The translations under genes and the position numbers were made by a program. The notes beneath the pieces were generated by a model, which worked only from the letters and a program-made list of their open reading frames with translations, had not been told where the DNA came from and did not search any database. From positions 1 to 64,000 of the forward strand of contig CAIYYN010000008.1 in assembly GCA_903930435.1 (NCBI GenBank): 64,000 nt of DNA, given 5' to 3'. Position 1 is the stretch's first letter. Each line of letters begins with the position of its first letter. Positions 1-64,000 of the stretch are shown here, in pieces. This DNA comes from an uncultured Hyphomicrobiales bacterium (lineage in GTDB: Bacteria > Pseudomonadota > Alphaproteobacteria > Rhizobiales > Ancalomicrobiaceae).

Positions 1-264
1 AGTAGCGGTGCTGCGGATACGATCAATCTCAATGGCAGTAATAATAGCGCAACCGGTTATGCGTCGAGTAGCGCGGCGGTCTCCACAACTGGATGGAGCG
101 GAAACTGGATCAATATCAATGGCACCGGCGATATTGGCACGTTCTTCCGAGTCGGAAAAGCCGACCAATGGAAGCAAGTGCTCACCCAAGCGCAGATCGA
201 AACGATCTTGAAAACCCAAGGCTACATGATGATGCGCTGTGGATACCTCGAGACACGTTGCTGA
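1..264 (+). CDS. sulfotransferase-like protein, C-terminal fragment (5' cut by window edge)
   Basis: Frame 1 is open from the first base to a TGA at 262-264, giving 87 residues without a start. The last third (FFRVGKADQWKQVLT, then a helix ending near MMRCGYLE) resembles the C-terminal end of sulfotransferase-family proteins, where an FFRxG..G.W...LT pattern precedes a final helix and a GYL motif. The preceding 50 residues are rich in Ser, Asn, Gly and Thr and are not recognisable. PAPS-dependent sulfotransfer would be the family role, but the cofactor-binding part lies outside the window. It could also be a degraded gene, since IS debris lies just downstream. Confidence 0.5.
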   Translation, partial: SSGAADTINLNGSNNSATGYASSSAAVSTTGWSGNWININGTGDIGTFFRVGKADQWKQVLTQAQIETILKTQGYMMMRCGYLETRC

Positions 265-480
265 ACGACTTGCGGTCGCCCATTTGCGGTCACATTCCCC
301 AAAATCGGAGAAGACAACCATAGCCACAATGCTCGCGATCGCAAAAATGAACCACGCGCTGTCAAGCAAAATCAGAATTCACGACCGTGACCGAATTTAA
401 TCGCCGTATAGGTTCATATCATTCCCAACAGTTCGAGTTAACACGCGACCATGAACGGCTCGAAGTCAAAAGCATCAAAG

Positions 481-587
481 CAGAGTAGCTTCGCAAACGA
501 GATCACAACAGCGCGCGCTCGGGGTGCCGGTCTCGGCCTGCTTCAGAACGACGGCCATCTGGGCCTCTGCGAACTTCGACGCTTCAT
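481..587 (-). pseudogene. IS3-family transposase OrfA, N-terminal remnant
   Basis: On the reverse strand an ATG at 587-585 begins MKR, and after a one-base shift the frame reads SKFAEAQMAVVLKQAETGTP and later CEATL. This follows the IS3 OrfA start (MKRSKF.EAQI..VLKQAE.GTP...C...GISEATFY). A one-base deletion between the third codon and SKF would explain the shift. The helix-turn-helix similarity ends around 481, with no OrfB and no terminal repeats, so this is a dead scrap. It marks old transposition activity beside the truncated genes around it. Confidence 0.5.
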
Positions 588-1041
588 CGAAGTCACCTTG
601 TCCCGCAACCGGGATCATAAATGGAAAATTCCAGTTCAAACTGGCCTAATTTACCAAGGGTACGTCACAATCACCCTCTTTGTCTAAGGGGATGCGGACG
701 TCAATTTTTCTCGGCAAGATATACGTGCCGATTTCGGTGAAGGTATGCCGTTTCACCAAAGCCCAAATCGTGGGTTTGAGGCGCAATATCCGGGGCCAGC
801 CCTGCATCCATATGCGGGTCTGTCGCATCGATCGGGAACTGGTACTGAACCCGTGGATCAGGCCTCGCAAACGATTGAAGCATGTCAAATCCGACACATT
901 TCCACGACCACATCACAAGCCCGCCAGTGAAAATCGCAAAGCGATGACGCAAAGAGGCTGAACCGGATCAGCATCTGATCAGCCAAGGCTGATCGCGCCT
1001 ACTGCCGTGCAGGCTCAGGCGTTACATTCATGATGAGTGGT
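588..1041. other. intergenic stretch without a recognisable gene
   Basis: Several short open frames overlap here on both strands, but none has a ribosome-binding site, a recognisable motif or convincing composition. I see no product I can support. It may be more insertion-sequence debris, as the IS3 remnant adjoins it. Confidence 0.4.
977..994. terminator. short perfect hairpin, possible terminator
   Basis: GATCAGCC (977-984) and GGCTGATC (987-994) form a perfect 8-bp inverted repeat. It lies about 50 bases beyond the stop codon of the reverse-strand gene ending at 1042. There is no T-run, so a role as terminator is only possible. Confidence 0.3.
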
Positions 1042-1662
1042 TCACGTAATCGTCCGGCTACTGCGGCGCATATGCGCCAGACCCACAATGGCCAGCGCAC
1101 CCATCAAGGCGGGGAGGCCTGTTCCTGCTATGGGGCCTGGTGCCGCGATGGAGGATTGTGCAAGTTGAACCGACACATTTTGCAGATAGTAATAGCCATT
1201 GTAATTATAGAATGAGAACGTCAGGTCCGTCGCGTTGGAGGTAGCTGTGAATGGGGTAGCAAAATTATAGGTGCCACTAACCGGCCCGCTTGACGTGTAA
1301 ACTGTCACGCCACCGATCGCAGCAGCGAAAGAGGAGTACTGGCTGGTGTAAAAGTCAGTGCCTGACGACGGAGTCGAAAGCTGAAAGCTGAAATCATAAA
1401 GGTTGCCAACGGTGGTTGCCAGGGTCTGCGACATCGTGGCGACGCTGTCCCACTGGCCTAATTCAGCTGTGTCACTATTGTTGAGTCCAGGGCCGACGAC
1501 ATTCCAGTCCCCGTTAAAGTTGCTGCCAAGTGTCCAGCCGGTAAAGTCTTTCGTCGCGAAATTGCCGTTGTTGACCAGTTCGGTGGCCGCCATCGCAGAC
1601 GGGGCGACAAGAAACCAGCACAATAGGCAAGAGACCAATACTGTCAGACCTGAACGACGCAT
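1042..1662 (-). CDS. secreted protein with PEP-CTERM-like C-terminal anchor
   Basis: 206 residues from an ATG with an AGGG ribosome-binding site just upstream; a TTG 18 bases earlier has no such support. Residues 1-25 form a signal peptide ending near PSAMAA. The mature part begins ELVNNGNFATKDFTGW, the usual opening of secreted PEP-CTERM proteins with a carbohydrate-binding-like beta-sandwich. It is rich in Ser, Thr, Tyr and Asn and low in charge. The C-terminus has a Pro-Gly-Pro turn, a hydrophobic helix (GLPALMGALAIVGLAH) and a terminal Arg cluster, a tripartite tail resembling exosortase-sorted anchors but with PGPIAG in place of PEP. No exosortase gene is in the window. Function unknown; probably cell-surface or matrix. 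Confidence 0.7.
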   Translation of the reverse strand: MRRSGLTVLVSCLLCWFLVAPSAMAATELVNNGNFATKDFTGWTLGSNFNGDWNVVGPGLNNSDTAELGQWDSVATMSQTLATTVGNLYDFSFQLSTPSSGTDFYTSQYSSFAAAIGGVTVYTSSGPVSGTYNFATPFTATSNATDLTFSFYNYNGYYYLQNVSVQLAQSSIAAPGPIAGTGLPALMGALAIVGLAHMRRSSRTIT

Positions 1663-2159
1663 CTTTCCCTCGTTACACAACTGAAAAAACTCAGACCCTT
1701 AGATCGATATTCTGACGTCGGGATGAGACTAGCCCTGAAAGATCATCATCCTATCCCGCAATTCCAAACTTTGTTCGCCACACCCCCTACAGTTACGCAG
1801 AATTCAAAATCGCGCAAAAATACAAGTGGTCTAAAACCAAGGGTTCTTGATCAAATCTACGCGCGTCATGCGAGCTTTCGTCTTGATCCGACTAGTGAAT
1901 TATTCATAATGGGTACATCGATTAGCGCAATACCGGATGAAACGGATAAATGATAAAATTGAAAAAATTTTCCAATGCTTCCGAGCTGTTAATCGGTCGG
2001 TGTCGGCGAATAGGAAGGCCAGCAAACATCTTGTCGAAGGGTGCGGCAAATAGCAGCAGATAACACGTCCACACCTTTGCCAAACGTGACACGTCTCCGG
2101 TGTGCGACCCGCTCCCGCGCATGACCTAACGGGCTTAACCGCTGACTGATCCGCTGAAG
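1663..2159. other. intergenic stretch without a recognisable gene
   Basis: Relatively AT-rich. Open frames on the reverse strand (about 1900-2120) code for Cys- and Trp-rich peptides with no family resemblance and no ribosome-binding site. It probably holds the promoter of the gene starting at 1662 and the downstream flank of the broken oxidoreductase. Nothing further can be supported. Confidence 0.4.
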
Positions 2160-2690
2160 CTGCAACATCTAACCAGCGTCTTGCGAGTAAATAGGCGTTC
2201 ATCGTATCGACCACGGATTAGATGGCGAGACCGTCCTGGAAATTGGGGAGAAGGCCGGATTCCCGACCAATGCCAGCAGGATTTCATGGGCGTCGATGGC
2301 CTTGAGATCGTTGAAACCAAGTCTGTGGCCTGGCGCTGGCACGAATTGACTGTCGAGTTCGTGGATTGGGGCGACAGGGATTGTCCCGAGACCTTGCTCA
2401 TGCACAGCATCGCCTCGCACTTAGTGCTGGAATTCGTTGGCGCGTTCCTGGTCGAACAGGATCGTTCCATCGGTCCCCATGCGTTGTAGTGCGACACGCC
2501 CCTTGCGTCCTAAAGTCGACCGATTGACCAAAGGCGGTCCCGCAAGTGCGCCTTCGAACCGCAATAGTACCTTCGCGATATCATTGCCTTCAAGGTCGCG
2601 TTCCCTACCATCGGCTGTTTTCAGCGACTTGAACGGCGCTGCGATGTCGACGTTCACTTCGATTGGCAGAGCGCGGAGTCTTTGCAGCGT
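2160..2690 (-). pseudogene. Gfo/Idh/MocA-family oxidoreductase, C-terminal half, broken
   Basis: The reverse strand encodes pieces that line up in order with the C-terminal domain of inositol-dehydrogenase-like NAD(P)-dependent sugar oxidoreductases. They are LLRFEGALAG, GTDGTILFDQERANEFQ, then FVPAPGHRLGFNDLKAID, then FQDGLAI and SVVDTMNAYLLARRWLDV. An in-frame stop at 2421-2423 interrupts the first pieces. A frameshift near 2240 is needed to reach the last ones, and a TAA sits where a Glu codon is expected between LAI and SVVD. The N-terminal Rossmann half is missing; upstream the frame meets a run of nine G (2694-2702). The original would have oxidised a sugar or polyol. It adjoins an equally broken sugar-isomerase gene, so a small sugar-catabolic operon has decayed here. 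Confidence 0.7.
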
Positions 2691-2804
2691 CGAGGGGGGG
2701 GGACAGCGAAGTCGTCAAGGGCACCCGTGCGCGGATCATCTCGTTGAGGTCCCTGGTGATCTGCGTCGGTCAGACAGCCGCCTGATCTGGTTTCGGGAGG
2801 AAGA

Positions 2805-3130
2805 ATGTCGCTCAATCTGCCCATTACCATCAACCATATGACCGCTCCCGAGCTTCATTACGAACAGCTTTTCGGGCTGGCAGCTCGCGTTGGTGGCATT
2901 GGCTTGGAACGCGAGAACGATCCGGCTACACCGCTCTTCAATGGTGACCCTGCTGAGACCGTTGCCGCTAAGGCGCGGGATCACGGCTGGCGCCTTGTGG
3001 GCCTGTCGCGGGTCAATCCGTTCAAGGACTGGTCGGACGAGGTACGAGGCAAGGTTGATGTGCTGATCCGCACAGCGAAGGCCGTTGGTGCGGAGACGGT
3101 CAGCCTCATTCCACGCCATCCGGTGCCTGT
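2805..3130 (+). pseudogene. sugar phosphate isomerase/epimerase (TIM barrel), N-terminal third only
   Basis: A good start (GGGAGG then ATG at 2805) opens a frame that begins ITINHMTAPELHYEQLFGLA and continues through VDVLIRTAKAVGAETVSLIPR. This is the typical first third of xylose-isomerase-like TIM-barrel proteins such as IolE/IolI relatives. The resemblance stops around 3115. The remaining two thirds, with the metal ligands, are missing. The frame then runs without a stop, through about 250 bases of unrelated sequence, into the GH2 gene. Such isomerases often sit beside Gfo/Idh/MocA oxidoreductases, as the remnant upstream shows here. Confidence 0.7.
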
Positions 3131-3190
3131 CGCCGGACTAGGCGATCCCGAGGGCGGCATCGATTATCGTCTTTGGGTGTCTTTATCATC

Positions 3191-3214
3191 GACAAGCGGT
3201 TCCACACGCTTGTC
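3191..3214. promoter_or_regulatory. inverted repeat upstream of GH2 gene, possible operator
   Basis: GACAAGCG (3191-3198) and CGCTTGTC (3207-3214) are perfect inverted arms with an 8-base spacer. One strand also reads TGGAACCGCTTGTC, close to the TGNAANCGNTT core of LacI-family operators. It lies 170 bases before the GH2 start, in the stretch that should hold that gene's promoter. No LacI-type gene is in the window. A role as operator is inferred. Confidence 0.35.
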
Positions 3215-3383
3215 GCTGACCGGACTGATCATTCATAAAGTCCGGGCGATCCAAAACGTCTGCGCCATCAGGATTATAACTGGACAAAATCCGGATTTCA
3301 GTATGACGAATGCCAAACGGGCGTTAGACTGGCCGCGAAATGCCCAAATGCATCAAGATCATGGGCGAAAAGCGGAGGAATGC

Positions 3384-5171
3384 ATGTCAATCGAATCCGA
3401 CGATCCCTATCATCATCTGCATGATGAGAACTATGCCGACGCATTTGTGCGTGGTCGCGTGGGCGCAAGCGATCTCATCACTACGTCCGGGCGTAATGTT
3501 CTGTCCCTGAATGGAGAATGGAACTTTGTCATTGACCCCTATGACGAGGGCTTGCGGCAACGATGGTACGCGGACGCACCGAAGCCAGTCACAGATTGGG
3601 CATTGCCGCGGGATTACGATGGCGGCGACTGGCAGAAGGTGCTGGTGCCGTCTTGCTGGAATGTCGTTAAGCCTGAGTGGTATCACTATGAGGGTGGTGC
3701 CTGGTACGAGCGCCGGGTTCATATCGAAAAGGCTCCGGGCGAGCGGCTCGTATTGACGATAGGTGCGGCACAATATGAAGCGCGTGTGTTCCTGAACGGG
3801 ATGTTCGTCGGCGCGCATCGGGGCGGGTCGACCCCGTTCACGCTTGATATCACCGACGCAGCGATCAACGGCGATAACCGCTTGATGGTTCAGGTCGACA
3901 ATTACCGGCGTGGTGATCGCGTGCCGATGCATCATACGGACTGGTTCAATTACGGCGGACTCTATCGCGATGTCGGACTGATGCGGCTGCCGGAGGTGCA
4001 TATCCGCGATTTCAGCGTTGCACTGGTCCCCGGAATGGATGGCAAGCGGATCAGCGTGGACATAGAGCTTTCCGCCGGGGTGGACGGCGTTGCCAAGCTT
4101 GAAATCCAGGGCCTGGCCGGTTGTCCCGGCGAAATAGCTGTCAGGAATGGCGTTGGTTCGCTGGAATTTGATGCTTCGCCTGAGCTTTGGCACCCGGATC
4201 ATCCGCGCCTCTATGACGTTGCGCTGGCCATCGGTGAGGATCGTGTCAGCGACCGTATCGGCTTTCGCGAGATTGCCGTTGTTGGCGAGCGTGTGCTGTT
4301 GAATGGCAAGGATATCTTCCTCTCCGGAATTTGTGTGCACGAAGATGACCAGATGCTCGGCAAGGCGACGAACGAGGCAGACATTCGCCGTCGATTTGCA
4401 GATGCGAAGGAACTCGGCTGCGTGTTCATGCGGCTGGCGCATTATCCGCATCACGAACTCGCAGCGCGAATTGCCGATGAGGTCGGCATCATGCTCTGGG
4501 AGGAAATTCCGGTTTACTGGGCGATCGACTTCACCAACCCGGATACGTTTGCGGATGCTGAGAACCAGTTGCTGGAGTTGATCCGGCGGGACCGTAATCG
4601 GGCCAGCGTCATCATCTGGGGGGTGGGCAACGAAAATGCCGACACCGACGAGCGGCTGAGCTTCATGGGTCGTTTGGCGGCTTCGGCGCGTCGCGCCGAC
4701 AAGACGCGGCTGATTTCAGCCGCCTGTCTCATCAACCGGCAGGAAATGAAGATCGAGGATCGCCTCGCCGCCCATCTCGATATCGTCGGTCTCAACGAAT
4801 ATTTCGGTTGGTATGAGCCGGATTTTGACGGGTTGCGCCGATTGCTCGCCAATTCCAATCCCGGTAAGCCGGTGATCATCACGGAAACCGGAGCCGATGC
4901 TGTCGCCGGGCTGCATGGCGATGACAAGACTTTCTTCACCGAAGAACTGCAGGTGCGGGTCTACCAGACCCAACTGGAGCTGCTGGCGACAGCGTCCTAT
5001 GTTCGGGGTATCACGCCGTGGATCCTCTACGACTTCCGGGCAGAGCGTCGCCAGACGACCTTCCAGCGCGGCTGGAACCGGAAGGGCCTGATCGCCGCCG
5101 ACAAGATAACCCGGAAAAAGGCGTTTGAGGTCCTCGCCGCGCATTATCGGGCACGGCGGCAGGTGGACTGA
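3384..5171 (+). CDS. GH2 beta-glucuronidase/beta-galactosidase-type glycosidase
   Basis: 595 residues, no signal peptide, so probably cytoplasmic and acting on imported beta-glycosides. The ATG at 3384 follows GGAGG at 3374-3378 with 5 bases between, which decides the start, although the frame stays open far upstream. The domains follow GH2 order: sugar-binding jelly roll (about 30-200, with SLNGEWNF and VPSCWNV), Ig-like sandwich (200-290), then the TIM barrel. The acid/base is Glu417 (WGVGNEN) and the nucleophile Glu501 (ITETGAD). The length fits the beta-glucuronidase branch better than LacZ-type enzymes, which exceed 1000 residues. Exact sugar specificity cannot be read. It is a single gene facing the Pot-type transporter operon, and it may hydrolyse what the neighbouring transporters bring in. 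Confidence 0.9.
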   Translation: MSIESDDPYHHLHDENYADAFVRGRVGASDLITTSGRNVLSLNGEWNFVIDPYDEGLRQRWYADAPKPVTDWALPRDYDGGDWQKVLVPSCWNVVKPEWYHYEGGAWYERRVHIEKAPGERLVLTIGAAQYEARVFLNGMFVGAHRGGSTPFTLDITDAAINGDNRLMVQVDNYRRGDRVPMHHTDWFNYGGLYRDVGLMRLPEVHIRDFSVALVPGMDGKRISVDIELSAGVDGVAKLEIQGLAGCPGEIAVRNGVGSLEFDASPELWHPDHPRLYDVALAIGEDRVSDRIGFREIAVVGERVLLNGKDIFLSGICVHEDDQMLGKATNEADIRRRFADAKELGCVFMRLAHYPHHELAARIADEVGIMLWEEIPVYWAIDFTNPDTFADAENQLLELIRRDRNRASVIIWGVGNENADTDERLSFMGRLAASARRADKTRLISAACLINRQEMKIEDRLAAHLDIVGLNEYFGWYEPDFDGLRRLLANSNPGKPVIITETGADAVAGLHGDDKTFFTEELQVRVYQTQLELLATASYVRGITPWILYDFRAERRQTTFQRGWNRKGLIAADKITRKKAFEVLAAHYRARRQVD

Positions 5172-5182
5172 GCGGGGCACGA

Positions 5183-5213
5183 GGGGAAGCGGCCGGTAAA
5201 TGGCTGCTTCCCC
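5183..5213. terminator. hairpin terminator between convergent genes
   Basis: GGGGAAGC (5183-5190) pairs with GCTTCCCC (5206-5213), with an inner GCC/GGC pairing. A C-run and then GTTTGTT follow on the forward strand. It sits between the convergent GH2 gene and the permease gene, so it can serve both. Confidence 0.55.
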
Positions 5214-5229
5214 CCCCGTTTGTTCAGTT

Positions 5230-6081
5230 CTAGGGCCGCTTGGCGCGCGTGACCATCTGCGTCGGATTGACGAAGCGGAGTGCCACCAGCAACCACACCA
5301 ACGTCGTCAGCATGTAAACCACGGCCATTGCGTCGATCGACTGGATCGCGCGCACACCTGCAGCAAAGACCGCGTAATAGAGCGCCACGACGAGCGTCTG
5401 GCTATCAGGGCCAGCGGTCAGGAACGTCAGTTCGAACATGGCGATGGTCCGCACTAGCACCAGAAGCAGCGCTGCCAGCGCGCCCGGCAACAGGAGCGGC
5501 AGCAGGACATGCACGAACAGTCGGAAGGTGTTAGCGCCGAACACACGCGCGGCATCTTCCACCCTTGGGTCGATCTGCTCGACGAACGGTACCATGACCA
5601 GGATCACGAAGGGCAGGGCCGGGACCAGATTGGCCAGGATCACGCCCGACATCGTACCGCCGAGGCCAGTCTTGTAGAGCACCGTGGCGAGCGGAATGCC
5701 ATAGGTGACCGGCGGCACCAGCAGCGGCAAGAGAAACAGCAGCATGACGATGCGTTTGCCGGTGAATTCCCGGCGGGCCAGTGCATAGGCCGCCGGAATT
5801 CCGATCAGTCCGGCGAGGAAGACGACCGCGAAAACGACCTCGAAGGTGGTTGTCAGGAGATCGCCAAGCTGGAATTCCTCCCAGGCAGACGCATACCAGT
5901 TTACGGTCCAGCCAGCAGGCAGCCATGTGCCCAGCCAGCGGGTGCCGAAGGAGCTGGTCATCACAGTCGCGATCAAGGCGAGCAGATTGATGACGAAGAA
6001 AATGGTCACCGCCCAGACGGTGGTGATCCAGGCACGACTGCCGAGTGTCCCAAGGACTGACTTTTGCGCGTTCATTGGCAT
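5230..6081 (-). CDS. ABC transporter permease (PotC/spermidine-putrescine type)
   Basis: About 283 residues with six predicted membrane helices. The cytoplasmic coupling loop has the EAA-type pattern VEDAARVFGANTFRLF followed by a LLP turn (about 180-203), as in Pot/Fbp-type importers. The ATG at 6081-6079 shares a base with the stop of the preceding permease (TGATG). Another ATG six bases in (6075) is better spaced from an AAAGG site and may be the true start. It is the last gene of the operon binding protein, ATPase, permease, permease. The substrate is unknown: Pot-type systems carry polyamines, iron, phosphonates or sulfonates, and nothing here decides among them. Confidence 0.85.
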   Translation of the reverse strand: MPMNAQKSVLGTLGSRAWITTVWAVTIFFVINLLALIATVMTSSFGTRWLGTWLPAGWTVNWYASAWEEFQLGDLLTTTFEVVFAVVFLAGLIGIPAAYALARREFTGKRIVMLLFLLPLLVPPVTYGIPLATVLYKTGLGGTMSGVILANLVPALPFVILVMVPFVEQIDPRVEDAARVFGANTFRLFVHVLLPLLLPGALAALLLVLVRTIAMFELTFLTAGPDSQTLVVALYYAVFAAGVRAIQSIDAMAVVYMLTTLVWLLVALRFVNPTQMVTRAKRP

Positions 6082-6977
6082 CAACCTTTGCCGCCACCGG
6101 CCGGGCCACGATAGAAAAGTGAGCGCGCCGCCAGCACGGCGCCAATGATAGCGAGCAAGACCACGCCCATGATCATCGCAATCGCGGAGGCGAGCGAATA
6201 ATCATATTGCTCGAAGGCCGCTTCATAAGCCGCGATGGTGATCACTCGCGTCGGCCCGGAGGGGGCACCGAGCAGTACCGCCGACGGGAAGACCGAGAAA
6301 GCCTGCACGAAGCCGAGGCAGAAGGTTACGGCGAGGCCGGGAACCAGCAACGGCAGCAGGATGTGCCGGAAGCGGGAAATAGGGCCTGCTCCGAGGGTTG
6401 CGGCTGCTTTTTCAAGTGTTGGGTCAATGCCGGTCAGATAGGACAGGACCAGCAGGAAGGTAAAGGGGAAGCCGGTGATCACGAGCGACAGGAACACGCC
6501 GGTGTAATTATGGACCAGCTTCAACGGTGCGGAGATCAGGCCGAACGTGATCAGGGTGCGATTGAACCAGCCCTGCGGGCCGAGGTAATTGAGCATGCCT
6601 TCGGCGACCAGCACGGTGCCGAGCGTGATCGGCAGAACCAGGATCGTCGTCAGCAGTCGCTGGTTCTTCATCAACCGGACCCGCAACGCAATCGGCACCG
6701 CCGTCGCCATGTTGAGGATCGTCACCGGGATCGACAGCCACAAGGTCTTTGAAATCGTTTCATAGAGAAACGGATCGGAGAAGAAGGTCTTGTAGTTGCC
6801 GAACACCGATCCATCCTTGGGATGGAACGAGAGCCAGAGACCATAGAAGAACGGATAGACGAAAAATCCAACCAACAGCAAGATCGCGGGCAACACAAGA
6901 AGCGTCACTCCATCGAAGCCGGCTGCAGACAGCCGCATTTTCAGCGGCAAATGGTGATTGCGCGCGGTGTCGCTCAT
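6081..6977 (-). CDS. ABC transporter permease (PotB type)
   Basis: 298 residues, with a cytoplasmic N-terminus and six membrane helices. The EAA-like loop LEKAAATLGAGPISRF followed by HILLP lies at about 189-210. Start ATG at 6977-6975 overlaps the ATPase stop codon by four bases (ATGA), so translation is coupled. It forms the heteromeric membrane channel with the next permease. Confidence 0.85.
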   Translation of the reverse strand: MSDTARNHHLPLKMRLSAAGFDGVTLLVLPAILLLVGFFVYPFFYGLWLSFHPKDGSVFGNYKTFFSDPFLYETISKTLWLSIPVTILNMATAVPIALRVRLMKNQRLLTTILVLPITLGTVLVAEGMLNYLGPQGWFNRTLITFGLISAPLKLVHNYTGVFLSLVITGFPFTFLLVLSYLTGIDPTLEKAAATLGAGPISRFRHILLPLLVPGLAVTFCLGFVQAFSVFPSAVLLGAPSGPTRVITIAAYEAAFEQYDYSLASAIAMIMGVVLLAIIGAVLAARSLFYRGPAGGGKG

Positions 6978-8038
6978 GTCGCCGCTCCGTCATAGAGGAG
7001 CACCTTTGCCGGTTCCGCGGCCAGCTTGACTGCAGTCCCAAAGTCAACCCGCTTGGGTGACCGGAAGAACAATTCGACGCCACCCGGACCACGGGCTGAA
7101 CCAAAGAAATTATGGCCACGGTATTCGCAGGCTTCGACAACGGCGTCGAGGCCGACGTCGGCGACGCACAGGTCATCAGGACGGATGGCAGCGACGGCCT
7201 CATCTCCAACCAATGTGCCGCGGATGCTACCTTCGAGCTGCGCACCCGCAACATCGATCGACGCCATACCGCCCGAGCGCGTCAGCACACGACAGGGAAT
7301 GCGATTACGGTAGCCCATGAAATCGGCGACATCGAGATGCAAGGGACGCTCGTAGAGATCTTCCGGCGTCCCGATCTGCCGGACTTCGCCAGCGCGCATC
7401 ACGACAATCCGATCCGCCAGCGACATGGCCTCATCCTGATCGTGCGTCACATAAAGCGTGATCGATCCAAGTCCGGCGTGAATGCGGCGGATTTCCTGGC
7501 GCATTTCAAGCCGGAGCTTGGCGTCCAGATTGGATAGCGGTTCGTCCATCAGAACCAGCGGCGGCTCGATGACAATGGCGCGCGCAATGGCGACGCGTTG
7601 TTGCTGGCCACCTGACAACTGGCCCGGCAATTTGTCGGCCTGATCCGTGAGCCGGACGGTGGCCAGCGCAGACTCGACGCGCTTGCCGGCCTCGGCCCTG
7701 GCAACGCCGCGCATCCGCAATCCGAAGCCGACATTGTCGCGGATCGTCATGTGCGGGAACAGCGCGTAGTTCTGGAACACCATGCCGAAGCCGCGCTCTT
7801 CCGGCCCAAGGACGTCGATGCGCGTCTCGTCAAGCCAGATCGAACCGCGCGTCGTCGGCAACAAGCCGGCGATGCAGTTGAGGGCCGTTGACTTGCCGCA
7901 GCCCGATGGGCCGAGCAGCGCCACGAATTCGCCGCGCTCGATGGAAAAATCAATTTCCTTCAGTGCGTTGTGGCGACCGAAATCCCGCCCGACGCGATCG
8001 AGACGCAAAGACTTGAACGATTGAAACGTTGCCGACAT
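6974..8038 (-). CDS. ABC transporter ATP-binding protein (PotA type)
   Basis: 354 residues. Walker [10 protein letters not shown] is at 43-51, the signature [14 protein letters not shown] near 141, and Walker [12 protein letters not shown] directly after. A C-terminal TOBE-like domain (about 240-354) is typical of Pot and sugar importers. It energises the two permeases downstream. The start ATG at 8038 has only a weak ribosome-binding site, and 150 bases separate it from the binding-protein gene. Confidence 0.9.
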
Positions 8039-8192
8039 GGTGTGGGTGCCTGTTGCCGAAAAGCTGACATGAAAGAAGCCCGCCCGGACGCATGATCGCC
8101 GACCGGGCTGGACGTCGTGTTGATCGTCTCCGCCTGAACCCGCCGCCTCGACACAACGGCTGGATTCAGACGCGAAACCCTTGATTCAAAGA

Positions 8193-9377
8193 CTATTTCG
8201 TCTTCTTTGCACCGATCTTCTCGTCCCACATGCGGAACGCGATGACCATCTTGTCCGGATCAAGCGGGGCTTCCGCCGGGACGTCTGCGATCAGCTTGTC
8301 GTATTCGGCGCGACCGAATTCCTTGATCGCCTTCTGGCTTTCTTCCGGCGCGAGTTCGATTGGCACGTCCTTGACGGCCGGACCGGGGTACGCGTAGCCC
8401 TGATCATAGGTGACGGCCTGCTGCTTCTTCTCGAGCATGAAGTTCATCAGGTCGATCAGGACCGCAAACTTGTCGTCCGAGATCCCCTTCGGGATGGCCA
8501 TATAATGGGCGTCCTGGATCCAGCGGAACCCCTTGAGCGTCGTGATGGCGGCGGACTTTGGCACTACGCCGATGATGCGCGGGTTGAGATCCCAGCCGGT
8601 CATCGAGGCCAGCATGTCGCGCGTGCCTTCACCAAGCTCCTTCATCGTGGCGCCGGTGCCCGTCGGATAATATTCGATATTCTCGCCGAGTGCCGCGAGG
8701 TAAGCCCAGGTCTTTTCCCAGCCGTTGACGGGATCCTTGGGATCCTTGTCGCCGAGAATATAGGGCAGGCCCATCATGAACTCGCGACCCGGGCCAGAGT
8801 TCGCCGGACGGGCGTAGATGAAGCGGTTCGGGTTGGCTTTGGCCCAGGCAAGCAGTTCTTCTGCTGTCGTCGGCGGATTTTTGACACGCTCGGGCGCGTA
8901 TTCGATGATCGGGCCACCCGGCGAGGTGATCACGATCAGGGCCTGACCCTGCGCCAGAGCCTGCATCTTTACCGCTGCCGGAAGCAGAATGTCGTCGAGC
9001 TTGGGCAACTGGTTGGCATATTCCGGAAGCAGATGAATCCAGAGCTTCTGATCGATACCAGCGGCAAGAGCGTCAGTGCCGGTCAGGACCAGATCGATAT
9101 CGAGTCGACCGGCATCCTGCTGCGCCTTGATCTTGCCGGGCAGTTCCGGAGCGGGTGCCTTGTTGAACGTGAATTTGGAGACGACGTTCGGCTTGGCCTT
9201 GGCATAGGCCTGGAACGCTGGCTGGGTCAGAGCCAAATTGCCTGCGACATCAACGATGTTGATGACGACGGGTGATTTCGGCAATGGTGGTACCTGAGCA
9301 AAGGCACCTGAAACACGGATGGCGGCGAGCCCAGCGGCTGCACCGAGAATTCCTCTACGTGTCAACTTGTCCGACAT
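8193..9377 (-). CDS. ABC transporter periplasmic substrate-binding protein, Tat-exported
   Basis: 394 residues from the ATG at 9377, which follows GGAGGA at good spacing; the frame runs further upstream without support. The N-terminus carries a twin-arginine signal (TRRGILGAAAG...), with probable cleavage after GAFA. The rest resembles family-1 extracellular solute-binding proteins of Pot/Fbp-type systems, with an alternating two-lobe pattern and motifs such as LVLTGTDALAAG. As first gene of the operon it is expected at highest level. Substrate unknown; polyamine-binding residues cannot be recognised. Confidence 0.85.
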   Translation of the reverse strand: MSDKLTRRGILGAAAGLAAIRVSGAFAQVPPLPKSPVVINIVDVAGNLALTQPAFQAYAKAKPNVVSKFTFNKAPAPELPGKIKAQQDAGRLDIDLVLTGTDALAAGIDQKLWIHLLPEYANQLPKLDDILLPAAVKMQALAQGQALIVITSPGGPIIEYAPERVKNPPTTAEELLAWAKANPNRFIYARPANSGPGREFMMGLPYILGDKDPKDPVNGWEKTWAYLAALGENIEYYPTGTGATMKELGEGTRDMLASMTGWDLNPRIIGVVPKSAAITTLKGFRWIQDAHYMAIPKGISDDKFAVLIDLMNFMLEKKQQAVTYDQGYAYPGPAVKDVPIELAPEESQKAIKEFGRAEYDKLIADVPAEAPLDPDKMVIAFRMWDEKIGAKKTK

Positions 9378-9553
9378 ATTTTCCTCCGTTTGGTCTCTTT
9401 TTGGGCATTCCGGGCCATGTCGAAATGGCGTTCTTCGACCGTCAAATTCATTCCAAGGCTCAGTTCGTATCAAAATTCTACCAAAATCACAATAGTTTGT
9501 TCGATCATCCGGTGATGCCAACGCAAAAAATATTACAAGTTCGCTTGTGTCTG

Positions 9554-9572
9554 GGAAATTATACAAATTTCC
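9554..9572. promoter_or_regulatory. perfect dyad overlapping the -10 box, candidate operator
   Basis: GGAAATT (9554-9560) and AATTTCC (9566-9572) are perfect inverted arms around ATACA, covering the reverse-strand -10 box. A repressor bound here would block the promoter. A second dyad, ACAAG-TTCG-CTTGT at 9535-9548, lies just downstream in the leader. No dedicated regulator gene is adjacent. Confidence 0.4.
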
Positions 9573-9584
9573 AAAAATTGTCAG
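9558..9584 (-). promoter_or_regulatory. sigma-70-type promoter of the Pot-type transporter operon
   Basis: On the reverse strand a perfect TATAAT (9563-9558) is preceded by CTGACA (9584-9579) with a 15-base spacer, or by GACTGA with 17. It lies about 180 bases upstream of the binding-protein start, giving a long leader. Confidence 0.5.
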
Positions 9585-9792
9585 TCGATTCAGGTCTCCA
9601 CGACAGGCGTCAGCTCATCGTGTGATCGCAGCCCAGAGATATGACGGAGGAATGACAGGCGATCGACATTCCCGCTCAAGCCTTTGGGGATTATCCCATT
9701 CCCGCGGCGCAGGACTGCTCTGACTTTACGCAAGCCGTGTGTTGTACGCATGATTGCTTAGAAAGCTTTTTGGCAGCGGAATCGGGACGATC

Positions 9793-10959
9793 ATGACAGA
9801 AGCAAAAACAATCGAACGCTCGACATCCTATCTGCAGATCCAGATCTATGCGCTGACAGCCGCCGCATTCGCGATTGGAACGACCGAATTCGTGATCATG
9901 GGTATCCTGCCCGAGATTGCGCGAGATCTTTCGGTGACGATTCCGACAGCTGGGCTGCTTGTCACGGGCTACGCGCTGGGCGTTGTGATCGCTGCCCCCT
10001 TTGTGACGCTGGCAACGCGCGGTGTTGCGCGCAAGCCGTTGCTCATGGGGCTGATGGCGCTTTTTATTCTCGGCAACATGATCGGGGCGGTCGCTCCCAA
10101 CTACGCGATCCTGATGACATCCCGCGTCGTATCCGCGATGTGTCACGCGACTTATTTCGGGGTCGGGGCTGTTGTTGCTGCGAGCCTCGTACCGCCCGAC
10201 CGTCGAGCGAGCGCCATCGCGCTGATGTTTTCCGGGCTTGCGCTTGCCAATATTCTGGGTGTGCCTGCAGGCACATTCATTGGCCAACTCTTTGGCTGGC
10301 GCGCCACGTTCATCGTTGTCAGCCTGACCGGCGTCATTGCCTTTGTCGCAACAGCCATCCTGATCAAGCCGGTTGAGACGGCGCAGACCGAAAACATCTT
10401 CGACGAACTCGCCATGTTGAAGCGGCCTCGTCTGTGGGCGGCGCTGGGGACGACGGTGTTCGGCTTCGGCGGACTGTTTGCCATCCTGACATTTATCGCG
10501 CCGATCTTGCGCGACATTACCGGCATAGCACCCCAATGGGTCGGCGCCGTGCTGCTCGTATTCGGCGTTGGCCTCACGGTCGGCAATGTGCTCGGTGGAC
10601 GGCTGGCGGATCGCAATCTCGAACTGGCAACTGTTGGCATTCTCCTCGCGCTGGCGCTCGCCAACCTCGGCTTTTACTGGATCATGTTTTCGGCCGTCGC
10701 GACCACGGTCTTCATGTTCGTCTGGGGCATCTGCGCGTTTGCGACGACGGCCCCGCTGCAAACCCGCGTCATGCTGATTTCACCCGATGCGCCAGCACTG
10801 GCGTCGTCACTCAATATCGCCGCCTTCAATCTGGGAAATGCCGGTGGCGCCTACCTCGGCAGCGAAATGATCCGCCAAGGCTATTCCTATCCCAGCCTTG
10901 CTATTGCGGGTGCCATCGTGTGTGCCTGTGGCATCGGTCTGGCCCGGTTGAGCCGGTGA
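9793..10959 (+). CDS. MFS transporter, DHA1 (AraJ/YdhP-like) exporter
   Basis: 388 residues with 12 predicted membrane helices. The opening (YALTAAAFAIGTTEFVIMGILP) is the hallmark of the DHA1 sugar-efflux/drug-efflux group that includes AraJ, YdhP and SotB. Helix 4 to 5 contains SRVVSAMCHATYFGVGAVVA, the usual H.... FG region of that group. The ATG at 9793 is preferred to a TTG at 9754 because the hydrophilic stretch MTEAKTIERS then directly precedes helix 1. It probably expels sugars, sugar analogues or drugs by proton antiport. A single gene with no operon partner; the flanking sugar genes make a role in sugar homeostasis reasonable but unproven. Confidence 0.88.
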   Translation: MTEAKTIERSTSYLQIQIYALTAAAFAIGTTEFVIMGILPEIARDLSVTIPTAGLLVTGYALGVVIAAPFVTLATRGVARKPLLMGLMALFILGNMIGAVAPNYAILMTSRVVSAMCHATYFGVGAVVAASLVPPDRRASAIALMFSGLALANILGVPAGTFIGQLFGWRATFIVVSLTGVIAFVATAILIKPVETAQTENIFDELAMLKRPRLWAALGTTVFGFGGLFAILTFIAPILRDITGIAPQWVGAVLLVFGVGLTVGNVLGGRLADRNLELATVGILLALALANLGFYWIMFSAVATTVFMFVWGICAFATTAPLQTRVMLISPDAPALASSLNIAAFNLGNAGGAYLGSEMIRQGYSYPSLAIAGAIVCACGIGLARLSR

Positions 10960-11408
10960 GGGTGGTACGCCTGCGGGATGGGTTGTGATTCTTGGAGATT
11001 TGCTGCCCATTTCACCTATAGCCGCCCGGTGAAGTGTTGCTGGATCTTGAGAGATCTTGGAAGTTTCGGGTTTTCTGAAAATCAGGTCTTGCATTGAGGT
11101 GGTGGTTTCAACGGGTGGTGTCATTAGAACCAGATAATTTCGTCCGCGTTGCCGCATTTTTGGGCATTAATTGTGCAATAAAATGCATTATTCATATATT
11201 TAATTGATCGCAATTTATATTTTATCAACCAATGCCATCTAAAAATATTGGTTAACAGGTCTCTGGCACGCAGCTTTATTTGTTAAAAGCGCGGTGAGAA
11301 TTCGCTGGGATGCGGGTGCGGCACTGTATTGACGTATAGTTGTCGAGTTTTTCCGTGAAATTGTCAGCCAGGAGCTGGGTTTCTCTATCAACTCAAGGGA
11401 TCAAACGC
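10960..11408. other. intergenic stretch, no gene recognised
   Basis: A partly AT-rich stretch (about 11160-11270) between the MFS gene and the Cache-protein gene. Open frames on the reverse strand are extensions of shadows of the MFS gene. It should hold the promoter for the chemotaxis pair, but no convincing -35/-10 pair or flagellar sigma-28 promoter was found. Confidence 0.4.
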
Positions 11409-11903
11409 ATGGGAAACGTACCTCGAATTGTCATGATCGCGGTTGCGGCGATCGCTGTCGTCTTTTCGTATTCTATTTCGCCCGGCATTGCTGCTGATAA
11501 CCCCAAGATCGCGGCTGCCATGCATGAGCTGAAGCAGGAAACTGCAGCGCTCGGCAAGCCAAAGCTTGAGGGTGAGACCCTGTATTTCGGCGCGACCAAG
11601 ATCAATGGCGATTACACGGTCGTCGATGCCGTCAAGACCAAGTTTAGCGCAACGGCGACACTGTTTGTGAAGAAGGGAAGTAACTTCGTCCGGATCAGCA
11701 CCAACGTGCTCCGCGACGGGCAACGTGCTGTGGGCAGTAATCTGGATCCATCCGGCCCGGCCTATGCCGCGTTGAATACTGGCGGCAGTTTCTACGGGCT
11801 GGTTGATATTCTCGGCACCATCTACGACACGGGCTATGAGCCCATCAAGTCTGACTCTGGCGAAATCATTGGCGGCTATTACGTCGGTTTCGCGCAGGAA
11901 TAG
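11409..11903 (+). CDS. secreted stand-alone single-Cache domain protein
   Basis: 164 residues from the ATG at 11409, with AAGGGA eight bases upstream. Residues 1-30 are a signal peptide (MIAVAAIAVVFSYSIS..., cleavage near GIAA). The mature part matches the Cache_3/Cache_2-type ligand-sensing domain normally found outside the membrane in chemoreceptors and histidine kinases. Markers are ATLFVKKGSNFVRISTNV, LDPSGPAYAAL, the YGLVDILG.IYDTGYEPI segment and a final GGYYVGF. There is no second membrane helix or signalling domain, so the protein should be periplasmic and soluble. The next gene, 90 bases on, is a chemoreceptor with a different sensor domain. The pair may work together, the Cache protein binding a ligand and presenting it. 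Confidence 0.8.
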   Translation: MGNVPRIVMIAVAAIAVVFSYSISPGIAADNPKIAAAMHELKQETAALGKPKLEGETLYFGATKINGDYTVVDAVKTKFSATATLFVKKGSNFVRISTNVLRDGQRAVGSNLDPSGPAYAALNTGGSFYGLVDILGTIYDTGYEPIKSDSGEIIGGYYVGFAQE

Positions 11904-11993
11904 GTCTGAACTGCGCGGCCTTGTTCCGGATTGGATAGACAGGGCCAACCGCATAGCCGTGATTTGAAGGTCCATCCGGAGCAAGAACCAGTC

Positions 11994-13658
11994 ATGACAT
12001 TTTCAGTCTTGAAGAAGATCGTTGTAGGTATGTCGGTCATTTTACTGGCGGTCATGCTGCTATCCCTGACGACATGGTTCACGGCTTCATCAACAAATAC
12101 TGCGTTCTCCGCACTCATCGACACGGAAGTTGCGATGCTCCAGCATACGTCGGCGGCGAAGGTGGATTTGCTGCAATGTCGGCGGAATGAAAAGGACGCC
12201 CTCTACAACGACGACGCAACGATTTCGAAAACGATCAGCGAGTTTTCGCAGAAAGCGGCCGATGAAGCAAACGAGATAAGCCGCCTCGCAAAGACTTCAA
12301 GCGATGCTGAATTGATTGGCGCAGTCGATCTCCTGAAGAAATCGACGGAAGACTATCGGGATTTATTCAAGGTCGCGAGTGCGGCTGCGGCTGGCCAACC
12401 GCGTATGATCGCCGCGCTGCCGATGCGCAAGGCAGCAACCCAAGCCGAGAAGCAGCTTGAAATCGTGCTTAAGCTCCTGGATCAGCGGATGTTGTCAGCG
12501 AAGTCGAATTCGTTGCAATTTGCCGATCTGGCTGACCGCATCAACATCGGCCTGAGCCTGACGGTCGTTGCCATCGGGTTGCTGATTGGGTTCGTCATTA
12601 TTTCCTCCGTTGTCCGTCCGTTGCAGAGGCTCGAACTGCGGATGAAGGCTTTGGCCCAAGGCGATCTCGATTCCGAGATTCCATTCCGGAATCGCCGCGA
12701 TGAAATAGGTGCGATGGCCCGCTCCGTCGAGGTATTCCAGACGAACGGTCTCGACAATTTGCGCCTTCAGCAACAGCAGGAGGCGGATCATGCGCGCTCC
12801 GAAGCCGATAAACTGACGTTGATGAGCGAACTGGCGGATGATCTTGATCGTACCGTCGGCGGCGTTGTCACTGCTGTGTCATCAGCGGCCACGCAATTGC
12901 AAGCCGCTGCTCGAACCATGTCGAGCGTCGCACAAGAGACATCCTATCAGTCCGAGATCGTGGCCTCCGCGTCCGAAGAAGCCTCGACAAATGTCCAGAC
13001 GGTCGCTGTAGCAACTGAGGAGTTGACGAGCTCGGTCACCGAGATCAGCCGTCAAGTGACAGAAGCGGCTCGTATGGCGGCTGATGCGGCAGCCAACGCG
13101 GGTAACACTTCGGCAAAGGTCGAACGGCTGTCACTGGCAGCCACCAAGATCGGCGATATCGTTGAACTCATCAATAACATCGCAGGACAGACCAACCTGC
13201 TCGCACTCAACGCGACCATCGAAGCGGCGCGCGCGGGTGAGGCGGGACGCGGTTTCGCGGTGGTCGCCGCCGAAGTGAAGGGACTTGCCGATCAGACGGC
13301 GAAGGCAACCAACGAGATCGGCGCGCAGATCGGCGAGATCCAGACATCTACCCAGGAATCGGCAACGGCAATAGCAGAAATATCTGAGATTGTTCAGCGA
13401 CTTAGCAGCATTTCCTCGACGATCGCTGCGGCGGTTGAGGAGCAGGGAGCCGCAACGCGTGAAATCGCGCGCAACGTTCAGTATGCGCTCGACGGAACGA
13501 AGAAGGTGTCGGCCAATATTGTCGGTGTCACGCGGGCTGCCGGCGAGTCCAGCGCGACATCGACGCATGTGCTTGGTTCAGCGAGCGAATTGTCGGGTCA
13601 AAGCCAGAAGTTGCGCGGCGAAGTGGACAAGTTCCTTTTGGCGATCCGCGGGTCCTGA
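11994..13658 (+). CDS. methyl-accepting chemotaxis protein
   Basis: 554 residues from the ATG at 11994. Membrane helix 1 (about 10-30) is followed by a four-helix-bundle periplasmic sensor (30-190, with [14 protein letters not shown] at the usual RR.EKD position). Then come helix 2 (about 192-212), HAMP (213-265, [16 protein letters not shown]-like) and a coiled-coil signalling domain. The hairpin tip reads [20 protein letters not shown] with [13 protein letters not shown], binding CheA/CheW. No C-terminal CheR-docking pentapeptide is present (it ends FLLAIRGS). No che genes are near, so it feeds a chemotaxis system elsewhere. It probably shares a transcript with the secreted Cache protein just upstream. 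Confidence 0.92.
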
Positions 13659-13721
13659 GATTTGAGCTGCTAGATCCTGTATCGCAAAACCAATCGTTCG
13701 GCTGTCGCCTTAACCTCTGAC

Positions 13722-14645
13722 TTACTCCATCGAACTCTCGGCGAATTTGGTCCGGAACGCGGTCGGGATTGTCTTGAAGCGGCGCTCGAAGGCCTCGTAA
13801 AAGCTGGACAATGAGCGGAATCCGCTGTCGAAGGCGATGGAAACGACGGGCAAATCTGTCGCGATGAGCATCGACCGGGCCATATCCAATCGATGGCGGA
13901 TGATCGATTGCTTGATCGTCAGTCCCATGGTGCGCTTGAAGAGGGTCATCGCGTAATTCGGATGCAGGCCTGCTTCACGCGCGACGTCGTCGGCTGTGAT
14001 CGGGTCCAGCGCACGCTCGCCGATGAAGCGCGCCATGCGCTCGACCTTGAGGACGCGCTCGTAGTTCGGGTCTGACTTTTCGTCCTGGGGGCGGTCCTGC
14101 GTCAGGCCGCGAATATCCCGCCACCCCTCCCGATCCATCCGCCTGAGACGGGCGGTCAATTCATCGCGCACGATTTCCGAGAGCTGCTCATCGCGGCTAT
14201 TCAGATCCAGCCGCCAGCGATTGAATGTTTCGGCGTCGCTCGGGCGTACCTGCAAAGCTTCGATCATCGCGCCGCTGAAAATGGCATGACGCAGCCGGGA
14301 GAGCGACGGAAACGTCAGGAAGGCCGACATCGGGACGTAGAGAACAACAAATTCGGTGTTTTTCGCGCAGGCGACGACCTGATGCGGCACCATGCCCCAG
14401 AACAGCACGATCTGCGACTTGTTGACCGTCAACCGCCGACCATCAAACCAGTAGGTGATCGACCCGCTCGTGACGACGTTGATTTCGATCTGACTGTGCA
14501 TGTGCGGCCAGGGCATCCGCTGGACACGGGTCGAAATGCCGCCACACAATCGATGGTCGCCGAATACGACCATGGGACTGCCGCGATCCATGTCGGGATT
14601 GGCCGGAACGCTTTCATCGACATAGAGGGGATCGCGTGGTTGCAC
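13722..14645 (-). CDS. AraC-family transcriptional regulator of the galactoside operon
   Basis: About 307 residues. The N-terminal part is a cupin-like sugar-binding domain (MPWPHMHSQIEINVV... with WFDGRRL and FWGMVPHQ), as in MelR-type regulators. The C-terminal 100 residues carry two helix-turn-helix units (ADDVAREAGLHPNYAMTLFK and VVSIAFDSGFRSLSSFYEAF). The start is uncertain. A GTG at 14645 with AAGG 11 bases upstream keeps the conserved-looking QPRDPLYVDES stretch; an ATG at 14591 would shorten it by 18 residues. The frame is open to 14810, but that would swallow the divergent promoter. Placed head-to-head with the galactoside transporter operon, it most likely activates that operon in response to the sugar. 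Confidence 0.85.
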   Translation of the reverse strand: MQPRDPLYVDESVPANPDMDRGSPMVVFGDHRLCGGISTRVQRMPWPHMHSQIEINVVTSGSITYWFDGRRLTVNKSQIVLFWGMVPHQVVACAKNTEFVVLYVPMSAFLTFPSLSRLRHAIFSGAMIEALQVRPSDAETFNRWRLDLNSRDEQLSEIVRDELTARLRRMDREGWRDIRGLTQDRPQDEKSDPNYERVLKVERMARFIGERALDPITADDVAREAGLHPNYAMTLFKRTMGLTIKQSIIRHRLDMARSMLIATDLPVVSIAFDSGFRSLSSFYEAFERRFKTIPTAFRTKFAESSME

Positions 14646-14666
14646 TGGTGCACCGACCTTAGGATT

Positions 14667-14706
14667 CCGGAATGAATTTATCTCCAGCCGGAAGAAGATT
14701 GCGGAA
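14667..14706. promoter_or_regulatory. direct repeats, candidate AraC-regulator binding sites
   Basis: CCGGAA occurs at 14667-14672 and 14688-14693, 21 bases apart (two helical turns), and GCGGAA follows at 14701-14706. Direct half-sites at helical spacing are typical for AraC-family activators. They lie between the regulator and the binding-protein gene. A GATAAA at 14745-14750 could be the -10 of an activator-dependent promoter lacking a good -35. Confidence 0.4.
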
Positions 14707-14809
14707 ACCGAAGATAGCGTCAAGCCAGTGCCTGCGAACACAACGATAAAATCGACAACGCGGGCCGGTTTGTGGCCGTCATAGCGGCGGCCGACCATGG
14801 GAGGATACA

Positions 14810-16030
14810 ATGTCCTTATTGAAGATCATCGCAGGGCTTGGTTTTGTTCTGACCGCGTCGAGTGCACTTGCCGGGCAGATTGTCTTGAATTCCGATCAGT
14901 CCGATCCCGCGCCGAAAAAGGCGATGGAAGAGCTGATTGCCGACTTCCAGAAGGCAAATCCCGACATCACAGTGAAGTGGAATAATTTCGATCACGAGGG
15001 CTACAAGTCCGCGATCCGCAATTTTCTGACGGCCGATCCGCCGGATGTCGCGGCCTGGTACGCAGGCAACCGGATGGCTCCCTTCGTGAAGGCGGGGCTA
15101 TTTGCTGATGTGAGCGATGTCTGGGACAAGAACGGTCTGAACGACACGCTCAAGTCGACCGCTTCCTCGATGACCATCGATGGCAAGAAGTGGGGCGTGC
15201 CCTATACCTATTATCAGTGGGGCATCTACTACAACAAGGACGTCTACAAGAAGGCCGGGGTGAGCGAACCAAAGACCTGGGCCGAATTCGTCGCCAATTG
15301 CGCGAAGTTCAAGGCCTCTGGCATCGATTGCGTGACGACGGGAACCAAGGCGCTCTGGCCCGCCGCAGGCATGTTCGACTATATCGACCTGCGCACCAAT
15401 GGCTATGAATTCCATATGGATCTGACTGCAGGCAAGGTGAAGTGGACCTCGCCAAAGGTGAAGGCCGCCTTTGCGGAATGGGCCAAGATCGTGCCCTATA
15501 CGACTGCCAATGCAGCGGCCATTGACTGGCAGGATGCCGCCGCCTTGCTGGCGCAGGGCAAGGCTGCGAATTACATCATGGGCAATTTCGCTGTCGATGC
15601 CTTCCGCAAGGGCGGCATGACCAACGACAATCTCGGCTTCATGGTGTTCCCGGAAATCACGGCAGGTCTGGCGCGTGCGGAGGAAGCCCCGACTGACACG
15701 TTCCACATCCCGGCGGGTGCCAAGAACAAGGAAGATGCCAAGAAGTTCCTCGCTTTCCTCGCGTCTCCCGATGTGCAGACCAAGATGAACGCCACGCTTG
15801 GCCAGTTGCCGGTCAATACCAAGGCGAAGGTTGGCGATGATCCCTTCATCCAGGCAGGCTTCAAGGAACTGTCGAGCGCTTATGCTCTGGCCCAGTTCTT
15901 TGACCGTGACGCTCCCGCTGACATGGCCAAGGCTGGCATGGAAGCCTTCCAGGAGTTCATGGTGAAGCCGGAACGGATCGATGAGATCCTGGAACGCCTG
16001 CAAAAGGTTGCGGACAAGGTCTACAAGTAA
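14810..16030 (+). CDS. ABC transporter substrate-binding protein for oligosaccharide (CUT1 family)
   Basis: 406 residues; ATG after a strong GGGAGGA. The signal peptide is residues 1-21 (cleavage after ALA). The mature protein is a family-1 solute-binding protein, with the usual opening QIVLNSDQSDPAPKKAMEEL, an NPDITVKW strand and a YYNKDVYKKAGV-type hinge segment. It has many Trp and Tyr residues suited to stacking on sugars. As first gene of an operon holding alpha-galactosidase and beta-galactosidase, it is likely to bind galactose-containing oligosaccharides such as raffinose- or melibiose-type sugars. This is inferred from context. Confidence 0.9.
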   Translation: MSLLKIIAGLGFVLTASSALAGQIVLNSDQSDPAPKKAMEELIADFQKANPDITVKWNNFDHEGYKSAIRNFLTADPPDVAAWYAGNRMAPFVKAGLFADVSDVWDKNGLNDTLKSTASSMTIDGKKWGVPYTYYQWGIYYNKDVYKKAGVSEPKTWAEFVANCAKFKASGIDCVTTGTKALWPAAGMFDYIDLRTNGYEFHMDLTAGKVKWTSPKVKAAFAEWAKIVPYTTANAAAIDWQDAAALLAQGKAANYIMGNFAVDAFRKGGMTNDNLGFMVFPEITAGLARAEEAPTDTFHIPAGAKNKEDAKKFLAFLASPDVQTKMNATLGQLPVNTKAKVGDDPFIQAGFKELSSAYALAQFFDRDAPADMAKAGMEAFQEFMVKPERIDEILERLQKVADKVYK

Positions 16031-16038
16031 GACCAGAC

Positions 16039-16063
16039 CGGTCGGGGCCACGCGCCCCGACCG
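16039..16063 (+). promoter_or_regulatory. intercistronic mRNA hairpin after binding-protein gene
   Basis: A 10-bp perfect stem (CGGTCGGGGC, 16039-16048, with GCCCCGACCG, 16054-16063) with a five-base loop lies nine bases after the stop of the binding-protein gene. No T-run follows. Such hairpins between a binding-protein gene and its permease genes usually protect the upstream mRNA or attenuate read-through, giving excess binding protein. Confidence 0.55.
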
Positions 16064-16142
16064 ATCCCTTCGGGTCATCGCCTTAAATCCAGGCTCGGTC
16101 AGACATGTGCGTCAAGGCGTACAGGCTTGGCGGGAGGATGCC

Positions 16143-17039
16143 GTGGCTAGCAGCACGAGTTTCTTCAGGCGTAACAGGCGTCGCATCGCCCCATGGCTGT
16201 TTCTGGCGCCGGGGATCACGATGTTCCTGTTATATGTGATCTATCCGGTCTTTCAGTCGATCAACATCAGTTTCTACGAGTGGGATGGCCTTGGTCCGAA
16301 GACCTGGGTCGGCCTGCAAAACTATGCAGACCTGTTTGATGATCCGTCGTTTTACACGTCGCTGAAGAACAATCTGATCTGGCTGGTCCTCTATCTGCTT
16401 GCGATCCCGGCAGGTCTGGCTGTCGCGCTGTTCCTCAATCAGACGGTACCGGGCATCCGGCTCTATAAGTCGCTGTTCTTCTTTCCGTTTGTGATCAGCC
16501 AGGTTGTCGTCGGCCTGATCTTCAGCTGGTTCTATGCGCCGGGCTTCGGGCTGTTGCCGAAAATAATCAAGGTTTTGACGGGCAGCGAAATCGCGGTTCT
16601 GGCGGACGAACGCTATGCAACGCTCGCCGTGATCGCCGCCGGTCTCTGGCCACAGACCGCCTATTGCATGATCCTCTACCTGACCGGTCTCAACAACATC
16701 AATCCCGAGCAGGTCGAGGCGGCGCGCATGGATAATGCCAAGGGCTGGTCCATGCTCTGGCACATCATCCTGCCGCAGTTGAGGCCAGCGACATTCATCG
16801 CGCTGATTGTCACGGTCATCGGCGCGCTGCGGTCGTTCGACCTCATCTCGATCATGACGGTCGGCGGACCCTACGGATCTACAAGGGTGTTGTCCTATTT
16901 CATGTATGAGCAGGCGCTGTCGGAATATGGCACGGCCATGGGCTATGGCGCGGCTATCGCTGTCGTCCTGCTGGCGATCATGCTGGTCTTCATCACGCTG
17001 TTCATCGTTCGGATGCTGAGCCAGGAGAGGAACGGCTGA
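16143..17039 (+). CDS. ABC sugar transporter permease 1 (CUT1, MalF/LacF type)
   Basis: 298 residues from a GTG at 16143 preceded by GGGAGGA; no ATG in this frame fits. Six membrane helices begin with APWLFLAPGITMFLLYVIYP, the typical first helix of CUT1 permeases. The EAA loop (VEAARMDNAKGWSMLWH, then LPQLRP) lies at about 190-215. It pairs with the next permease to form the channel. The stop shares a base with the next start. Confidence 0.92.
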   Translation: MASSTSFFRRNRRRIAPWLFLAPGITMFLLYVIYPVFQSINISFYEWDGLGPKTWVGLQNYADLFDDPSFYTSLKNNLIWLVLYLLAIPAGLAVALFLNQTVPGIRLYKSLFFFPFVISQVVVGLIFSWFYAPGFGLLPKIIKVLTGSEIAVLADERYATLAVIAAGLWPQTAYCMILYLTGLNNINPEQVEAARMDNAKGWSMLWHIILPQLRPATFIALIVTVIGALRSFDLISIMTVGGPYGSTRVLSYFMYEQALSEYGTAMGYGAAIAVVLLAIMLVFITLFIVRMLSQERNG

Positions 17040-17890
17040 TGTTTCCAAGGCCCATCGCCCAGCGCTCCCGACCAGTACAGATTGCGTATCAGGCGATCCT
17101 GCCTGTCGCGCTCATCATCTGGCTGCTGCCGTTGATCGGCATTGCAGTGACGTCGATCCGCCCGGCATCGGATCTGGCGTCGGGAAATTATTTCGGCATT
17201 CCGTCCAGCTTTGCCGGTGTCGAGAATTACACCGCCGTGTTCCGCAACAGCAATATCGGCTATTACATCCTGAATTCATTCAGGGTGACGATCCCGACCG
17301 TGATCGGAGCGGTGGCGCTCTCCTGTCTATCTGGCTATGCGCTCGCCATTTATCGGTTCAAGGGCAATCTGATCGTCTTCTTCATGTTCGTTGCGGGCAA
17401 TTTCGTACCGTTCCAGATCCTCGCGATCCCGGTGCGAGACCTGACGCTCAAGCTCGGCCTTTACAACAGCATGACCGGCCTCATCCTCTTCCATGTCGCG
17501 TTCCAGACGGGGTTCTGCACGCTGTTCATGCGCAACTTCATGAAGGCGCTGCCGTTTTCGCTCGTCGAGGCGGCGCGGGTCGAAGGCATCGGGGAGTGGC
17601 GGATCTTCTGGTACATCATCCTGCCCTTGGTGCGGCCGGCCATGGCAGCCCTGTCCGTGCTCATTTTCACCTTCATCTGGAACGACTATTTCTGGGCCAC
17701 AGTCATGGCGCAATCCGCCGATGTCCGGCCAATCACGGCGGGCATGAATGAGCTGAAAGGCCAATGGAAAGTGGCCTGGGAGCTGATTGCTGCCGCCTCC
17801 ATCATCGCCGCCATGCCGCCGGTAGCCATGTTCTTCCTAATGCAAAAGCACTTCATCGCCGGACTGACGCTGGGAGCGACCAAGGGATGA
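17039..17890 (+). CDS. ABC sugar transporter permease 2 (CUT1, MalG/LacG type)
   Basis: 283 residues with six membrane helices. The EAA loop VEAARVEGIGEWRIFW followed by ILPLVRP is at about 175-198, and the C-terminal end QKHFIAGLTLGATKG is the standard MalG-type tail. Start ATG overlaps the preceding stop (TGATG), and its own stop overlaps the glycosidase start (ATGA), so translation is coupled across three genes. Confidence 0.92.
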   Translation: MFPRPIAQRSRPVQIAYQAILPVALIIWLLPLIGIAVTSIRPASDLASGNYFGIPSSFAGVENYTAVFRNSNIGYYILNSFRVTIPTVIGAVALSCLSGYALAIYRFKGNLIVFFMFVAGNFVPFQILAIPVRDLTLKLGLYNSMTGLILFHVAFQTGFCTLFMRNFMKALPFSLVEAARVEGIGEWRIFWYIILPLVRPAMAALSVLIFTFIWNDYFWATVMAQSADVRPITAGMNELKGQWKVAWELIAAASIIAAMPPVAMFFLMQKHFIAGLTLGATKG

Positions 17891-19998
17891 AGATTGTCAG
17901 CCAGAAAGGCCATCTGACGTTGGCGTTGCCCGAATTCGGCATGCCGTTGATCATTGACCAGTTTGCAGAAGTGGCGACCTCTGCCACTGGCTCGCTCAAC
18001 ACCCTGTCACGTGCGGGCCGTATCAACGGCATGGATATCGCCGTGCCGGCGGCTGTGTTCCTTCCCTCAGGCGGGATGGGCCATTTTGGCTGGCCAGCAA
18101 TTCAGGGACACCGGCAGGGTCGCCAATTCGTGTTTCAACCCTCCAACTGGACGACGGTGGAATCCGGGAAGGTTGTTACCCTTTCCGCATCAGATCCGGG
18201 GGCGGGCGTTGGTGTCAGGTTGACCTTCGAGCGATTGACGGGACCGGTGCGGCGGACCCGGGTCGAGGTCTCGAACCTCGCCGAGGACGACTACACGCTT
18301 GACCGATGCATGGCCGGTTCCCTGCTGATCAAGGGTGGGGCCGAGTGGATCGAAGCCATGGGCGACGGCTGGGGGCGCGAGTTCCATGTCCACAGGCTGG
18401 TTCCCTCGCGCGGAGTTTGGCTGCAGGAGAGCCGCCGCGGGCGGACATCGCACGACCGCTACCCGGCTTTGGTGGCGCGGGATCGGCACGGCTCGGTCTA
18501 CGCGGCGCATCTGGGGTGGAGCGGAAATCATGTGTTTGCGCTCGATCAGATCGACGACGGTCAGCATCTGCTACATGCCGGGGAATTGTTCGAGCCGGGC
18601 GAGATGATCCTCGCGTCAGGTGAAACCTATGTCTCGCCGTGGTTCTACATAGTGTCTGCGGGGTCGGTCGACGATGTGTCGGCGGCAATGCGTCAGACGG
18701 TCCGGGCGCATGTTCTGCCAAAGTTGAACGGACCGACCAAGCCGCGTCCTGTGCTGTTGAATACGTGGGAAGGCAATTATTTCGCACACGACATCAACCG
18801 GCTGAAGGCGCAGGCCAATCGTGCGGCGGACCTCGGCATCGAGCGTTTCGTGCTTGACGATGGCTGGTTCGGCAAGCGGGACGACGATACCTCCAGCCTC
18901 GGCGACTGGTTCATCGATACCCGCAAGTATCCAGACGGGCTGGAGCCCCTGATCAGCCATGTCACCGGGTTGGGCATGGAGTTTGGCCTCTGGTTCGAGC
19001 CGGAGATGGTCAATCCGAACTCGGAACTCTACCGCCAGCATCCCGACTGGGTGTTGCAGATCGAGGGCAAACCGCTGCTCTTATCGCGTAACCAGCTGGT
19101 CCTCGACCTGACCCGACTGGACGTCTGTGATTATCTGTTTGACGCTGTCGGTGCGTTGCTTGGACGGCACGCGATTTCGTTTGTGAAATGGGACATGAAC
19201 CGCGATCTCACCCATGCGGGTGACCGGCTCGGACGGGCGGCAACATCCCGGCAGACGCGCGCCTTTTATGCGCTGGTCGACCGGCTGCGGGCAGCCTTTC
19301 CTGACGTTGAGATCGAGAGTTGCGCCTCTGGCGGTGGTCGTGCCGATTATGGCGTTCTGGAGCGGACGCACCGGATCTGGACGTCGGATTGCACCGATCC
19401 GCTTGAACGGGTGTCGATCCAGGCCGGAGCGATGCGCTTCTTGCCGCCGGAGATCATGGGATGCCATATCTCGGCTTCGCCCAATCACCAGACACGACGC
19501 CCGCATTCGCTCGCGTTTCGGGCAATCGTTGCGTTTTTCGGCCACCTCGGCGTCGAACTTGATCCGACTGCGCTGTCGCCATCGGAATTTGACGAACTGA
19601 AACAGTGGATTGATCTGCACAAGTCACTGCGACACCTGTTGCATCACGCCGACGCCAGCTGCTTTCACACCGAGATGGGTGATGGGCGACATGTGTTCGG
19701 CGTCGGGCTTGGGGGCCACGTGATTGCCTCGATCATCCAGACCGACCAACCACGCGCCGAGCAACCATGCCCGGTGCCAATTCCGCTCGCGATTGCGCGT
19801 GATGCCGAGGTCGAGGTCAGGATGATCGGCCCGGGATCGCCGCCGTTCGTTCGTGCGGCACCCGCACAACTGGAACTGCTGTCGGGCGGCATTGTTTCAT
19901 CAGGATTACTGGCGTCGCACGGGCTCCCGATTCCGCAACTCTATCCACAATCGGCAATCCTGCTGGAGCTGAAACAACGGGAGGCTGGCAATGGCTGA
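17887..19998 (+). CDS. alpha-galactosidase, GH36
   Basis: 703 residues, cytoplasmic (no signal peptide), from the ATG at 17887. It has an N-terminal beta-sandwich (1-330), a TIM barrel (330-640) and a C-terminal sheet. The barrel has the GH36 hallmarks. FVLDDGWFGKRDDD is followed by LGDWFIDTRKYPDGL, GMEFGLWFEPEMVNP and nucleophile Asp436 in FVKWDMNR. Then come the ESCASGGGRADYG loop and acid/base Asp501 in WTSDCTDP. It removes terminal alpha-1,6-galactose from melibiose, raffinose or stachyose taken up by the transporter encoded around it. The size suits the bacterial tetrameric AgaA/RafA type. It sits between permease and ATPase genes and overlaps both. Confidence 0.94.
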   Translation: MKIVSQKGHLTLALPEFGMPLIIDQFAEVATSATGSLNTLSRAGRINGMDIAVPAAVFLPSGGMGHFGWPAIQGHRQGRQFVFQPSNWTTVESGKVVTLSASDPGAGVGVRLTFERLTGPVRRTRVEVSNLAEDDYTLDRCMAGSLLIKGGAEWIEAMGDGWGREFHVHRLVPSRGVWLQESRRGRTSHDRYPALVARDRHGSVYAAHLGWSGNHVFALDQIDDGQHLLHAGELFEPGEMILASGETYVSPWFYIVSAGSVDDVSAAMRQTVRAHVLPKLNGPTKPRPVLLNTWEGNYFAHDINRLKAQANRAADLGIERFVLDDGWFGKRDDDTSSLGDWFIDTRKYPDGLEPLISHVTGLGMEFGLWFEPEMVNPNSELYRQHPDWVLQIEGKPLLLSRNQLVLDLTRLDVCDYLFDAVGALLGRHAISFVKWDMNRDLTHAGDRLGRAATSRQTRAFYALVDRLRAAFPDVEIESCASGGGRADYGVLERTHRIWTSDCTDPLERVSIQAGAMRFLPPEIMGCHISASPNHQTRRPHSLAFRAIVAFFGHLGVELDPTALSPSEFDELKQWIDLHKSLRHLLHHADASCFHTEMGDGRHVFGVGLGGHVIASIIQTDQPRAEQPCPVPIPLAIARDAEVEVRMIGPGSPPFVRAAPAQLELLSGGIVSSGLLASHGLPIPQLYPQSAILLELKQREAGNG

Positions 19999-21076
19999 CG
20001 TGCAGTTGCGTGGCGTTCGAAAGTCCTTTGGGTCGATCTCGATCATCAAGGGCATTGATCTCGATATCGCCGACGGCGAGTTCTGTGTCTTTGTCGGGCC
20101 GTCGGGCTGCGGCAAATCGACCTTGCTGCGTATGATCGCCGGGCTCGAGCAGATCAGCGCAGGCGACCTTCGCATCGGTGGCAAGAGCGTGGTCAACGTC
20201 GAGCCCGCCGATCGTGGTATCGCCATGGTGTTCCAGTCCTATGCGCTCTATCCGCATATGACTGTGCGCGACAATATCGGCTTTGGCCTCAGGATGACCG
20301 GCCACAGCGCGGCAGATATCGCCAGCCGTACGGCGCGCGCGGCGGAGATGCTGCAGCTCGGACCGCTGCTCGATCGCAAGCCCGCACAATTGTCCGGTGG
20401 ACAGCGACAGCGCGTTGCGATCGGACGGGCGATCGTGCGACAGCCCGGGGTGTTTCTGTTTGACGAACCGCTGTCCAATCTCGACGCCGCGCTTCGGGTC
20501 CAGATGCGCATCGAAATCGCCAAATTGCACAGCGAGTTGAAGGCGACGATGATCTATGTGACTCACGATCAGGTCGAGGCCATGACGATGGCTGACAAGA
20601 TCGTGGTTCTGAGTGCCGGACAGGTCGAACAGGTCGGCTCGCCGCTGGAATTGTACCACCGCCCGAACAACCTGTTTGTCGCCGGGTTTATCGGGTCACC
20701 GAAAATGAATTTCATTGGAGTGGATCATGTCGCCAGCAACCAGGTCGGCTTGCCGGGTGGCAGGATGATGACGATCGATGGTCTCGATCTTCCGGCTTCC
20801 GCAGGACGCCTGACGCTTGGTATACGGCCTGAGCATCTCGTGCTCACGTCGGCAGAAGATGCCGATCTGAGCTGCAGCCTCAGGGTCGCGGAATACCTCG
20901 GTTCGGAAACCATGTTCTACGCAACAGTGACTGACGGCACTGAACTCACGATCCGGGCAGACGGTCTGGCGAAGCAGCGGGCAGGGGAGGCGCTCCATCT
21001 GAAGCTGCCGGGCAAAGCCTGCCATGTGTTCGATGCCAGCGGTCGCGCGCTGCACAACGGGGATTTGACACGCTGA
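19991..21076 (+). CDS. ABC transporter ATP-binding protein (UgpC/MsmK type)
   Basis: 361 residues. Walker [10 protein letters not shown] is near 37-45, the Q-loop region is AMVFQSYALYPHMTV, the signature LSGGQRQRVAIGRA is near 135, and Walker B is [15 protein letters not shown]-terminal MalK-like TOBE/regulatory domain ends with GKACHVFDASGRAL. It energises the permeases upstream. The start overlaps the alpha-galactosidase end by eight bases, and the stop shares its A with the GH42 start. Confidence 0.92.
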   Translation: MADVQLRGVRKSFGSISIIKGIDLDIADGEFCVFVGPSGCGKSTLLRMIAGLEQISAGDLRIGGKSVVNVEPADRGIAMVFQSYALYPHMTVRDNIGFGLRMTGHSAADIASRTARAAEMLQLGPLLDRKPAQLSGGQRQRVAIGRAIVRQPGVFLFDEPLSNLDAALRVQMRIEIAKLHSELKATMIYVTHDQVEAMTMADKIVVLSAGQVEQVGSPLELYHRPNNLFVAGFIGSPKMNFIGVDHVASNQVGLPGGRMMTIDGLDLPASAGRLTLGIRPEHLVLTSAEDADLSCSLRVAEYLGSETMFYATVTDGTELTIRADGLAKQRAGEALHLKLPGKACHVFDASGRALHNGDLTR

Positions 21077-23007
21077 TGCTTGGTGTTTGCTATTATCCCG
21101 AACATTGGCCCGAGACGATGTGGGCAGAGGATGCCCGCCGCATGGTGGCGCTCGGCATTTCGCATGTCCGGATCGGCGAATTCGCGTGGTCGCGCATCGA
21201 GCCACGGCGTGACGCGTTTGACTGGGGCTGGCTGGATCGCGCCCTCAATGTCCTCGGGAACGCCGGTCTGAAGGTGGTCCTCGGCACGCCGACGGCGACG
21301 CCGCCGAAATGGCTCATGGATGAACATCCAGATATTGCCCCGATCGATGAAGAGGGACGTCCGCGCGGCTTCGGATCCCGGCGCCATTATACATTTTCGT
21401 CGCAGACCTATTGGCGGGAAAGCGCGCGTATCGTGGAAGCAATTGCCCGACGCTATGGCGAACACCCGGCAGTCGTTGGCTGGCAGACGGACAATGAATA
21501 CGGCTGCCATGATACGATTATGTCCTGGGGCGCGGAGGATCTACGCGCGTTTCGCCAGTGGTTGCGCCGGACGTACCAGTCGACGGATCAACTGAATGAG
21601 GCCTGGGGGTCTGTGTTCTGGTCGATGGAGGTGACGGAGTTCGATCAGGTCAGCTTGCCCAATTTGACTGTGACCGAAACCAACCCCGCAACACGGCTTG
21701 ATTTCCGGCGATTCCAGTCGCAGCAGGTCGCCGCCTATGACCGGATGCAATGCGACATTATCCGGGCCCATTCGCCGGGACGGTGGACGACAACCAACAT
21801 GATGGGTTTCTTCACCGAATTCGATCATTGGCCGGTGGGCGAAAACCACGATTTTGTCTCCTGGGATAGCTACCCCATCGGCTTTGTAGAGCGCTTTCCA
21901 TTCAGTGAAGATGAGCGGAACCGATGGGCCACGACCTCGCATCCCGATATCGCGCCATTCCACCACGATCTCTATCGGGGCATCGGCGGCGGGCGGTTCT
22001 GGGTCATGGAACAGCAGCCGGGGCCGGTCAACTGGGCACCCTGGAACCCGGTGCCGAAGCCGGGAATGGTTCGGCTCTGGACGTGGGAAGCGCTAGCACA
22101 CGGGGCCGACGTCGTCAGCTATTTCCGCTGGCGTCAGATGCCCGCCGCGCAGGAACAGATGCACGCGGGCTTGAATTTGCCCGGTTTGCAAGAGCTGTCG
22201 GTCGGTGGCCGCGAAGCGGAAAGCGTCGGACGCGAGTTGGCCGGGCTTGGCGCTTTGCCTCCAAACGAACAGGCGTCTGTCGCGCTTGTGTTTGATTATG
22301 AAGCGCAATGGGTGCTGGACATCCAGCGGCAAGGGGCCGACTTCCGGTATTTCGAACTTGCATTTCGCTGGTACGAAGCGGTGCGAACGATAGGACTGGA
22401 CGTCGATATCGTGCGGCCCGGTCAATCACTGGAGGGTTACAGGCTGGTGCTTGTTCCGTCCTTGCCCACCGTCAGCGATGCCGCAGAACAGGCGTTCCGA
22501 GACAGTTCCGCCGTGGTACTCTATGGGCCGCGGACCGGCTCAAAGACACGGCATTTTTCCATACCCGACCAATTGCCGCCGGGGGCATTGCGGGACCTGC
22601 TCGGCATAAGGATCACGGAAGTCTCGTCCCTGCGTCCGGGATTGAGCGAGGCGGTTGATGGTCTTGTTTCGGGCGCGGCTATTCGCTGGGTGGAGCATAT
22701 GGACGTCGCATCGACAGCGCTCGCTCATTTCGCTGACGGGCATTGCGCGCTCGCCGCGAACGGACGCCATCACTATCTCGCCGCCTGGCCGGACGCCCGT
22801 CTCCTGTCCACGACGCTTGAGCTACTGTGCAAGCGGGCGGATCTAAAAGCCCACGCGTTGCCGCCCGGCATTCGGATGCGACGTCGCGGCTCGCTGCATT
22901 TCGCGTTCAACTACGGGGCGGAGTCTTGGGAGATTCCGAATGATGTGGAGCTTGTACTTGGGGAGCGAATCCTCGCACCACAGGGCGTCGCCATCTGGCG
23001 GGTGTGA
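21076..23007 (+). CDS. beta-galactosidase, GH42
   Basis: 643 residues, no signal peptide. It opens GVCYYPEHWPETMWAEDARR, the standard GH42 start. The TIM barrel carries the acid/base Glu141 in QTDNEYG and nucleophile Glu312 in WVMEQQPG. A trimerisation domain (about 390-590, with ALVFDYEAQWVLD) and a small C-terminal sheet follow. It hydrolyses beta-galactosides, including plant galactan- or galacto-oligosaccharides. As last gene of the operon it adds beta-linked galactose to the alpha-linked galactose handled by the GH36 enzyme, so the imported substrates are probably mixed. Confidence 0.94.
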   Translation: MLGVCYYPEHWPETMWAEDARRMVALGISHVRIGEFAWSRIEPRRDAFDWGWLDRALNVLGNAGLKVVLGTPTATPPKWLMDEHPDIAPIDEEGRPRGFGSRRHYTFSSQTYWRESARIVEAIARRYGEHPAVVGWQTDNEYGCHDTIMSWGAEDLRAFRQWLRRTYQSTDQLNEAWGSVFWSMEVTEFDQVSLPNLTVTETNPATRLDFRRFQSQQVAAYDRMQCDIIRAHSPGRWTTTNMMGFFTEFDHWPVGENHDFVSWDSYPIGFVERFPFSEDERNRWATTSHPDIAPFHHDLYRGIGGGRFWVMEQQPGPVNWAPWNPVPKPGMVRLWTWEALAHGADVVSYFRWRQMPAAQEQMHAGLNLPGLQELSVGGREAESVGRELAGLGALPPNEQASVALVFDYEAQWVLDIQRQGADFRYFELAFRWYEAVRTIGLDVDIVRPGQSLEGYRLVLVPSLPTVSDAAEQAFRDSSAVVLYGPRTGSKTRHFSIPDQLPPGALRDLLGIRITEVSSLRPGLSEAVDGLVSGAAIRWVEHMDVASTALAHFADGHCALAANGRHHYLAAWPDARLLSTTLELLCKRADLKAHALPPGIRMRRRGSLHFAFNYGAESWEIPNDVELVLGERILAPQGVAIWRV

Positions 23008-23116
23008 GCTGCTTTCGGGCGGATAGTAGCGGATGGATAGCGGCCCGAGAGGCGTCGGATCGATTGGTTGTATGAGGCGTTAATCCTACAGCCCCTCGTT
23101 TCAGATTTGGGTCTGA

Positions 23117-23149
23117 ACCCTTGACAGGGTCGGCCCCCCTCTCTACGCT
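23117..23149 (+). promoter_or_regulatory. sigma-70-type promoter of the alpha-glucoside operon with overlapping dyad
   Basis: TTGACA (23121-23126), a 17-base spacer and TACGCT (23144-23149) lie 85 bases before the binding-protein start. The dyad ACCCT-TGAC-AGGGT (23117-23130) covers the -35, and another, TTCAGA...TCTGAA (23100-23117), lies just upstream. Both are possible regulator sites. Confidence 0.5.
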
Positions 23150-23233
23150 TCAGACACTCAATCGCGGGTGGTTCGGGTACGTCAGTATCCCGGAAAATTC
23201 GTGTACAAACAAAGATATCGGGGAGGATTACGG

Positions 23234-24523
23234 ATGAGCTTTCATGCAAGCGGTCGCCTTGTCACGACCATGTCGATCTCTGCGTTGGCCCTCGGCCTGT
23301 CGCTGACCGGTTTTGTCGCCAAGGCAGCCGAAATCTCGATTTCGTGCGGTGCCGTCGGGGCCGAGCTGGAATTCTGCAAGCAGGGTGTCGAAGCCTGGTC
23401 AAAGAAGACGGGCAACACGGTGAAGATCGTCTCGACGCCAAATGAGACCACCGAACGTCTGGCGCTTTATCAGCAGATTCTGGCGTCTGGAACGTCCGAC
23501 ATCGACGTGTTCCAGATCGACGTCATCTGGCCCGGTATTCTCGGCAATCATTTCATCGATCTGAAGCCCTATTCGAAGGGTGCCGAGGCGGATCACTTCA
23601 AGCCGATCATCGACAATAATACCGTTGGCGGGCGTCTCGTGGCGATCCCGTGGTTCACGGATGCGGGCGTGCTGTTCTATCGCAAGGACCTGCTTGAAAA
23701 ATACGGCGCTTCTGCGCCTGCGACCTGGCAGGAGCTGACCGCCACCGCAGCCAAGGTGCAGGAGGGCGAGCGCAAGGCCGGAAACGACAAGTTCTGGGGC
23801 TATGTCTTCCAGGGCAAGGCCTACGAAGGCCTGTCGTGTGATGCGCTCGAATGGATCGATTCCTATGGCGGCGGTGCCATCGTCGATGACAAGGGCGGAA
23901 TCACGGTGAACAATCCGAAGGCGGCGGCTGCACTCACGATGGCAGCGTCGTGGATTGGCAAGATTTCGCCGGATGGTGTCCTGAATTATGCCGAGGAAGA
24001 TGCGCGCGGCGTGTTCCAGTCCGGCAATGCCGCCTTCATGCGCAACTGGCCCTATGCCTGGGCACTCGGCAACGGTGCGGACAGCCCGATCAAGGGCAAG
24101 ATCGGCGTCGTCGCCCTGCCAAAGGGCGGTGATGCAGGCAAGAACACCGGAACCCTCGGTGGTTGGGAGCTGGCGGTCTCGAAATACTCCAAGCATCCCG
24201 AGGTTGCTGCCGATCTCGTCATGTATTTGACGAGTCGTGACGAACAGAAACGTCGTGCGATTGAGGGCAGCTATAATCCGACGATTGCCGCCCTCTATCA
24301 GGACAAGGATGTGCTTTCCGCCGTTCCGTTCTTCGGCTCGCTCTACGCCACCTTCACGAACGCCGTGGCGCGGCCGTCCAAGGTGACGGGCAGCAATTAC
24401 AACAAGGTCTCCAGTGCGTTCTGGAATGCCGTGCACGATGTCCTGTCGGCCAAGACCAAGCCTGAGGCTGCGCTGGTATCGCTCGACAGCGAACTGAAGA
24501 AGATCAAGCGCTCCGGCTGGTAA
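23234..24523 (+). CDS. ABC transporter substrate-binding protein (trehalose/maltose/sucrose type)
   Basis: 429 residues from the ATG at 23234 after GGGAGGA. Signal peptide about 1-32, cleaved near VAKAAE. The mature protein starts EISISCGAVGAELEFCKQG and has a VFQIDVIWPGILGNH segment and VAIPWFTDAGVLFYRKDLLEKYG. This pattern is close to ThuE-type binding proteins for trehalose, maltose and sucrose. First gene of an operon with the order binding protein, permease, permease, alpha-glucosidase, ATPase, the order known for rhizobial aglEFGAK. Alpha-glucosides are therefore the likely ligands. Confidence 0.9.
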   Translation: MSFHASGRLVTTMSISALALGLSLTGFVAKAAEISISCGAVGAELEFCKQGVEAWSKKTGNTVKIVSTPNETTERLALYQQILASGTSDIDVFQIDVIWPGILGNHFIDLKPYSKGAEADHFKPIIDNNTVGGRLVAIPWFTDAGVLFYRKDLLEKYGASAPATWQELTATAAKVQEGERKAGNDKFWGYVFQGKAYEGLSCDALEWIDSYGGGAIVDDKGGITVNNPKAAAALTMAASWIGKISPDGVLNYAEEDARGVFQSGNAAFMRNWPYAWALGNGADSPIKGKIGVVALPKGGDAGKNTGTLGGWELAVSKYSKHPEVAADLVMYLTSRDEQKRRAIEGSYNPTIAALYQDKDVLSAVPFFGSLYATFTNAVARPSKVTGSNYNKVSSAFWNAVHDVLSAKTKPEAALVSLDSELKKIKRSGW

Positions 24524-24571
24524 GAGCGAACCGGCTTGACTGAACGAAGCTGGCGGCAGGTGGAGGGCATC

Positions 24572-25495
24572 ATGTCTGGCAATTCCGCCTTGAAGCGATC
24601 GCGCGTCCGGTCGGCCTGGCTGTTTCTCGCGCCCATGCTGGTCGTCCTGGCGATGGTCGCTGGCTGGCCGTTGCTGCGGACAATCTATTTCGGTTTCACA
24701 GATGCCAATCTCGCCGACCTCGGCGCGATGAAGTTCATCGGCTGGGACAATTATCTGGCCAGATATGACGGTGAGTGGTCGGGACTGCTGGTCGATCTGC
24801 TCTGGTGGCGATCCGTCAGCAATACGCTCTGGTTCACGCTGTTCTCGGTCACCATCGAGACAATCCTCGGGTTTGTCGTCGCGCTTGTGCTCAATGCCGA
24901 GTTCCCCGGGCGCGGGTTTGTGCGGGCCGCCGTGCTCGTGCCGTGGGCCATCCCCACGATTGTGTCGGCCAAGATGTGGGGATGGATGCTGCACGACCAG
25001 TTCGGCGTCATCAACGACATGCTGATGCGCGTCGGGTTGATCCACGCCCCCATCGCCTGGGCCGCCAATTCCGAGACGGCCATGTGGACAGTCGTCATGG
25101 TCGACGTCTGGAAGACAACCCCCTTCATGGCGTTGCTGATCCTCGCGGGGCTTCAGATGCTGCCCGGTGATATCTACGAGGCAGCCCGCATTGACGGGAT
25201 CAATCCGGTCAAGGTGTTCTTCCGGGTCACCCTGCCGCTGGTGCGTCCGGCTCTCATGGTGGCGATCATCTTCCGGGCGCTGGACGCCATGCGGATCTTC
25301 GACCTGATCTATGTGCTGACCTCCAACAGCCGCGACACGGCCTCGATGTCCGTCTATGCGCGCCAGCAACTGGTGGATTTCCAGGAAGTCGGGATCGGAT
25401 CGGCGGCATCGACGCTGCTGTTCCTCGTCATCGGAATTGTCACGGTTCTGGCAATCACGCTTGGCAAGGTTCGGCTAACGGCGGAGCCTGCGTGA
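24572..25495 (+). CDS. ABC sugar transporter permease 1 (ThuF/AglF-like)
   Basis: 307 residues from the ATG at 24572, four bases after GGAGGG; an upstream TTG at 24536 is not supported. Six membrane helices, beginning SAWLFLAPMLVVLAMVAGWP. The EAA loop YEAARIDGINPVKVFF followed by TLPLVRP lies at about 200-225. The length and DIYEAARIDG spelling fit the trehalose/maltose branch of CUT1 permeases. Its stop shares bases with the next gene. Confidence 0.9.
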   Translation: MSGNSALKRSRVRSAWLFLAPMLVVLAMVAGWPLLRTIYFGFTDANLADLGAMKFIGWDNYLARYDGEWSGLLVDLLWWRSVSNTLWFTLFSVTIETILGFVVALVLNAEFPGRGFVRAAVLVPWAIPTIVSAKMWGWMLHDQFGVINDMLMRVGLIHAPIAWAANSETAMWTVVMVDVWKTTPFMALLILAGLQMLPGDIYEAARIDGINPVKVFFRVTLPLVRPALMVAIIFRALDAMRIFDLIYVLTSNSRDTASMSVYARQQLVDFQEVGIGSAASTLLFLVIGIVTVLAITLGKVRLTAEPA

Positions 25496-26319
25496 TGAAA
25501 CAGCTGCAAAAGTTTGGCTTCTGGGTGCTGACTGCGGTCATCGTGGTCTATGCGCTGTTTCCGTTCTACTACGCCATCCTCTCGTCGTTGCGATCCGGGA
25601 CAGCGTTGTTCCAGATTTCCTATTGGCCGTCGTCGTTCGATCTGTCCAACTACATCGCCGTGTTCAAGGAGCAGCCGTTCGGGCGCAACATCATCAATTC
25701 CGTATTGGTGGCTGTGGCCGTTGTCGCGATCTCGCTGTTTCTCGGCGTAACGGCCGCCTATGCGTTGGGACGGGTCGCGTTTCGCGGGCGGGGTGCGCTC
25801 CTGATGACGGTGCTGGCAGTGTCCATGTTCCCGCAAGTTGCGGTGCTGTCGGGCATGTTTGAGCTTATCCGCTTTCTCGGCATCTATAACTCGCTGCCCG
25901 GACTGGTGCTCTCAAACCTGATTTTGACGCTACCGTTTACGGTCTGGGTGTTGACGACCTTCATGCGGGAGTTGCCCAAGGAACTGGAAGAGGCTGCTTT
26001 TGTCGACGGCGCGACACCCTGGATCGTCGTGCGTCGCGTATTTCTGCCGCTGATGTGGCCCGCATTGGTGACGACCGGGTTGCTTGCCTTTATCGCCGCC
26101 TGGAACGAGTTCCTGTTTGCGCTGACGTTCACATTGTCCAACGACATGCGAACGGTGCCAGTCGCGATCGCACTCATCACGGGCGCGAGCACGCACGAAT
26201 TGCCCTGGGGCAACATCATGGCAGCCTCGGTCATCGTGACGATTCCGCTCGTGTTTCTGGTACTGATCTTCCAGCGCAAGATCGTGTCGGGGCTGACGGC
26301 CGGTGCGGTCAAGGGTTGA
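25495..26319 (+). CDS. ABC sugar transporter permease 2 (ThuG/AglG-like)
   Basis: 274 residues. The ATG at 25495 shares a base with the previous stop; a GTG three bases earlier is the alternative. Six membrane helices. The EAA loop LEEAAFVDGATPWIVV followed by FLPLMWP lies at about 163-187. It ends with the MalG-type tail FQRKIVSGLTAGAVKG. Confidence 0.9.
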   Translation: MKQLQKFGFWVLTAVIVVYALFPFYYAILSSLRSGTALFQISYWPSSFDLSNYIAVFKEQPFGRNIINSVLVAVAVVAISLFLGVTAAYALGRVAFRGRGALLMTVLAVSMFPQVAVLSGMFELIRFLGIYNSLPGLVLSNLILTLPFTVWVLTTFMRELPKELEEAAFVDGATPWIVVRRVFLPLMWPALVTTGLLAFIAAWNEFLFALTFTLSNDMRTVPVAIALITGASTHELPWGNIMAASVIVTIPLVFLVLIFQRKIVSGLTAGAVKG

Positions 26320-26391
26320 CCGGGATCATGATCGACCTGTTCGAGCAAACAGACTGTTTGATATGGCATTTTTCGAAGCAAGGCTTGACCG

Positions 26392-28065
26392 ATGACAGAT
26401 ATGCCGACTGAAACCATTGTCCCGACGGGGGCCGATCCGGACTGGTGGCGCGGTGCCGTCATCTACCAGATCTATCCGCGCAGCTTTCAGGATTCCAACG
26501 GGGATGGCATCGGCGATCTCGCAGGGATCGTTGATCGGCTGGATTACGTGGCTTCGCTCGGGGTTGATGCGATCTGGCTGTCGCCGTTCTTCACGTCGCC
26601 GATGCTGGATTTCGGCTACGACGTCGCGGATTACTGCGATGTCGATCCAATGTTTGGTACGCTTGCGGACTTCGATCGGCTGATTGCGCGCGCCAGGTCA
26701 TTGGGTATTCGCGTGATTATCGATCTGGTGCTGTCGCATACCTCCGACCGCCATCCCTGGTTCGTGGAAAGTCGCTCGTCACGCGATAACGCCTATGCCG
26801 ACTGGTACGTCTGGGCTGATCCGAAGCCGGACGGAACGCCGCCGACGAATTGGCTGTCGATTTTCGGTGGCTCATCCTGGGAATGGGAATCGGGCCGGCA
26901 GCAGTATTTCCTGCATAACTTCCTGACAACGCAGCCGGATTTGAACCTGCACAACCCCGCAGTCCAGACTGCCGTGCTTGATGTCGCCCGGTTCTGGCTT
27001 GATCGCGGAGTAAGCGGCTTCCGGCTGGATACGGTGAATTTCTACTTCCACGACCGCGACTTGCGTGACAATCCCCCGGCGAACCCTGCTGATCCCGTGA
27101 CGACGGTGCCGCGCAGCAATCCCTACAGTCGGCAGTTGCATCTCTACGACAAGAACCGACCGGAAAATCTGGCATTCCTCGAACGCTTGCGGGCGCTTTT
27201 GAACGCCTATCCCGACACGACGTCTGTCGGTGAACTCGGGACGGACCACGACGTCTATCCGATGACCGCAGCCTATACGGAGGCGGGCAAGCGGATCCAC
27301 ATGGCCTATAGTTTCGAACTGTTCGGAACAGACCTGTCAGCCAATGATATCCGCCGTATCGCGGAGGGCATGGATCGTGGTCTGGAGACCGGCTGGGTCA
27401 GTTGGGCACTGTCGAACCATGATGTGACGCGGGTCGTGTCGCGCTGGGGACACGTTGGCGATGCTGAGCGGTTTGCGCCCTTGGCTCTCGCGCTGGTGAC
27501 ATCCTTACGCGGCACGCCGTCGATCTATCAGGGCGAAGAATTGGGACTGGCCGAGGCAGACGTCCCGTTCGAATTGCTACAGGACCCCTATGGCAAACGG
27601 TTCTGGCCCACCTACAAGGGTCGGGACGGCTGCCGTACACCAATGCCCTGGCGCTCAGACAATGCCGGAGGTGGCTTCACGACCGGCACACCGTGGTTGC
27701 CTCTCTCCGGCGATCATCTGGCCCGATCGGTCGACGCTGAAACGGCTGCCCCCGGTTCGGTGCTCAATCGCGTCAGGGCCTTCTTGCACTGGCGACGCGG
27801 GCAACGTGCGCTGGTCAAAGGGACAATGCGCTTTATCGATGCGCCTGATCCCGTGCTCGCGTTCGTACGCCAGGGTGGGCTCGATCAGGTGTTTGTGGCG
27901 TTGAACGTGTCTGGCCATCCGGCGACAACTTCGGTCGCGGGCCTTGGGCGTATCGCACCGCTGTCCGGCCATGGTTTCGAGGGCGCATCCGGTGGCCAGT
28001 TGGATGGGGCGACGTTGCGGCTTGGCGGGTTCGGGGCCTTTTTCGGACGGATTGAGCAGGGCTGA
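26392..28065 (+). CDS. aglA: alpha-glucosidase, GH13 (AglA-like)
   Basis: 557 residues, no signal peptide; ATG with AAGG eight bases upstream. The opening WWRGAVIYQIYPRSFQDSNG is the classical start of oligo-1,6-glucosidase/AglA enzymes. Catalytic residues are nucleophile Asp213 (GFRLDTVN), acid/base Glu281 (VGELGTD) and Asp344 (SNHDVTR). The D.DL....L..HT region is LVLSHTSDRHPWF. The family hydrolyses sucrose, maltose, isomaltose, trehalulose or related disaccharides in the cytoplasm. Its place between permease and ATPase genes matches rhizobial aglEFGAK, hence the symbol by similarity. Exact specificity is not proven. Confidence 0.9.
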   Translation: MTDMPTETIVPTGADPDWWRGAVIYQIYPRSFQDSNGDGIGDLAGIVDRLDYVASLGVDAIWLSPFFTSPMLDFGYDVADYCDVDPMFGTLADFDRLIARARSLGIRVIIDLVLSHTSDRHPWFVESRSSRDNAYADWYVWADPKPDGTPPTNWLSIFGGSSWEWESGRQQYFLHNFLTTQPDLNLHNPAVQTAVLDVARFWLDRGVSGFRLDTVNFYFHDRDLRDNPPANPADPVTTVPRSNPYSRQLHLYDKNRPENLAFLERLRALLNAYPDTTSVGELGTDHDVYPMTAAYTEAGKRIHMAYSFELFGTDLSANDIRRIAEGMDRGLETGWVSWALSNHDVTRVVSRWGHVGDAERFAPLALALVTSLRGTPSIYQGEELGLAEADVPFELLQDPYGKRFWPTYKGRDGCRTPMPWRSDNAGGGFTTGTPWLPLSGDHLARSVDAETAAPGSVLNRVRAFLHWRRGQRALVKGTMRFIDAPDPVLAFVRQGGLDQVFVALNVSGHPATTSVAGLGRIAPLSGHGFEGASGGQLDGATLRLGGFGAFFGRIEQG

Positions 28066-28113
28066 GTCCGGCGCTTCGACTAACGACTGAAATGACGACA
28101 GGGAGACGAGCAC

Positions 28114-29208
28114 ATGGCAGAGGTCGAGCTGAAAGGCATCCGAAAGTCATTCGGCAAAATCGAGACGATCCATGGCGTTGACCTGTTGATCCGGGACAAG
28201 GAGTTCGTGGTCTTTGTCGGCCCTTCGGGGTGCGGCAAGTCGACGTTGCTGCGGCTCATTGCGGGGTTGGAGACCATTTCGGGCGGCGAACTGACCTTTG
28301 ACGGCGTCCGCGTGAATGAAGCAGCGCCCAAGGAGCGCGGCATTGCGATGGTGTTCCAGTCCTATGCGCTCTATCCCCATATGACGGTCTATGAGAACAT
28401 GGCGTTCGGGCTGGAATTGTCGAAGGCAGGCAAGGCCGAGATTGACGAGAAGGTCCGCAAGGCTGCCGCCATTCTGGAACTGACCCCCTTGCTGGAACGG
28501 CTGCCGAAACAATTGTCAGGTGGCCAGCGCCAGCGTGTGGCCATCGGGCGTGCCATCGTGCGTGAGCCCCGCGTCTTCCTGTTCGATGAGCCGCTGTCGA
28601 ACCTTGATGCCGCGCTGCGCGTCCAGACACGCATCGAAATCGCCAAGCTGCATCAGGATATGGGCGTGACGATGATCTATGTGACGCACGATCAGGTGGA
28701 AGCGATGACGCTTGCCGACAAGATCGTCGTGCTCAATGCAGGCGTCGTGGAACAGGCGGGGTCACCGCTGGAACTGTACGAGCATCCCGCCAATCTGTTC
28801 GTCGCTGGCTTCATTGGCTCACCGCAGATGAATTTCATCGATACGGAGGTTCAGGCGGCAGGGTCGTCGAGTGTGACGGTTACTCTGCCGGGGGGAGAGG
28901 CATTCACAGTCCCCGTCGACGGGACGACCGCACGCAAGGGCGATCGGGTCAAGCTCGGCATCCGCCCGGAACATCTGCAGGTGGGTACCGAGGCGGACGA
29001 CGGCAAGCTAGCCGGCGTGATCGAGGTGGTCGAGAACCTCGGCGAAAGTCACTTCATCTATCTCAGAACCGCGACAGGGGCGCTCGTGACGATCCGTGCC
29101 AATGGCATATCGAGCCTCACCGCGAAGACAAATCTGAGTGTCCGTATCCCGCCCGAGGCCTGTCATGTGTTCAACAGCGACGGGAACGCGTTGCGGAGGC
29201 TGGGGTGA
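28114..29208 (+). CDS. ABC transporter ATP-binding protein (ThuK/AglK-like)
   Basis: 364 residues. Walker [10 protein letters not shown] is near 37-45, the signature LSGGQRQRVAIGRA near 135, and Walker [16 protein letters not shown] after that. It has the MalK-type C-terminal domain ending EACHVFNSDGNAL. It strongly resembles the ATPase at 19991-21076, so the two operons may share or once shared an ATPase. GGGAG precedes the ATG. Last gene of the alpha-glucoside operon. Confidence 0.92.
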   Translation: MAEVELKGIRKSFGKIETIHGVDLLIRDKEFVVFVGPSGCGKSTLLRLIAGLETISGGELTFDGVRVNEAAPKERGIAMVFQSYALYPHMTVYENMAFGLELSKAGKAEIDEKVRKAAAILELTPLLERLPKQLSGGQRQRVAIGRAIVREPRVFLFDEPLSNLDAALRVQTRIEIAKLHQDMGVTMIYVTHDQVEAMTLADKIVVLNAGVVEQAGSPLELYEHPANLFVAGFIGSPQMNFIDTEVQAAGSSSVTVTLPGGEAFTVPVDGTTARKGDRVKLGIRPEHLQVGTEADDGKLAGVIEVVENLGESHFIYLRTATGALVTIRANGISSLTAKTNLSVRIPPEACHVFNSDGNALRRLG

Positions 29209-29355
29209 GGCTTGACCGCAGCTGAAATTATTCAAACAGATCAATTATTGTAAGTATCTGGAAAAAGTGAATATTTGGAAATAGGTAGCAATAATTATGC
29301 GTCGATTGATCAAAAAATGAATTGTAATAACAATTATATGAAATGATCTGAAATT

Positions 29356-29697
29356 TCATTTAACTAAATTGATGTAAATAATTGCAAAAATGACCGCTGA
29401 GGCTGCGCTCATAATTTGAAAATATTTCTGCCATTTTTTAAATATCTTTGCATCTTCTTTGTCGTCATGTAGATAGTCAAAAGGGTCCATCATTTCTTTG
29501 CTGCCTTTTATAGGCACTTCAAGCCCGCCACCAGACCTGCTTCTGATCATCGAAAAGAAAAACATGAAACTCTTTTCAAAGCGCCACTTATGGGACAGGC
29601 GCTTGACCCCCCGTAGCGCTATCACACCGGGTATTACCCAGGCAAATAATGCAAATCCGACATAGAAGATTAGAAAAGGATATTCGGTCTGTATCAT
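29356..29697 (-). CDS. small membrane protein of unknown function
   Basis: 113 residues from an ATG with AAGGA eight bases upstream. Two hydrophobic helices, one at the N-terminus (FLIFYVGFALFAWVIPGVIAL) and one at the C-terminus (IMSAASAVIFAIIYINLV), flank a basic then acidic cytoplasmic-looking loop (DDKEDAKIFKKWQKYF). I recognise no family. The low GC and A/T-ending codons differ sharply from neighbours, which suggests recent transfer. Confidence 0.6.
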   Translation of the reverse strand: MIQTEYPFLIFYVGFALFAWVIPGVIALRGVKRLSHKWRFEKSFMFFFSMIRSRSGGGLEVPIKGSKEMMDPFDYLHDDKEDAKIFKKWQKYFQIMSAASAVIFAIIYINLVK

Positions 29698-29809
29698 ACG
29701 ATAGATCCTTATCTGTCAGGTTATAAATTTTGTTTATTTAAGCGTAATTATTTTAATTCAAATTTGGTTTTAATCGTATTATATTTTAAGTGGAAAAGAT
29801 AGGGATTAT

Positions 29810-30031
29810 TTATTTAGATCCGGAAGCAATCCATTTAATCCTTAATCTTAGATGCTGCAAAATATCATATGCTGTGTTGGGACTTCTGCTCGAGCACTCA
29901 GGATTAGCAAAAAAAGCTCGTGTGCGGGCAATCTGCTCGTATCGAGACAATGCATTCCATTCAGCCAACTCGGCCTCACTCGGAATGGCTGAGGGCAAGC
30001 CGCGAATTTGAAAATTTGAATCCTCTCTCAT
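29810..30031 (-). CDS. hypothetical small protein
   Basis: 73 residues, ATG start, ribosome-binding site weak. The sequence is hydrophilic with helix-forming stretches (SEAELAEWNALSRYEQIARTRAFF) and no recognised family. An opposite-strand open frame of equal length overlaps it; this strand is preferred for its more protein-like composition. It could be spurious. Confidence 0.35.
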   Translation of the reverse strand: MREDSNFQIRGLPSAIPSEAELAEWNALSRYEQIARTRAFFANPECSSRSPNTAYDILQHLRLRIKWIASGSK

Positions 30032-30114
30032 GCGTTGATCTTACCACAATTCAGAGTCGCTCCGCCAGATGAAGACCAACCGATTGCGACGAAATTGACA
30101 CCCAACAATTCGTC

Positions 30115-30729
30115 TCAATCCCCACCCTCCGTCGACACCCAAGGTCTCGCCTTGGCGTCGCGGGTCTGGAACGCGGCGATGTCGGCGGCATAGCTGGCGG
30201 TCAAGTCGAGATCGTCCCAGCCGTTGAGGAGTTTCATGCGCCAGACGGGATCGATGGTGAAATCGACGACGTGATTGCCGACAGTAATCCGTTGCGTTTC
30301 CAGATCGATCTGGATCGAGGGGTGTTCGGCGAGGAGGTCGATCAGCATGCGGGCGTCGGCGTCGCTGACGCGGGCGGGGAGAACGCCATTGTTCACCGAA
30401 TTGGCGGCGAAAATATCGCCAAAGGAAGGGGCGATCACGCAGCGGAAGCCGTAGTCGGCGAGCGCATAGACGGCGGCTTCGCGCGATGATCCAGAGCCGA
30501 AATTCCTGAGCGCGACCAAGACTTGAGCGCCGGCAAACTTTGGATCATTCAAGGGGAAATCGGCGCGCGGCGTGCCATCCTCGGCAAAGCGCTGGGCGTG
30601 CAGGAGATAATCGCCGTATCCATCCTTGCGCGACCGGCTCATGAAACGGGCCGGTATCAGCTGGTCGGTATCGATATTGGCCACAGGCAGCGGGCAACCA
30701 ATCGTCTGGAGCTGCGTGAAGGGTGTCAT
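30115..30729 (-). CDS. LeuD-like small subunit of a hydro-lyase (isopropylmalate dehydratase family)
   Basis: 204 residues from the ATG at 30729, which overlaps the LeuC-like stop (ATGA). It has the swivelling-domain fold of LeuD: ANIDTDQLIPARF near the start and the conserved GSGSSREAAVYAL and VIAPSFGDIFAANSVNNGVLP. The biosynthetic enzyme usually has NFGCGSSREHA, so Cys and His are replaced by Ser and Ala. The substrate-discriminating loop reads RSRKDGYGDYLL. With its neighbours, this suggests a paralogue acting in catabolism on another 2-hydroxy-acid or maleate-type substrate (compare dimethylmalate, citraconate or maleate hydratases). Housekeeping leucine synthesis cannot be ruled out from the window. 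Confidence 0.85.
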   Translation of the reverse strand: MTPFTQLQTIGCPLPVANIDTDQLIPARFMSRSRKDGYGDYLLHAQRFAEDGTPRADFPLNDPKFAGAQVLVALRNFGSGSSREAAVYALADYGFRCVIAPSFGDIFAANSVNNGVLPARVSDADARMLIDLLAEHPSIQIDLETQRITVGNHVVDFTIDPVWRMKLLNGWDDLDLTASYAADIAAFQTRDAKARPWVSTEGGD

Positions 30730-32153
30730 TGTGCCGTCCTCCCGGCAAGGAATGGCCGCATGTCGGCGAGTTTCCCGGTGATTGCCGCAGCCGCGACCAT
30801 GGCAGGCGACATCAGATGCGTACGCGAGCCCGGTCCCTGGCGTCCCTTGAAGTTGCGGTTGGTGGTGGAAGCGCTGCGTTCGCCGGGGGCGAGAATATCG
30901 CCGTTCATGCCGACGCACATCGAACAGCCGCTGTCGACCCACTCAAGCCCGGCCTCGATGAAGATGCGATCCAGCCCTTCCTCCTCAGCCTGCCGCTTCA
31001 CGAGCGATGAGCCGGGCGACACGAAGCCGGGAACGCTTGCCTTACTGCCAGCAAGGACAGCTGCAGCGGCTCTCAGGTCCTCGATGCGGGCGTTGGTGCA
31101 GGAGCCGATGAAGACGCGGTCGATGGTGATGTCGCTCAATGCCATGCCCGGTCTCAGGCCCATATAGTCGATGGACGCGGCATATTGCGCAGCGCGGGCG
31201 GGATCGGAGATCGTCGCCGGGTCGGGCACAGACCCGGTGATCGGCAAGGCTTCTTCCGGCGAGGTGCCCCATGTGACGACGGGCGCGATCTCGCTCGCGT
31301 CAAGCACCAGTTCACGGTCGAACGTTGCGTCTGCGTCGCTCGCAAGGCCCAGCCAGTGCTCGGCTGCCTCATCAAACAATGCGCCCGAGGGGGCGTAGGG
31401 GCGACCCCTCAGATAGGCGATGGTCGTGCCATCCGGCGCGACAAGTCCGCAGCGCGCGCCGCTTTCAATGGAGAGATTGCAGAGCGTCAGACGGCCCTCG
31501 ATGGACAGCGATCTGACCGCTTCGCCTGCATATTCGACCACATGACCCTGCGCGCCATCCGCGCCAATCCGGGCGATCAGCGTCAGGGCCAAGTCCTTTG
31601 CCCCGACGCCCGGCTGGAATGCGCCATCGACCCGAACGCGCATCGTCTTGGGCTTCCGTTGCCAGAGCGTCTGCGTCATCAGCACATGCGCGACTTCGGA
31701 TGCACCGATGCCAAAGGCCCAGGCGCCCAACGCGCCATGCGTGGATGTGTGGCTGTCACCGCAGACGATGGTCAGGCCGGGCAAGGTCAAGCCCTGTTCG
31801 GGACCGACGACATGCACGATGCCCTGGCGGCGATCTTCAAGCCCGAAGAGATGCACCCTTTCGCGGGTCGTATTGGCGATGAGTTTGTCGACCATGCCGC
31901 GAATGGTCGGGTCCGCGATCCCGCTCGCACGATTGCGGGTGGGAACATAATGGTCGGCGATTCCGAAGGTCAGGTCGGGTCGGGCGACCGGACGGCCCTT
32001 TTCTGCAATCTTGGCGAAGGCGTGATGCGAGCCTTCGTGGACGAAATGGCGATCAATCGCAATCAGCGTCTCGCCATCTTCACGCGTTACGATCGCGTGT
32101 GTGTCCCAGAGCCGATCAAACAGGGTTTTGGGTGTCTCTGACCTGTTGCTCAC
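30726..32153 (-). CDS. LeuC-like large subunit of a hydro-lyase (aconitase superfamily)
   Basis: 475 residues from a GTG at 32153, with a GAGGGAG ribosome-binding site 10 bases upstream. The aconitase-fold 4Fe-4S cysteines are in place: FIGSCTNARIEDL, then GCSMCVGMNGD. The substrate-binding ASTTNRNFKGRQGPGSRTHLMSPAM stretch is also present. With the small subunit downstream it forms a heterodimer that moves or adds water across a C=C of a di- or tricarboxylate. It is divergent from a GntR-led catabolic operon and probably shares its control. By sequence it could be called isopropylmalate dehydratase; context suggests a specialised hydratase. Confidence 0.88.
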   Translation of the reverse strand: MSNRSETPKTLFDRLWDTHAIVTREDGETLIAIDRHFVHEGSHHAFAKIAEKGRPVARPDLTFGIADHYVPTRNRASGIADPTIRGMVDKLIANTTRERVHLFGLEDRRQGIVHVVGPEQGLTLPGLTIVCGDSHTSTHGALGAWAFGIGASEVAHVLMTQTLWQRKPKTMRVRVDGAFQPGVGAKDLALTLIARIGADGAQGHVVEYAGEAVRSLSIEGRLTLCNLSIESGARCGLVAPDGTTIAYLRGRPYAPSGALFDEAAEHWLGLASDADATFDRELVLDASEIAPVVTWGTSPEEALPITGSVPDPATISDPARAAQYAASIDYMGLRPGMALSDITIDRVFIGSCTNARIEDLRAAAAVLAGSKASVPGFVSPGSSLVKRQAEEEGLDRIFIEAGLEWVDSGCSMCVGMNGDILAPGERSASTTNRNFKGRQGPGSRTHLMSPAMVAAAAITGKLADMRPFLAGRTAQ

Positions 32154-32201
32154 CGTTGATAGGCTCCCTCAGTCAATTTTTGCAATGGCTCGCTTTTGGG
32201 C

Positions 32202-32260
32202 TTGACGCCGCGAACCTGTGTCATAACCTAAACAGAAAGCTGTCTGATAAATAAGTCAAG
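32202..32260 (+). promoter_or_regulatory. divergent promoter region between leuC-like and gntR genes
   Basis: On the forward strand TTGACG (32202-32207), a 16-base spacer and TAACCT (32224-32229) make a plausible promoter for the gntR-led operon. An imperfect dyad around AACAG-AAAG-CTGTC (about 32230-32244) and the AT-rich TGTCTGATAAATAAGTCA just after are candidate sites for the GntR regulator. Its site could serve both directions. Confidence 0.4.
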
Positions 32261-32277
32261 AGGCAACAGATCCCGCC

Positions 32278-33129
32278 ATGCATTCAGGCGTCGGTACGTC
32301 CAAGTCGCGCATGCTCTATCTGCTCCTTCGCGAGCGGATCGATAGCGGCGTGTGGGCACCCGGCGCAAGGTTGCCGAGTGAGCCGGTGCTGGCGCAGGAA
32401 CACGGGATTTCGCGCGTCACGGTCCGGCGCGCGCTGGATGCACTCGAGGAAGATAGCCTGATCCGGCGACATGCGGGGGCAGGGACCTTCGTGGCGGAGT
32501 CCGGCAAGCCGAAGCCAATCGTGGCCGATTTCGCCAATTTGCTCGCCCATATCGTCGACATGGGCAATGCGACGAGCGTCAAGCTCCTGAGCTTCTCCTA
32601 TGAAATCCCGTCGCAGGATGTGGCGACCGAACTCGGATTGCAGCCAGCCGAGCGGGTCCAGCATTCGGTTCGGGTACGCCTGACGGACGGCCAACCGTTT
32701 TCCTATCTCGTGACCGATGTGCCTGAGAGCATCGGCGTGAACTGGTCCGAGGCCGAATTGGCAGCGAGGCCATTGCTGGCGCTGCTGGAGCGATCCGGCG
32801 TGACGGCGGAGCGCGCCACGCAGTCGGTCAGCGCGGTTCTGGCGGGACCCGATGCGGCGGCGGCGTTGCAGGTTGACGTCGGGTCTGCGCTCCTTGAAAT
32901 TCGCCGCACCGTCTATGACAGCGCCAATCGCGGGATCGAGCATCTGCACGCGCTCTACAGGCCGGATCGCTATATTTTCCAGATGGATATGAAACGCACG
33001 ACGCGCGATGGCAACCGTCGCTGGACGCCCGTCGAACACCCGGATCGCGGGGCGCAGCGCAGTCCCCGCAACACACGTCCCCATCATCGTTTGTCCACCC
33101 CCAGCACAAGAGTGGTTTCCCATGACTAA
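32278..33129 (+). CDS. GntR-family (HutC/UTRA) transcriptional regulator
   Basis: 283 residues. The N-terminal winged helix-turn-helix (about 12-75) reads RIDSGVWAPGARLPSEPVLA then ISRVTVRRALDALEEDSLI. A UTRA ligand domain (about 85-235) ends YRPDRYIFQMDMKR. Some 45 additional residues rich in Arg, Pro and His follow and overlap the start of the next gene by eight bases. They look like read-out of untranslated sequence rather than a domain. It is the first gene of the transporter and enzyme operon and divergent from the LeuCD-like pair. It probably represses both until the substrate or an early intermediate binds. Confidence 0.88.
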   Translation: MHSGVGTSKSRMLYLLLRERIDSGVWAPGARLPSEPVLAQEHGISRVTVRRALDALEEDSLIRRHAGAGTFVAESGKPKPIVADFANLLAHIVDMGNATSVKLLSFSYEIPSQDVATELGLQPAERVQHSVRVRLTDGQPFSYLVTDVPESIGVNWSEAELAARPLLALLERSGVTAERATQSVSAVLAGPDAAAALQVDVGSALLEIRRTVYDSANRGIEHLHALYRPDRYIFQMDMKRTTRDGNRRWTPVEHPDRGAQRSPRNTRPHHRLSTPSTRVVSHD

Positions 33130-34336
33130 GCTCATCAATCGCCGTACCCTGCTCGCCGGAAGTACCATGGTTGCCACGACGGTTGCGATGCCGGGCATCC
33201 TGCGCGCTGCCGAGCCGCCGACCGTGAAGGTCGGGGTGATCCAGCCTGTGACGGGCGCACTCGCCTATGACGGGCAGCAGGGCCAGATCGGTGCCGAAGC
33301 TGCGATCAAGGCCATCAATGACGCTGGCGGCATCAAGTCGCTGGGTGGTGCGAAGATCGAAATGGTCTTCGGTGACGCACGGTCCACGCCTGAAGGCGGC
33401 ACGGCGGAAGTCGAGCGCATGGCGGCGGCAGAGGTTTCGGCCATCGTTGGCGGCTTCGCCTCGCCGATCTGTCTCGCCGCCAGCCAGGCAGCCAGCCGCT
33501 ATGATCTGCCCTATCTCGTTGACGTCGGCGTGGCGGACTCGATCATCACGCGCGGCCTGAAAAATACGTTCCGGTTTGGTCCGGGCTTCGGCATCGTCGC
33601 ACAGACCGGCCTCGACAATCTGGTCAAGATCAATGATGCTGCGGGCAAGCCCGCAAAGACGGTCGTCATCGTGCATGAGGACGGGCTGTTTGGTGCCGGG
33701 CTGGCGAAGCTGCTGCAGGCTGAATTGCCCAAGCGCGGTTTCGAAATCCTCGACACAATCGCTCATCCGACACCGTCGCGCGATATGTCGAACGTGGCTT
33801 TGCAGATCAAGGCCAAGAACCCGGATCTGGTGATACCGTCGTCTTATTACGGCGAAATGGTCCTGCTTATGCGCACGTTGCAGCAGCAGCACATCAAGCC
33901 GAAGGGGATCTACTGTATCCTGAACGGCGCGGCCTCGAACTTCCGCTTCGTCAAGGAGTTCCCGGATGCGGCCCAATATCTCATGGACTGCAACCACTGG
34001 CATGATCCGCGCAAGCCGGTGGCGGAAGCACTGCGCAAGACGGTCGAAGCCAGTGGCAAGTTCTGGACCTACAACATCCCGATGAACTATTCCTCGATGG
34101 TCATTCTGGCCGATGCCATCGAGCGGGCTGGGTCTACGGATCGCCTGAAGATCATCGAAGCGCTCAACAGCTCGACGTTCGCCGGTCACATCATGCCATA
34201 CGGTCCGACGAAATTTGTCGGCGGGCAGAACCAGGGCGCGGCGCCGGTCAATACGCAGGTGCAGGCGGGTGACATCAAGGTCATCTATCCCACCGATTTC
34301 GCGGATGCCAAGGTCGTATATCCCTATCCAGCCTGA
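33122..34336 (+). CDS. ABC transporter substrate-binding protein (branched-chain amino acid/LivJ type), Tat-exported
   Basis: 404 residues. The twin-arginine signal NRRTLLAGSTMVATTVA is cleaved near LRAAE. The mature part starts VKVGVIQPVTGALAYDGQQG, the usual opening of type-I periplasmic binding proteins of the HAAT family. It has VFGDARSTPEGG and the GGFASPICLAASQAASRYDLP cleft. HAAT members also bind amides, urea and aromatic or aliphatic acids, so the ligand may well be the compound broken down by the enzymes downstream. Confidence 0.9.
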   Translation: MTKLINRRTLLAGSTMVATTVAMPGILRAAEPPTVKVGVIQPVTGALAYDGQQGQIGAEAAIKAINDAGGIKSLGGAKIEMVFGDARSTPEGGTAEVERMAAAEVSAIVGGFASPICLAASQAASRYDLPYLVDVGVADSIITRGLKNTFRFGPGFGIVAQTGLDNLVKINDAAGKPAKTVVIVHEDGLFGAGLAKLLQAELPKRGFEILDTIAHPTPSRDMSNVALQIKAKNPDLVIPSSYYGEMVLLMRTLQQQHIKPKGIYCILNGAASNFRFVKEFPDAAQYLMDCNHWHDPRKPVAEALRKTVEASGKFWTYNIPMNYSSMVILADAIERAGSTDRLKIIEALNSSTFAGHIMPYGPTKFVGGQNQGAAPVNTQVQAGDIKVIYPTDFADAKVVYPYPA

Positions 34337-34437
34337 CGGACGCTTCATCTGACGCTGGCCCTGCATGGGCCAGCGATCCGACGACCGGGCTGACTTGACC
34401 CGGTTGTCCCTTTCATTGCCCCAAGCACCGGACTTTC

Positions 34438-35310
34438 ATGCTGTCTCCCGACATCATCCTGGCCGCCGTCCTCAACGGCCTCATGAATGGCGCGATCTAC
34501 GCCTTGATTGCGCTCGGGCTGACGCTTGTCTATGGCGTGTTGCACATCATCAATTTCGCGCATGGGGCAACGCTGACGGCGGCGATGTTCGTCGTCTTCA
34601 TCGCGTTCACTGTTTTCGGGATCGATCCGTTTGTGATGATCCCGGCGATGGCCCTCGGCTTTTTCGGCGTCGGTTACGCCTTGCAGCGGTTTGTCGTAGG
34701 ACCGGCGGCGCAAGGCTCCGACAACAACGTGCTGCTGATCACGCTCGGCCTGTCGATCATGATCGAGAACGGGCTTCTGGCTGTCTTTCATTCGGACACG
34801 CGATCGATTGACGTGCCCTACGGGTTTTCGTCCTTCGATCTCGGGTTCACCTTTCTAAGCGTGCCGAAGGTCGCGGGATTTGGCGTTTCTTTGGCGGTCG
34901 CGCTGGTGCTTTGGGTTATTCTGATCCGGACGGATACGGGCAAGGCGATCCGGGCCGTGGCGCGCGAGCGGATGGGCGCGGAACTGGCTGGCATTGATGT
35001 CGAGCATATTTTTGCCGTGACATTCGGGCTTGGAGCCGCGACGGTGGCGATTGCCGCCTGTCTCCTGATGCCGACGTTTTATGTTTCGCCCCGGATCGGC
35101 AACGCCTTCGTGCTGGTTGCCTTCACGATTGTCGTACTTGGCGGAATGGGATCGATCCCCGGTGCCGTCACGGGTGCGCTGATCGTCGGGATCATCGAGA
35201 GCGTTTCAGGCCTGTTTCTTGACGAAAGCCTCGGCCAGCTCGGCATTTTCATCCTGTTCATTCTCGTGTTGCTGCTGCGACCGACGGGCCTGTTTGGAGC
35301 GCGGACATGA
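34438..35310 (+). CDS. branched-chain amino acid-type ABC permease (LivH type)
   Basis: 290 residues, about eight membrane helices. It opens NGLMNGAIYALIALGLTLVYGVLHIINFAHG, with the G.TL.YG...I.NFAHG hallmark of LivH. The later loop IRAVARERMGAELAGIDV and the tail VLGGMGSIPGAVTGALIVG are equally typical. Overlaps the next gene by four bases. Confidence 0.92.
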   Translation: MLSPDIILAAVLNGLMNGAIYALIALGLTLVYGVLHIINFAHGATLTAAMFVVFIAFTVFGIDPFVMIPAMALGFFGVGYALQRFVVGPAAQGSDNNVLLITLGLSIMIENGLLAVFHSDTRSIDVPYGFSSFDLGFTFLSVPKVAGFGVSLAVALVLWVILIRTDTGKAIRAVARERMGAELAGIDVEHIFAVTFGLGAATVAIAACLLMPTFYVSPRIGNAFVLVAFTIVVLGGMGSIPGAVTGALIVGIIESVSGLFLDESLGQLGIFILFILVLLLRPTGLFGART

Positions 35311-36263
35311 TCGCGCTGCGCACGCTCTGCCCGTTGCTGGTCGTGGCCGGATTGGCTTTAATTCCCGCTTTCACAAGCGCCAATACGACATTGAACTTCC
35401 TCGTCTTTGCGCTGATCGTGGCCCTGTCGGCGCAAGGCTGGAATATTCTGGCAGGCTATGGCGGGCAGTTTTCCTTCGGCCATGCCGCGTTCTTCGGTCT
35501 GGGGGCCTATGGGACGGCGCTGGCGCAAGCCCGGTTCGGGATCAATCCGTGGGTGGCGTTTGCGGCGGGCATCGGGTTGGCTGCATTGGCTGGAACCGTC
35601 ATCGGCTACCTGAGCTTCCGGGCCGGGTTACGCGGTTCTTATTTTACGCTGGTCACGCTTGCCTTTGCCGAAGTGTTCCGCATCCTGTTCAATGCGGCGT
35701 CATTCACAGGTGGGGCGGCGGGTGTGCTCGTCAAGCTCGATGTCAGACCTGAGAACTTTCAGTTTGCGTCGCGCTCGGTGTTTTACTGGGTCGTGCTCGG
35801 AATTGTCGCGCTCGTGTTGCTGCTCACGATGCGGCTGGAACGGTCGCGGTTCGGGGCGTGGCTGATCGCCATCCGCGAGAATGAAGCAGCGGCCAAGGCG
35901 CTCGGTGTCGATGTGCTGATGGTCAAGTTGCAGGCGATCGCGCTATCGGCAGCGATTACCGGCGCGGCGGGCGGACTTTACGTCCAGTATTTCCTCTACC
36001 TCGACGCGAACATCGGATTTGGTCCCTGGATTTCCGTTGAAACCCTGATGGCGGCGATTATCGGCGGAGCCGGGACAGCGCTCGGGCCGGTGCTTGGTGC
36101 CCTCGCGTTGCATGGACTGGGGCAATTGACCAAGGGCATCGCGGGCGGAACGCCGGGCATCGATCTCGTGCTGTTTGGCGCGCTACTCATTCTGGCCGTT
36201 GCCTTCATGCGCGACGGCATCATAGGGCGGCTGCGGCGACTTCTCGTGTGGGGGAGGCGCTGA
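35307..36263 (+). CDS. branched-chain amino acid-type ABC permease (LivM type)
   Basis: 318 residues, 8-9 membrane helices. LivM markers are GYGGQFSFGHAAFFGLGAYG, LRGSYFTLVTLAFAEV, the cytoplasmic loop AIRENEAAAKALGVDV and GGAGTALGPVLGA. Its stop shares a base with the next start. Confidence 0.92.
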   Translation: MIALRTLCPLLVVAGLALIPAFTSANTTLNFLVFALIVALSAQGWNILAGYGGQFSFGHAAFFGLGAYGTALAQARFGINPWVAFAAGIGLAALAGTVIGYLSFRAGLRGSYFTLVTLAFAEVFRILFNAASFTGGAAGVLVKLDVRPENFQFASRSVFYWVVLGIVALVLLLTMRLERSRFGAWLIAIRENEAAAKALGVDVLMVKLQAIALSAAITGAAGGLYVQYFLYLDANIGFGPWISVETLMAAIIGGAGTALGPVLGALALHGLGQLTKGIAGGTPGIDLVLFGALLILAVAFMRDGIIGRLRRLLVWGRR

Positions 36264-37006
36264 TGCTGGAAGTGCGCGCGCTCACCAAGCGGTTTGGCGG
36301 ACTGGTGGCCGTCAATGATGTTTCGCTCGATGTGCCCGCCGGGTCCATCACGGGACTGATTGGCCCGAACGGGGCCGGCAAGACGACGCTCTTCACCCTG
36401 ATCTCCGGCTTCGAGACCCCGACCACCGGAACTGTCCGGTTCGAGGGGGCCGATATCACGACGCTGCCCGCATTCCGGCGCGCCCGGCTGGGGATCGCGC
36501 GGACGTTCCAGATCGTGCAGCCGTTTGCCGGACTGTCGGTGGCTGAAAATATCGCGGTTGGCGCACATCTCCGGCACCGGTCGCGCGGTGAGGCGATCCG
36601 GGCTGCAGAAGCTGTCGCTGAGCGGGTTGGGCTCACGCAATCGCTTGAGACGCCAGCCGCAAGCCTTACGATTGCCGGACGCAAGCGGCTGGAACTGGCG
36701 CGGGCGCTGGCAACAGAGCCGAAACTTTTGCTGCTGGACGAGGTTCTGGCCGGGCTGAACCCGTCCGAAATCCGCGACATGCTGCCGGTCATGCGGGCCA
36801 TCGCTGCGTCCGGCGTCACGATCCTGATGGTCGAGCATGTGATGCAGGCGGTCATGAGCCTGTGTGACTACATCCACGTCCTGGCGCAGGGAAAGCATAT
36901 CGCAGAGGGCAAGCCCGAGGAGATTGCGCGGAATTCCAGCGTGGTTGAGGCCTATCTCGGACGTGGTGCTGCGAGCCGACTGACAGGAGGGACGCTGAAT
37001 GGCTGA
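36263..37006 (+). CDS. branched-chain amino acid-type ABC ATPase (LivG type)
   Basis: 247 residues from the ATG at 36263, which follows GGGGAGG inside the previous gene. Walker A GPNGAGKTT is near 35-43, the signature is degenerate (SLTIAGRKRLELARA), and Walker B is LLLLDEVLAGLNP. LivG members normally show LSYGQQRRLEIAR, so TIAGRK is a moderately diverged signature. Overlaps the next gene by eight bases. Confidence 0.9.
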   Translation: MLEVRALTKRFGGLVAVNDVSLDVPAGSITGLIGPNGAGKTTLFTLISGFETPTTGTVRFEGADITTLPAFRRARLGIARTFQIVQPFAGLSVAENIAVGAHLRHRSRGEAIRAAEAVAERVGLTQSLETPAASLTIAGRKRLELARALATEPKLLLLDEVLAGLNPSEIRDMLPVMRAIAASGVTILMVEHVMQAVMSLCDYIHVLAQGKHIAEGKPEEIARNSSVVEAYLGRGAASRLTGGTLNG

Positions 37007-37712
37007 CCCCTTGCTTTCCGTAGAAGGACTTGTCGCAGGCTACGGCGGTGTTCCGATCCTGCGCGGCATCGATATCAGTGTCGGTGCGGGCGAGGTTGTC
37101 GCTGTGCTTGGTGCCAATGGCGTTGGCAAGACGACGCTGAACAAGGCGCTGTCCGGCCTGGTCAAGGCGAGCGCCGGGCGCATCCTGTTCAATGGCGCGG
37201 ATCTGACAGAGGCGTCTCCGGGGGCGATTGTCGAAGCAGGGCTGATCCATGTGCCTGAGGGCCGCAAGATCCTCCCCAACATGACAATCCGCGAAAATCT
37301 GGAACTGGGCAGTTACCGCCGCGCGAAGGCGCATCGCAAGCAGAACATCGAACGCATGTTCACGATCTTCCCGCGTCTGAGGGAGCGGGCGCATCAGTTG
37401 GCTGGCACGCTGTCAGGCGGCGAGCAGCAGATGCTGGCCATCGGGCGCGGGCTCATGGCAGAGCCAAGTCTGCTGATCCTCGATGAACCCTCACTTGGCC
37501 TGTCGCCGCTGCTGGTCGAGGAGATGTTCGACCTCATCACACAAATCGCCGCCGATGGCCTTGCCTGTCTGCTGGTGGAACAGAACGTGGTCCAGTCGCT
37601 GGAAATCGCCGCGCGGGCCTATGTGCTGGAAAATGGGGCCGTCACCATGAGCGGTTCGGCCAAAGACCTGAAATCCAATCCAGACCTTGAAAAAGCTTAT
37701 CTTGGGATCTGA
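36999..37712 (+). CDS. branched-chain amino acid-type ABC ATPase (LivF type)
   Basis: 237 residues; AGGAGGG before the ATG. Walker A GANGVGKTTLNKALSG, PEGRKILPNMTIRENL, signature LSGGEQQMLAIGRGLM and Walker B LLILDEPSLGLSP are the LivF standard. Ends four bases before the lyase gene, so uptake and catabolism are in one transcript. Confidence 0.92.
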   Translation: MADPLLSVEGLVAGYGGVPILRGIDISVGAGEVVAVLGANGVGKTTLNKALSGLVKASAGRILFNGADLTEASPGAIVEAGLIHVPEGRKILPNMTIRENLELGSYRRAKAHRKQNIERMFTIFPRLRERAHQLAGTLSGGEQQMLAIGRGLMAEPSLLILDEPSLGLSPLLVEEMFDLITQIAADGLACLLVEQNVVQSLEIAARAYVLENGAVTMSGSAKDLKSNPDLEKAYLGI

Positions 37713-37716
37713 TCCG

Positions 37717-38601
37717 ATGACAAAATTGACCTTGCGGCAAAGACTGAACGCACCCGAGATCCTGCTGACGCCTGGTGTCTATGATGCCCTGACGGCACAT
37801 CTGGCCGAGGATGCCGGGTTCGAGGCGCTCTATGTCTCGGGCGCGGCCGTTGCCTATACGCGGCTCGGTCGGCCAGACATCGGCCTGACTTCAGTCAGTG
37901 AGGTCGCCGATACGGTCGCGCTCATCCGCGACCGGGTGGACATTAGCCTCGTCGTCGATGCGGATACGGGATTCGGCAATGCGCTGAACACGCGCCGGAC
38001 CATGCGGACCTTTGAACGGGCAGGGGCGAACGCCATCCAGCTGGAAGACCAGACCTATCCTAAGCGCTGCGGACATCTGGCCGACAAATCCGTGATTTCG
38101 GCCATCGAAATGGCGGGCAAGATCAAGGCGGCCGTGGACGCACGCCACAGCGCGGAAACGCTCGTGATTGCCCGGACCGATGCGGTTGCGAGCGAAGGTC
38201 TCGACGCCGCGCTCGATCGGGCGATGCTGTATCGCGAAGCCGGTGCGGATGTCCTGTTCGTCGAGGCGCCGGCATCAAGCGGACAACTCGCCGAGATCGG
38301 GTCACGTCTGGCGAACACGTTGCCGCTGATGGCGAATATGGTCGAGGGTGGTCTGACGCCGATCCAGAATGCGGGCGAATTGCAGGCGCTCGGGTTTTCG
38401 CTGGTGATTTTCCCGGGCGGCATCGTACGGGCAATCGCACGGCAGGCGCAGGACTTCTACGCGACCCTGAAGCGGGACGGAACAACGGCGGCTTTCCGCA
38501 ACAATATGTTCGATTTCAACGGTCTGAATGCCGTGATCGGCACGCCCGAGATGCTGGCGCTCGGCAAATCCTATGAGACCTTCGAGAGGAATGGCCGATG
38601 A
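37717..38601 (+). CDS. isocitrate lyase/PEP mutase-family C-C lyase (methylisocitrate/dimethylmalate lyase-like)
   Basis: 294 residues from the ATG at 37717. Features of the family are the metal-binding VVDADTGFGN (about 77-86), EDQTYPKRCGH with the catalytic-type Cys118 on the mobile loop, and ARTDAVASEGLDAALDRA. The Cys-containing K-R-C-G-H loop marks true lyases (isocitrate, 2-methylisocitrate, 2,3-dimethylmalate lyase) as opposed to phosphonate enzymes or oxaloacetate decarboxylases. Such a lyase splits a substituted malate or isocitrate into pyruvate or glyoxylate plus a second acid. With the LeuCD-like hydratase nearby it makes a plausible hydratase and lyase pair. Coupled to the next gene by ATGA. 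Confidence 0.85.
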   Translation: MTKLTLRQRLNAPEILLTPGVYDALTAHLAEDAGFEALYVSGAAVAYTRLGRPDIGLTSVSEVADTVALIRDRVDISLVVDADTGFGNALNTRRTMRTFERAGANAIQLEDQTYPKRCGHLADKSVISAIEMAGKIKAAVDARHSAETLVIARTDAVASEGLDAALDRAMLYREAGADVLFVEAPASSGQLAEIGSRLANTLPLMANMVEGGLTPIQNAGELQALGFSLVIFPGGIVRAIARQAQDFYATLKRDGTTAAFRNNMFDFNGLNAVIGTPEMLALGKSYETFERNGR

Positions 38602-40334
38602 CCGCACCGGATGCTGTCACGCTCGCCGTCCTCAAGGGGCGGCTGGAGCAGATCGCCGATGAAATGGACGCGACACTCTATCGCTCGGCATTCAATCCGA
38701 TCATCGCAGAGGCGCGCGATGCCTGTCACGGCCTCTATCACGCAACGACGGGTGCCACGCTGGTGCAGGGGACCAAGGGTCTGCCAGTGTTCGTCGGGGC
38801 CATGGCCTTTGCGGTGAAGGCCGTGATCGACAAGGTCGCCGTGGACGGCGGACTGGCCGAGGGCGACACGTTCCTATTCAACGACCCCTATGACGGCGGC
38901 ACACATCTGAATGACTTCCGGCTCGTGCGGCCCATCTTCAGGAATGGCGCGCTGTTCTGCTGGATTGCGTCGGTGGGTCACTGGATCGACATCGGCGGCA
39001 ATGTACCGGGCGGCTTCAATGCCCGCGCAACCGACAGCTTCCAGGAAGGCGTGCGCATCCCGCCGGTCAAGCTGATCCGCGCGGGCGAGATGAACCACGA
39101 CATTGTGGCGATCCTTTCCGCGAATAGCCGTGTTCCCGTGTCCAACTGGGGCGATCTCAACGGGCAGCTCAATGCGTTGGCGCTCGGCGAACGACGGCTC
39201 GGCGAATTGCTGGATACCTACGGCGAGGCAACGATTGCCAGCGCCTTTGATGCCTTCATGGCACGGGCCGAGGCCATGATGCGCGCCCGCATCGCGGCCT
39301 TGCCGGACGGAACCTACAGCTTTGAGGATTTCCTCGACAATGACGGGATTGTTGACGAACCCCTGAAGATCGCACTCGATCTGACGATCCAGGGCGAAAA
39401 CATGACGCTGGATTTTTCCCGGACGTCGCCGCCCTGTGCGGGCCCCCTCAACATCGCCTATTCCACGGCGGTTGCCTGCTGCTATGTCGCGTTGAAGCAT
39501 GTGTTTACGGAAGTTCCCGCCAATGCGGGCTGTCTCGCGCCGATCACCTTCATCATCCCCGAGACCACTTTGCTTGCCGCCAAGCATCCGCGACCGGTCG
39601 GCGGCTATACGGAGACGATCCTGAGGGCGATCGGCGTCATTTTCGGAGCCTTGGCGAAGGCTGCGCCGGAACGCGCCATCGCCGCCCCGTTTGGCACGAT
39701 CAACGCGCTGTCACTCTCGGGCAAACGGGAGAACGGCAATGCGTGGGTGATGTTCTCGTTCTTCGGTGGCGGACTTGGCGGAACTCCCGCGAGCGACGGC
39801 CTGAACCACGGCAACAACGCGATTTCGACCGCCACCATGCCGCCTGCGGAAATTCTGGAAGCGGCAAGCCCGATCCTCTTCACGCAATGGGCCTTGCGCG
39901 AGGGCAGTGCAGGCCTCGGCGAGCATCGCGGCGGATTTGGCGCGATCTACGAGATCGAGGCCTTGACCGACGATACCAGCGCGTTCCTGCTTGGCGAACG
40001 TGGCCGCTTTGCCCCGTTCGGGGTCGCAGGTGGATCTGCCGCAGCCTTCAACCGGTTTTCATGGGAGAGCGACAACGGACGCCTCGAACCGCCAATGGCG
40101 TCGAAGGTGACCGACGTCAAACTCAGGAAGGGCCAGCGCGTGCGACTTGAGACGCCGGGCGGCGGCGGCTGGGGTCCGGCAACAGCGCGTGATCCCGAGC
40201 GGGTTGCGCGCGACGTTCGCCAGAACCTGCTAACGCCCGATGCTGCGCTCAGGGACTACGCGGTCGTTGTCGCGGGCGATGGCACCGTCGATCTTGCAGC
40301 CACAAATGCATTGCGCGCGGAGACACGAGCATGA
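38598..40334 (+). CDS. hydantoinase/oxoprolinase family subunit B
   Basis: 578 residues; a normal HyuB length. It opens VTLAVLKGRLEQIADEMDATL, with LFNDPYDGGTHLNDF in the middle and RLETPGGGGWGPATARDPE near the end, all typical of HyuB. The B subunit works with HyuA in ATP-dependent opening of lactam-like rings (N-methylhydantoin, 5-oxoproline, caprolactam), or in related carboxylases. Acetone and acetophenone carboxylases would need additional subunits, which are absent here. Coupled by ATGA on both sides. Confidence 0.88.
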   Translation: MTAPDAVTLAVLKGRLEQIADEMDATLYRSAFNPIIAEARDACHGLYHATTGATLVQGTKGLPVFVGAMAFAVKAVIDKVAVDGGLAEGDTFLFNDPYDGGTHLNDFRLVRPIFRNGALFCWIASVGHWIDIGGNVPGGFNARATDSFQEGVRIPPVKLIRAGEMNHDIVAILSANSRVPVSNWGDLNGQLNALALGERRLGELLDTYGEATIASAFDAFMARAEAMMRARIAALPDGTYSFEDFLDNDGIVDEPLKIALDLTIQGENMTLDFSRTSPPCAGPLNIAYSTAVACCYVALKHVFTEVPANAGCLAPITFIIPETTLLAAKHPRPVGGYTETILRAIGVIFGALAKAAPERAIAAPFGTINALSLSGKRENGNAWVMFSFFGGGLGGTPASDGLNHGNNAISTATMPPAEILEAASPILFTQWALREGSAGLGEHRGGFGAIYEIEALTDDTSAFLLGERGRFAPFGVAGGSAAAFNRFSWESDNGRLEPPMASKVTDVKLRKGQRVRLETPGGGGWGPATARDPERVARDVRQNLLTPDAALRDYAVVVAGDGTVDLAATNALRAETRA

Positions 40335-42370
40335 CTCGCATTGTTGGCGTTGATGTCGGCGGTACCTTTACCGATCTCGCCTGTTTTGACACGGAAACAG
40401 CGACGTTTTCTGTCGCCAAGGTCTCGTCCAATCGGGGCGATGAAGCGACCGGCTTTCTGGAGGGCCTCAGGCGGTTCGGCGCGATCTCAGACCTGTCAGC
40501 CATCGTTCATGGCACGACGGTTGGCACCAACGCGCTGCTGGAACGCAAGGGTGCCCGGATCGGCGTGATCACGACGGCAGGCTTTCGCGATGTGCTGGAA
40601 ATGCGTCGTCGCGACCGGCGGGAGACGTGGGGACTTTCGGGCGATTTTGTGCCCGTCGCTGATCGAGACCTGCGGCTGGAGGTCAACGAGCGCGTTCTGG
40701 CCGATGGCACCATCCGGCAACCGATTGATCCCGACGAGATCGCTGCCGCCGTGCGGGAATTGCTAGCGCGGGGTGCCGAGGCGCTCGCCATCATCTTCAT
40801 CAACGCCTACGCCAATGGCGCCAATGAACACGCTGCGCTGGAGGTGGCGAAGGCCATCTGGCCGAATGACTACGTCGGATGCTCGGCTGATATCTTGCCC
40901 GAAATCCGGGAATTCGAGCGGGCCTCGACGACGGCACTGAATGCCTATCTTCAGCCGGTGGTCGGCGACTATCTCGCCCGACTGGAAGCGGGTCTCAGAT
41001 CTGAAGCGTATGAAGGCAGCTTCCATATCGTGCAATCGAATGGCGGCGTCATGTCGACTGCGACCGCACGTCGGTTGCCGGTGCGAACAGCGTTGTCGGG
41101 ACCGGCGGCGGGGGTGATCGCGGCTGCGGCCATTGCCGAAGCGGCGGGGTTCAGCAACGTGATCACGGCGGATCTCGGCGGCACGTCGTTTGACGTTTCG
41201 CTGGTCGCAGGTGGCGAGCCGGCGCTCAGCGCACAGACGACCATTGATTTTGGCCTCGTTGTCCGGACGCCGATGATCGAAATCACCACGATTGGTGCAG
41301 GCGGCGGCTCAATTGCCCATGTGGACGCCGGTGGATTTCTCGATGTCGGCCCGGAAAGTGCGGGTTCGCGACCGGGCCCGGTTGCCTATGGCCAGGGAAA
41401 CACCCGACCGACGTTGACCGATGCCAATCTAGTGCTTGGTCGCATCAATGCGGACAAGCCGATTGGCGGCAAGCTGGCCCGGCTGGACGTCGAGGCGGCA
41501 ATGGCGGCAATCGCGCATCATATCGCGGCGGCGCTGGGGCTGGACGTCATGGTCGCAGCCGAAGCAATCGTGCGCGTGGCTAACGAGAAGATGGCAGGCG
41601 CGATCAGGCTCGTCTCCATCGAGCGTGGACATGATCCCGCAGACTTCACGATCCTGCCGTTCGGTGGTGGAGGTGCCCTGCATGTCGGTGCCCTGCTGGA
41701 GACGGTCGGGTTGAAATCGGCGCTCGTGCCACGCTATCCCGGCATCACGTCGGCGCTCGGCTGCATTATCGCCGATATCCGGCATGATGAGGTGCTGACG
41801 GTCAATCTGGCGCTTGATGGTCTTGATCCAGCGCGCCTGGAGGCACCGATGCAGACGCTGGCCCGCAAGGCGCGCAGCATCGTCGAGACAGCGGGTTTGC
41901 CGGTCGAGCGGATCGATACGCAGGTCGAACTCGACATGCATTACGTCGGCCAGACCCATACGGTCACGGTGCCGCTGCCGATCCGCGATGGTGAGGCAGT
42001 GACTGCCGAGATGATCCGGCACGCCTTCGAAATCGCCTATGGCAAGGCATTCAGCCGCCTTTTGCCGGGTGTTGCCGTGCGGATTGTGACGCTAAAGGTG
42101 GCCGCGATCGGTCGCAGGCCAGCGTTCGATCTGAAGGCGCTGGCCCCGGCTGCGGGCGGATCGACGGCGGATGCGGCGCGTGGCACACGGCAGGTCTGGT
42201 TTGCGGGCGGAATGACGACCACCGACATCTGGGCACGGCTGGAACTGCCGGTCGGTTCCGTCGTTCACGGCCCTGCCATACTCGAACAGCCCGACAGCAC
42301 GATTGTGTTGGAGCCGGGTCTCACCGCGACGACTGACGCGTTCGGCAATCTCATCATCACGCGAGGCTGA
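40331..42370 (+). CDS. hydantoinase/oxoprolinase family subunit A (ATP-binding)
   Basis: 679 residues. N-terminal ASKHA ATPase motif VGVDVGGTFTDLACFD, then HGTTVGTNALLERKGARIGV and TTAGFRDVLEMRRRDR. In the middle come TADLGGTSFDVSLVAGG and GAGGGSIAHVDAGG. It forms the ATP-activated hydrolase with subunit B. The gene order B then A inside a transporter operon argues for a specific imported lactam, imide or hydantoin. Sequence alone does not name the substrate. Confidence 0.9.
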   Translation: MTRIVGVDVGGTFTDLACFDTETATFSVAKVSSNRGDEATGFLEGLRRFGAISDLSAIVHGTTVGTNALLERKGARIGVITTAGFRDVLEMRRRDRRETWGLSGDFVPVADRDLRLEVNERVLADGTIRQPIDPDEIAAAVRELLARGAEALAIIFINAYANGANEHAALEVAKAIWPNDYVGCSADILPEIREFERASTTALNAYLQPVVGDYLARLEAGLRSEAYEGSFHIVQSNGGVMSTATARRLPVRTALSGPAAGVIAAAAIAEAAGFSNVITADLGGTSFDVSLVAGGEPALSAQTTIDFGLVVRTPMIEITTIGAGGGSIAHVDAGGFLDVGPESAGSRPGPVAYGQGNTRPTLTDANLVLGRINADKPIGGKLARLDVEAAMAAIAHHIAAALGLDVMVAAEAIVRVANEKMAGAIRLVSIERGHDPADFTILPFGGGGALHVGALLETVGLKSALVPRYPGITSALGCIIADIRHDEVLTVNLALDGLDPARLEAPMQTLARKARSIVETAGLPVERIDTQVELDMHYVGQTHTVTVPLPIRDGEAVTAEMIRHAFEIAYGKAFSRLLPGVAVRIVTLKVAAIGRRPAFDLKALAPAAGGSTADAARGTRQVWFAGGMTTTDIWARLELPVGSVVHGPAILEQPDSTIVLEPGLTATTDAFGNLIITRG

Positions 42371-42371
42371 C

Positions 42372-42986
42372 ATGGCCGATCATTCCTTCGATCCAGCGAC
42401 CACGGCGCTCCTGCTTGCTGATTTGCAGAATGACTTCATCCATCCGAAGGGAGCCTATGCGCGCGGCGGGGATACATCGCCAGCGATTGCCGCAATCCCG
42501 AACCGGATGCGGCCGCTCGCAGTCAGGTTGCGGGCCCTCGGGTGTCCGGTCATCTCCACCCAGTTCACGCTGGTCCCCGGACGCGGTGGCGAACCCCTGA
42601 TCTCGCCACACCTGAAGGCCCTGCGACCATTTCTCGGGCGAGGTGACTTTGCGCCGGGCGGTTGGGGTCACCAGATTGTCGACGAGCTGCAACCGATTGA
42701 CGTAGTTATCGAGAAGGTCGCCTATTCCGCCTTCTACATGACCCGGCTGGAATGGGTGCTCCGCAAGCTCGGCATCAACCACTTGATCGTGTCAGGGATT
42801 GTGACCAATGGCGGCGTTGCCTCCACGGTCCGCGATGCGCATGTGCGCGATATCCATGTGACCGTGCTTGAGGACGGTTGTGCGGCGTTCTCGGACGAAG
42901 TTCACCAGACGGCGATTGCCGCCCTGAAGCCCGTGGCGCGAGTGACGACGATCGCAACTATGTTGGCGGAGTTGCCAAGCGAATGA
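42372..42986 (+). CDS. isochorismatase-fold (cysteine hydrolase family) protein lacking the catalytic Cys
   Basis: 204 residues. The family core is clear: LLLADLQNDF with Asp17, VIEKVAYSAF with Lys115, and LIVSGIVTNGGVASTVRDA. In amidases of this family (nicotinamidase, maleamate amidase, N-carbamoylsarcosine amidase) the last motif is T-N-V-C-V, where Cys is the nucleophile; here that position is Gly148. Members such as the isochorismatases EntB and PhzD act without Cys on a vinyl ether. So this protein should be either a non-amidase hydrolase or inactive. Starts two bases after HyuA, and the next gene overlaps by four. Confidence 0.85.
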   Translation: MADHSFDPATTALLLADLQNDFIHPKGAYARGGDTSPAIAAIPNRMRPLAVRLRALGCPVISTQFTLVPGRGGEPLISPHLKALRPFLGRGDFAPGGWGHQIVDELQPIDVVIEKVAYSAFYMTRLEWVLRKLGINHLIVSGIVTNGGVASTVRDAHVRDIHVTVLEDGCAAFSDEVHQTAIAALKPVARVTTIATMLAELPSE

Positions 42987-44362
42987 CCACAGTGCTGCGC
43001 GAAACCCCGGAATGTCCGGTGCATTTGCCGGTGGTCATCGTTGGCGCTGGTGCTGCTGGGCTGGTGACAGCGCTTGCGGCACATGCACGGGGCCGGGAGG
43101 TGCTGGTTATCGAGCGGGACCCTCTGCCCCGAGGCTCGACAGCTCTTTCAGCGGGCCTGATCCCGGCAGCTGCAACACGCTGGCAGGCGGAAGCTGGCGT
43201 CGTCGATAGCCCGGAACTGCTCGCCAGCGACATCATGCGCAAGGCTCACGATGAACCTGATCCGGTCGTGGTTCAGGCTATTGCAACGACCGTGGGACAG
43301 GCGCTGGAATGGTTGGCCGATGCGCACGGATTGCCCTTTTCCGTCATCACCAATTTCAATTATCCCGGACACTCGGCTTACAGAATGCATGGTCTGCCAA
43401 GCCGTTCCGGTGCAGCGTTGATAGACCGGTTGAGGCAGGCCGCCGATGCCGCCGGGATCGATATACTCTGCAATGCCCGTGTCACAGCGCTCTTTGCCGA
43501 TGACAAAAACCGCGTGACCGGCGTGGCGGTCGAACGTCCAGATGGAACGCAGGAGCTGATTGGCTGCGATCGTCTGGTGCTGGCCTGCAACGGCTATGGT
43601 GGAAACAAGGCGCTGGTGGCGGCCCACATTCCGGAACTTGCGGAGGCGCTCTATTTCGGGCATCCCGGCAATCAGGGCGATGCGGTGCTCATGGGGCAGG
43701 CGCTCGGGGCTGCGACGCGCCATCTGTCGGGGTATCAGGGACACGGATCGGTCGCGACGCCGCATGGTATTCTGATCACCTGGGCAACCATCATGGAGGG
43801 CGGGTTCCAGGTGAACCAGTCCGGCAGGCGGTTCAGCAATGAAGCGCATGGCTATTCCGAGCAGGCCGAGCATGTACTTGCGCAACCCGGCGGCATCGCC
43901 TGGACGGTGTTTGACGAACGTATCGCCGGGATTGCGCGACAGTTCGAGGATTTCCGGCAGGCAGAGGCGCAGGGAGCGGTCCGGTCGGCCGATGATCTTG
44001 CAATGCTCGCTCGTCAGATGGATGTGCCTGAAGCCGCATTTCTCGAAACAGCCTCAGATGTGGCGCGGTTGAAGTCCGGTGACGGGAGCGATGTGTTCGG
44101 GCGGACATTCGGTGGCGTTTCGCAATTGCAGCCCCCTTACTGCGCTGTAAAGGTCACGGGGGCGTTGTTCCATACGCAGGGTGGGTTGGCAGTCGACGCC
44201 TCAGCTCGAGTCCTGGACCGGACCGGAACCCCGCTGCCGAACCTTTTTGCCGCAGGTGGGGCTGCTGCGGGTATCTCTGGTGATCGCGCGTCGGGCTATC
44301 TGTCGGGAAACGGTCTGATTTCAGCGGTTGGTCTTGGATATATTGCCGGAAGCGGATGTTGA
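42983..44362 (+). CDS. FAD-dependent oxidoreductase (fumarate reductase/3-ketosteroid dehydrogenase-like flavoprotein)
   Basis: 459 residues. Rossmann motif VVIVGAGAAGLVTA (GxGxxG at 21-26), then ERDPLPRGSTALSAG. Substrate-side features are GYGGNKALVAAH, a HGxxxS-type region and the C-terminal FAD clamp GGAAAGISGDRASGYLSGNGL. The family transfers hydride to or from a C-C single or double bond (fumarate reductases, tricarballylate dehydrogenase TcuA, ketosteroid dehydrogenases). It would fit a step that introduces or removes the double bond of a succinate- or maleate-like unit. Last gene of the operon; no heme or quinone partner is encoded nearby. Confidence 0.85.
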   Translation: MTTVLRETPECPVHLPVVIVGAGAAGLVTALAAHARGREVLVIERDPLPRGSTALSAGLIPAAATRWQAEAGVVDSPELLASDIMRKAHDEPDPVVVQAIATTVGQALEWLADAHGLPFSVITNFNYPGHSAYRMHGLPSRSGAALIDRLRQAADAAGIDILCNARVTALFADDKNRVTGVAVERPDGTQELIGCDRLVLACNGYGGNKALVAAHIPELAEALYFGHPGNQGDAVLMGQALGAATRHLSGYQGHGSVATPHGILITWATIMEGGFQVNQSGRRFSNEAHGYSEQAEHVLAQPGGIAWTVFDERIAGIARQFEDFRQAEAQGAVRSADDLAMLARQMDVPEAAFLETASDVARLKSGDGSDVFGRTFGGVSQLQPPYCAVKVTGALFHTQGGLAVDASARVLDRTGTPLPNLFAAGGAAAGISGDRASGYLSGNGLISAVGLGYIAGSGC

Positions 44363-44701
44363 CTCCTCGAGTGGGCGAAAAGCAAAATCCCGGCAACTCG
44401 TGCGTTGACCGGGCATTGGCGAGGGTCGCCGGCGGAGTAGGGATCTATCGGCCGCGCCGACGGATCTCCTGTACAAATAGCTAATCTTTGCTCACGAAAC
44501 ATGGGAATGAATTGCAATAAAATACCAGCAAAAATGGTACTTATTGCTCAGTGCATTGATGTCTAATTGTAGGAAGTCGCGTTGTCAGAACCGCGAAAGA
44601 CACTTTGATAAATTCTCGCATGAGCCCCCCGAAATCCGCAGTTGACAGTTGCTGCAAACAGCTGTGGACTGAACCAATCGCGAATTGGTTCGGATCAATC
44701 C
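44363..44701. other. intergenic region between the two GntR-linked operons
   Basis: A weak hairpin (CCCGG, 44389-44393, with CCGGG, 44409-44413, and AAC/GTT inside) may end the upstream operon. Further on, the sequence turns AT-rich. A TACCA-GCAAAAA-TGGTA inverted repeat (44523-44539) might be a site for the regulator encoded next. No gene seen. Confidence 0.4.
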
Positions 44702-45418
44702 ATGGCTGAGGCGACAGATAATTCGACAAAGGCGCTGGAGAAGCTGCGTGGACTGCTGCAGTCGGGGCAGTTTGCGCCGGGTAGCCGCTTGCCGTCCGAG
44801 CGCACACTGGTCGAGATTTACGGCTTGAGCCGACGGTCGCTGCGGCGGGCGTTCGAAGTGCTGATCGCGGAAGGTCTGGTCTGGCGCAAGCAGGGCTCGG
44901 GCAGTTTCGCCGGATCGCCGCCGCCGGATGCCTTTCCGGAAATCGGGGCGCTGGTTGCCGGAACCAATCTGATGGAAGTCATGGAGGCACGGCTGCGATT
45001 TGAACCGCAACTGGCGCAGCTCGCCGCCTTGCGCGCCAAGCCGGATGAAATCCGCAGCATGTATGATCTGATTGGCCGGATCTCGGATAGTACGGATGCC
45101 GACAGCCGGGAACTCTGGGACGGGGCCTTGCATCGAAAGATTGCGCAAGCCGCAGGAAATCGACTGATCCTTGCCTTGTTTGATGTCATGAACCGCGTGC
45201 GGCAAGATCCCGTCTGGCAGAAGATTCGTGAGGAAGCGCGGATTCAGGCGCAGACAAAGCCGATCACCTATGAAGAGCATCTGGCCATTATTGATGCGAT
45301 CGCGGCACGTGATCCGGCAATGGCCGCGGAGGCCATGCGACGCCATCTGCTGACGCTGCAGGAAAGTCTTATCCGGGCGACGTCACATGATCCGCTGATC
45401 GAGTTGCAGGACGCATGA
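44702..45418 (+). CDS. GntR-family (FadR/FCD) transcriptional regulator
   Basis: 238 residues from the ATG at 44702; an upstream TTG at 44642 is less likely. Winged helix-turn-helix about 8-70 (GQFAPGSRLPSERTLVEIYGLSRRSLRRAFEVL). An all-helical FCD ligand domain about 90-230 carries the ARLRFEPQLAQLAA, LHRKIAQAAGN and EEHLAIIDAIAARD positions that supply metal and acid ligands. FCD regulators usually sense small organic acids or amino-acid derivatives. First gene before the peptide transporter and gamma-glutamyltransferase genes, so probably their repressor. Confidence 0.88.
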   Translation: MAEATDNSTKALEKLRGLLQSGQFAPGSRLPSERTLVEIYGLSRRSLRRAFEVLIAEGLVWRKQGSGSFAGSPPPDAFPEIGALVAGTNLMEVMEARLRFEPQLAQLAALRAKPDEIRSMYDLIGRISDSTDADSRELWDGALHRKIAQAAGNRLILALFDVMNRVRQDPVWQKIREEARIQAQTKPITYEEHLAIIDAIAARDPAMAAEAMRRHLLTLQESLIRATSHDPLIELQDA

Positions 45419-45466
45419 CGATACTTGATACGATGGGCCAGTAGGCCGATGAAACAGGAGTTTGGT

Positions 45467-46975
45467 ATGCAAAGAGTCCGTTTTCTGGGCGCAATTGTGG
45501 CGGCGGCGATGCTGACAGCACCTGTCTTGGCGGCAGAGCTGAAAATCGGCCTTGCTGAAGACGCCGATACGCTGGACCCGGCGCAATCCCGAACATTTGT
45601 TGGCCGGATCGTCTATACGGCGCTCTGTGACAAGCTCGTTGACGTGACGCCGAAGCTTGAGATCGTGCCGCAATTGGCGACCAGCTGGGCCTGGTCGGAC
45701 GACGGTATGTCTCTGACGATGACGCTGCGCGAGGGCGTCAAATTCCACGACGGCACGGCCATGGATGCCGAGGCGGTCGTTGCGACCATCAAGCGCAATC
45801 TGACGCTCACCGAAAGCCGCCGCAAGAGCGAGCTTTCCTCGGTCGCAGACGTTGTGGCGACCGGGCCGTTGCAGGTCAGGTTCCAGTTGAAGGCACCGGA
45901 CGCAACCTTGCTGGCCCAATTGGCTGATCGCGCCGGGATGATCGTGTCGCCAACGGCTGCGAAGGCACTGGGTGCCAATTTCGGCAGTCATCCCGTGTGT
46001 GCCGGGCCATTCGAGTTTGTCGAGCGCATCCAGCAGGACCGGATCGTGCTGAAGCGCTTTGCCGACTACTGGAACAAGGACCACGTCAAGCTCGACAAGG
46101 TCACCTATCTGCCGATTGTCGACAATACGGTCCGGCTTGCGAATCTGCGTGCCGGTGACCTCGACATGATGGAACGACTTGCGCCAACGGATATCGGCAC
46201 AATCAAGTCGGATCCCAAGTTGACCTTCGCCAAGGCCATCGGGATCGGCTACATGGGGCTATACGCCAATATCGCGAACGGCCCACGTGCCAATAATCCG
46301 TTTGGCAGGGACAAGCGGGTTCGTCAGGCGTTCTCGCTGGCCATTGATCGCGAGGCACTCAACCAGATCGTGTTTGACGGAACCGCTCTCGCGGGAAATC
46401 AGCCCTATCCGCCGACCAGCCCGTGGTTCAATTCGGCTCTGCCGGTGCCCGAGCGCGATATCAGCAAGGCCAAGGCTTTGCTGAAGGCAGCTGGCCAGGA
46501 ACTGGTCTACATCGAGCTTCAGACATCGAATAACCCGATCATGATGCAGCAGATGCAGGCGGTTCAGGCGATGGTCGCCGAAGCCGGGTTTGATGTTCGG
46601 CTCAAGACCATGGAATTCGCCACGCTGCTGAATTCCCAATCGGCAGGCACCTATGACCTGAGCCGGACCGACTGGTCCGGGCGCGTCGACCCTGACGGGA
46701 ACCTGCATCAGTTTGTCACCTGCGCCGGCGGGCTGAATGACGAGAAATATTGCAATCCGAAAGTCGACGAACTCCTGAATGATGCGCGACGTTCGATCGA
46801 TCCCAAGGTGCGCAAGGCCAAATATGATGAAGCCGCAGTCATCCTCGATGATGAATTACCGGTGATTTATCTGGGGCATACAGCATGGCTATGGGCGTTC
46901 AACAAGAAGGTCACCGGCTTTGTGCCGTCACCTGACGGGATGATCCGTCTGCTTGATGTCACCAATGGCAATTGA
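45467..46975 (+). CDS. ABC transporter substrate-binding protein, peptide/nickel family (SBP_bac_5)
   Basis: 502 residues from the ATG at 45467, six bases after AGGAG; two ATGs upstream lack this. Signal peptide 1-23 (cleaved near VLAAE). The mature protein begins LKIGLAEDADTLDPAQSRT and has ATSWAWSDDGMSLTMTLREGVKFHDGT, the family signature, and NNPFGRDKRVRQAFSLAIDREAL. It feeds the DppBC-like permease below. The ligand could be a dipeptide, glutathione or a gamma-glutamyl compound, given the gamma-glutamyltransferase in the operon. Confidence 0.9.
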   Translation: MQRVRFLGAIVAAAMLTAPVLAAELKIGLAEDADTLDPAQSRTFVGRIVYTALCDKLVDVTPKLEIVPQLATSWAWSDDGMSLTMTLREGVKFHDGTAMDAEAVVATIKRNLTLTESRRKSELSSVADVVATGPLQVRFQLKAPDATLLAQLADRAGMIVSPTAAKALGANFGSHPVCAGPFEFVERIQQDRIVLKRFADYWNKDHVKLDKVTYLPIVDNTVRLANLRAGDLDMMERLAPTDIGTIKSDPKLTFAKAIGIGYMGLYANIANGPRANNPFGRDKRVRQAFSLAIDREALNQIVFDGTALAGNQPYPPTSPWFNSALPVPERDISKAKALLKAAGQELVYIELQTSNNPIMMQQMQAVQAMVAEAGFDVRLKTMEFATLLNSQSAGTYDLSRTDWSGRVDPDGNLHQFVTCAGGLNDEKYCNPKVDELLNDARRSIDPKVRKAKYDEAAVILDDELPVIYLGHTAWLWAFNKKVTGFVPSPDGMIRLLDVTNGN

Positions 46976-47044
46976 CCCGATGGACCAGCCCGACGCACGC
47001 GTGGCTGGCTGGTCCCGAGTGATCTTTCAGGAGGGCAGCAAGCG

Positions 47045-47992
47045 ATGACGACCCTACTTGCGCGACGGTTGCTGCTGGCCGTGCCGACGCTGCTGATCAT
47101 CTCGATGTTTGTGTTCCTGCTGCAAAAATTGCTGCCGGGAGACCCGGTGCTCGTGATGGCGGGAGAAGATCGCGACCCCGCCGTGCTCGAACTGCTGCGG
47201 GCGAAATATCATCTGAACGATCCACTGCCACTTCAATATCTTGCCTGGCTCGTCAACGCCTTGCATGGTGATCTCGGAATCTCGCTGCGAACCAACCAGC
47301 CGGTGCTGGCTCTCATCGTGGAAAAGCTGCCGGTCACGCTTCAATTGGCGATCATGGCCATGACCTTCGCGCTGCTCATCGGGATACCGCTCGGGGTGCT
47401 CGCTGCGGTGAAGCGAAATACGCTCATCGACTACATCGTCAGTCTCATTGCACTTGCGGGCTTGTCGGTACCGAATTTCTGGCTCGGGATCATGCTGATC
47501 CTCGTGGTCTCGGTGAAACTCGGCTGGCTGCCCGCGTCCGGCTACCAGCCGTTCAGCGTTGATCCACTCATATCGCTGAAGACAATGTTGATGCCGGCCT
47601 TTGTGCTCGGCAATGCGCTGGCCGCGTCGATCATGCGACACACGCGGTCGGCGATGATCGGGGTGCTGTCGTCGGATTACATCCGGACGGCGCGTGCCAA
47701 GGGCCTGACCGAGCGCGAGGTCGTCCTTTCGCACGCCTTCCGGAATGCACTCGTGCCCATCATCACGCTCGGGGCCCTGCTGTTCGGCGAATTGCTCGCC
47801 GGTGCGGTGCTGACCGAGCAGATTTTCACCATTCCGGGCTTTGGCAAACTGATTGTCGACGCCGTGTTCAACCGCGACTACGCTGTCGTCCAAGGGGTGG
47901 TGCTGTGCACCGCCGTCGGCTTTATCAGCCTGAACCTGCTGGCCGATGTCATGGCCGTTCTGCTCAATCCGCGATTGAGGGCCAGCCTGTGA
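47045..47992 (+). CDS. peptide ABC transporter permease (DppB type)
   Basis: 315 residues, six membrane helices. It opens LLARRLLLAVPTLLIISMFVFLL with the LPGDPV motif after helix 1. The coupling loop YIRTARAKGLTEREVV then HAFRNALVPI (about 211-237) is the DppB standard. AGGAGGG upstream of the ATG. Overlaps the next gene (GTGA). Confidence 0.92.
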   Translation: MTTLLARRLLLAVPTLLIISMFVFLLQKLLPGDPVLVMAGEDRDPAVLELLRAKYHLNDPLPLQYLAWLVNALHGDLGISLRTNQPVLALIVEKLPVTLQLAIMAMTFALLIGIPLGVLAAVKRNTLIDYIVSLIALAGLSVPNFWLGIMLILVVSVKLGWLPASGYQPFSVDPLISLKTMLMPAFVLGNALAASIMRHTRSAMIGVLSSDYIRTARAKGLTEREVVLSHAFRNALVPIITLGALLFGELLAGAVLTEQIFTIPGFGKLIVDAVFNRDYAVVQGVVLCTAVGFISLNLLADVMAVLLNPRLRASL

Positions 47993-48852
47993 CCGACACC
48001 GTCATGCCTGCGGCAGCCTCACCGATGCATCGCGCCATTGCGAAGCTCATCGCCAACCGGGGTGCGCTTGTTGGGCTGACGATCATTGTCATCATTGGCG
48101 CAGTCGCGCTGCTGGCGCCCTATCTGCCGATCCAGAATCCCAATGCCACCAGCTGGTCGGCGATCCGCAAGGCACCCTCACTGGCGCATCTGCTTGGAAC
48201 AGACGAATTGGGTCACGATTTGCTGGCGCGGATGATCTGGGGGGCGCGGGCCTCGCTTGCAGCCGGACTTGTGTCGGTAACGCTGGCGATCACGGTCGGC
48301 ATGCCGCTCGGTATCGTGGCAGGCTATCTCGGCGGGTGGATCGATCTTGTCATTTCGCGCGTCTCAGAGGCTTTCATGGCGATGCCATTCCTGATTATGG
48401 CCATCGCGCTGTCAGCGTTTCTTGGGCCGAGCCTGACCAATTCCATGATCGCCATCGCCCTGTCGGCATTGCCGATCTTCGTGCGTTTGACGCGCGCTCA
48501 GGCGCAAGCGATCAAGACGGAAGATTACATCGAGGGCGCACGATCGATTGGCCTTGGCCCCGTTGCCATCATGACCCGCTATATCTTCCCCAATGTGTTG
48601 CCGCCGATCCTGGTTCAGGCGACGCTGACTGTGGCAACCGCGATCATTGCCGAGGCGAGCTTGTCGTTCCTCGGCCTCGGACAGCAGCCGCCGTGGCCGA
48701 GTTGGGGCTCCATGCTCAATGTCGCCAAGAACTTTCTCGATCAAGCGCCCTGGATGGCGATCTGGCCCGGGACTGCGATTTTCCTTGTCGTCGTTGCCTT
48801 CAATCTCGTCGGTGACGGACTGCGTGATGCCCTCGATCCCCGCTCCAACTGA
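47989..48852 (+). CDS. peptide ABC transporter permease (DppC type)
   Basis: 287 residues from a GTG overlapping the DppB stop; an ATG five codons in is the alternative. DppC hallmarks are HLLGTDELGHDLLARMIWGAR, the EDYIEGARSIGLGP coupling loop with HYIFPNV-like YIFPNVLPP, and EASLSFLGLGQQPPWPSWG. Works with DppB. Confidence 0.92.
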   Translation: MTDTVMPAAASPMHRAIAKLIANRGALVGLTIIVIIGAVALLAPYLPIQNPNATSWSAIRKAPSLAHLLGTDELGHDLLARMIWGARASLAAGLVSVTLAITVGMPLGIVAGYLGGWIDLVISRVSEAFMAMPFLIMAIALSAFLGPSLTNSMIAIALSALPIFVRLTRAQAQAIKTEDYIEGARSIGLGPVAIMTRYIFPNVLPPILVQATLTVATAIIAEASLSFLGLGQQPPWPSWGSMLNVAKNFLDQAPWMAIWPGTAIFLVVVAFNLVGDGLRDALDPRSN

Positions 48853-48878
48853 TTTCCTCTCAACCCGGACCGATTTCC

Positions 48879-50663
48879 ATGACCCAGTTCACCACCCGCC
48901 CTGAAATCCTCGGCACCTTCGGTGTTGTGACGTCAACGCACTGGATTGCGTCTGCTGTCGGCATGTCGATCCTGGAAAAGGGGGGCAATGCCTTTGACGC
49001 AGCTGTCGCAACCGGCTTTGTGCTGCAAATCGTCGAGCCGCACCTGTGTGGCCCCGGTGGCGATCTTCCCGCCCTGATCTATTCGAAGAAGACCGGGCGG
49101 GTCGAGGTCATCTGTGCGCAAGGTCCGGCCCCGGCAGGCGCGACCATCGAGCACTATACGTCCGAGGGGATCGATCTCATTCCGGGCAACGGGCTGCTCG
49201 CGACCGTCATTCCGGGATCATTCGACGGCTGGATGCTGATGCTCCGGGACTACGGGACCATGAGCGTCGCCGACGTCCTCGCGCCCGCGATCCACTATGC
49301 CGAAGCGGGCCACCCCATGCTGGAGCGTGTATCCGCCACGATCGCAGGCCTTGCCGACTTCTTCCGCGAGCACTGGCCGACATCTTATGCGACCTGGCTG
49401 CCGGGTGGCGCGGTGCCGAAGCCAAATGCCCTGTTTCGCAATCCTGTTCTGGCCGAGACCTGGCGACGGATTGTGCGGGAAGCGGATGCTGCCGGAAGCC
49501 GCGAAGCGGGCATCGACGCCGCGCGGAATGCCTTCTATCGCGGTTTCGTTGCCGAGCGGATTGTCGCGTTCCTGGCAGAAGCTGAAGTCATGGACGGCAG
49601 CGGCAGCCGCCACAAGGGCGTGCTCTCTGGCGATGATCTTGCGGGTTGGAGCGCAACTGTCGAACAACCCGTTACCTATGATTATCACGGCTGGACGGTG
49701 GCCAAGACCGGCCCGTGGGGACAGGGGCCTGTGCTGTTGCAGGCGCTGTCGCTGCTGAAAGGCTTTGATCTCGCCTCAATGCCGACCGATGGTCCAGATT
49801 TCGTGCACACGGTCGTGGAAGCGATGAAACTCGCCTATGCCGATCGCGAAGCCTATTACGGCGACCCTGATTTTTCGACGGTGCCTCTCGATCAGCTGCT
49901 AAGCGATTCCTATGCGGACAGCCGTCGCAGCCTGATGAGCGGCACGGCGTCACTCGATCTGATCCCGGGTCGTATCAAGGGCTACGAGGCGCAAGTCGAT
50001 GCCGTCATGACGATGCTCGGCGAGAAGTCCGGCATGGGTGCGGTTTACGAGCCAACCATGTCGCATCTGACGGAAAAGCGCGGCGATACGGTCCATATAG
50101 ATGTCATCGACCGCGACGGCAACATGGTTTCGGTCACGCCGTCGGGCGGATGGTTGCAGTCCTCGCCGATCATCCCGGATCTCGGATTCTGTCTCAATTC
50201 GCGCGCGCAGATGTTCTGGCTGAAGCCGGGGTTGCCGACGTCGCTGGCGCCCGGTCGGCGACCGCGCACCACGTTGACGCCGTCGCTCGCCTTGTTTGAA
50301 GGGCGTCCGACGATGGCCTTCGGGACACCCGGCGGTGATCAGCAGGACCAGTGGCAGCTGTCGTTCTTCCTGCGCCATGTCCATCACAAGCTCGGGCTGC
50401 AGGCGACCATCGACAAGCCGTTGTTCCATACGGCGCATTTCCCAGGCTCGTTCCACCCGAGGACCAGAGAGCCCGGCCATCTCGCGATTGAATCGGCGTT
50501 CCCGACTGCGACGCTGGATGAATTGCGACGGCGCGGGCATCGCCTGACGGTGACCGAACCCTGGTCCATTGGTCGCCTGACAGCCGCCAAACGGGATGCC
50601 GATGGACTACTTTACGCAGCAGCAACTCCGCGCCTCATGCAAGCCTACGCCATCGGGAGATAG
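48879..50663 (+). CDS. gamma-glutamyltransferase family protein (Ntn hydrolase)
   Basis: 594 residues, no signal peptide, unlike classical periplasmic Ggt. It starts with the conserved VTSTHWIASAVGMSILEKGGNAFDAAVA and GPGGDLPALIY. The autoprocessing and nucleophile Thr404 is in KRGDTVHIDVIDRDGNMVS, aligning with the T-T-H motif of Ggt. GGWLQSSPIIPDLGF and the TPGGDQQDQWQLSFFL region follow. It would cleave or transfer gamma-glutamyl or related acyl amide bonds in the cytoplasm. Many members of this branch act on other acyl amides (cephalosporin acylase-like), so the substrate is open. It lies between peptide-transporter genes. Confidence 0.88.
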   Translation: MTQFTTRPEILGTFGVVTSTHWIASAVGMSILEKGGNAFDAAVATGFVLQIVEPHLCGPGGDLPALIYSKKTGRVEVICAQGPAPAGATIEHYTSEGIDLIPGNGLLATVIPGSFDGWMLMLRDYGTMSVADVLAPAIHYAEAGHPMLERVSATIAGLADFFREHWPTSYATWLPGGAVPKPNALFRNPVLAETWRRIVREADAAGSREAGIDAARNAFYRGFVAERIVAFLAEAEVMDGSGSRHKGVLSGDDLAGWSATVEQPVTYDYHGWTVAKTGPWGQGPVLLQALSLLKGFDLASMPTDGPDFVHTVVEAMKLAYADREAYYGDPDFSTVPLDQLLSDSYADSRRSLMSGTASLDLIPGRIKGYEAQVDAVMTMLGEKSGMGAVYEPTMSHLTEKRGDTVHIDVIDRDGNMVSVTPSGGWLQSSPIIPDLGFCLNSRAQMFWLKPGLPTSLAPGRRPRTTLTPSLALFEGRPTMAFGTPGGDQQDQWQLSFFLRHVHHKLGLQATIDKPLFHTAHFPGSFHPRTREPGHLAIESAFPTATLDELRRRGHRLTVTEPWSIGRLTAAKRDADGLLYAAATPRLMQAYAIGR

Positions 50664-50665
50664 GA

Positions 50666-51421
50666 ATGACCTGGTCAATTGTTGCGCGCGATCCTGCGAC
50701 GGGCCACCTCGGCATTGCCGTCGCCAGTCGCTTCTTCTCTGTGGGGACGCTCGTTCCGCACATCAAGCCCGGCGTCGGTGCCGTGGCGACGCAAGCCTTC
50801 ATCAATCCGCTGTATGGGGTCGATGGCCTTGCATTCCTTGCCGAGGGTCGGACGCCGGAGGAGGTCATCGGCATCCTGACAGCGCGGGATGCCGGGCACC
50901 GACAGCGTCAGATGCATCTGATGACGCGCGATGGACGCAACGGAGCCTTCACCGGCAGCGCCTGCATCGATTGGGCGGGGCATCTGGTGGATGAGCAGGT
51001 CTCGGTCGCAGGCAATATGCTCGCGGGTCCGCAGGTCATCGCAACCACGCTGGACGTTTTCAAAAAAACCGCCGACAAGCCATTCATCGAGCGCTTTCTG
51101 GAGGCGATGCAGGCGGGCGAAGACGCGGGTGGCGACAAGCGCGGTCGGCAATCCGCTGCCATCGTCATCTACCGGGATCAGGCCTACCCGTGGATCGACA
51201 TCAGGGCCGACGACCACGCCGATCCGCTCGCCGAATTGCGCCGCCTCTATGCCGTGGCGGGAGAGCGTTACCTGCATTTTGCCGAGTTGATGCCGACCCG
51301 CGCCAATCCGGACGGTCTGCTCGACCGCAGCATCATTGATCGCCGCATTGCCGAACTGGAAGAGATCCGCGAGCGCGAGGGACGGCCATCCGCCTCCTTT
51401 GCGACGCCGTGGAAGCCCTGA
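50666..51421 (+). CDS. DUF1028 family protein (putative Ntn-type hydrolase)
   Basis: 251 residues. It opens TWSIVARDPATGHLGIAVASRFFSVG, then GVGAVATQAFINPLYG and QSAAIVIYR, the DUF1028 pattern; an Ntn-hydrolase-like fold is proposed for the family but activity is unknown. The gene starts two bases after the gamma-glutamyltransferase stop. DUF1028 genes are frequently beside peptidases or peptide transporters, and this arrangement supports a role in processing the imported compound. Confidence 0.85.
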   Translation: MTWSIVARDPATGHLGIAVASRFFSVGTLVPHIKPGVGAVATQAFINPLYGVDGLAFLAEGRTPEEVIGILTARDAGHRQRQMHLMTRDGRNGAFTGSACIDWAGHLVDEQVSVAGNMLAGPQVIATTLDVFKKTADKPFIERFLEAMQAGEDAGGDKRGRQSAAIVIYRDQAYPWIDIRADDHADPLAELRRLYAVAGERYLHFAELMPTRANPDGLLDRSIIDRRIAELEEIREREGRPSASFATPWKP

Positions 51422-51436
51422 ACCGGAGACTGGCCC

Positions 51437-53269
51437 TTGACGCAGACCGTCGCAAACGCAAATGCACCTGTCCTCAGGGTCGAGGGATTGACGACGTCGT
51501 TCCGCATCGATGGGCGGTGGACGCCGGTCGTGCGCGATCTGTCGTTCGAGGTGCGCGCCGGTGAAACGATGGCGATTGTCGGCGAGAGCGGGTCGGGCAA
51601 GAGCGTCACGTCTCTGTCGATCATGCGGCTTTTGGCGGCGCGGTCGAGCCGTATCGAGGGCAGCGTCCAATTGGCCGGACGCGAGCTGACGACCCTCTCT
51701 GACAAGGAGATGGTCTCGGTGCGTGGTCGCGACATCGGGATGATCTTTCAGGAACCGATGACAAGCCTCAATCCGATTTTCACCGTTGGCCGCCAGATTT
51801 CGGAAAGTCTTGTCCGTCATCGCAATCTGTCGCAACGGGAGGCGCGTGCCGAGACGCTGCGGCTGCTGGATCGTGTCCGCATTCCCGATGCGCAGTCACG
51901 GATCGATGCTTATCCGCATCAGTTCTCGGGTGGGATGCGCCAGCGGGTCATGATCGCGATGGCACTGGCGTCCAAGCCCAAGCTCCTGATCGCGGACGAA
52001 CCGACGACGGCCCTTGATGTCACGATCCAGGGGCAAATCCTCGATTTGATCAAGGATCTGCAAGCCGAAGAAACCATGGGCGTGCTGTTCATCACGCATG
52101 ACATGGGCGTCGTAGCCGAGATCGCCGACCGGACACTGGTCATGCGTCGCGGCGTGGCGGTTGAGCAGGGCGAGACGGCTGAAATCTTCCATCATGCCCG
52201 CCATCCCTATACCCGCGCGCTGCTCGCCGCCTTGCCGCGACTTGGCGAAATGCGGGGCACCTCCGGTCCTCGTCCGCTGCCGATCATCGACCCGGATACG
52301 GGTGTCGCCATGCCGTCGGGTTCGGTCAGTGAAACCGTCGACAAGTCACAATCGCCGATTTTGGCCGTACGGGATCTCGTGACGCGCTTCCCGGTATTTG
52401 GTGGTATCTTCGGCCAACAAGTCGGTACAGTTCATGCAGTCGAGGGAGTGTCCTTTGAACTGGCACAAGGCGAAACACTCGCGCTTGTTGGTGAATCCGG
52501 TTGCGGCAAGTCGACGACAGGCCGGTCGGTTGCCCGATTGATCCAGCCGACGTCAGGATTCGTCGGACTGGACGGATATGATGTCCTGAGATTGAAGCCG
52601 CTCGACTTGCGCCGGTTACGCCGAAGCGTCCAGATGATCTTTCAGGATCCCTTTTCCAGTCTCAATCCGCGCATGACGGTGGGTGCCTCGGTCGCCGAAC
52701 CCATCACGACGCACAAGCTCGCTGGCAGCCGAGAAGCGCGCGACAAGGCTGCGGATCTCCTCGAACGGGTTGGGCTGCATGCGTCGATGATGAACCGCTA
52801 TCCGCATGAATTCTCCGGGGGCCAGCGCCAGCGGATCGCAATTGCCAGAGCGCTGGCGTTGGATCCCAAGGTGATCATTGCCGATGAAAGCGTCTCAGCG
52901 CTCGATGTCTCCATCAAGGCGCAGGTCTGCAATCTGCTCATGGAATTGCAGGAAAGCCTGAAGATCGCCTTCCTCTTCATCTCGCACGACATGGCCATCG
53001 TCGAGCGTATCAGCCACCGCGTGGCCGTCATGTATCTGGGCGAAATCGTCGAGATCGGACCGCGCGACGCCGTGTTCAGCAATCCGCAGCATCCCTATAC
53101 GCAGAGGTTGCTGGCCGCCGTGCCCGTCGCCGATCCCGCACGGCGTGGCATCCGCCGGGATGGCGGCGAGCGGGAATTGACCAGCCCGATCAGGCCGCTG
53201 GATTACGTGCCGCCAAAGAGGACCTACCGGACCGTCGGCGACCGCCATTTTGTGCAAAACGAGGGCTAA
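51437..53269 (+). CDS. fused peptide ABC transporter ATPase (DppD-DppF in one chain)
   Basis: 610 residues carrying two complete ABC domains. In the first, Walker A GESGSGKS is near 50, with MRQRVMIAMALAS and LLIADEPTTALDVT. In the second, Walker A GESGCGKST is near 352, with LSGGQ-type FSGGQRQRIAIARAL and VIIADESVSALDVS. Each domain is followed by the oligopeptide-type C-terminal segment (HPYTRALLAALP; HPYTQRLLAAVP). The start is a TTG at 51437 after GGAG; no ATG fits. It powers the DppBC-like permease of this operon. Confidence 0.92.
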   Translation: MTQTVANANAPVLRVEGLTTSFRIDGRWTPVVRDLSFEVRAGETMAIVGESGSGKSVTSLSIMRLLAARSSRIEGSVQLAGRELTTLSDKEMVSVRGRDIGMIFQEPMTSLNPIFTVGRQISESLVRHRNLSQREARAETLRLLDRVRIPDAQSRIDAYPHQFSGGMRQRVMIAMALASKPKLLIADEPTTALDVTIQGQILDLIKDLQAEETMGVLFITHDMGVVAEIADRTLVMRRGVAVEQGETAEIFHHARHPYTRALLAALPRLGEMRGTSGPRPLPIIDPDTGVAMPSGSVSETVDKSQSPILAVRDLVTRFPVFGGIFGQQVGTVHAVEGVSFELAQGETLALVGESGCGKSTTGRSVARLIQPTSGFVGLDGYDVLRLKPLDLRRLRRSVQMIFQDPFSSLNPRMTVGASVAEPITTHKLAGSREARDKAADLLERVGLHASMMNRYPHEFSGGQRQRIAIARALALDPKVIIADESVSALDVSIKAQVCNLLMELQESLKIAFLFISHDMAIVERISHRVAVMYLGEIVEIGPRDAVFSNPQHPYTQRLLAAVPVADPARRGIRRDGGERELTSPIRPLDYVPPKRTYRTVGDRHFVQNEG

Positions 53270-53354
53270 TCAAAGCCATTGATGAATGCCATCGGCTCGG
53301 AAAACGGTCTGTCACCGCAAGGCGAGGTCGGGAACCCAAACTCGTTCGTCGAAA

Positions 53355-53390
53355 GTCTGGATTGCTTCGCTCGCGCTCGCAATGACGGAC
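53355..53390. repeat. palindromic intergenic repeat of a kind common in Hyphomicrobiales
   Basis: The stretch GTCTGGATTGC...GCAATGACGGAC with a CGCTCGCGCTCG core is partly self-complementary (ATTGC 53361-53365 with GCAAT 53379-53383). It resembles the TCATTGCGAGCG...GCAATCCAG element found in many copies in related genomes. It lies between convergent genes and may act as an mRNA end or nucleoid site. Confidence 0.5.
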
Positions 53391-53431
53391 GCCTGTTCGT
53401 GTCCGACGGCGTTGATCCCAAATCGTGGAGG

Positions 53432-54433
53432 TTACAGGCTGCCGTTCCAGGCCACCGGGACGAGGCGATAGCCGGTGCCGGCCTTTTCAACGTGCCCGAT
53501 TGACGGGAACGGGAAATGGTAGCCGATCACGAGCGCCTTTTCGGCTGCGGCCATATCGTAGAAGGCATGGCGGGTGGCCTGCGCCTGATCGGGATCATTG
53601 TCGTATGTGACGTGCCAATCCGGGTGAATGAGGAAGAATTCCGGGATGTTGGTGACATCCGATTGCAACAGGACCTTTGACGAGCCGGATGAGAGCACGA
53701 ACGCCGTATGGCCCGGTGTATGGCCGGGAGCGGCCACCGAGGTGATGCCCGGAGCCAGTTCCTTGCCCCAGTCATACCGATTGACGCGCGATTCAATGCC
53801 AGCGAAGGTCTTCTTCACGTTGCCGAAATAGGAGTTCATGAGTTCGCTGGACTTCGCCTTGGCGGCATTCTCTTCGCTCATCCAGAAATCCCACTCCTTG
53901 GCGGGCGCAAGGATCTCGGCATTCGGGTAAACAAGCGAGCCATCTGGATTGCGCAACCCGTTCGTATGATCCGGATGGAAGTGCGAGAGGATGACCATGT
54001 CGATCGACTTGGGATCGAGACCGGCTGCGACCAGGTTCTTCGAGGTCTGGCCAACGGCTCCGTTAGTGGCTGCGAAGGCTCCGGGGCCGTTACCCGTATC
54101 GATCAGAACACGTTTCCCGCCCGTGACAATCACCTGCGGATTGAATGGCACTGTGACCATGCCCTTCGGCATGTAGGCTGCTTCCGCCGCCGACAGGACA
54201 TCGGGCTTGGGCACATTTGTCACAAATGCATCCGGCAAGGGGAAACTGCGCGAACCGTCATGAAGGGAGGCGCACTGCATGTCGCCGATCTTGTAGCGGT
54301 ATACGCCCGGAACCTGTCCGTTGACGATGCCATCTGCCGCAGCGGCGGTCGTTGTTCCAACGCCTGCCAATCCCGTTGCCGCGCCAGCTACTGCTGTCAT
54401 CTTCATGAAGTGACGACGATCAAATTCGCTCAT
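53432..54433 (-). CDS. MBL-fold metallo-hydrolase, Tat-exported
   Basis: 333 residues. Twin-arginine signal FDRRHFMKMTAVAGAATGLAG, cleaved near AAAAD. The metallo-beta-lactamase motif HFHPDHTNG (HxHxDH), then APGHTPGHTAF and LLQSDVTNIPEF, supply two-zinc ligands. The final His is in GYHFPFPS. It resembles periplasmic MBL proteins of the quorum-quenching lactonase/organophosphate hydrolase-like group, but specificity is not readable. Divergent from the AAHS transporter gene. Confidence 0.88.
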   Translation of the reverse strand: MSEFDRRHFMKMTAVAGAATGLAGVGTTTAAAADGIVNGQVPGVYRYKIGDMQCASLHDGSRSFPLPDAFVTNVPKPDVLSAAEAAYMPKGMVTVPFNPQVIVTGGKRVLIDTGNGPGAFAATNGAVGQTSKNLVAAGLDPKSIDMVILSHFHPDHTNGLRNPDGSLVYPNAEILAPAKEWDFWMSEENAAKAKSSELMNSYFGNVKKTFAGIESRVNRYDWGKELAPGITSVAAPGHTPGHTAFVLSSGSSKVLLQSDVTNIPEFFLIHPDWHVTYDNDPDQAQATRHAFYDMAAAEKALVIGYHFPFPSIGHVEKAGTGYRLVPVAWNGSL

Positions 54434-54740
54434 TGTGGACCTCCCATGCTTTGATGAGGATTATGGAGCGCGCCGGTGTCTGGTCAACCCGATTTCTGGT
54501 TATGGGCTATTTGATCTGGGCCTCTGGTCGGACACCAAGGTTTCGCGCTGTTTTCAGCGCAGCCTGAGTCCGATGAGCAAACAGCATTTGTTTCAATTCA
54601 TTCAAGGTTGGGAGTCATTTCGCGGTCATTCGATTTATCGATTTCTCCCGTCGATCAAATTTCGATTGATCCATCTGTGTCCCGTGCTAGGGCTTGGCAA
54701 AGCGAAAAGATCCGAGATGGAATACTGGGGGGTAGACAGA
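54434..54740. other. divergent intergenic region, MBL gene and AAHS operon
   Basis: No gene seen. It must hold promoters for both directions. The best regulatory candidate is the dyad at 54653-54671, listed separately. No clear -35/-10 pair stands out. Confidence 0.4.
54653..54671. promoter_or_regulatory. perfect 19-bp dyad, candidate operator
   Basis: GATCAA (54653-54658) and TTGATC (54666-54671) flank seven bases. It sits 70 bases before the AAHS transporter start, in the position expected for a LysR- or IclR-type site. The regulator gene is not in the window. Confidence 0.35.
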
Positions 54741-56078
54741 ATGTCGGAACGGCAAACACTCGATATCGGTCAATGGATTGACGATCAGCCCATCAAGTCG
54801 CGGCAATGGATGATCATTGCACTCTGCGCGTCAGTCGCACTGCTTGATGGACTGGATGTTCAGGCAATCGGACTGGCCGCGCCGGGCATCGGAGCCGAAC
54901 TTCATATCCCGCCACAGAATTTCGGGACCGTGTTCAGTGCCGCCCTCGCCGGACTGGCGCTCGGGGCGTTCTTTCTTGGCCCACTTGCCGACCGGATCGG
55001 ACGCAAGCGCGTGCTGATCGGCTCGACACTCTTCTTCGGCCTGTTCACGATCGCCACCGCGCTGGCTGCGAGTTTCCAGACCCTGCTGGTTTACCGGTTT
55101 TGTGCGGGCCTGGGTCTCGGGGGAGCGATGCCGAGTTTCATCAGCCTCGCGACCGAGTTTGTTCCGCGAGCCAGACGGGCCGGGATCGTCAGTCTGGTCT
55201 GGGCCGGCTTTCCATTGGGTGGCGTGATCGGTGGCCTGCTGGGATCACAGATTATACCGCTTTATGGCTGGCAGTCGATATTCTGGGTCGGTGGTCTGGC
55301 TCCGATTGCGCTGGCGCTCATTCTGGTTGGCTTTCTGCCGGAATCACTCGCCTGGCTGATCACGCGCGGTGCCGATTCAACGACCGTTGCCACGAGCGTG
55401 CGCAAGCTGTTTCCTGACAGGGCCGTGAGCGACGATGCAAGCTTCAGCTTCTCTGCCCAGACAGAACGACGCGGTCGTGTCGTCGAATTGTTCCAGGAGC
55501 AGCGGACGGTTGGCACGATCTGTCTTTGGGTTTCATTCTATTTCGCCTTCATGATCCTGGTCTCCAATTCCTCCTGGACGCCTCTGCTGCTGAAGCCGCA
55601 GGGAATCACCGTGCAGCAGTCGTCGCTGGCGCTGGCTCTCTATAATTTTGCTTCGGTGTTCGGTTCGGGCGCGGCTGGTTATCTGACGATCAAGTTCAAG
55701 CCGCAGATTGTTCTCGTCCTGACGATCATTGGCGGGGCTTTGGCTTATGCGTCGATCGGCTGGACTGCGCCTGATGTGACCGGGATCTTTGTCGGCGAGG
55801 CCTTGTTCGGTTTGCTGATGGGTTGCGGGAGTTCCGGCCTGATCGGGCTTGGCGCGATTTTTTATCCGAGCCGGATCCGCTCAACCGGCGTGGGTTGGGC
55901 AACGGCAGCCGGTCGCTTCGGCTCGTTCTCCGGGCCGCTGTTCATCGGTTTTCTGGTGGCCAGCGGGGTCAAGGCGCCGATGATATTCGCGCTTCTGGCA
56001 GCTGGAGCCGGGATCGGTGGCCTGGTCTGTCTGGCGCTGCGCTTGCCGAAAGGCGAAGCCAAACAGGCGACGACTTAA
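54741..56078 (+). CDS. MFS transporter, AAHS (aromatic acid:proton symporter) type
   Basis: 445 residues from the ATG at 54741. Twelve membrane helices. Helix 1 carries the AAHS marker LLDGLDVQAIGLAAPGI (D-G-x-D), and the 2-3 loop reads LGPLADRIGRKRVLIG (the MFS DGxxGRR-type motif). The family imports benzoate-, 4-hydroxybenzoate-, protocatechuate- or phthalate-type acids. The next gene is a dihydroxyphthalate-decarboxylase-family protein, which supports an aromatic acid substrate. Confidence 0.88.
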   Translation: MSERQTLDIGQWIDDQPIKSRQWMIIALCASVALLDGLDVQAIGLAAPGIGAELHIPPQNFGTVFSAALAGLALGAFFLGPLADRIGRKRVLIGSTLFFGLFTIATALAASFQTLLVYRFCAGLGLGGAMPSFISLATEFVPRARRAGIVSLVWAGFPLGGVIGGLLGSQIIPLYGWQSIFWVGGLAPIALALILVGFLPESLAWLITRGADSTTVATSVRKLFPDRAVSDDASFSFSAQTERRGRVVELFQEQRTVGTICLWVSFYFAFMILVSNSSWTPLLLKPQGITVQQSSLALALYNFASVFGSGAAGYLTIKFKPQIVLVLTIIGGALAYASIGWTAPDVTGIFVGEALFGLLMGCGSSGLIGLGAIFYPSRIRSTGVGWATAAGRFGSFSGPLFIGFLVASGVKAPMIFALLAAGAGIGGLVCLALRLPKGEAKQATT

Positions 56079-56145
56079 GCGGTCTTTTCGTGGTGTTGGG
56101 CGTCAGCCGAACGGGGCGCAACTGCTTGAAAAAAGGGTAAGGTTC

Positions 56146-57138
56146 ATGTCGCGATTGTCACTCTCGGTTGCCGTCGGCAATTATGACCGGACACGGGCGT
56201 TGGTCGATGGGCGGATCGGCATTGATGGCGTCGATCCGATTTTCAGCGTCCTGACGCCCGAGGAAATGTTCTTCCGGTCCTTCCGGCATCAGGCCTTTGA
56301 TATCAGCGAACTCTCGCTGTCATCCTACTGCGTGACGCTCGCGCGCGGGGATGCGCCCTATGTCGCCGTACCGGTGTTCCTCTCGCGGGCGTTCCGGCAT
56401 ACGTCGATCTATGTGCGCGCGGACAAGGGGATCGACCGCCCGCAAGATCTCAAGGGGAAGCGGATCGGCGTTGCTGAGTATCAGTTGACGGCCAATGTCT
56501 GGGCGCGCGCCATCCTTGCAGATGAGTACGGCGTTCAGCCTTCCGAGATCCAATGGGTGCGTGGCGGCATGGACAAGCCGGGCCGGCCGGAGAAGCTCAA
56601 GATTTCGCTGCCCGCAGATGTATCGATCATGTCCGCGCCCGACGATCGTTCGTTGAATGATCTTCTGTCAGCGGGTGATATCGACGGCTTTATAGGACCC
56701 AGAGCGCCCGCCTGCTTTGAACAGGGGGTGCCCGGCGTCAAACGCCTGTTCCCTGACACGATGGCGGTCGCGGCTGACTATTTTCGCCGGACGCGCATTT
56801 TCCCGATCATGCATGTGCTCGGCATCCGGCGTGCGTTGGTCGATCAGTATCCCTATCTCCCGGTCGCGATCTACAAGGCGTTCAATGCGGCGAAAGATCT
56901 TGCGCTGACCGAGTTGCAGGACACTTCGGCAACCAAGGTCACGATGCCTTTCGTCGAGGACCAGCTGCAGTCGGTCTATGACCTGATGGGTCGCGATTTC
57001 TGGCCTTATGGCGTCGCACAAAACACCCATACCCTCGATGCGTTTCTGGATGCCCACTTCAAGCAGGGACTGTCCACGCGCAGGCTGGAAATCGCAGAGC
57101 TGTTCCATGCATCGACGACCGAACTCTTCAGTCTGTGA
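56146..57138 (+). CDS. 4,5-dihydroxyphthalate decarboxylase family protein
   Basis: 330 residues, no signal peptide, ATG after AAGGGTAAGG. It begins LSVAVGNYDRTRALVDGRI, with SFRHQAFDISELSLSSYC, RGDAPYVAVPVFLSRAFRH and KRIGVAEYQLTANVW. This is the pattern of 4,5-dihydroxyphthalate decarboxylase (Pht5/OphC), which has a periplasmic-binding-protein-like fold. That enzyme turns 4,5-dihydroxyphthalate into protocatechuate. The family is broad and many members are uncharacterised. No phthalate dioxygenase or dehydrogenase lies within the window, so the substrate may differ. Confidence 0.8.
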   Translation: MSRLSLSVAVGNYDRTRALVDGRIGIDGVDPIFSVLTPEEMFFRSFRHQAFDISELSLSSYCVTLARGDAPYVAVPVFLSRAFRHTSIYVRADKGIDRPQDLKGKRIGVAEYQLTANVWARAILADEYGVQPSEIQWVRGGMDKPGRPEKLKISLPADVSIMSAPDDRSLNDLLSAGDIDGFIGPRAPACFEQGVPGVKRLFPDTMAVAADYFRRTRIFPIMHVLGIRRALVDQYPYLPVAIYKAFNAAKDLALTELQDTSATKVTMPFVEDQLQSVYDLMGRDFWPYGVAQNTHTLDAFLDAHFKQGLSTRRLEIAELFHASTTELFSL

Positions 57139-57314
57139 ACGACTTTGCATGCGAAACGGACAAACTGGTAGCGCTAACGTAGCTGACGCGTAATTCGCTT
57201 GCGGTTTATCCGAATCCATCGCAGATTTGTGGCCGAGCGCGGTGACCTGCCGCGCCGAGGCTGACGCCCCCGACAGATGTGGCGCGGCTTTGGAGGGAAC
57301 AGAGGGAGAGTGGC

Positions 57315-58559
57315 ATGTATCGTCCTGCCAAAACGCTTTTTTGTGCTGTCAATTTGTCCGCGCTGGTGCTCGCGGCGTCAATGCCCGCCAGAGCTGACGG
57401 AGACGTCATCAAGATCGGGGTGATTGCCGAGGCGCAATCGGTGTCCGGGTCGTCGATTCCCGCCGCTGCCCAACTGGCCGCTGACGAAATCAATGCCAAG
57501 GGCGGTGTTGACGGGCGCAAGATCGAAATCGTGACCTACGATGATCACTCGTCATCCGCCGATGCCGTCCGGGCCTTCCAGCGCGCGGCCAATGAAGATC
57601 ATGTATCCGCCGTGATCGCCAGTTACATCAGTGAGGTGGTGCTGGCGCTCGAACCCTGGTCGGGACGTCTAAAGACGCCAATGATCACACCCGGAGCGGC
57701 CTCCGATGTGATCACCGCCAATATCGCTAAGGACTACGAACACAACAAATATACGTTCCACGGCTATCTGACGTCCGGTTCGCTAGCCAAGCTGACCTGC
57801 GATGCGGCAAAGACGCTGCTGGTTGATGGCCTGAAGATGAAAACGGCCGTCATCATGAGCGAGGACGCTGCCTGGACGACGCCGCTCGATGCCGGTTACG
57901 CCGATTGCCTGCCGACGATCGGCATCAAGGTTCTCGATCACATCCGCTTTTCGCCCGATACGACCGATTTCACGCCAATCTTCAACCGGATCGAAGGCCA
58001 GAAGCCTGATGTGATCATCACCGGCATCAGCCATGTCGGTGTGCAGCCAACGGTGCAGTGGAAGAGCCAGCAGGTCCCGATCCCGATGCTCGGCATCGCG
58101 TCGCAGGCCACAAACTCGACCTTCTGGAAAGAGACCAACGGCGCGACCGACGGTGTGCTTTATCAGGCCGTCTCGGGTCCGGACGTTGCAGTGACGGAAA
58201 AGACCTTGCCATTCGTCGATGCCTTTCAGAAGAAGTATGGTAATTTCCCGTCTTACGCAGGTTATACCGCCTATGACGAGGTCTTCTACATCGCTGAAGC
58301 CATTCATCGGGCCGGGTCAACCGATGGTGAAAAGCTCGTGACGGCGCTCGAGGCCACCGATTATGTCGGCACCATTGGCCGGGTCCAGTTCCTGCCGCCA
58401 GGGGATGCCCATGTGCATGGCCTGAAGACCGGTGCGGGGCTCATCAGCGGCTTGTTCCTGCAATGGCAGGATGGCAAGCAGATCAACGTCTGGCCAACCG
58501 CACTTTCCAAGGGAAGCCTCAAGTTCCCGTCGTTCGTGAAAACCAGCGCAAGCCAGTAA
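57315..58559 (+). CDS. ABC transporter substrate-binding protein (branched-chain amino acid type)
   Basis: 414 residues from the ATG at 57315 after AGGGAG. Signal peptide about 1-28 (ending PARAD). The mature start VIKIGVIAEAQSVSGSSIPA and DEINAKGGVDGRKIEIVTYD are HAAT-type binding-protein features. Members near aromatic-acid genes often bind benzoate-like ligands, which would suit the preceding decarboxylase and symporter genes. This is inference. Confidence 0.88.
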   Translation: MYRPAKTLFCAVNLSALVLAASMPARADGDVIKIGVIAEAQSVSGSSIPAAAQLAADEINAKGGVDGRKIEIVTYDDHSSSADAVRAFQRAANEDHVSAVIASYISEVVLALEPWSGRLKTPMITPGAASDVITANIAKDYEHNKYTFHGYLTSGSLAKLTCDAAKTLLVDGLKMKTAVIMSEDAAWTTPLDAGYADCLPTIGIKVLDHIRFSPDTTDFTPIFNRIEGQKPDVIITGISHVGVQPTVQWKSQQVPIPMLGIASQATNSTFWKETNGATDGVLYQAVSGPDVAVTEKTLPFVDAFQKKYGNFPSYAGYTAYDEVFYIAEAIHRAGSTDGEKLVTALEATDYVGTIGRVQFLPPGDAHVHGLKTGAGLISGLFLQWQDGKQINVWPTALSKGSLKFPSFVKTSASQ

Positions 58560-58600
58560 TCACGATCTGGATTGTCATCTCGAGTAGCGGTTTGGTGTAA

Positions 58601-59476
58601 ATGCTGTTCTGGCAAATTCTGATCGACGGGTTCGCAATCTCATCCCTGTATGCCCTGGGTGCCACCGGTTTCACGCTGATCTTCGGCGTGACCGGGGTGC
58701 TCAATCTGTCGCATGGGTCGATCATGGTCGCGGCAGCGGTAGCTGCCTGGGCCGTGGCCGGGACGTTCGGGTTTGGAGCCTACGGCGGCGCCTTCGTCGG
58801 CATCGCAACCGGTTTCGTCCTGTCGCTCGCCACCTATTTCATGATCGTACGCCGTTTGCAGGAAACGCGGTCGATCCGCGAGGAGGAGAAGGAAATCTTC
58901 ATCCTCACGGCGACACTGCTTTGGGGCATCATGTTGCAGGAGGCGATTGCCTATCTCTTCACGAACAATGCCAAGACAGTGCTGCCGATTGTCGATGGCG
59001 TCGTCTCGATCCTCGGAGTGCGGACGCCAGCCAATGAGATCTTCACAGCGGTCATCTGCTGGGCGGCGATCGGCTGCCTGTGGGGATTTGTGAACCGGAC
59101 GCGCGCGGGCAAGGCATTGCTCGCGGCGTCGATGAACCCGCGCGGAGTGACGCTGCTCGGGTTTGAACTGTCGAACATCTACATCGCGGTGTGGGCGGTT
59201 TATGGCGCGCTGGCGGGCATTGCCGGCGTGCTGCTCGGGATGTTCCTTGGCGTTTCCTCGTATAGTGCCGGACCCCTGACTGCGAGCGCGTTCTCGATTG
59301 TCGTACTCGGTGGACTTGGCAGCGTCTCCGGTTCGTTGATCGCCGCCTATGTTGTTGGCTACCTGGAAACGTTGACAGCCTATCTCGTGTCGCCCGCCTA
59401 TCGCGCCATTCCGGCTCTGCTACTGCTCGTGGTCGTGATGTATCTGAGACCACGCGGACTGATGGGGAGGCGCTGA
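58601..59476 (+). CDS. branched-chain amino acid-type ABC permease (LivH type)
   Basis: 291 residues, about eight membrane helices. Hallmarks: ISSLYALGATGFTLIFGVTGVLNLSHG at the N-terminus, NPRGVTLLGFELSNIY loop and VLGGLGSVSGSLIAAYVVG near the end. Three bases separate it from the next gene. Confidence 0.9.
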   Translation: MLFWQILIDGFAISSLYALGATGFTLIFGVTGVLNLSHGSIMVAAAVAAWAVAGTFGFGAYGGAFVGIATGFVLSLATYFMIVRRLQETRSIREEEKEIFILTATLLWGIMLQEAIAYLFTNNAKTVLPIVDGVVSILGVRTPANEIFTAVICWAAIGCLWGFVNRTRAGKALLAASMNPRGVTLLGFELSNIYIAVWAVYGALAGIAGVLLGMFLGVSSYSAGPLTASAFSIVVLGGLGSVSGSLIAAYVVGYLETLTAYLVSPAYRAIPALLLLVVVMYLRPRGLMGRR

Positions 59477-59479
59477 GCC

Positions 59480-60409
59480 ATGCTGTCGCGAATTCTCAAA
59501 TCCAGAGAGATCTGGTTCAGTCTCATCATTGTTCTGTGCGCCGCGACGTTGCCCGTTTATGTCTCGGGCTATGTGCTCGGGCTTCTGACCATCGCCTATT
59601 ATTTCGGCGTGTTTTCCATGGCCTGGGACCTGCTGTTCGGCTTCGCCAACGAAGTCAATTTTGGCCCCTCGTTCCTGATCGGACTGGGTGCCTACACTGC
59701 AGGGATTCTCGATAGTCTCTATCAGCCACCGATCTTCATTTGCGTATTGGCAGGCGTTGCTGCCGCGATGATCGGTGGCGTGGTTCTGGCGCTGCCGGCG
59801 CTCAGGGTCCGTGGACCCTACTTCGGGCTGACGACACTGGTTGCCGTGCTGATGCTGCAGAATTTCGTCGTCGTCGCGGCCAATCTGACCGGCGGTGAAA
59901 TCGGTCTCACGGTGCCGGACATTATTTCTGTTGACGACAAGGTCAATTACTGGCTCGCGCTCGGGTTCATGACGATCAGTGGCCTGATCCTGTACGGGCT
60001 TTCGCGCTCGCCTGTCGGCCTGATCCTGCAGGCCAGCGGCCAGGACACGGTGCAGGCCGGTGCACTGGGTTTCAATATCGTCAAGCACAAGCTCGCCGCC
60101 TTTCTCGTCAGTGCGTTTTTCTCGGGGCTGGCCGGTGCGCTCATGGTGTTCTATCTGGGTGCTGCATCGGTCACCACCTTCGTTGACGTAACGGTGGGTG
60201 TGCAGGTCATCATCGGTGCCGTGCTCGGTGGTCGCCGAACCATTCTCGGTGCGGTGCTCGGGGCAGTCTTCCTGATTGTTGCAGGCGAAGCCCTACGGCC
60301 CCTCGGTGAACTGGCCACCTTCATCGTTTCGGCGGTGGCGCTCGCGGTCATTCTGGCGTTTCCGGGCGGATTGCTTGGTCTGATGCGCGGATCTCGGGGG
60401 GCGTCATGA
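59480..60409 (+). CDS. branched-chain amino acid-type ABC permease (LivM type)
   Basis: 309 residues, GGGGAGG upstream. LivM markers are FGFANEVNFGPSFLIGLGAY (in place of the usual GQ.S.G.A.F.G.GAY), LRVRGPYFGLTTLVAVL and VLGGRRTILGAVLGA. Its stop overlaps the fused ATPase start (ATGA). Confidence 0.9.
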   Translation: MLSRILKSREIWFSLIIVLCAATLPVYVSGYVLGLLTIAYYFGVFSMAWDLLFGFANEVNFGPSFLIGLGAYTAGILDSLYQPPIFICVLAGVAAAMIGGVVLALPALRVRGPYFGLTTLVAVLMLQNFVVVAANLTGGEIGLTVPDIISVDDKVNYWLALGFMTISGLILYGLSRSPVGLILQASGQDTVQAGALGFNIVKHKLAAFLVSAFFSGLAGALMVFYLGAASVTTFVDVTVGVQVIIGAVLGGRRTILGAVLGAVFLIVAGEALRPLGELATFIVSAVALAVILAFPGGLLGLMRGSRGAS

Positions 60410-61875
60410 GCGAGCCGTTGCTAGTCGTCGACCACATGACGAAGCGCTTTGGTGGCCTTGTCGCCGTCAAGGATGTCAGCTTCTCCATCCGCCCCGGCGA
60501 AATTCTTGGCCTAATAGGTCCCAATGGGTCCGGCAAATCGACGGTGATGAAGTCGATCCTCGGCATCCATCCGCCGGATGGTGGCTCGGTCAAGGTTGAC
60601 GGAACGGAAGTTGCGGGCTGGGCACCGCACAAGATCGCCCAGCGGGGCGTCGGGATGGTGTTCCAGCACTCACGGCCCCTGCATCGCCAGACTGTGTTCG
60701 AGAACATCCTGCTTGGCCTCCTGCCGGACCGGCTGACTTATCTTATCCCTGATGCCGCCACGGAGCGCCGGGCACGGGAGATAGCCGAAAAGGTCGGCCT
60801 CGGTCACGTGCTCGATCGCCGCCCCGGAACGCTGCCCTTCGCAGATCTGCGCAAAATGGAGATTGCCAAGGCGATCGCGCGCAATCCCCGGATTGTTCTG
60901 GTTGATGAGCCGTTTGCAGGGCTGACATCTCGTGAAACGGCTGCCTTTGCCCAGCTTATCCGCGAAATGCGCGACGATGGACGGGCGGTGCTGATTGTCG
61001 ACCATAACGTGCGGAGCGTGGCTGCGCTGGTTGACCGCATTTATGCGATGTATGTCGGCGAGCGCATTGCTGAAGGGTCGGTCGACGACGTCCTGCGTGA
61101 CGAGACGGTGCGGCGTGTCTATCTTGGCGGAGCGCTCACTGTCGCTGCGCGGCCCGAGTCAAGTTTCAAGGATGTCGATACACCTTTCCTCGCCGTCGAC
61201 AAGTTGGACGTGTTCTATGGCAAGGCGCAGGCGCTTGAAGACGTCAGTCTGAAGGTCCACAAGGGCGAGTTCGTCGCTGTCGTCGGTCTCAACGGCGCTG
61301 GCAAGACGACCCTGTTCAACGCCATTTCAGGACTGGTTCCCTACAGCGGAGCGATCAAGCGCGAGGGCACTGCGCTGGCTGGCCGATCAGCGGCGAAGGT
61401 TGCACGCGGCGGGATCGTTCAGGCCCCCGAGGGTCGCGATCTCTTCACCGAGATGAGTGTGCGCGAGAACCTCGAACTCGGTGGTGCGCGTTTGACGCCG
61501 GAGGAGCGTGAAGAGCGTCTCGACTGGCTTTACGGGCTGTTCCCGATCCTGAAGACGCGCGGAAAGCAGAACGCGGGAACGCTCTCTGGCGGTGAACAGC
61601 AGATGCTGACCATCGCGCGCGCCCTCATGATGAAACCGGATATGCTGATCCTCGACGAGCCGACGCTTGGTCTTGCGCCCGTCATCATGGAGCAGATTTC
61701 AAAGGCGCTCGAAAAACTGCGTCAAACGACGCCGTTGACTGTGCTGCTGGGCGAGCAGAACGTCACGTTCGCCTTGCCCCATGCCGACCGCGTCTATGTG
61801 CTCGAACATGGCCGGATCGTCTGGGAGGGTGATCCGAGCCGGTTTGAGGCAGATGTCGGTGAACGGTATCTGTGA
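60406..61875 (+). CDS. fused LivG-LivF-type ABC ATPase
   Basis: 489 residues holding two full ABC domains. The first is LivG-like, with GPNGSGKST near 38-46 and LVDEPFAGLTSRE; its signature is unusual (LPFADLRKMEIAKAI in place of LSYG). The second (from about 260) is LivF-like, with GLNGAGKTT near 294-302, APEGRDLFTEMSVRENL, LSGGEQQMLTIARALM and LILDEPTLGLAP. In most such transporters the two are separate genes, as in the operon at 36263-37712. A short linker joins them here. Confidence 0.92.
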   Translation: MSEPLLVVDHMTKRFGGLVAVKDVSFSIRPGEILGLIGPNGSGKSTVMKSILGIHPPDGGSVKVDGTEVAGWAPHKIAQRGVGMVFQHSRPLHRQTVFENILLGLLPDRLTYLIPDAATERRAREIAEKVGLGHVLDRRPGTLPFADLRKMEIAKAIARNPRIVLVDEPFAGLTSRETAAFAQLIREMRDDGRAVLIVDHNVRSVAALVDRIYAMYVGERIAEGSVDDVLRDETVRRVYLGGALTVAARPESSFKDVDTPFLAVDKLDVFYGKAQALEDVSLKVHKGEFVAVVGLNGAGKTTLFNAISGLVPYSGAIKREGTALAGRSAAKVARGGIVQAPEGRDLFTEMSVRENLELGGARLTPEEREERLDWLYGLFPILKTRGKQNAGTLSGGEQQMLTIARALMMKPDMLILDEPTLGLAPVIMEQISKALEKLRQTTPLTVLLGEQNVTFALPHADRVYVLEHGRIVWEGDPSRFEADVGERYL

Positions 61876-61892
61876 CAGGCGGCCACTCATGG

Positions 61893-61909
61893 GCGCTGGT
61901 TTGCAGCGC
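61893..61909. terminator. small hairpin between convergent genes, possible terminator
   Basis: GCGCTG (61893-61898) and CAGCGC (61904-61909) form a perfect 6-bp stem with a GTTTG loop, 18 bases after the ATPase stop. No T-run is present, so terminator function is uncertain. Confidence 0.3.
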
Positions 61910-61961
61910 ACGATAGGCGCGTTGCTCGTACGCCACCTGCCTGAGCAGATGACGCTATCGA

Positions 61962-62222
61962 TCAGTTGAATAAGGCAAATTGCCTGAAGATGTCAGGCGC
62001 GCCTGAGGACGAGTCGAGCGCGGTCGTAAAGGCGGCTACTGGGCTGCACTTGATCTCGCCGGTCGAACTCACGGGGTCAGCCTGAACCGACCGGAACATA
62101 TCCGCGACCGGACTCGGTGCAAGGTGCATGGGATTGCTGAAATGCGGCAAGGCATTTGCTGCGACCGCACTTGACAGGCTCAGCGCTGCTGCAAGGGAAA
62201 TTGTAAAAAACCGGGTACGCAT
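61962..62222 (-). CDS. small exported protein of unknown function
   Basis: 86 residues from the ATG at 62222, six bases after GAGGAG; an ATG two codons upstream touches that site and is less likely. Residues 1-24 are a signal peptide (RTRFFTISLAAALSLSSAVAANA). The mature part is short, has one Cys and no recognisable domain. Single gene downstream of rhmD on the same strand, with its own probable promoter in between. Function unknown. Confidence 0.6.
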   Translation of the reverse strand: MRTRFFTISLAAALSLSSAVAANALPHFSNPMHLAPSPVADMFRSVQADPVSSTGEIKCSPVAAFTTALDSSSGAPDIFRQFALFN

Positions 62223-62331
62223 TGGCATCTCCTCAAACGTAGAGATGCTTATACCGAACCCGGATTGATATTCTTGCTGCAGAATAAGTCGAATTTCGCA
62301 TGTGAAATTCATTGATTATTCATGCTGTTTT

Positions 62332-63516
62332 TCAGTGCGTATATGGTCGATGCAACTTGCTCTCAGGATTCAATGTGACACCGAAGCCCGGCTTGTCGAG
62401 GACAGACAATTTCATCCGACCATTGACCGGAATGGGTTCATCGAGCAAAAGCGGATGAAACGCAGGAAGCACCTGATCTGCCTTTGGTGCGCTCATGATA
62501 ATTTCGGTGAACGGCGAATTATGGCGCGTGCACGTGAAATGGTAGCTGTAGACGCCGGATCCATGCGGAACCATCAAGGCACCATGTGCATCGGCGAGCG
62601 CTGAAATCTTGATGAGTTCGGTGATGCCACCGCACCAGTTCACGTCGGGCTGGATAATGTCGCAACATCCCATTTCGAGCAGCATGCGAAAGCCCCAGCG
62701 CGTGGCTTCATGTTCGCCAGTGGTCACCAGCATGCCCGGCGGAACGTTCTTTTTAAGTTGCGCATAGCCCCAGTAGTCATCGGGTGGCAGGCACTCCTCG
62801 ATCCATTTCAGGCCGTATTCATGCGCCTTGTGGGCCAGCCTGGTCGCATAATTCACGTCCAGTGCCATCCAGCAATCATACATCAGCCAGAAGTCATCAC
62901 CGACCAGACTGCGCATATGGGCGAGCTTTTCGATGTTCTTCTTGAGACCTTCTTCGCCTTCTGCCGGTCCATGTTGCAATGGCAATTTGCCGCCGATGAA
63001 GCCCAACTGCTTGGCAATATCGGGACGGGCACCCGTTGCGTAAAAGGTCAGTTCATCGCGAACAGGACCACCAAGCAGGGCATGCACCGGCTCGCGGCGC
63101 CATTTGGCGAGCAGATCCCACATCGCGAGATCAACCGCCGAGATGGCGTTCACGACGATGCCGCGCCGACCGTAATAGATCGTCGCATTATACATCTGGT
63201 CCCAGGCCTTCTCGATATCCGTGATGAGCCGCCCCTCGATGAACCGCGCAAGGTGCTTCTCGACGATATAGGCACCAATCTCGCCTGCCGTCGTGATGGC
63301 AAACCCGATTGTCCCGTCATCGGCCTCCACCTCGACGACGAGGGTTCCGAGCACATTGATGCCGAAGGCCCGTCTTGAAGCGCGGTACTCCGGGTATTTG
63401 GCCATGGGTGTTGCGATGTGATCGTCAATCCAGTGGCCATCGTCGACATCATGATAGTCGCCACCACCACCACGAACCACGGACGCTCGGATATGTTTGA
63501 TTTTCGGGATAGCCAT
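62332..63516 (-). CDS. rhmD: L-rhamnonate dehydratase (enolase superfamily)
   Basis: 394 residues, about the length of E. coli RhmD and closely similar in pattern. [21 protein letters not shown] and [16 protein letters not shown]-like [15 protein letters not shown] are near the N-terminus. In the barrel, FWLMYDCWM (metal Asp), KWIEECLPP (metal Glu), TTGEHEATR (metal Glu and His) and [11 protein letters not shown] are present, and the end reads [12 protein letters not shown]. It dehydrates L-rhamnonate (or a stereo-related acid such as L-mannonate or L-lyxonate) to the 2-keto-3-deoxy acid. The MFS gene 52 bases upstream is probably co-transcribed and may import the acid sugar. Confidence 0.92.
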
Positions 63517-63568
63517 CAGTCACCTGTGTTCAGCCGAACGCGTGATGTCATGTCAGGAGCGGCTTGCG

Positions 63569-64000
63569 TCAGCGGCGGCTTTCACGAATGGCGAAGATGG
63601 CCACCGCGCCGATCAATGTCGTTCCTGCAAGCAGGTATAATCCTGCATTCGGAATGGCAAAACTGGCATCGGCCAGATTTTTGACATTTGGCGCGACAAA
63701 TCCGCCAAGTGATCCGATCGCATTGATTGCGGCGATGCCACCGGCTGCGGCGACACCGCCAAGGGTGGACGTCGGGAATTTCCAGAACAGCGGCTGTACA
63801 GCAATAAACCCGGCTGCTGCAAAGCAGAGTGACAATAAGGCAATCGCCGGGGGACTATTCGCAGATACCGCAATTCCGATGCCTGAAATAGCCAGGATTG
63901 CAGCGGCCATCAAACGATGACCCCCTGTGCGATCTGCGATGGAGGGCAAGCTAAAGGTGGCAGCCAGCGCGCAGATCCAGGGGATTGCAGTGACAAGGCC
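63569..64000 (-). CDS. MFS transporter, ACS type, C-terminal part (5' beyond window)
   Basis: The frame is open from the window end to the stop at 63569, giving 143 residues. Four membrane helices are visible. FWKFPTSTLGGVAAAGGIAAINAIGSLGGFVAP is the typical helix 10-11 region of anion:cation symporters that carry hexuronates, glucarate or rhamnonate (RhmT in E. coli is such a partner of RhmD). The substrate is inferred from the neighbour. Confidence 0.85.
   Translation of the reverse strand, partial: GLVTAIPWICALAATFSLPSIADRTGGHRLMAAAILAISGIGIAVSANSPPAIALLSLCFAAAGFIAVQPLFWKFPTSTLGGVAAAGGIAAINAIGSLGGFVAPNVKNLADASFAIPNAGLYLLAGTTLIGAVAIFAIRESRR

Follow-up and report, generated by a model that had tools for sequence, protein, structure and literature searches.

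The operon and its isochorismatase-fold protein

The window, which is the whole stretch of 64,000 nucleotides that was analyzed, contains a tightly packed operon on the plus strand. Its order is a GntR/UTRA regulator, LivKHMGF, a lyase of the isocitrate lyase fold, HyuB, HyuA, the isochorismatase-fold protein under study and an FAD-dependent oxidoreductase. The HutC-like regulator (positions 32278–33129) is followed by a LivK-type solute-binding protein (33122–34336), identified by homology search, and by LivH, LivM, LivG, and LivF of a branched-chain amino acid/amide-type ABC transporter (34438–37712); LivM was assigned by a Pfam scan, and LivH, LivG, and LivF were named by eye from their translations. 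The next gene (37717–38601) encodes a C–C lyase of the isocitrate lyase/PEP mutase fold with a KRCGH motif, recognized by the prpB model and by matches to solved structures. The lyase scores 282.1 bits against the prpB model, under the cut-off of 354.4, and among solved structures it matches petal death protein and methylisocitrate lyase best and dimethylmalate lyase as well (searches run from position 37714, one codon longer than the ATG at 37717). The HyuB-type subunit (38598–40334; Pfam PF02538) and the HyuA-type subunit of an ATP-dependent hydantoinase/oxoprolinase (40331–42370; Pfam PF01968, PF05378, and PF19278) come next, and the best solved match of HyuA is N-methylhydantoinase (7hk5), followed by 5-oxoprolinase (6yra). 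A gap of one base separates the hyuA stop from the gene of the isochorismatase-fold protein (42372–42986), whose own stop overlaps the start of the FAD gene by 4 nt (ATGA). The FAD-dependent oxidoreductase (42983–44362) belongs to the fumarate/urocanate reductase family according to profile and homology searches, which were run from 42980, one codon longer than the ATG at 42983.

Divergent from the operon, on the minus strand, lie genes for LeuCD (30115–32153), comprising a LeuC-like dehydratase large subunit (30726–32153) and a LeuD-like small subunit (30115–30729, ATG at 30729; the search used a start at 30720), both assigned by homology. Both subunits exceed the cut-offs of the ordinary 3-isopropylmalate dehydratase models, so a special role for them rests on their context and on the presence of another LeuC relative elsewhere in the genome, which is 55% identical to the product of 30726–32153. 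Downstream of the operon, the window holds a second unit led by a GntR/FCD regulator (44642–53269), with dipeptide-type ABC transporter genes, a γ-glutamyltransferase-family protein (48879–50663), and a DUF1028 protein (50666–51421).

The reading frame at 42372–42986 has no internal stops and gives a product of 204 amino acids, which matches PF00857 (Isochorismatase) with 142.3 bits against a cut-off of 27. By profile score and fold, the protein is a member of the isochorismatase-like hydrolase superfamily. It retains Asp17 (codon 42420–42422), the general acid/base of the family, and Lys115 (42714–42716). Alignment places Gly148 (42813–42815), within the loop T145-N146-G147-G148-V149 (42804–42818), in the column of the nucleophilic Cys, as the sequence-only reading of this gene had stated. 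The Asp-Lys-Cys triad of the cysteine amidohydrolases (RutB, BiuH, NicF, and CSHase) is absent, with Gly148 in its place. Nine active-site residues have been named for the biuret hydrolase BiuH (PMC5806882), and eight of these are found in the window protein with identical spacing within each motif (Asp-17, Gln-19, Phe-22, Lys-115, Phe-121, Thr-124, Gly-142, and Thr-152), the nucleophile alone being altered. Scores against the NCBIfam equivalog models for RutB (80 bits, cut-off 377.95) and BiuH (73.3 bits, cut-off 370) are below the cut-offs. An AlphaFold2 model (mean pLDDT 85.6, pTM 0.85) has biuret hydrolase, RutB, and the triuret hydrolase TrtA as its nearest folds among the matches listed (Z 22.4–23.4), followed by the maleamate amidases NicF and Ami (Z 20.1–21.1) and by PhzD, VibB, and EntB (Z 18.6–19.6).

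Conservation of the glycine

In a set of 132 distinct sequences of at least 48% identity, that of the window included, the column of Gly148 holds Gly in 131 and Ala in one (L201), with Cys in none. Asp17, Phe-22, Lys115, Phe-121, and Gly-142 are each present in 132 of 132, Gln-19 in 130, and Thr-152 in 129 with Ser in the remainder; position 124 is divided between Thr (73) and Ser (59). The loop from Gly-142 to Ala-150 is at least 98% conserved at every position, and positions 145–149 read TNGGV in 128 sequences, TNGGI in 3, and TNGAV in 1. His80, Tyr29, Thr66, Gly147, and Ala150 are near-fixed in this set; the corresponding columns seldom or never hold these residues in 34 distinct relatives of less than 48% identity, which include Escherichia coli RutB and YecD. 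In these distant relatives the nucleophile column is Cys in 27, Ser in 3, Val in 2, Ala in 1, and Gly in 1.

Across 150 related genomes, 21 matches were found, that of the window among them, at 55–100% identity and all with Gly148, the next match being at most 38% identical; in a second search the identities fell from 53% to 36%. Close homologues with Cys that would bridge these gaps (55 to 38% and 53 to 36%) were not found. The set of named genomes favors Gly because one of the two seeds of that scan was the pattern GIVTNGGVA; the search of 150 genomes was made without this pattern, as were two wider searches. Class- and phylum-wide searches with a profile itself made from Gly sequences returned, among the high-scoring places and leaving out the window's own, Gly in 31 of 32 and Ala in one. 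In a quick tree built from 36 sequences of the close set and 38 others (74 rows), the Gly group is separated from the rest by a branch with an SH-aLRT support of 100; some outside branches, that of EntB above all, are very long.

These data show a subfamily, mainly from Alphaproteobacteria, in which Gly has become fixed at the position of the nucleophilic Cys, with the Asp, the Lys, and almost all of the pocket retained. The prevalence of Gly and the unbroken frame in the window rule out sporadic inactivation or a pseudogene for the sequences examined, and this explanation was rejected. The conservation of the Asp-Lys dyad and of the loop argues against decay. The sequence-only reading had proposed to look for Gly148 in close homologues and had named Cys-bearing homologues in the same context as the finding that would overturn it; none of the 132 sequences carries Cys. 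The group is a conserved subfamily without Cys that is probably active, with a chemistry that would be unusual for the family. Several public records label its members "cysteine hydrolase". Genome G378 carries the sequence with Ala (L201) as a second copy, which is not part of any HyuAB operon in the available stretch; it is perhaps a decaying or re-purposed duplicate.

Gene neighborhood of the subfamily

The neighborhood was counted over 131 distinct loci after six duplicates (L061, L102, L204, L205, L207, and L214) had been dropped. Of the 128 loci with at least 1 kb of upstream sequence, 121 have hyuA as the next gene upstream, in the same orientation, the seven exceptions being L060, L094, L120, L129, L132, L201, and L202. 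Among the 92 loci with at least 5 kb upstream and 3 kb downstream, hyuA and hyuB are each present in 88, the lyase in 85, and the FAD gene in 56, the last not being found in the other 36. Where at least 9 kb of sequence flanks the gene on each side (70 loci), a LeuCD, HacCD, or MmgE/PrpD-type gene occurs in 60 and the Liv transporter in 56; one representative small subunit from the HacCD-type loci scores above the threshold set for the "LeuD/DmdB family" model. The LeuC-like gene and the GntR/UTRA regulator recur beside the operon in some related loci. Four loci (L084, L099, L100, and L105) have two genes of the Asp/Glu/hydantoin racemase family after the operon; no FAD gene was detected in L084, L099, and L100. 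The operon is found in numerous families of Alphaproteobacteria as well as in Burkholderiales, and it apparently serves to degrade a ring compound that contains nitrogen. A search of the open-access literature, through titles and the openings of abstracts, returned no description of the subfamily or the operon.

A HyuA relative was not found in the roughly 7–10 kb of upstream sequence examined for L060, L120, L129, L201, and L202, and no HyuAB homologue occurs in about 20 kb each of L060 (Rhizobiales MAG 62-17) and L120 (Halovulum marinum). The Gly proteins of these last two loci are 72 and 67% identical, respectively, to that of the window, and both loci have LeuCD. The nearest solved relative of the L060 monooxygenase is 6-hydroxy-3-succinoylpyridine 3-monooxygenase HspB (E 6.7e-55), and the FAD monooxygenase of L120 is 49% identical to that of L060. 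L060 also has a LigB-type dioxygenase. Both loci encode a distant relative of maleate cis-trans isomerase (E 1.8e-8 for the L060 copy), although the Pfam name of this protein is arylmalonate decarboxylase, which counts against the analogy. For nicotine degradation in Pseudomonas putida, a cluster figure lists hspB with maleamate amidase and maleate isomerase genes (PMC3812094). In a Tistrella locus (L214), an annotated CaiB/BaiF CoA-transferase lies between the gene of the Gly protein and LeuCD; in L120 there is a relative of this transferase, with 35% identity, and also an HMG-CoA-lyase-like gene. No homologue of the isocitrate lyase-fold lyase was found in the available stretches of L060, L120, and L214. 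Ten further loci (L231–L240) that encode a related monooxygenase but no member of the Gly subfamily were also considered. Three of these have an isochorismatase-fold protein with Cys, the loops, read by eye, being TNVCC (L231), TSMCV (L232), and TSGCV (L239), and none was found in the other seven, by annotation for L233 and by tblastn for the rest. A Cys enzyme can therefore serve an HspB-type cluster, and the link of the Gly subfamily to this context, seen in 2 loci, is loose.

Comparison with known relatives

An Asp-Lys-Gly arrangement has been published for EntB (Asp37-Lys123-Gly156) and YecD (Asp25-Lys112-Gly145) in a 2025 study (PMC12553813), so the exchange of Cys for Gly is of a known kind; what is new here is the fixation of Gly in a separate group with an operon of its own. 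In our alignment, the Gly of E. coli EntB and the TNIGV loop of YecD fall in the column of Gly148. The same study reports that wild-type YecD has no γ-lactamase activity and that the G145C variant gains this activity and hydrolyzes several amides untouched by the wild type, whereas a change in the active site gave EntB no benefit (data not shown there). These results support the earlier caution that an amidase role should not be assumed in this operon. The wider caution, which asked for a different type of reaction, a role in binding, and lost activity to be weighed as well, is likewise supported, sporadic loss having been dealt with above.

YecD shares the Asp-Lys-Gly arrangement but is 30% identical to the window protein, differs in its loop, and lies outside the Gly clade, pairing with L004 in the quick tree, where long branches are present. 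EntB, PhzD, and VibB share the fold, and EntB also the three residues, with lower structural scores than BiuH, RutB, and TrtA; EntB falls outside the Gly clade, though on a very long branch, and no siderophore or phenazine genes were found among the scanned neighbors (Liv, lyase, HyuAB, FAD, GntR, and LeuCD). RutB, BiuH, and TrtA have the fold, the Asp, and the Lys in common with the window protein, and the pocket residues are spaced as in BiuH, but these enzymes have a Cys nucleophile and a different gene context, and the equivalog scores are far below the cut-offs. NicF and Ami likewise share the fold, and the neighbors in L060 and L120, with the HspB-like enzyme and the distant maleate isomerase relative, resemble the nicotine pathway. 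In contrast to the Gly of the window protein, the nucleophile of NicF is Cys150, and Cys149 of Ami is mutated in the structure 4l08, according to its title; the main context of the Gly subfamily is HyuAB with the lyase.

The ring-opening HyuAB pair is shared with the operons of ATP-dependent hydantoinases and oxoprolinases, such as N-methylhydantoinase and the caprolactamase CapAB. In the creatinine route, N-methylhydantoinase is followed by an isochorismatase-fold enzyme, N-carbamoylsarcosine amidohydrolase. The window differs in that the follow-up enzyme lacks Cys and a dehydratase and a C–C lyase are added. The methylcitrate cycle ends with PrpD, aconitase, and PrpB, and nicotinate fermentation uses dimethylmaleate hydratase and dimethylmalate lyase; as in our operon, a dehydratase of the aconitase or PrpD type precedes a lyase of the isocitrate lyase fold. 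Unlike these systems, the operon would be fed from a HyuAB product, and its lyase scores under the PrpB cut-off. The enamidase route of nicotinate fermentation has further pathway genes, which were not seen among the scanned neighbors, and a route of that type was set aside.

Possible reactions of the glycine subfamily

Given the gene neighborhood, the substrate could plausibly be a ring-opened amide, so that amide hydrolysis without Cys stays among the candidate reactions. Our preferred reading, to which we assign a probability of a little more than one in three, is that HyuAB opens a lactam or imide and that the Gly protein then releases ammonia from a half-amide of the substituted maleamate type, with the carboxylate of the substrate replacing the Cys and with a hydratase and the lyase following. 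HyuAB, spending ATP, would open a lactam or cyclic imide to give the half-amide of a substituted maleate, and in the two loci with the HspB-like enzyme an equivalent compound would come from a pyridine-type route. The amide would then be attacked by the neighboring carboxylate of the substrate instead of an enzyme Cys, via a transient cyclic anhydride, with Gly148 leaving space for this carboxylate and the Asp17-Lys115 dyad donating the proton that expels ammonia. LeuCD or HacCD could hydrate the substituted maleate to a substituted malate, or an MmgE/PrpD-type enzyme could handle the substituted maleate. The lyase would split the substituted malate into a keto acid and a carboxylate, and the FAD enzyme may admit saturated, succinate-type analogues. 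The tail of dehydratase and lyase makes the class of product predictable.

Both contexts share a step that can yield a ring-opened amide, the Gly protein, and an aconitase-type dehydratase, and a substituted maleamate fits them. In acid, the carboxyl group of a maleamic acid attacks the amide of the same molecule and so brings about its hydrolysis, a reaction made much faster by substituents on the double bond (PMC12567123, PMC8751315). An enzyme acting on such a self-attacking substrate would need a general acid and no nucleophile, which matches the residues that remain. Several points count against the preferred reading. The self-catalyzed hydrolysis is described for acid conditions (PMC12567123). 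Wild-type YecD does not hydrolyze the lactam and amides that are cleaved by its G145C variant, and maleamates are not mentioned in the available part of that report (PMC12553813). The HyuAB relatives in the available descriptions act on lactams or hydantoins or are carboxylases, with no mention there of imides. In a narrower and improbable form of this reading, the enzyme would be a substrate-assisted amidohydrolase contributing only an Asp-Lys proton relay, the cis-carboxylate of a mono- or dialkyl-maleamate being the nucleophile, and the operon would be a pathway dedicated to alkylated cyclic imides, which might be maleimides released from heme, chlorophyll, or bilins, such as hematinic acid. 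Hematinic acid or methylethylmaleimide as the substrate is speculation, and the literature searched gave no bacterial pathway or genes for either compound.

The main rival, possible but in our view doubtful, is a reaction of the isochorismatase type. Isochorismatases use their Asp to protonate a vinyl carbon. By analogy, Asp17 would protonate the C=C carbon of an enol ether, enamine, or enamide derived from an unsaturated lactam opened by HyuAB, and water would add to the resulting cation, as in EntB, with no nucleophile involved. EntB has Gly at the identical column and an equal Asp-Lys pair (PMC12553813), so an enzyme of this fold that works without Cys is already known to have Gly there, and RutB, a near structural neighbor, yields aminoacrylate (PMC5806882), so that enamine-type compounds do occur beside the isochorismatase fold. 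However, the predicted model is closer to BiuH, RutB, and TrtA than to EntB, VibB, and PhzD, and neither the lyase nor the dehydratase of the operon suggests an enol ether. Ring-opened enamines also often hydrolyze unaided, which weighs against the need for such an enzyme.

Ordinary hydrolysis of an amide or carbamoyl group, by an activated water or another residue such as His80, which none of the distant relatives has at its column, and with no assistance from the substrate, appears unlikely. It would fit the near-fixation of His80, Tyr29, and Thr66 in the subfamily, and the position after HyuAB parallels the step from N-methylhydantoinase to N-carbamoylsarcosine amidohydrolase. Against it, no isochorismatase-fold amidase without Cys was found in the literature examined, and the C175S variant of BiuH is inactive (PMC5806882). 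Cys170 is hardly a moved nucleophile, as it is also frequent (0.81) in the distant relatives, and this candidate was set aside. More unlikely still is a role without catalysis, in which the protein would serve HyuAB as a partner or by binding a ligand and would be retained for structural or regulatory reasons. The missing nucleophile and the tight coupling to hyuA are consistent with such a role, but binding alone does not predict the invariance of Asp17 and Lys115 and the mostly near-fixed pocket, and the protein occurs without a detected HyuA relative in the five loci named above. If active, the group shows how an amidase scaffold works after a lasting loss of its nucleophile, and it marks a testable step in a widespread operon.

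Other relatives with altered residues

Five relatives (L032, L034, L031, L035, and L006) have Val or Ser at the Cys column, in loops reading TNGVV, TNMSV/I, or TQNSV, and on these alignments the loss of Cys seems not to be rare across the isochorismatase superfamily. Three relatives with a TNCCV loop (L030, L033, and L036) have Glu at position 17 instead of the family Asp. At about 6980–8690 of L210, an isochorismatase-fold protein without Cys (TTWAV) adjoins an isocitrate lyase-fold lyase that is 41% identical to that of the window, with no HyuAB homologue found within 14.6 kb; this protein is a possible independent case of a Cys-less enzyme.
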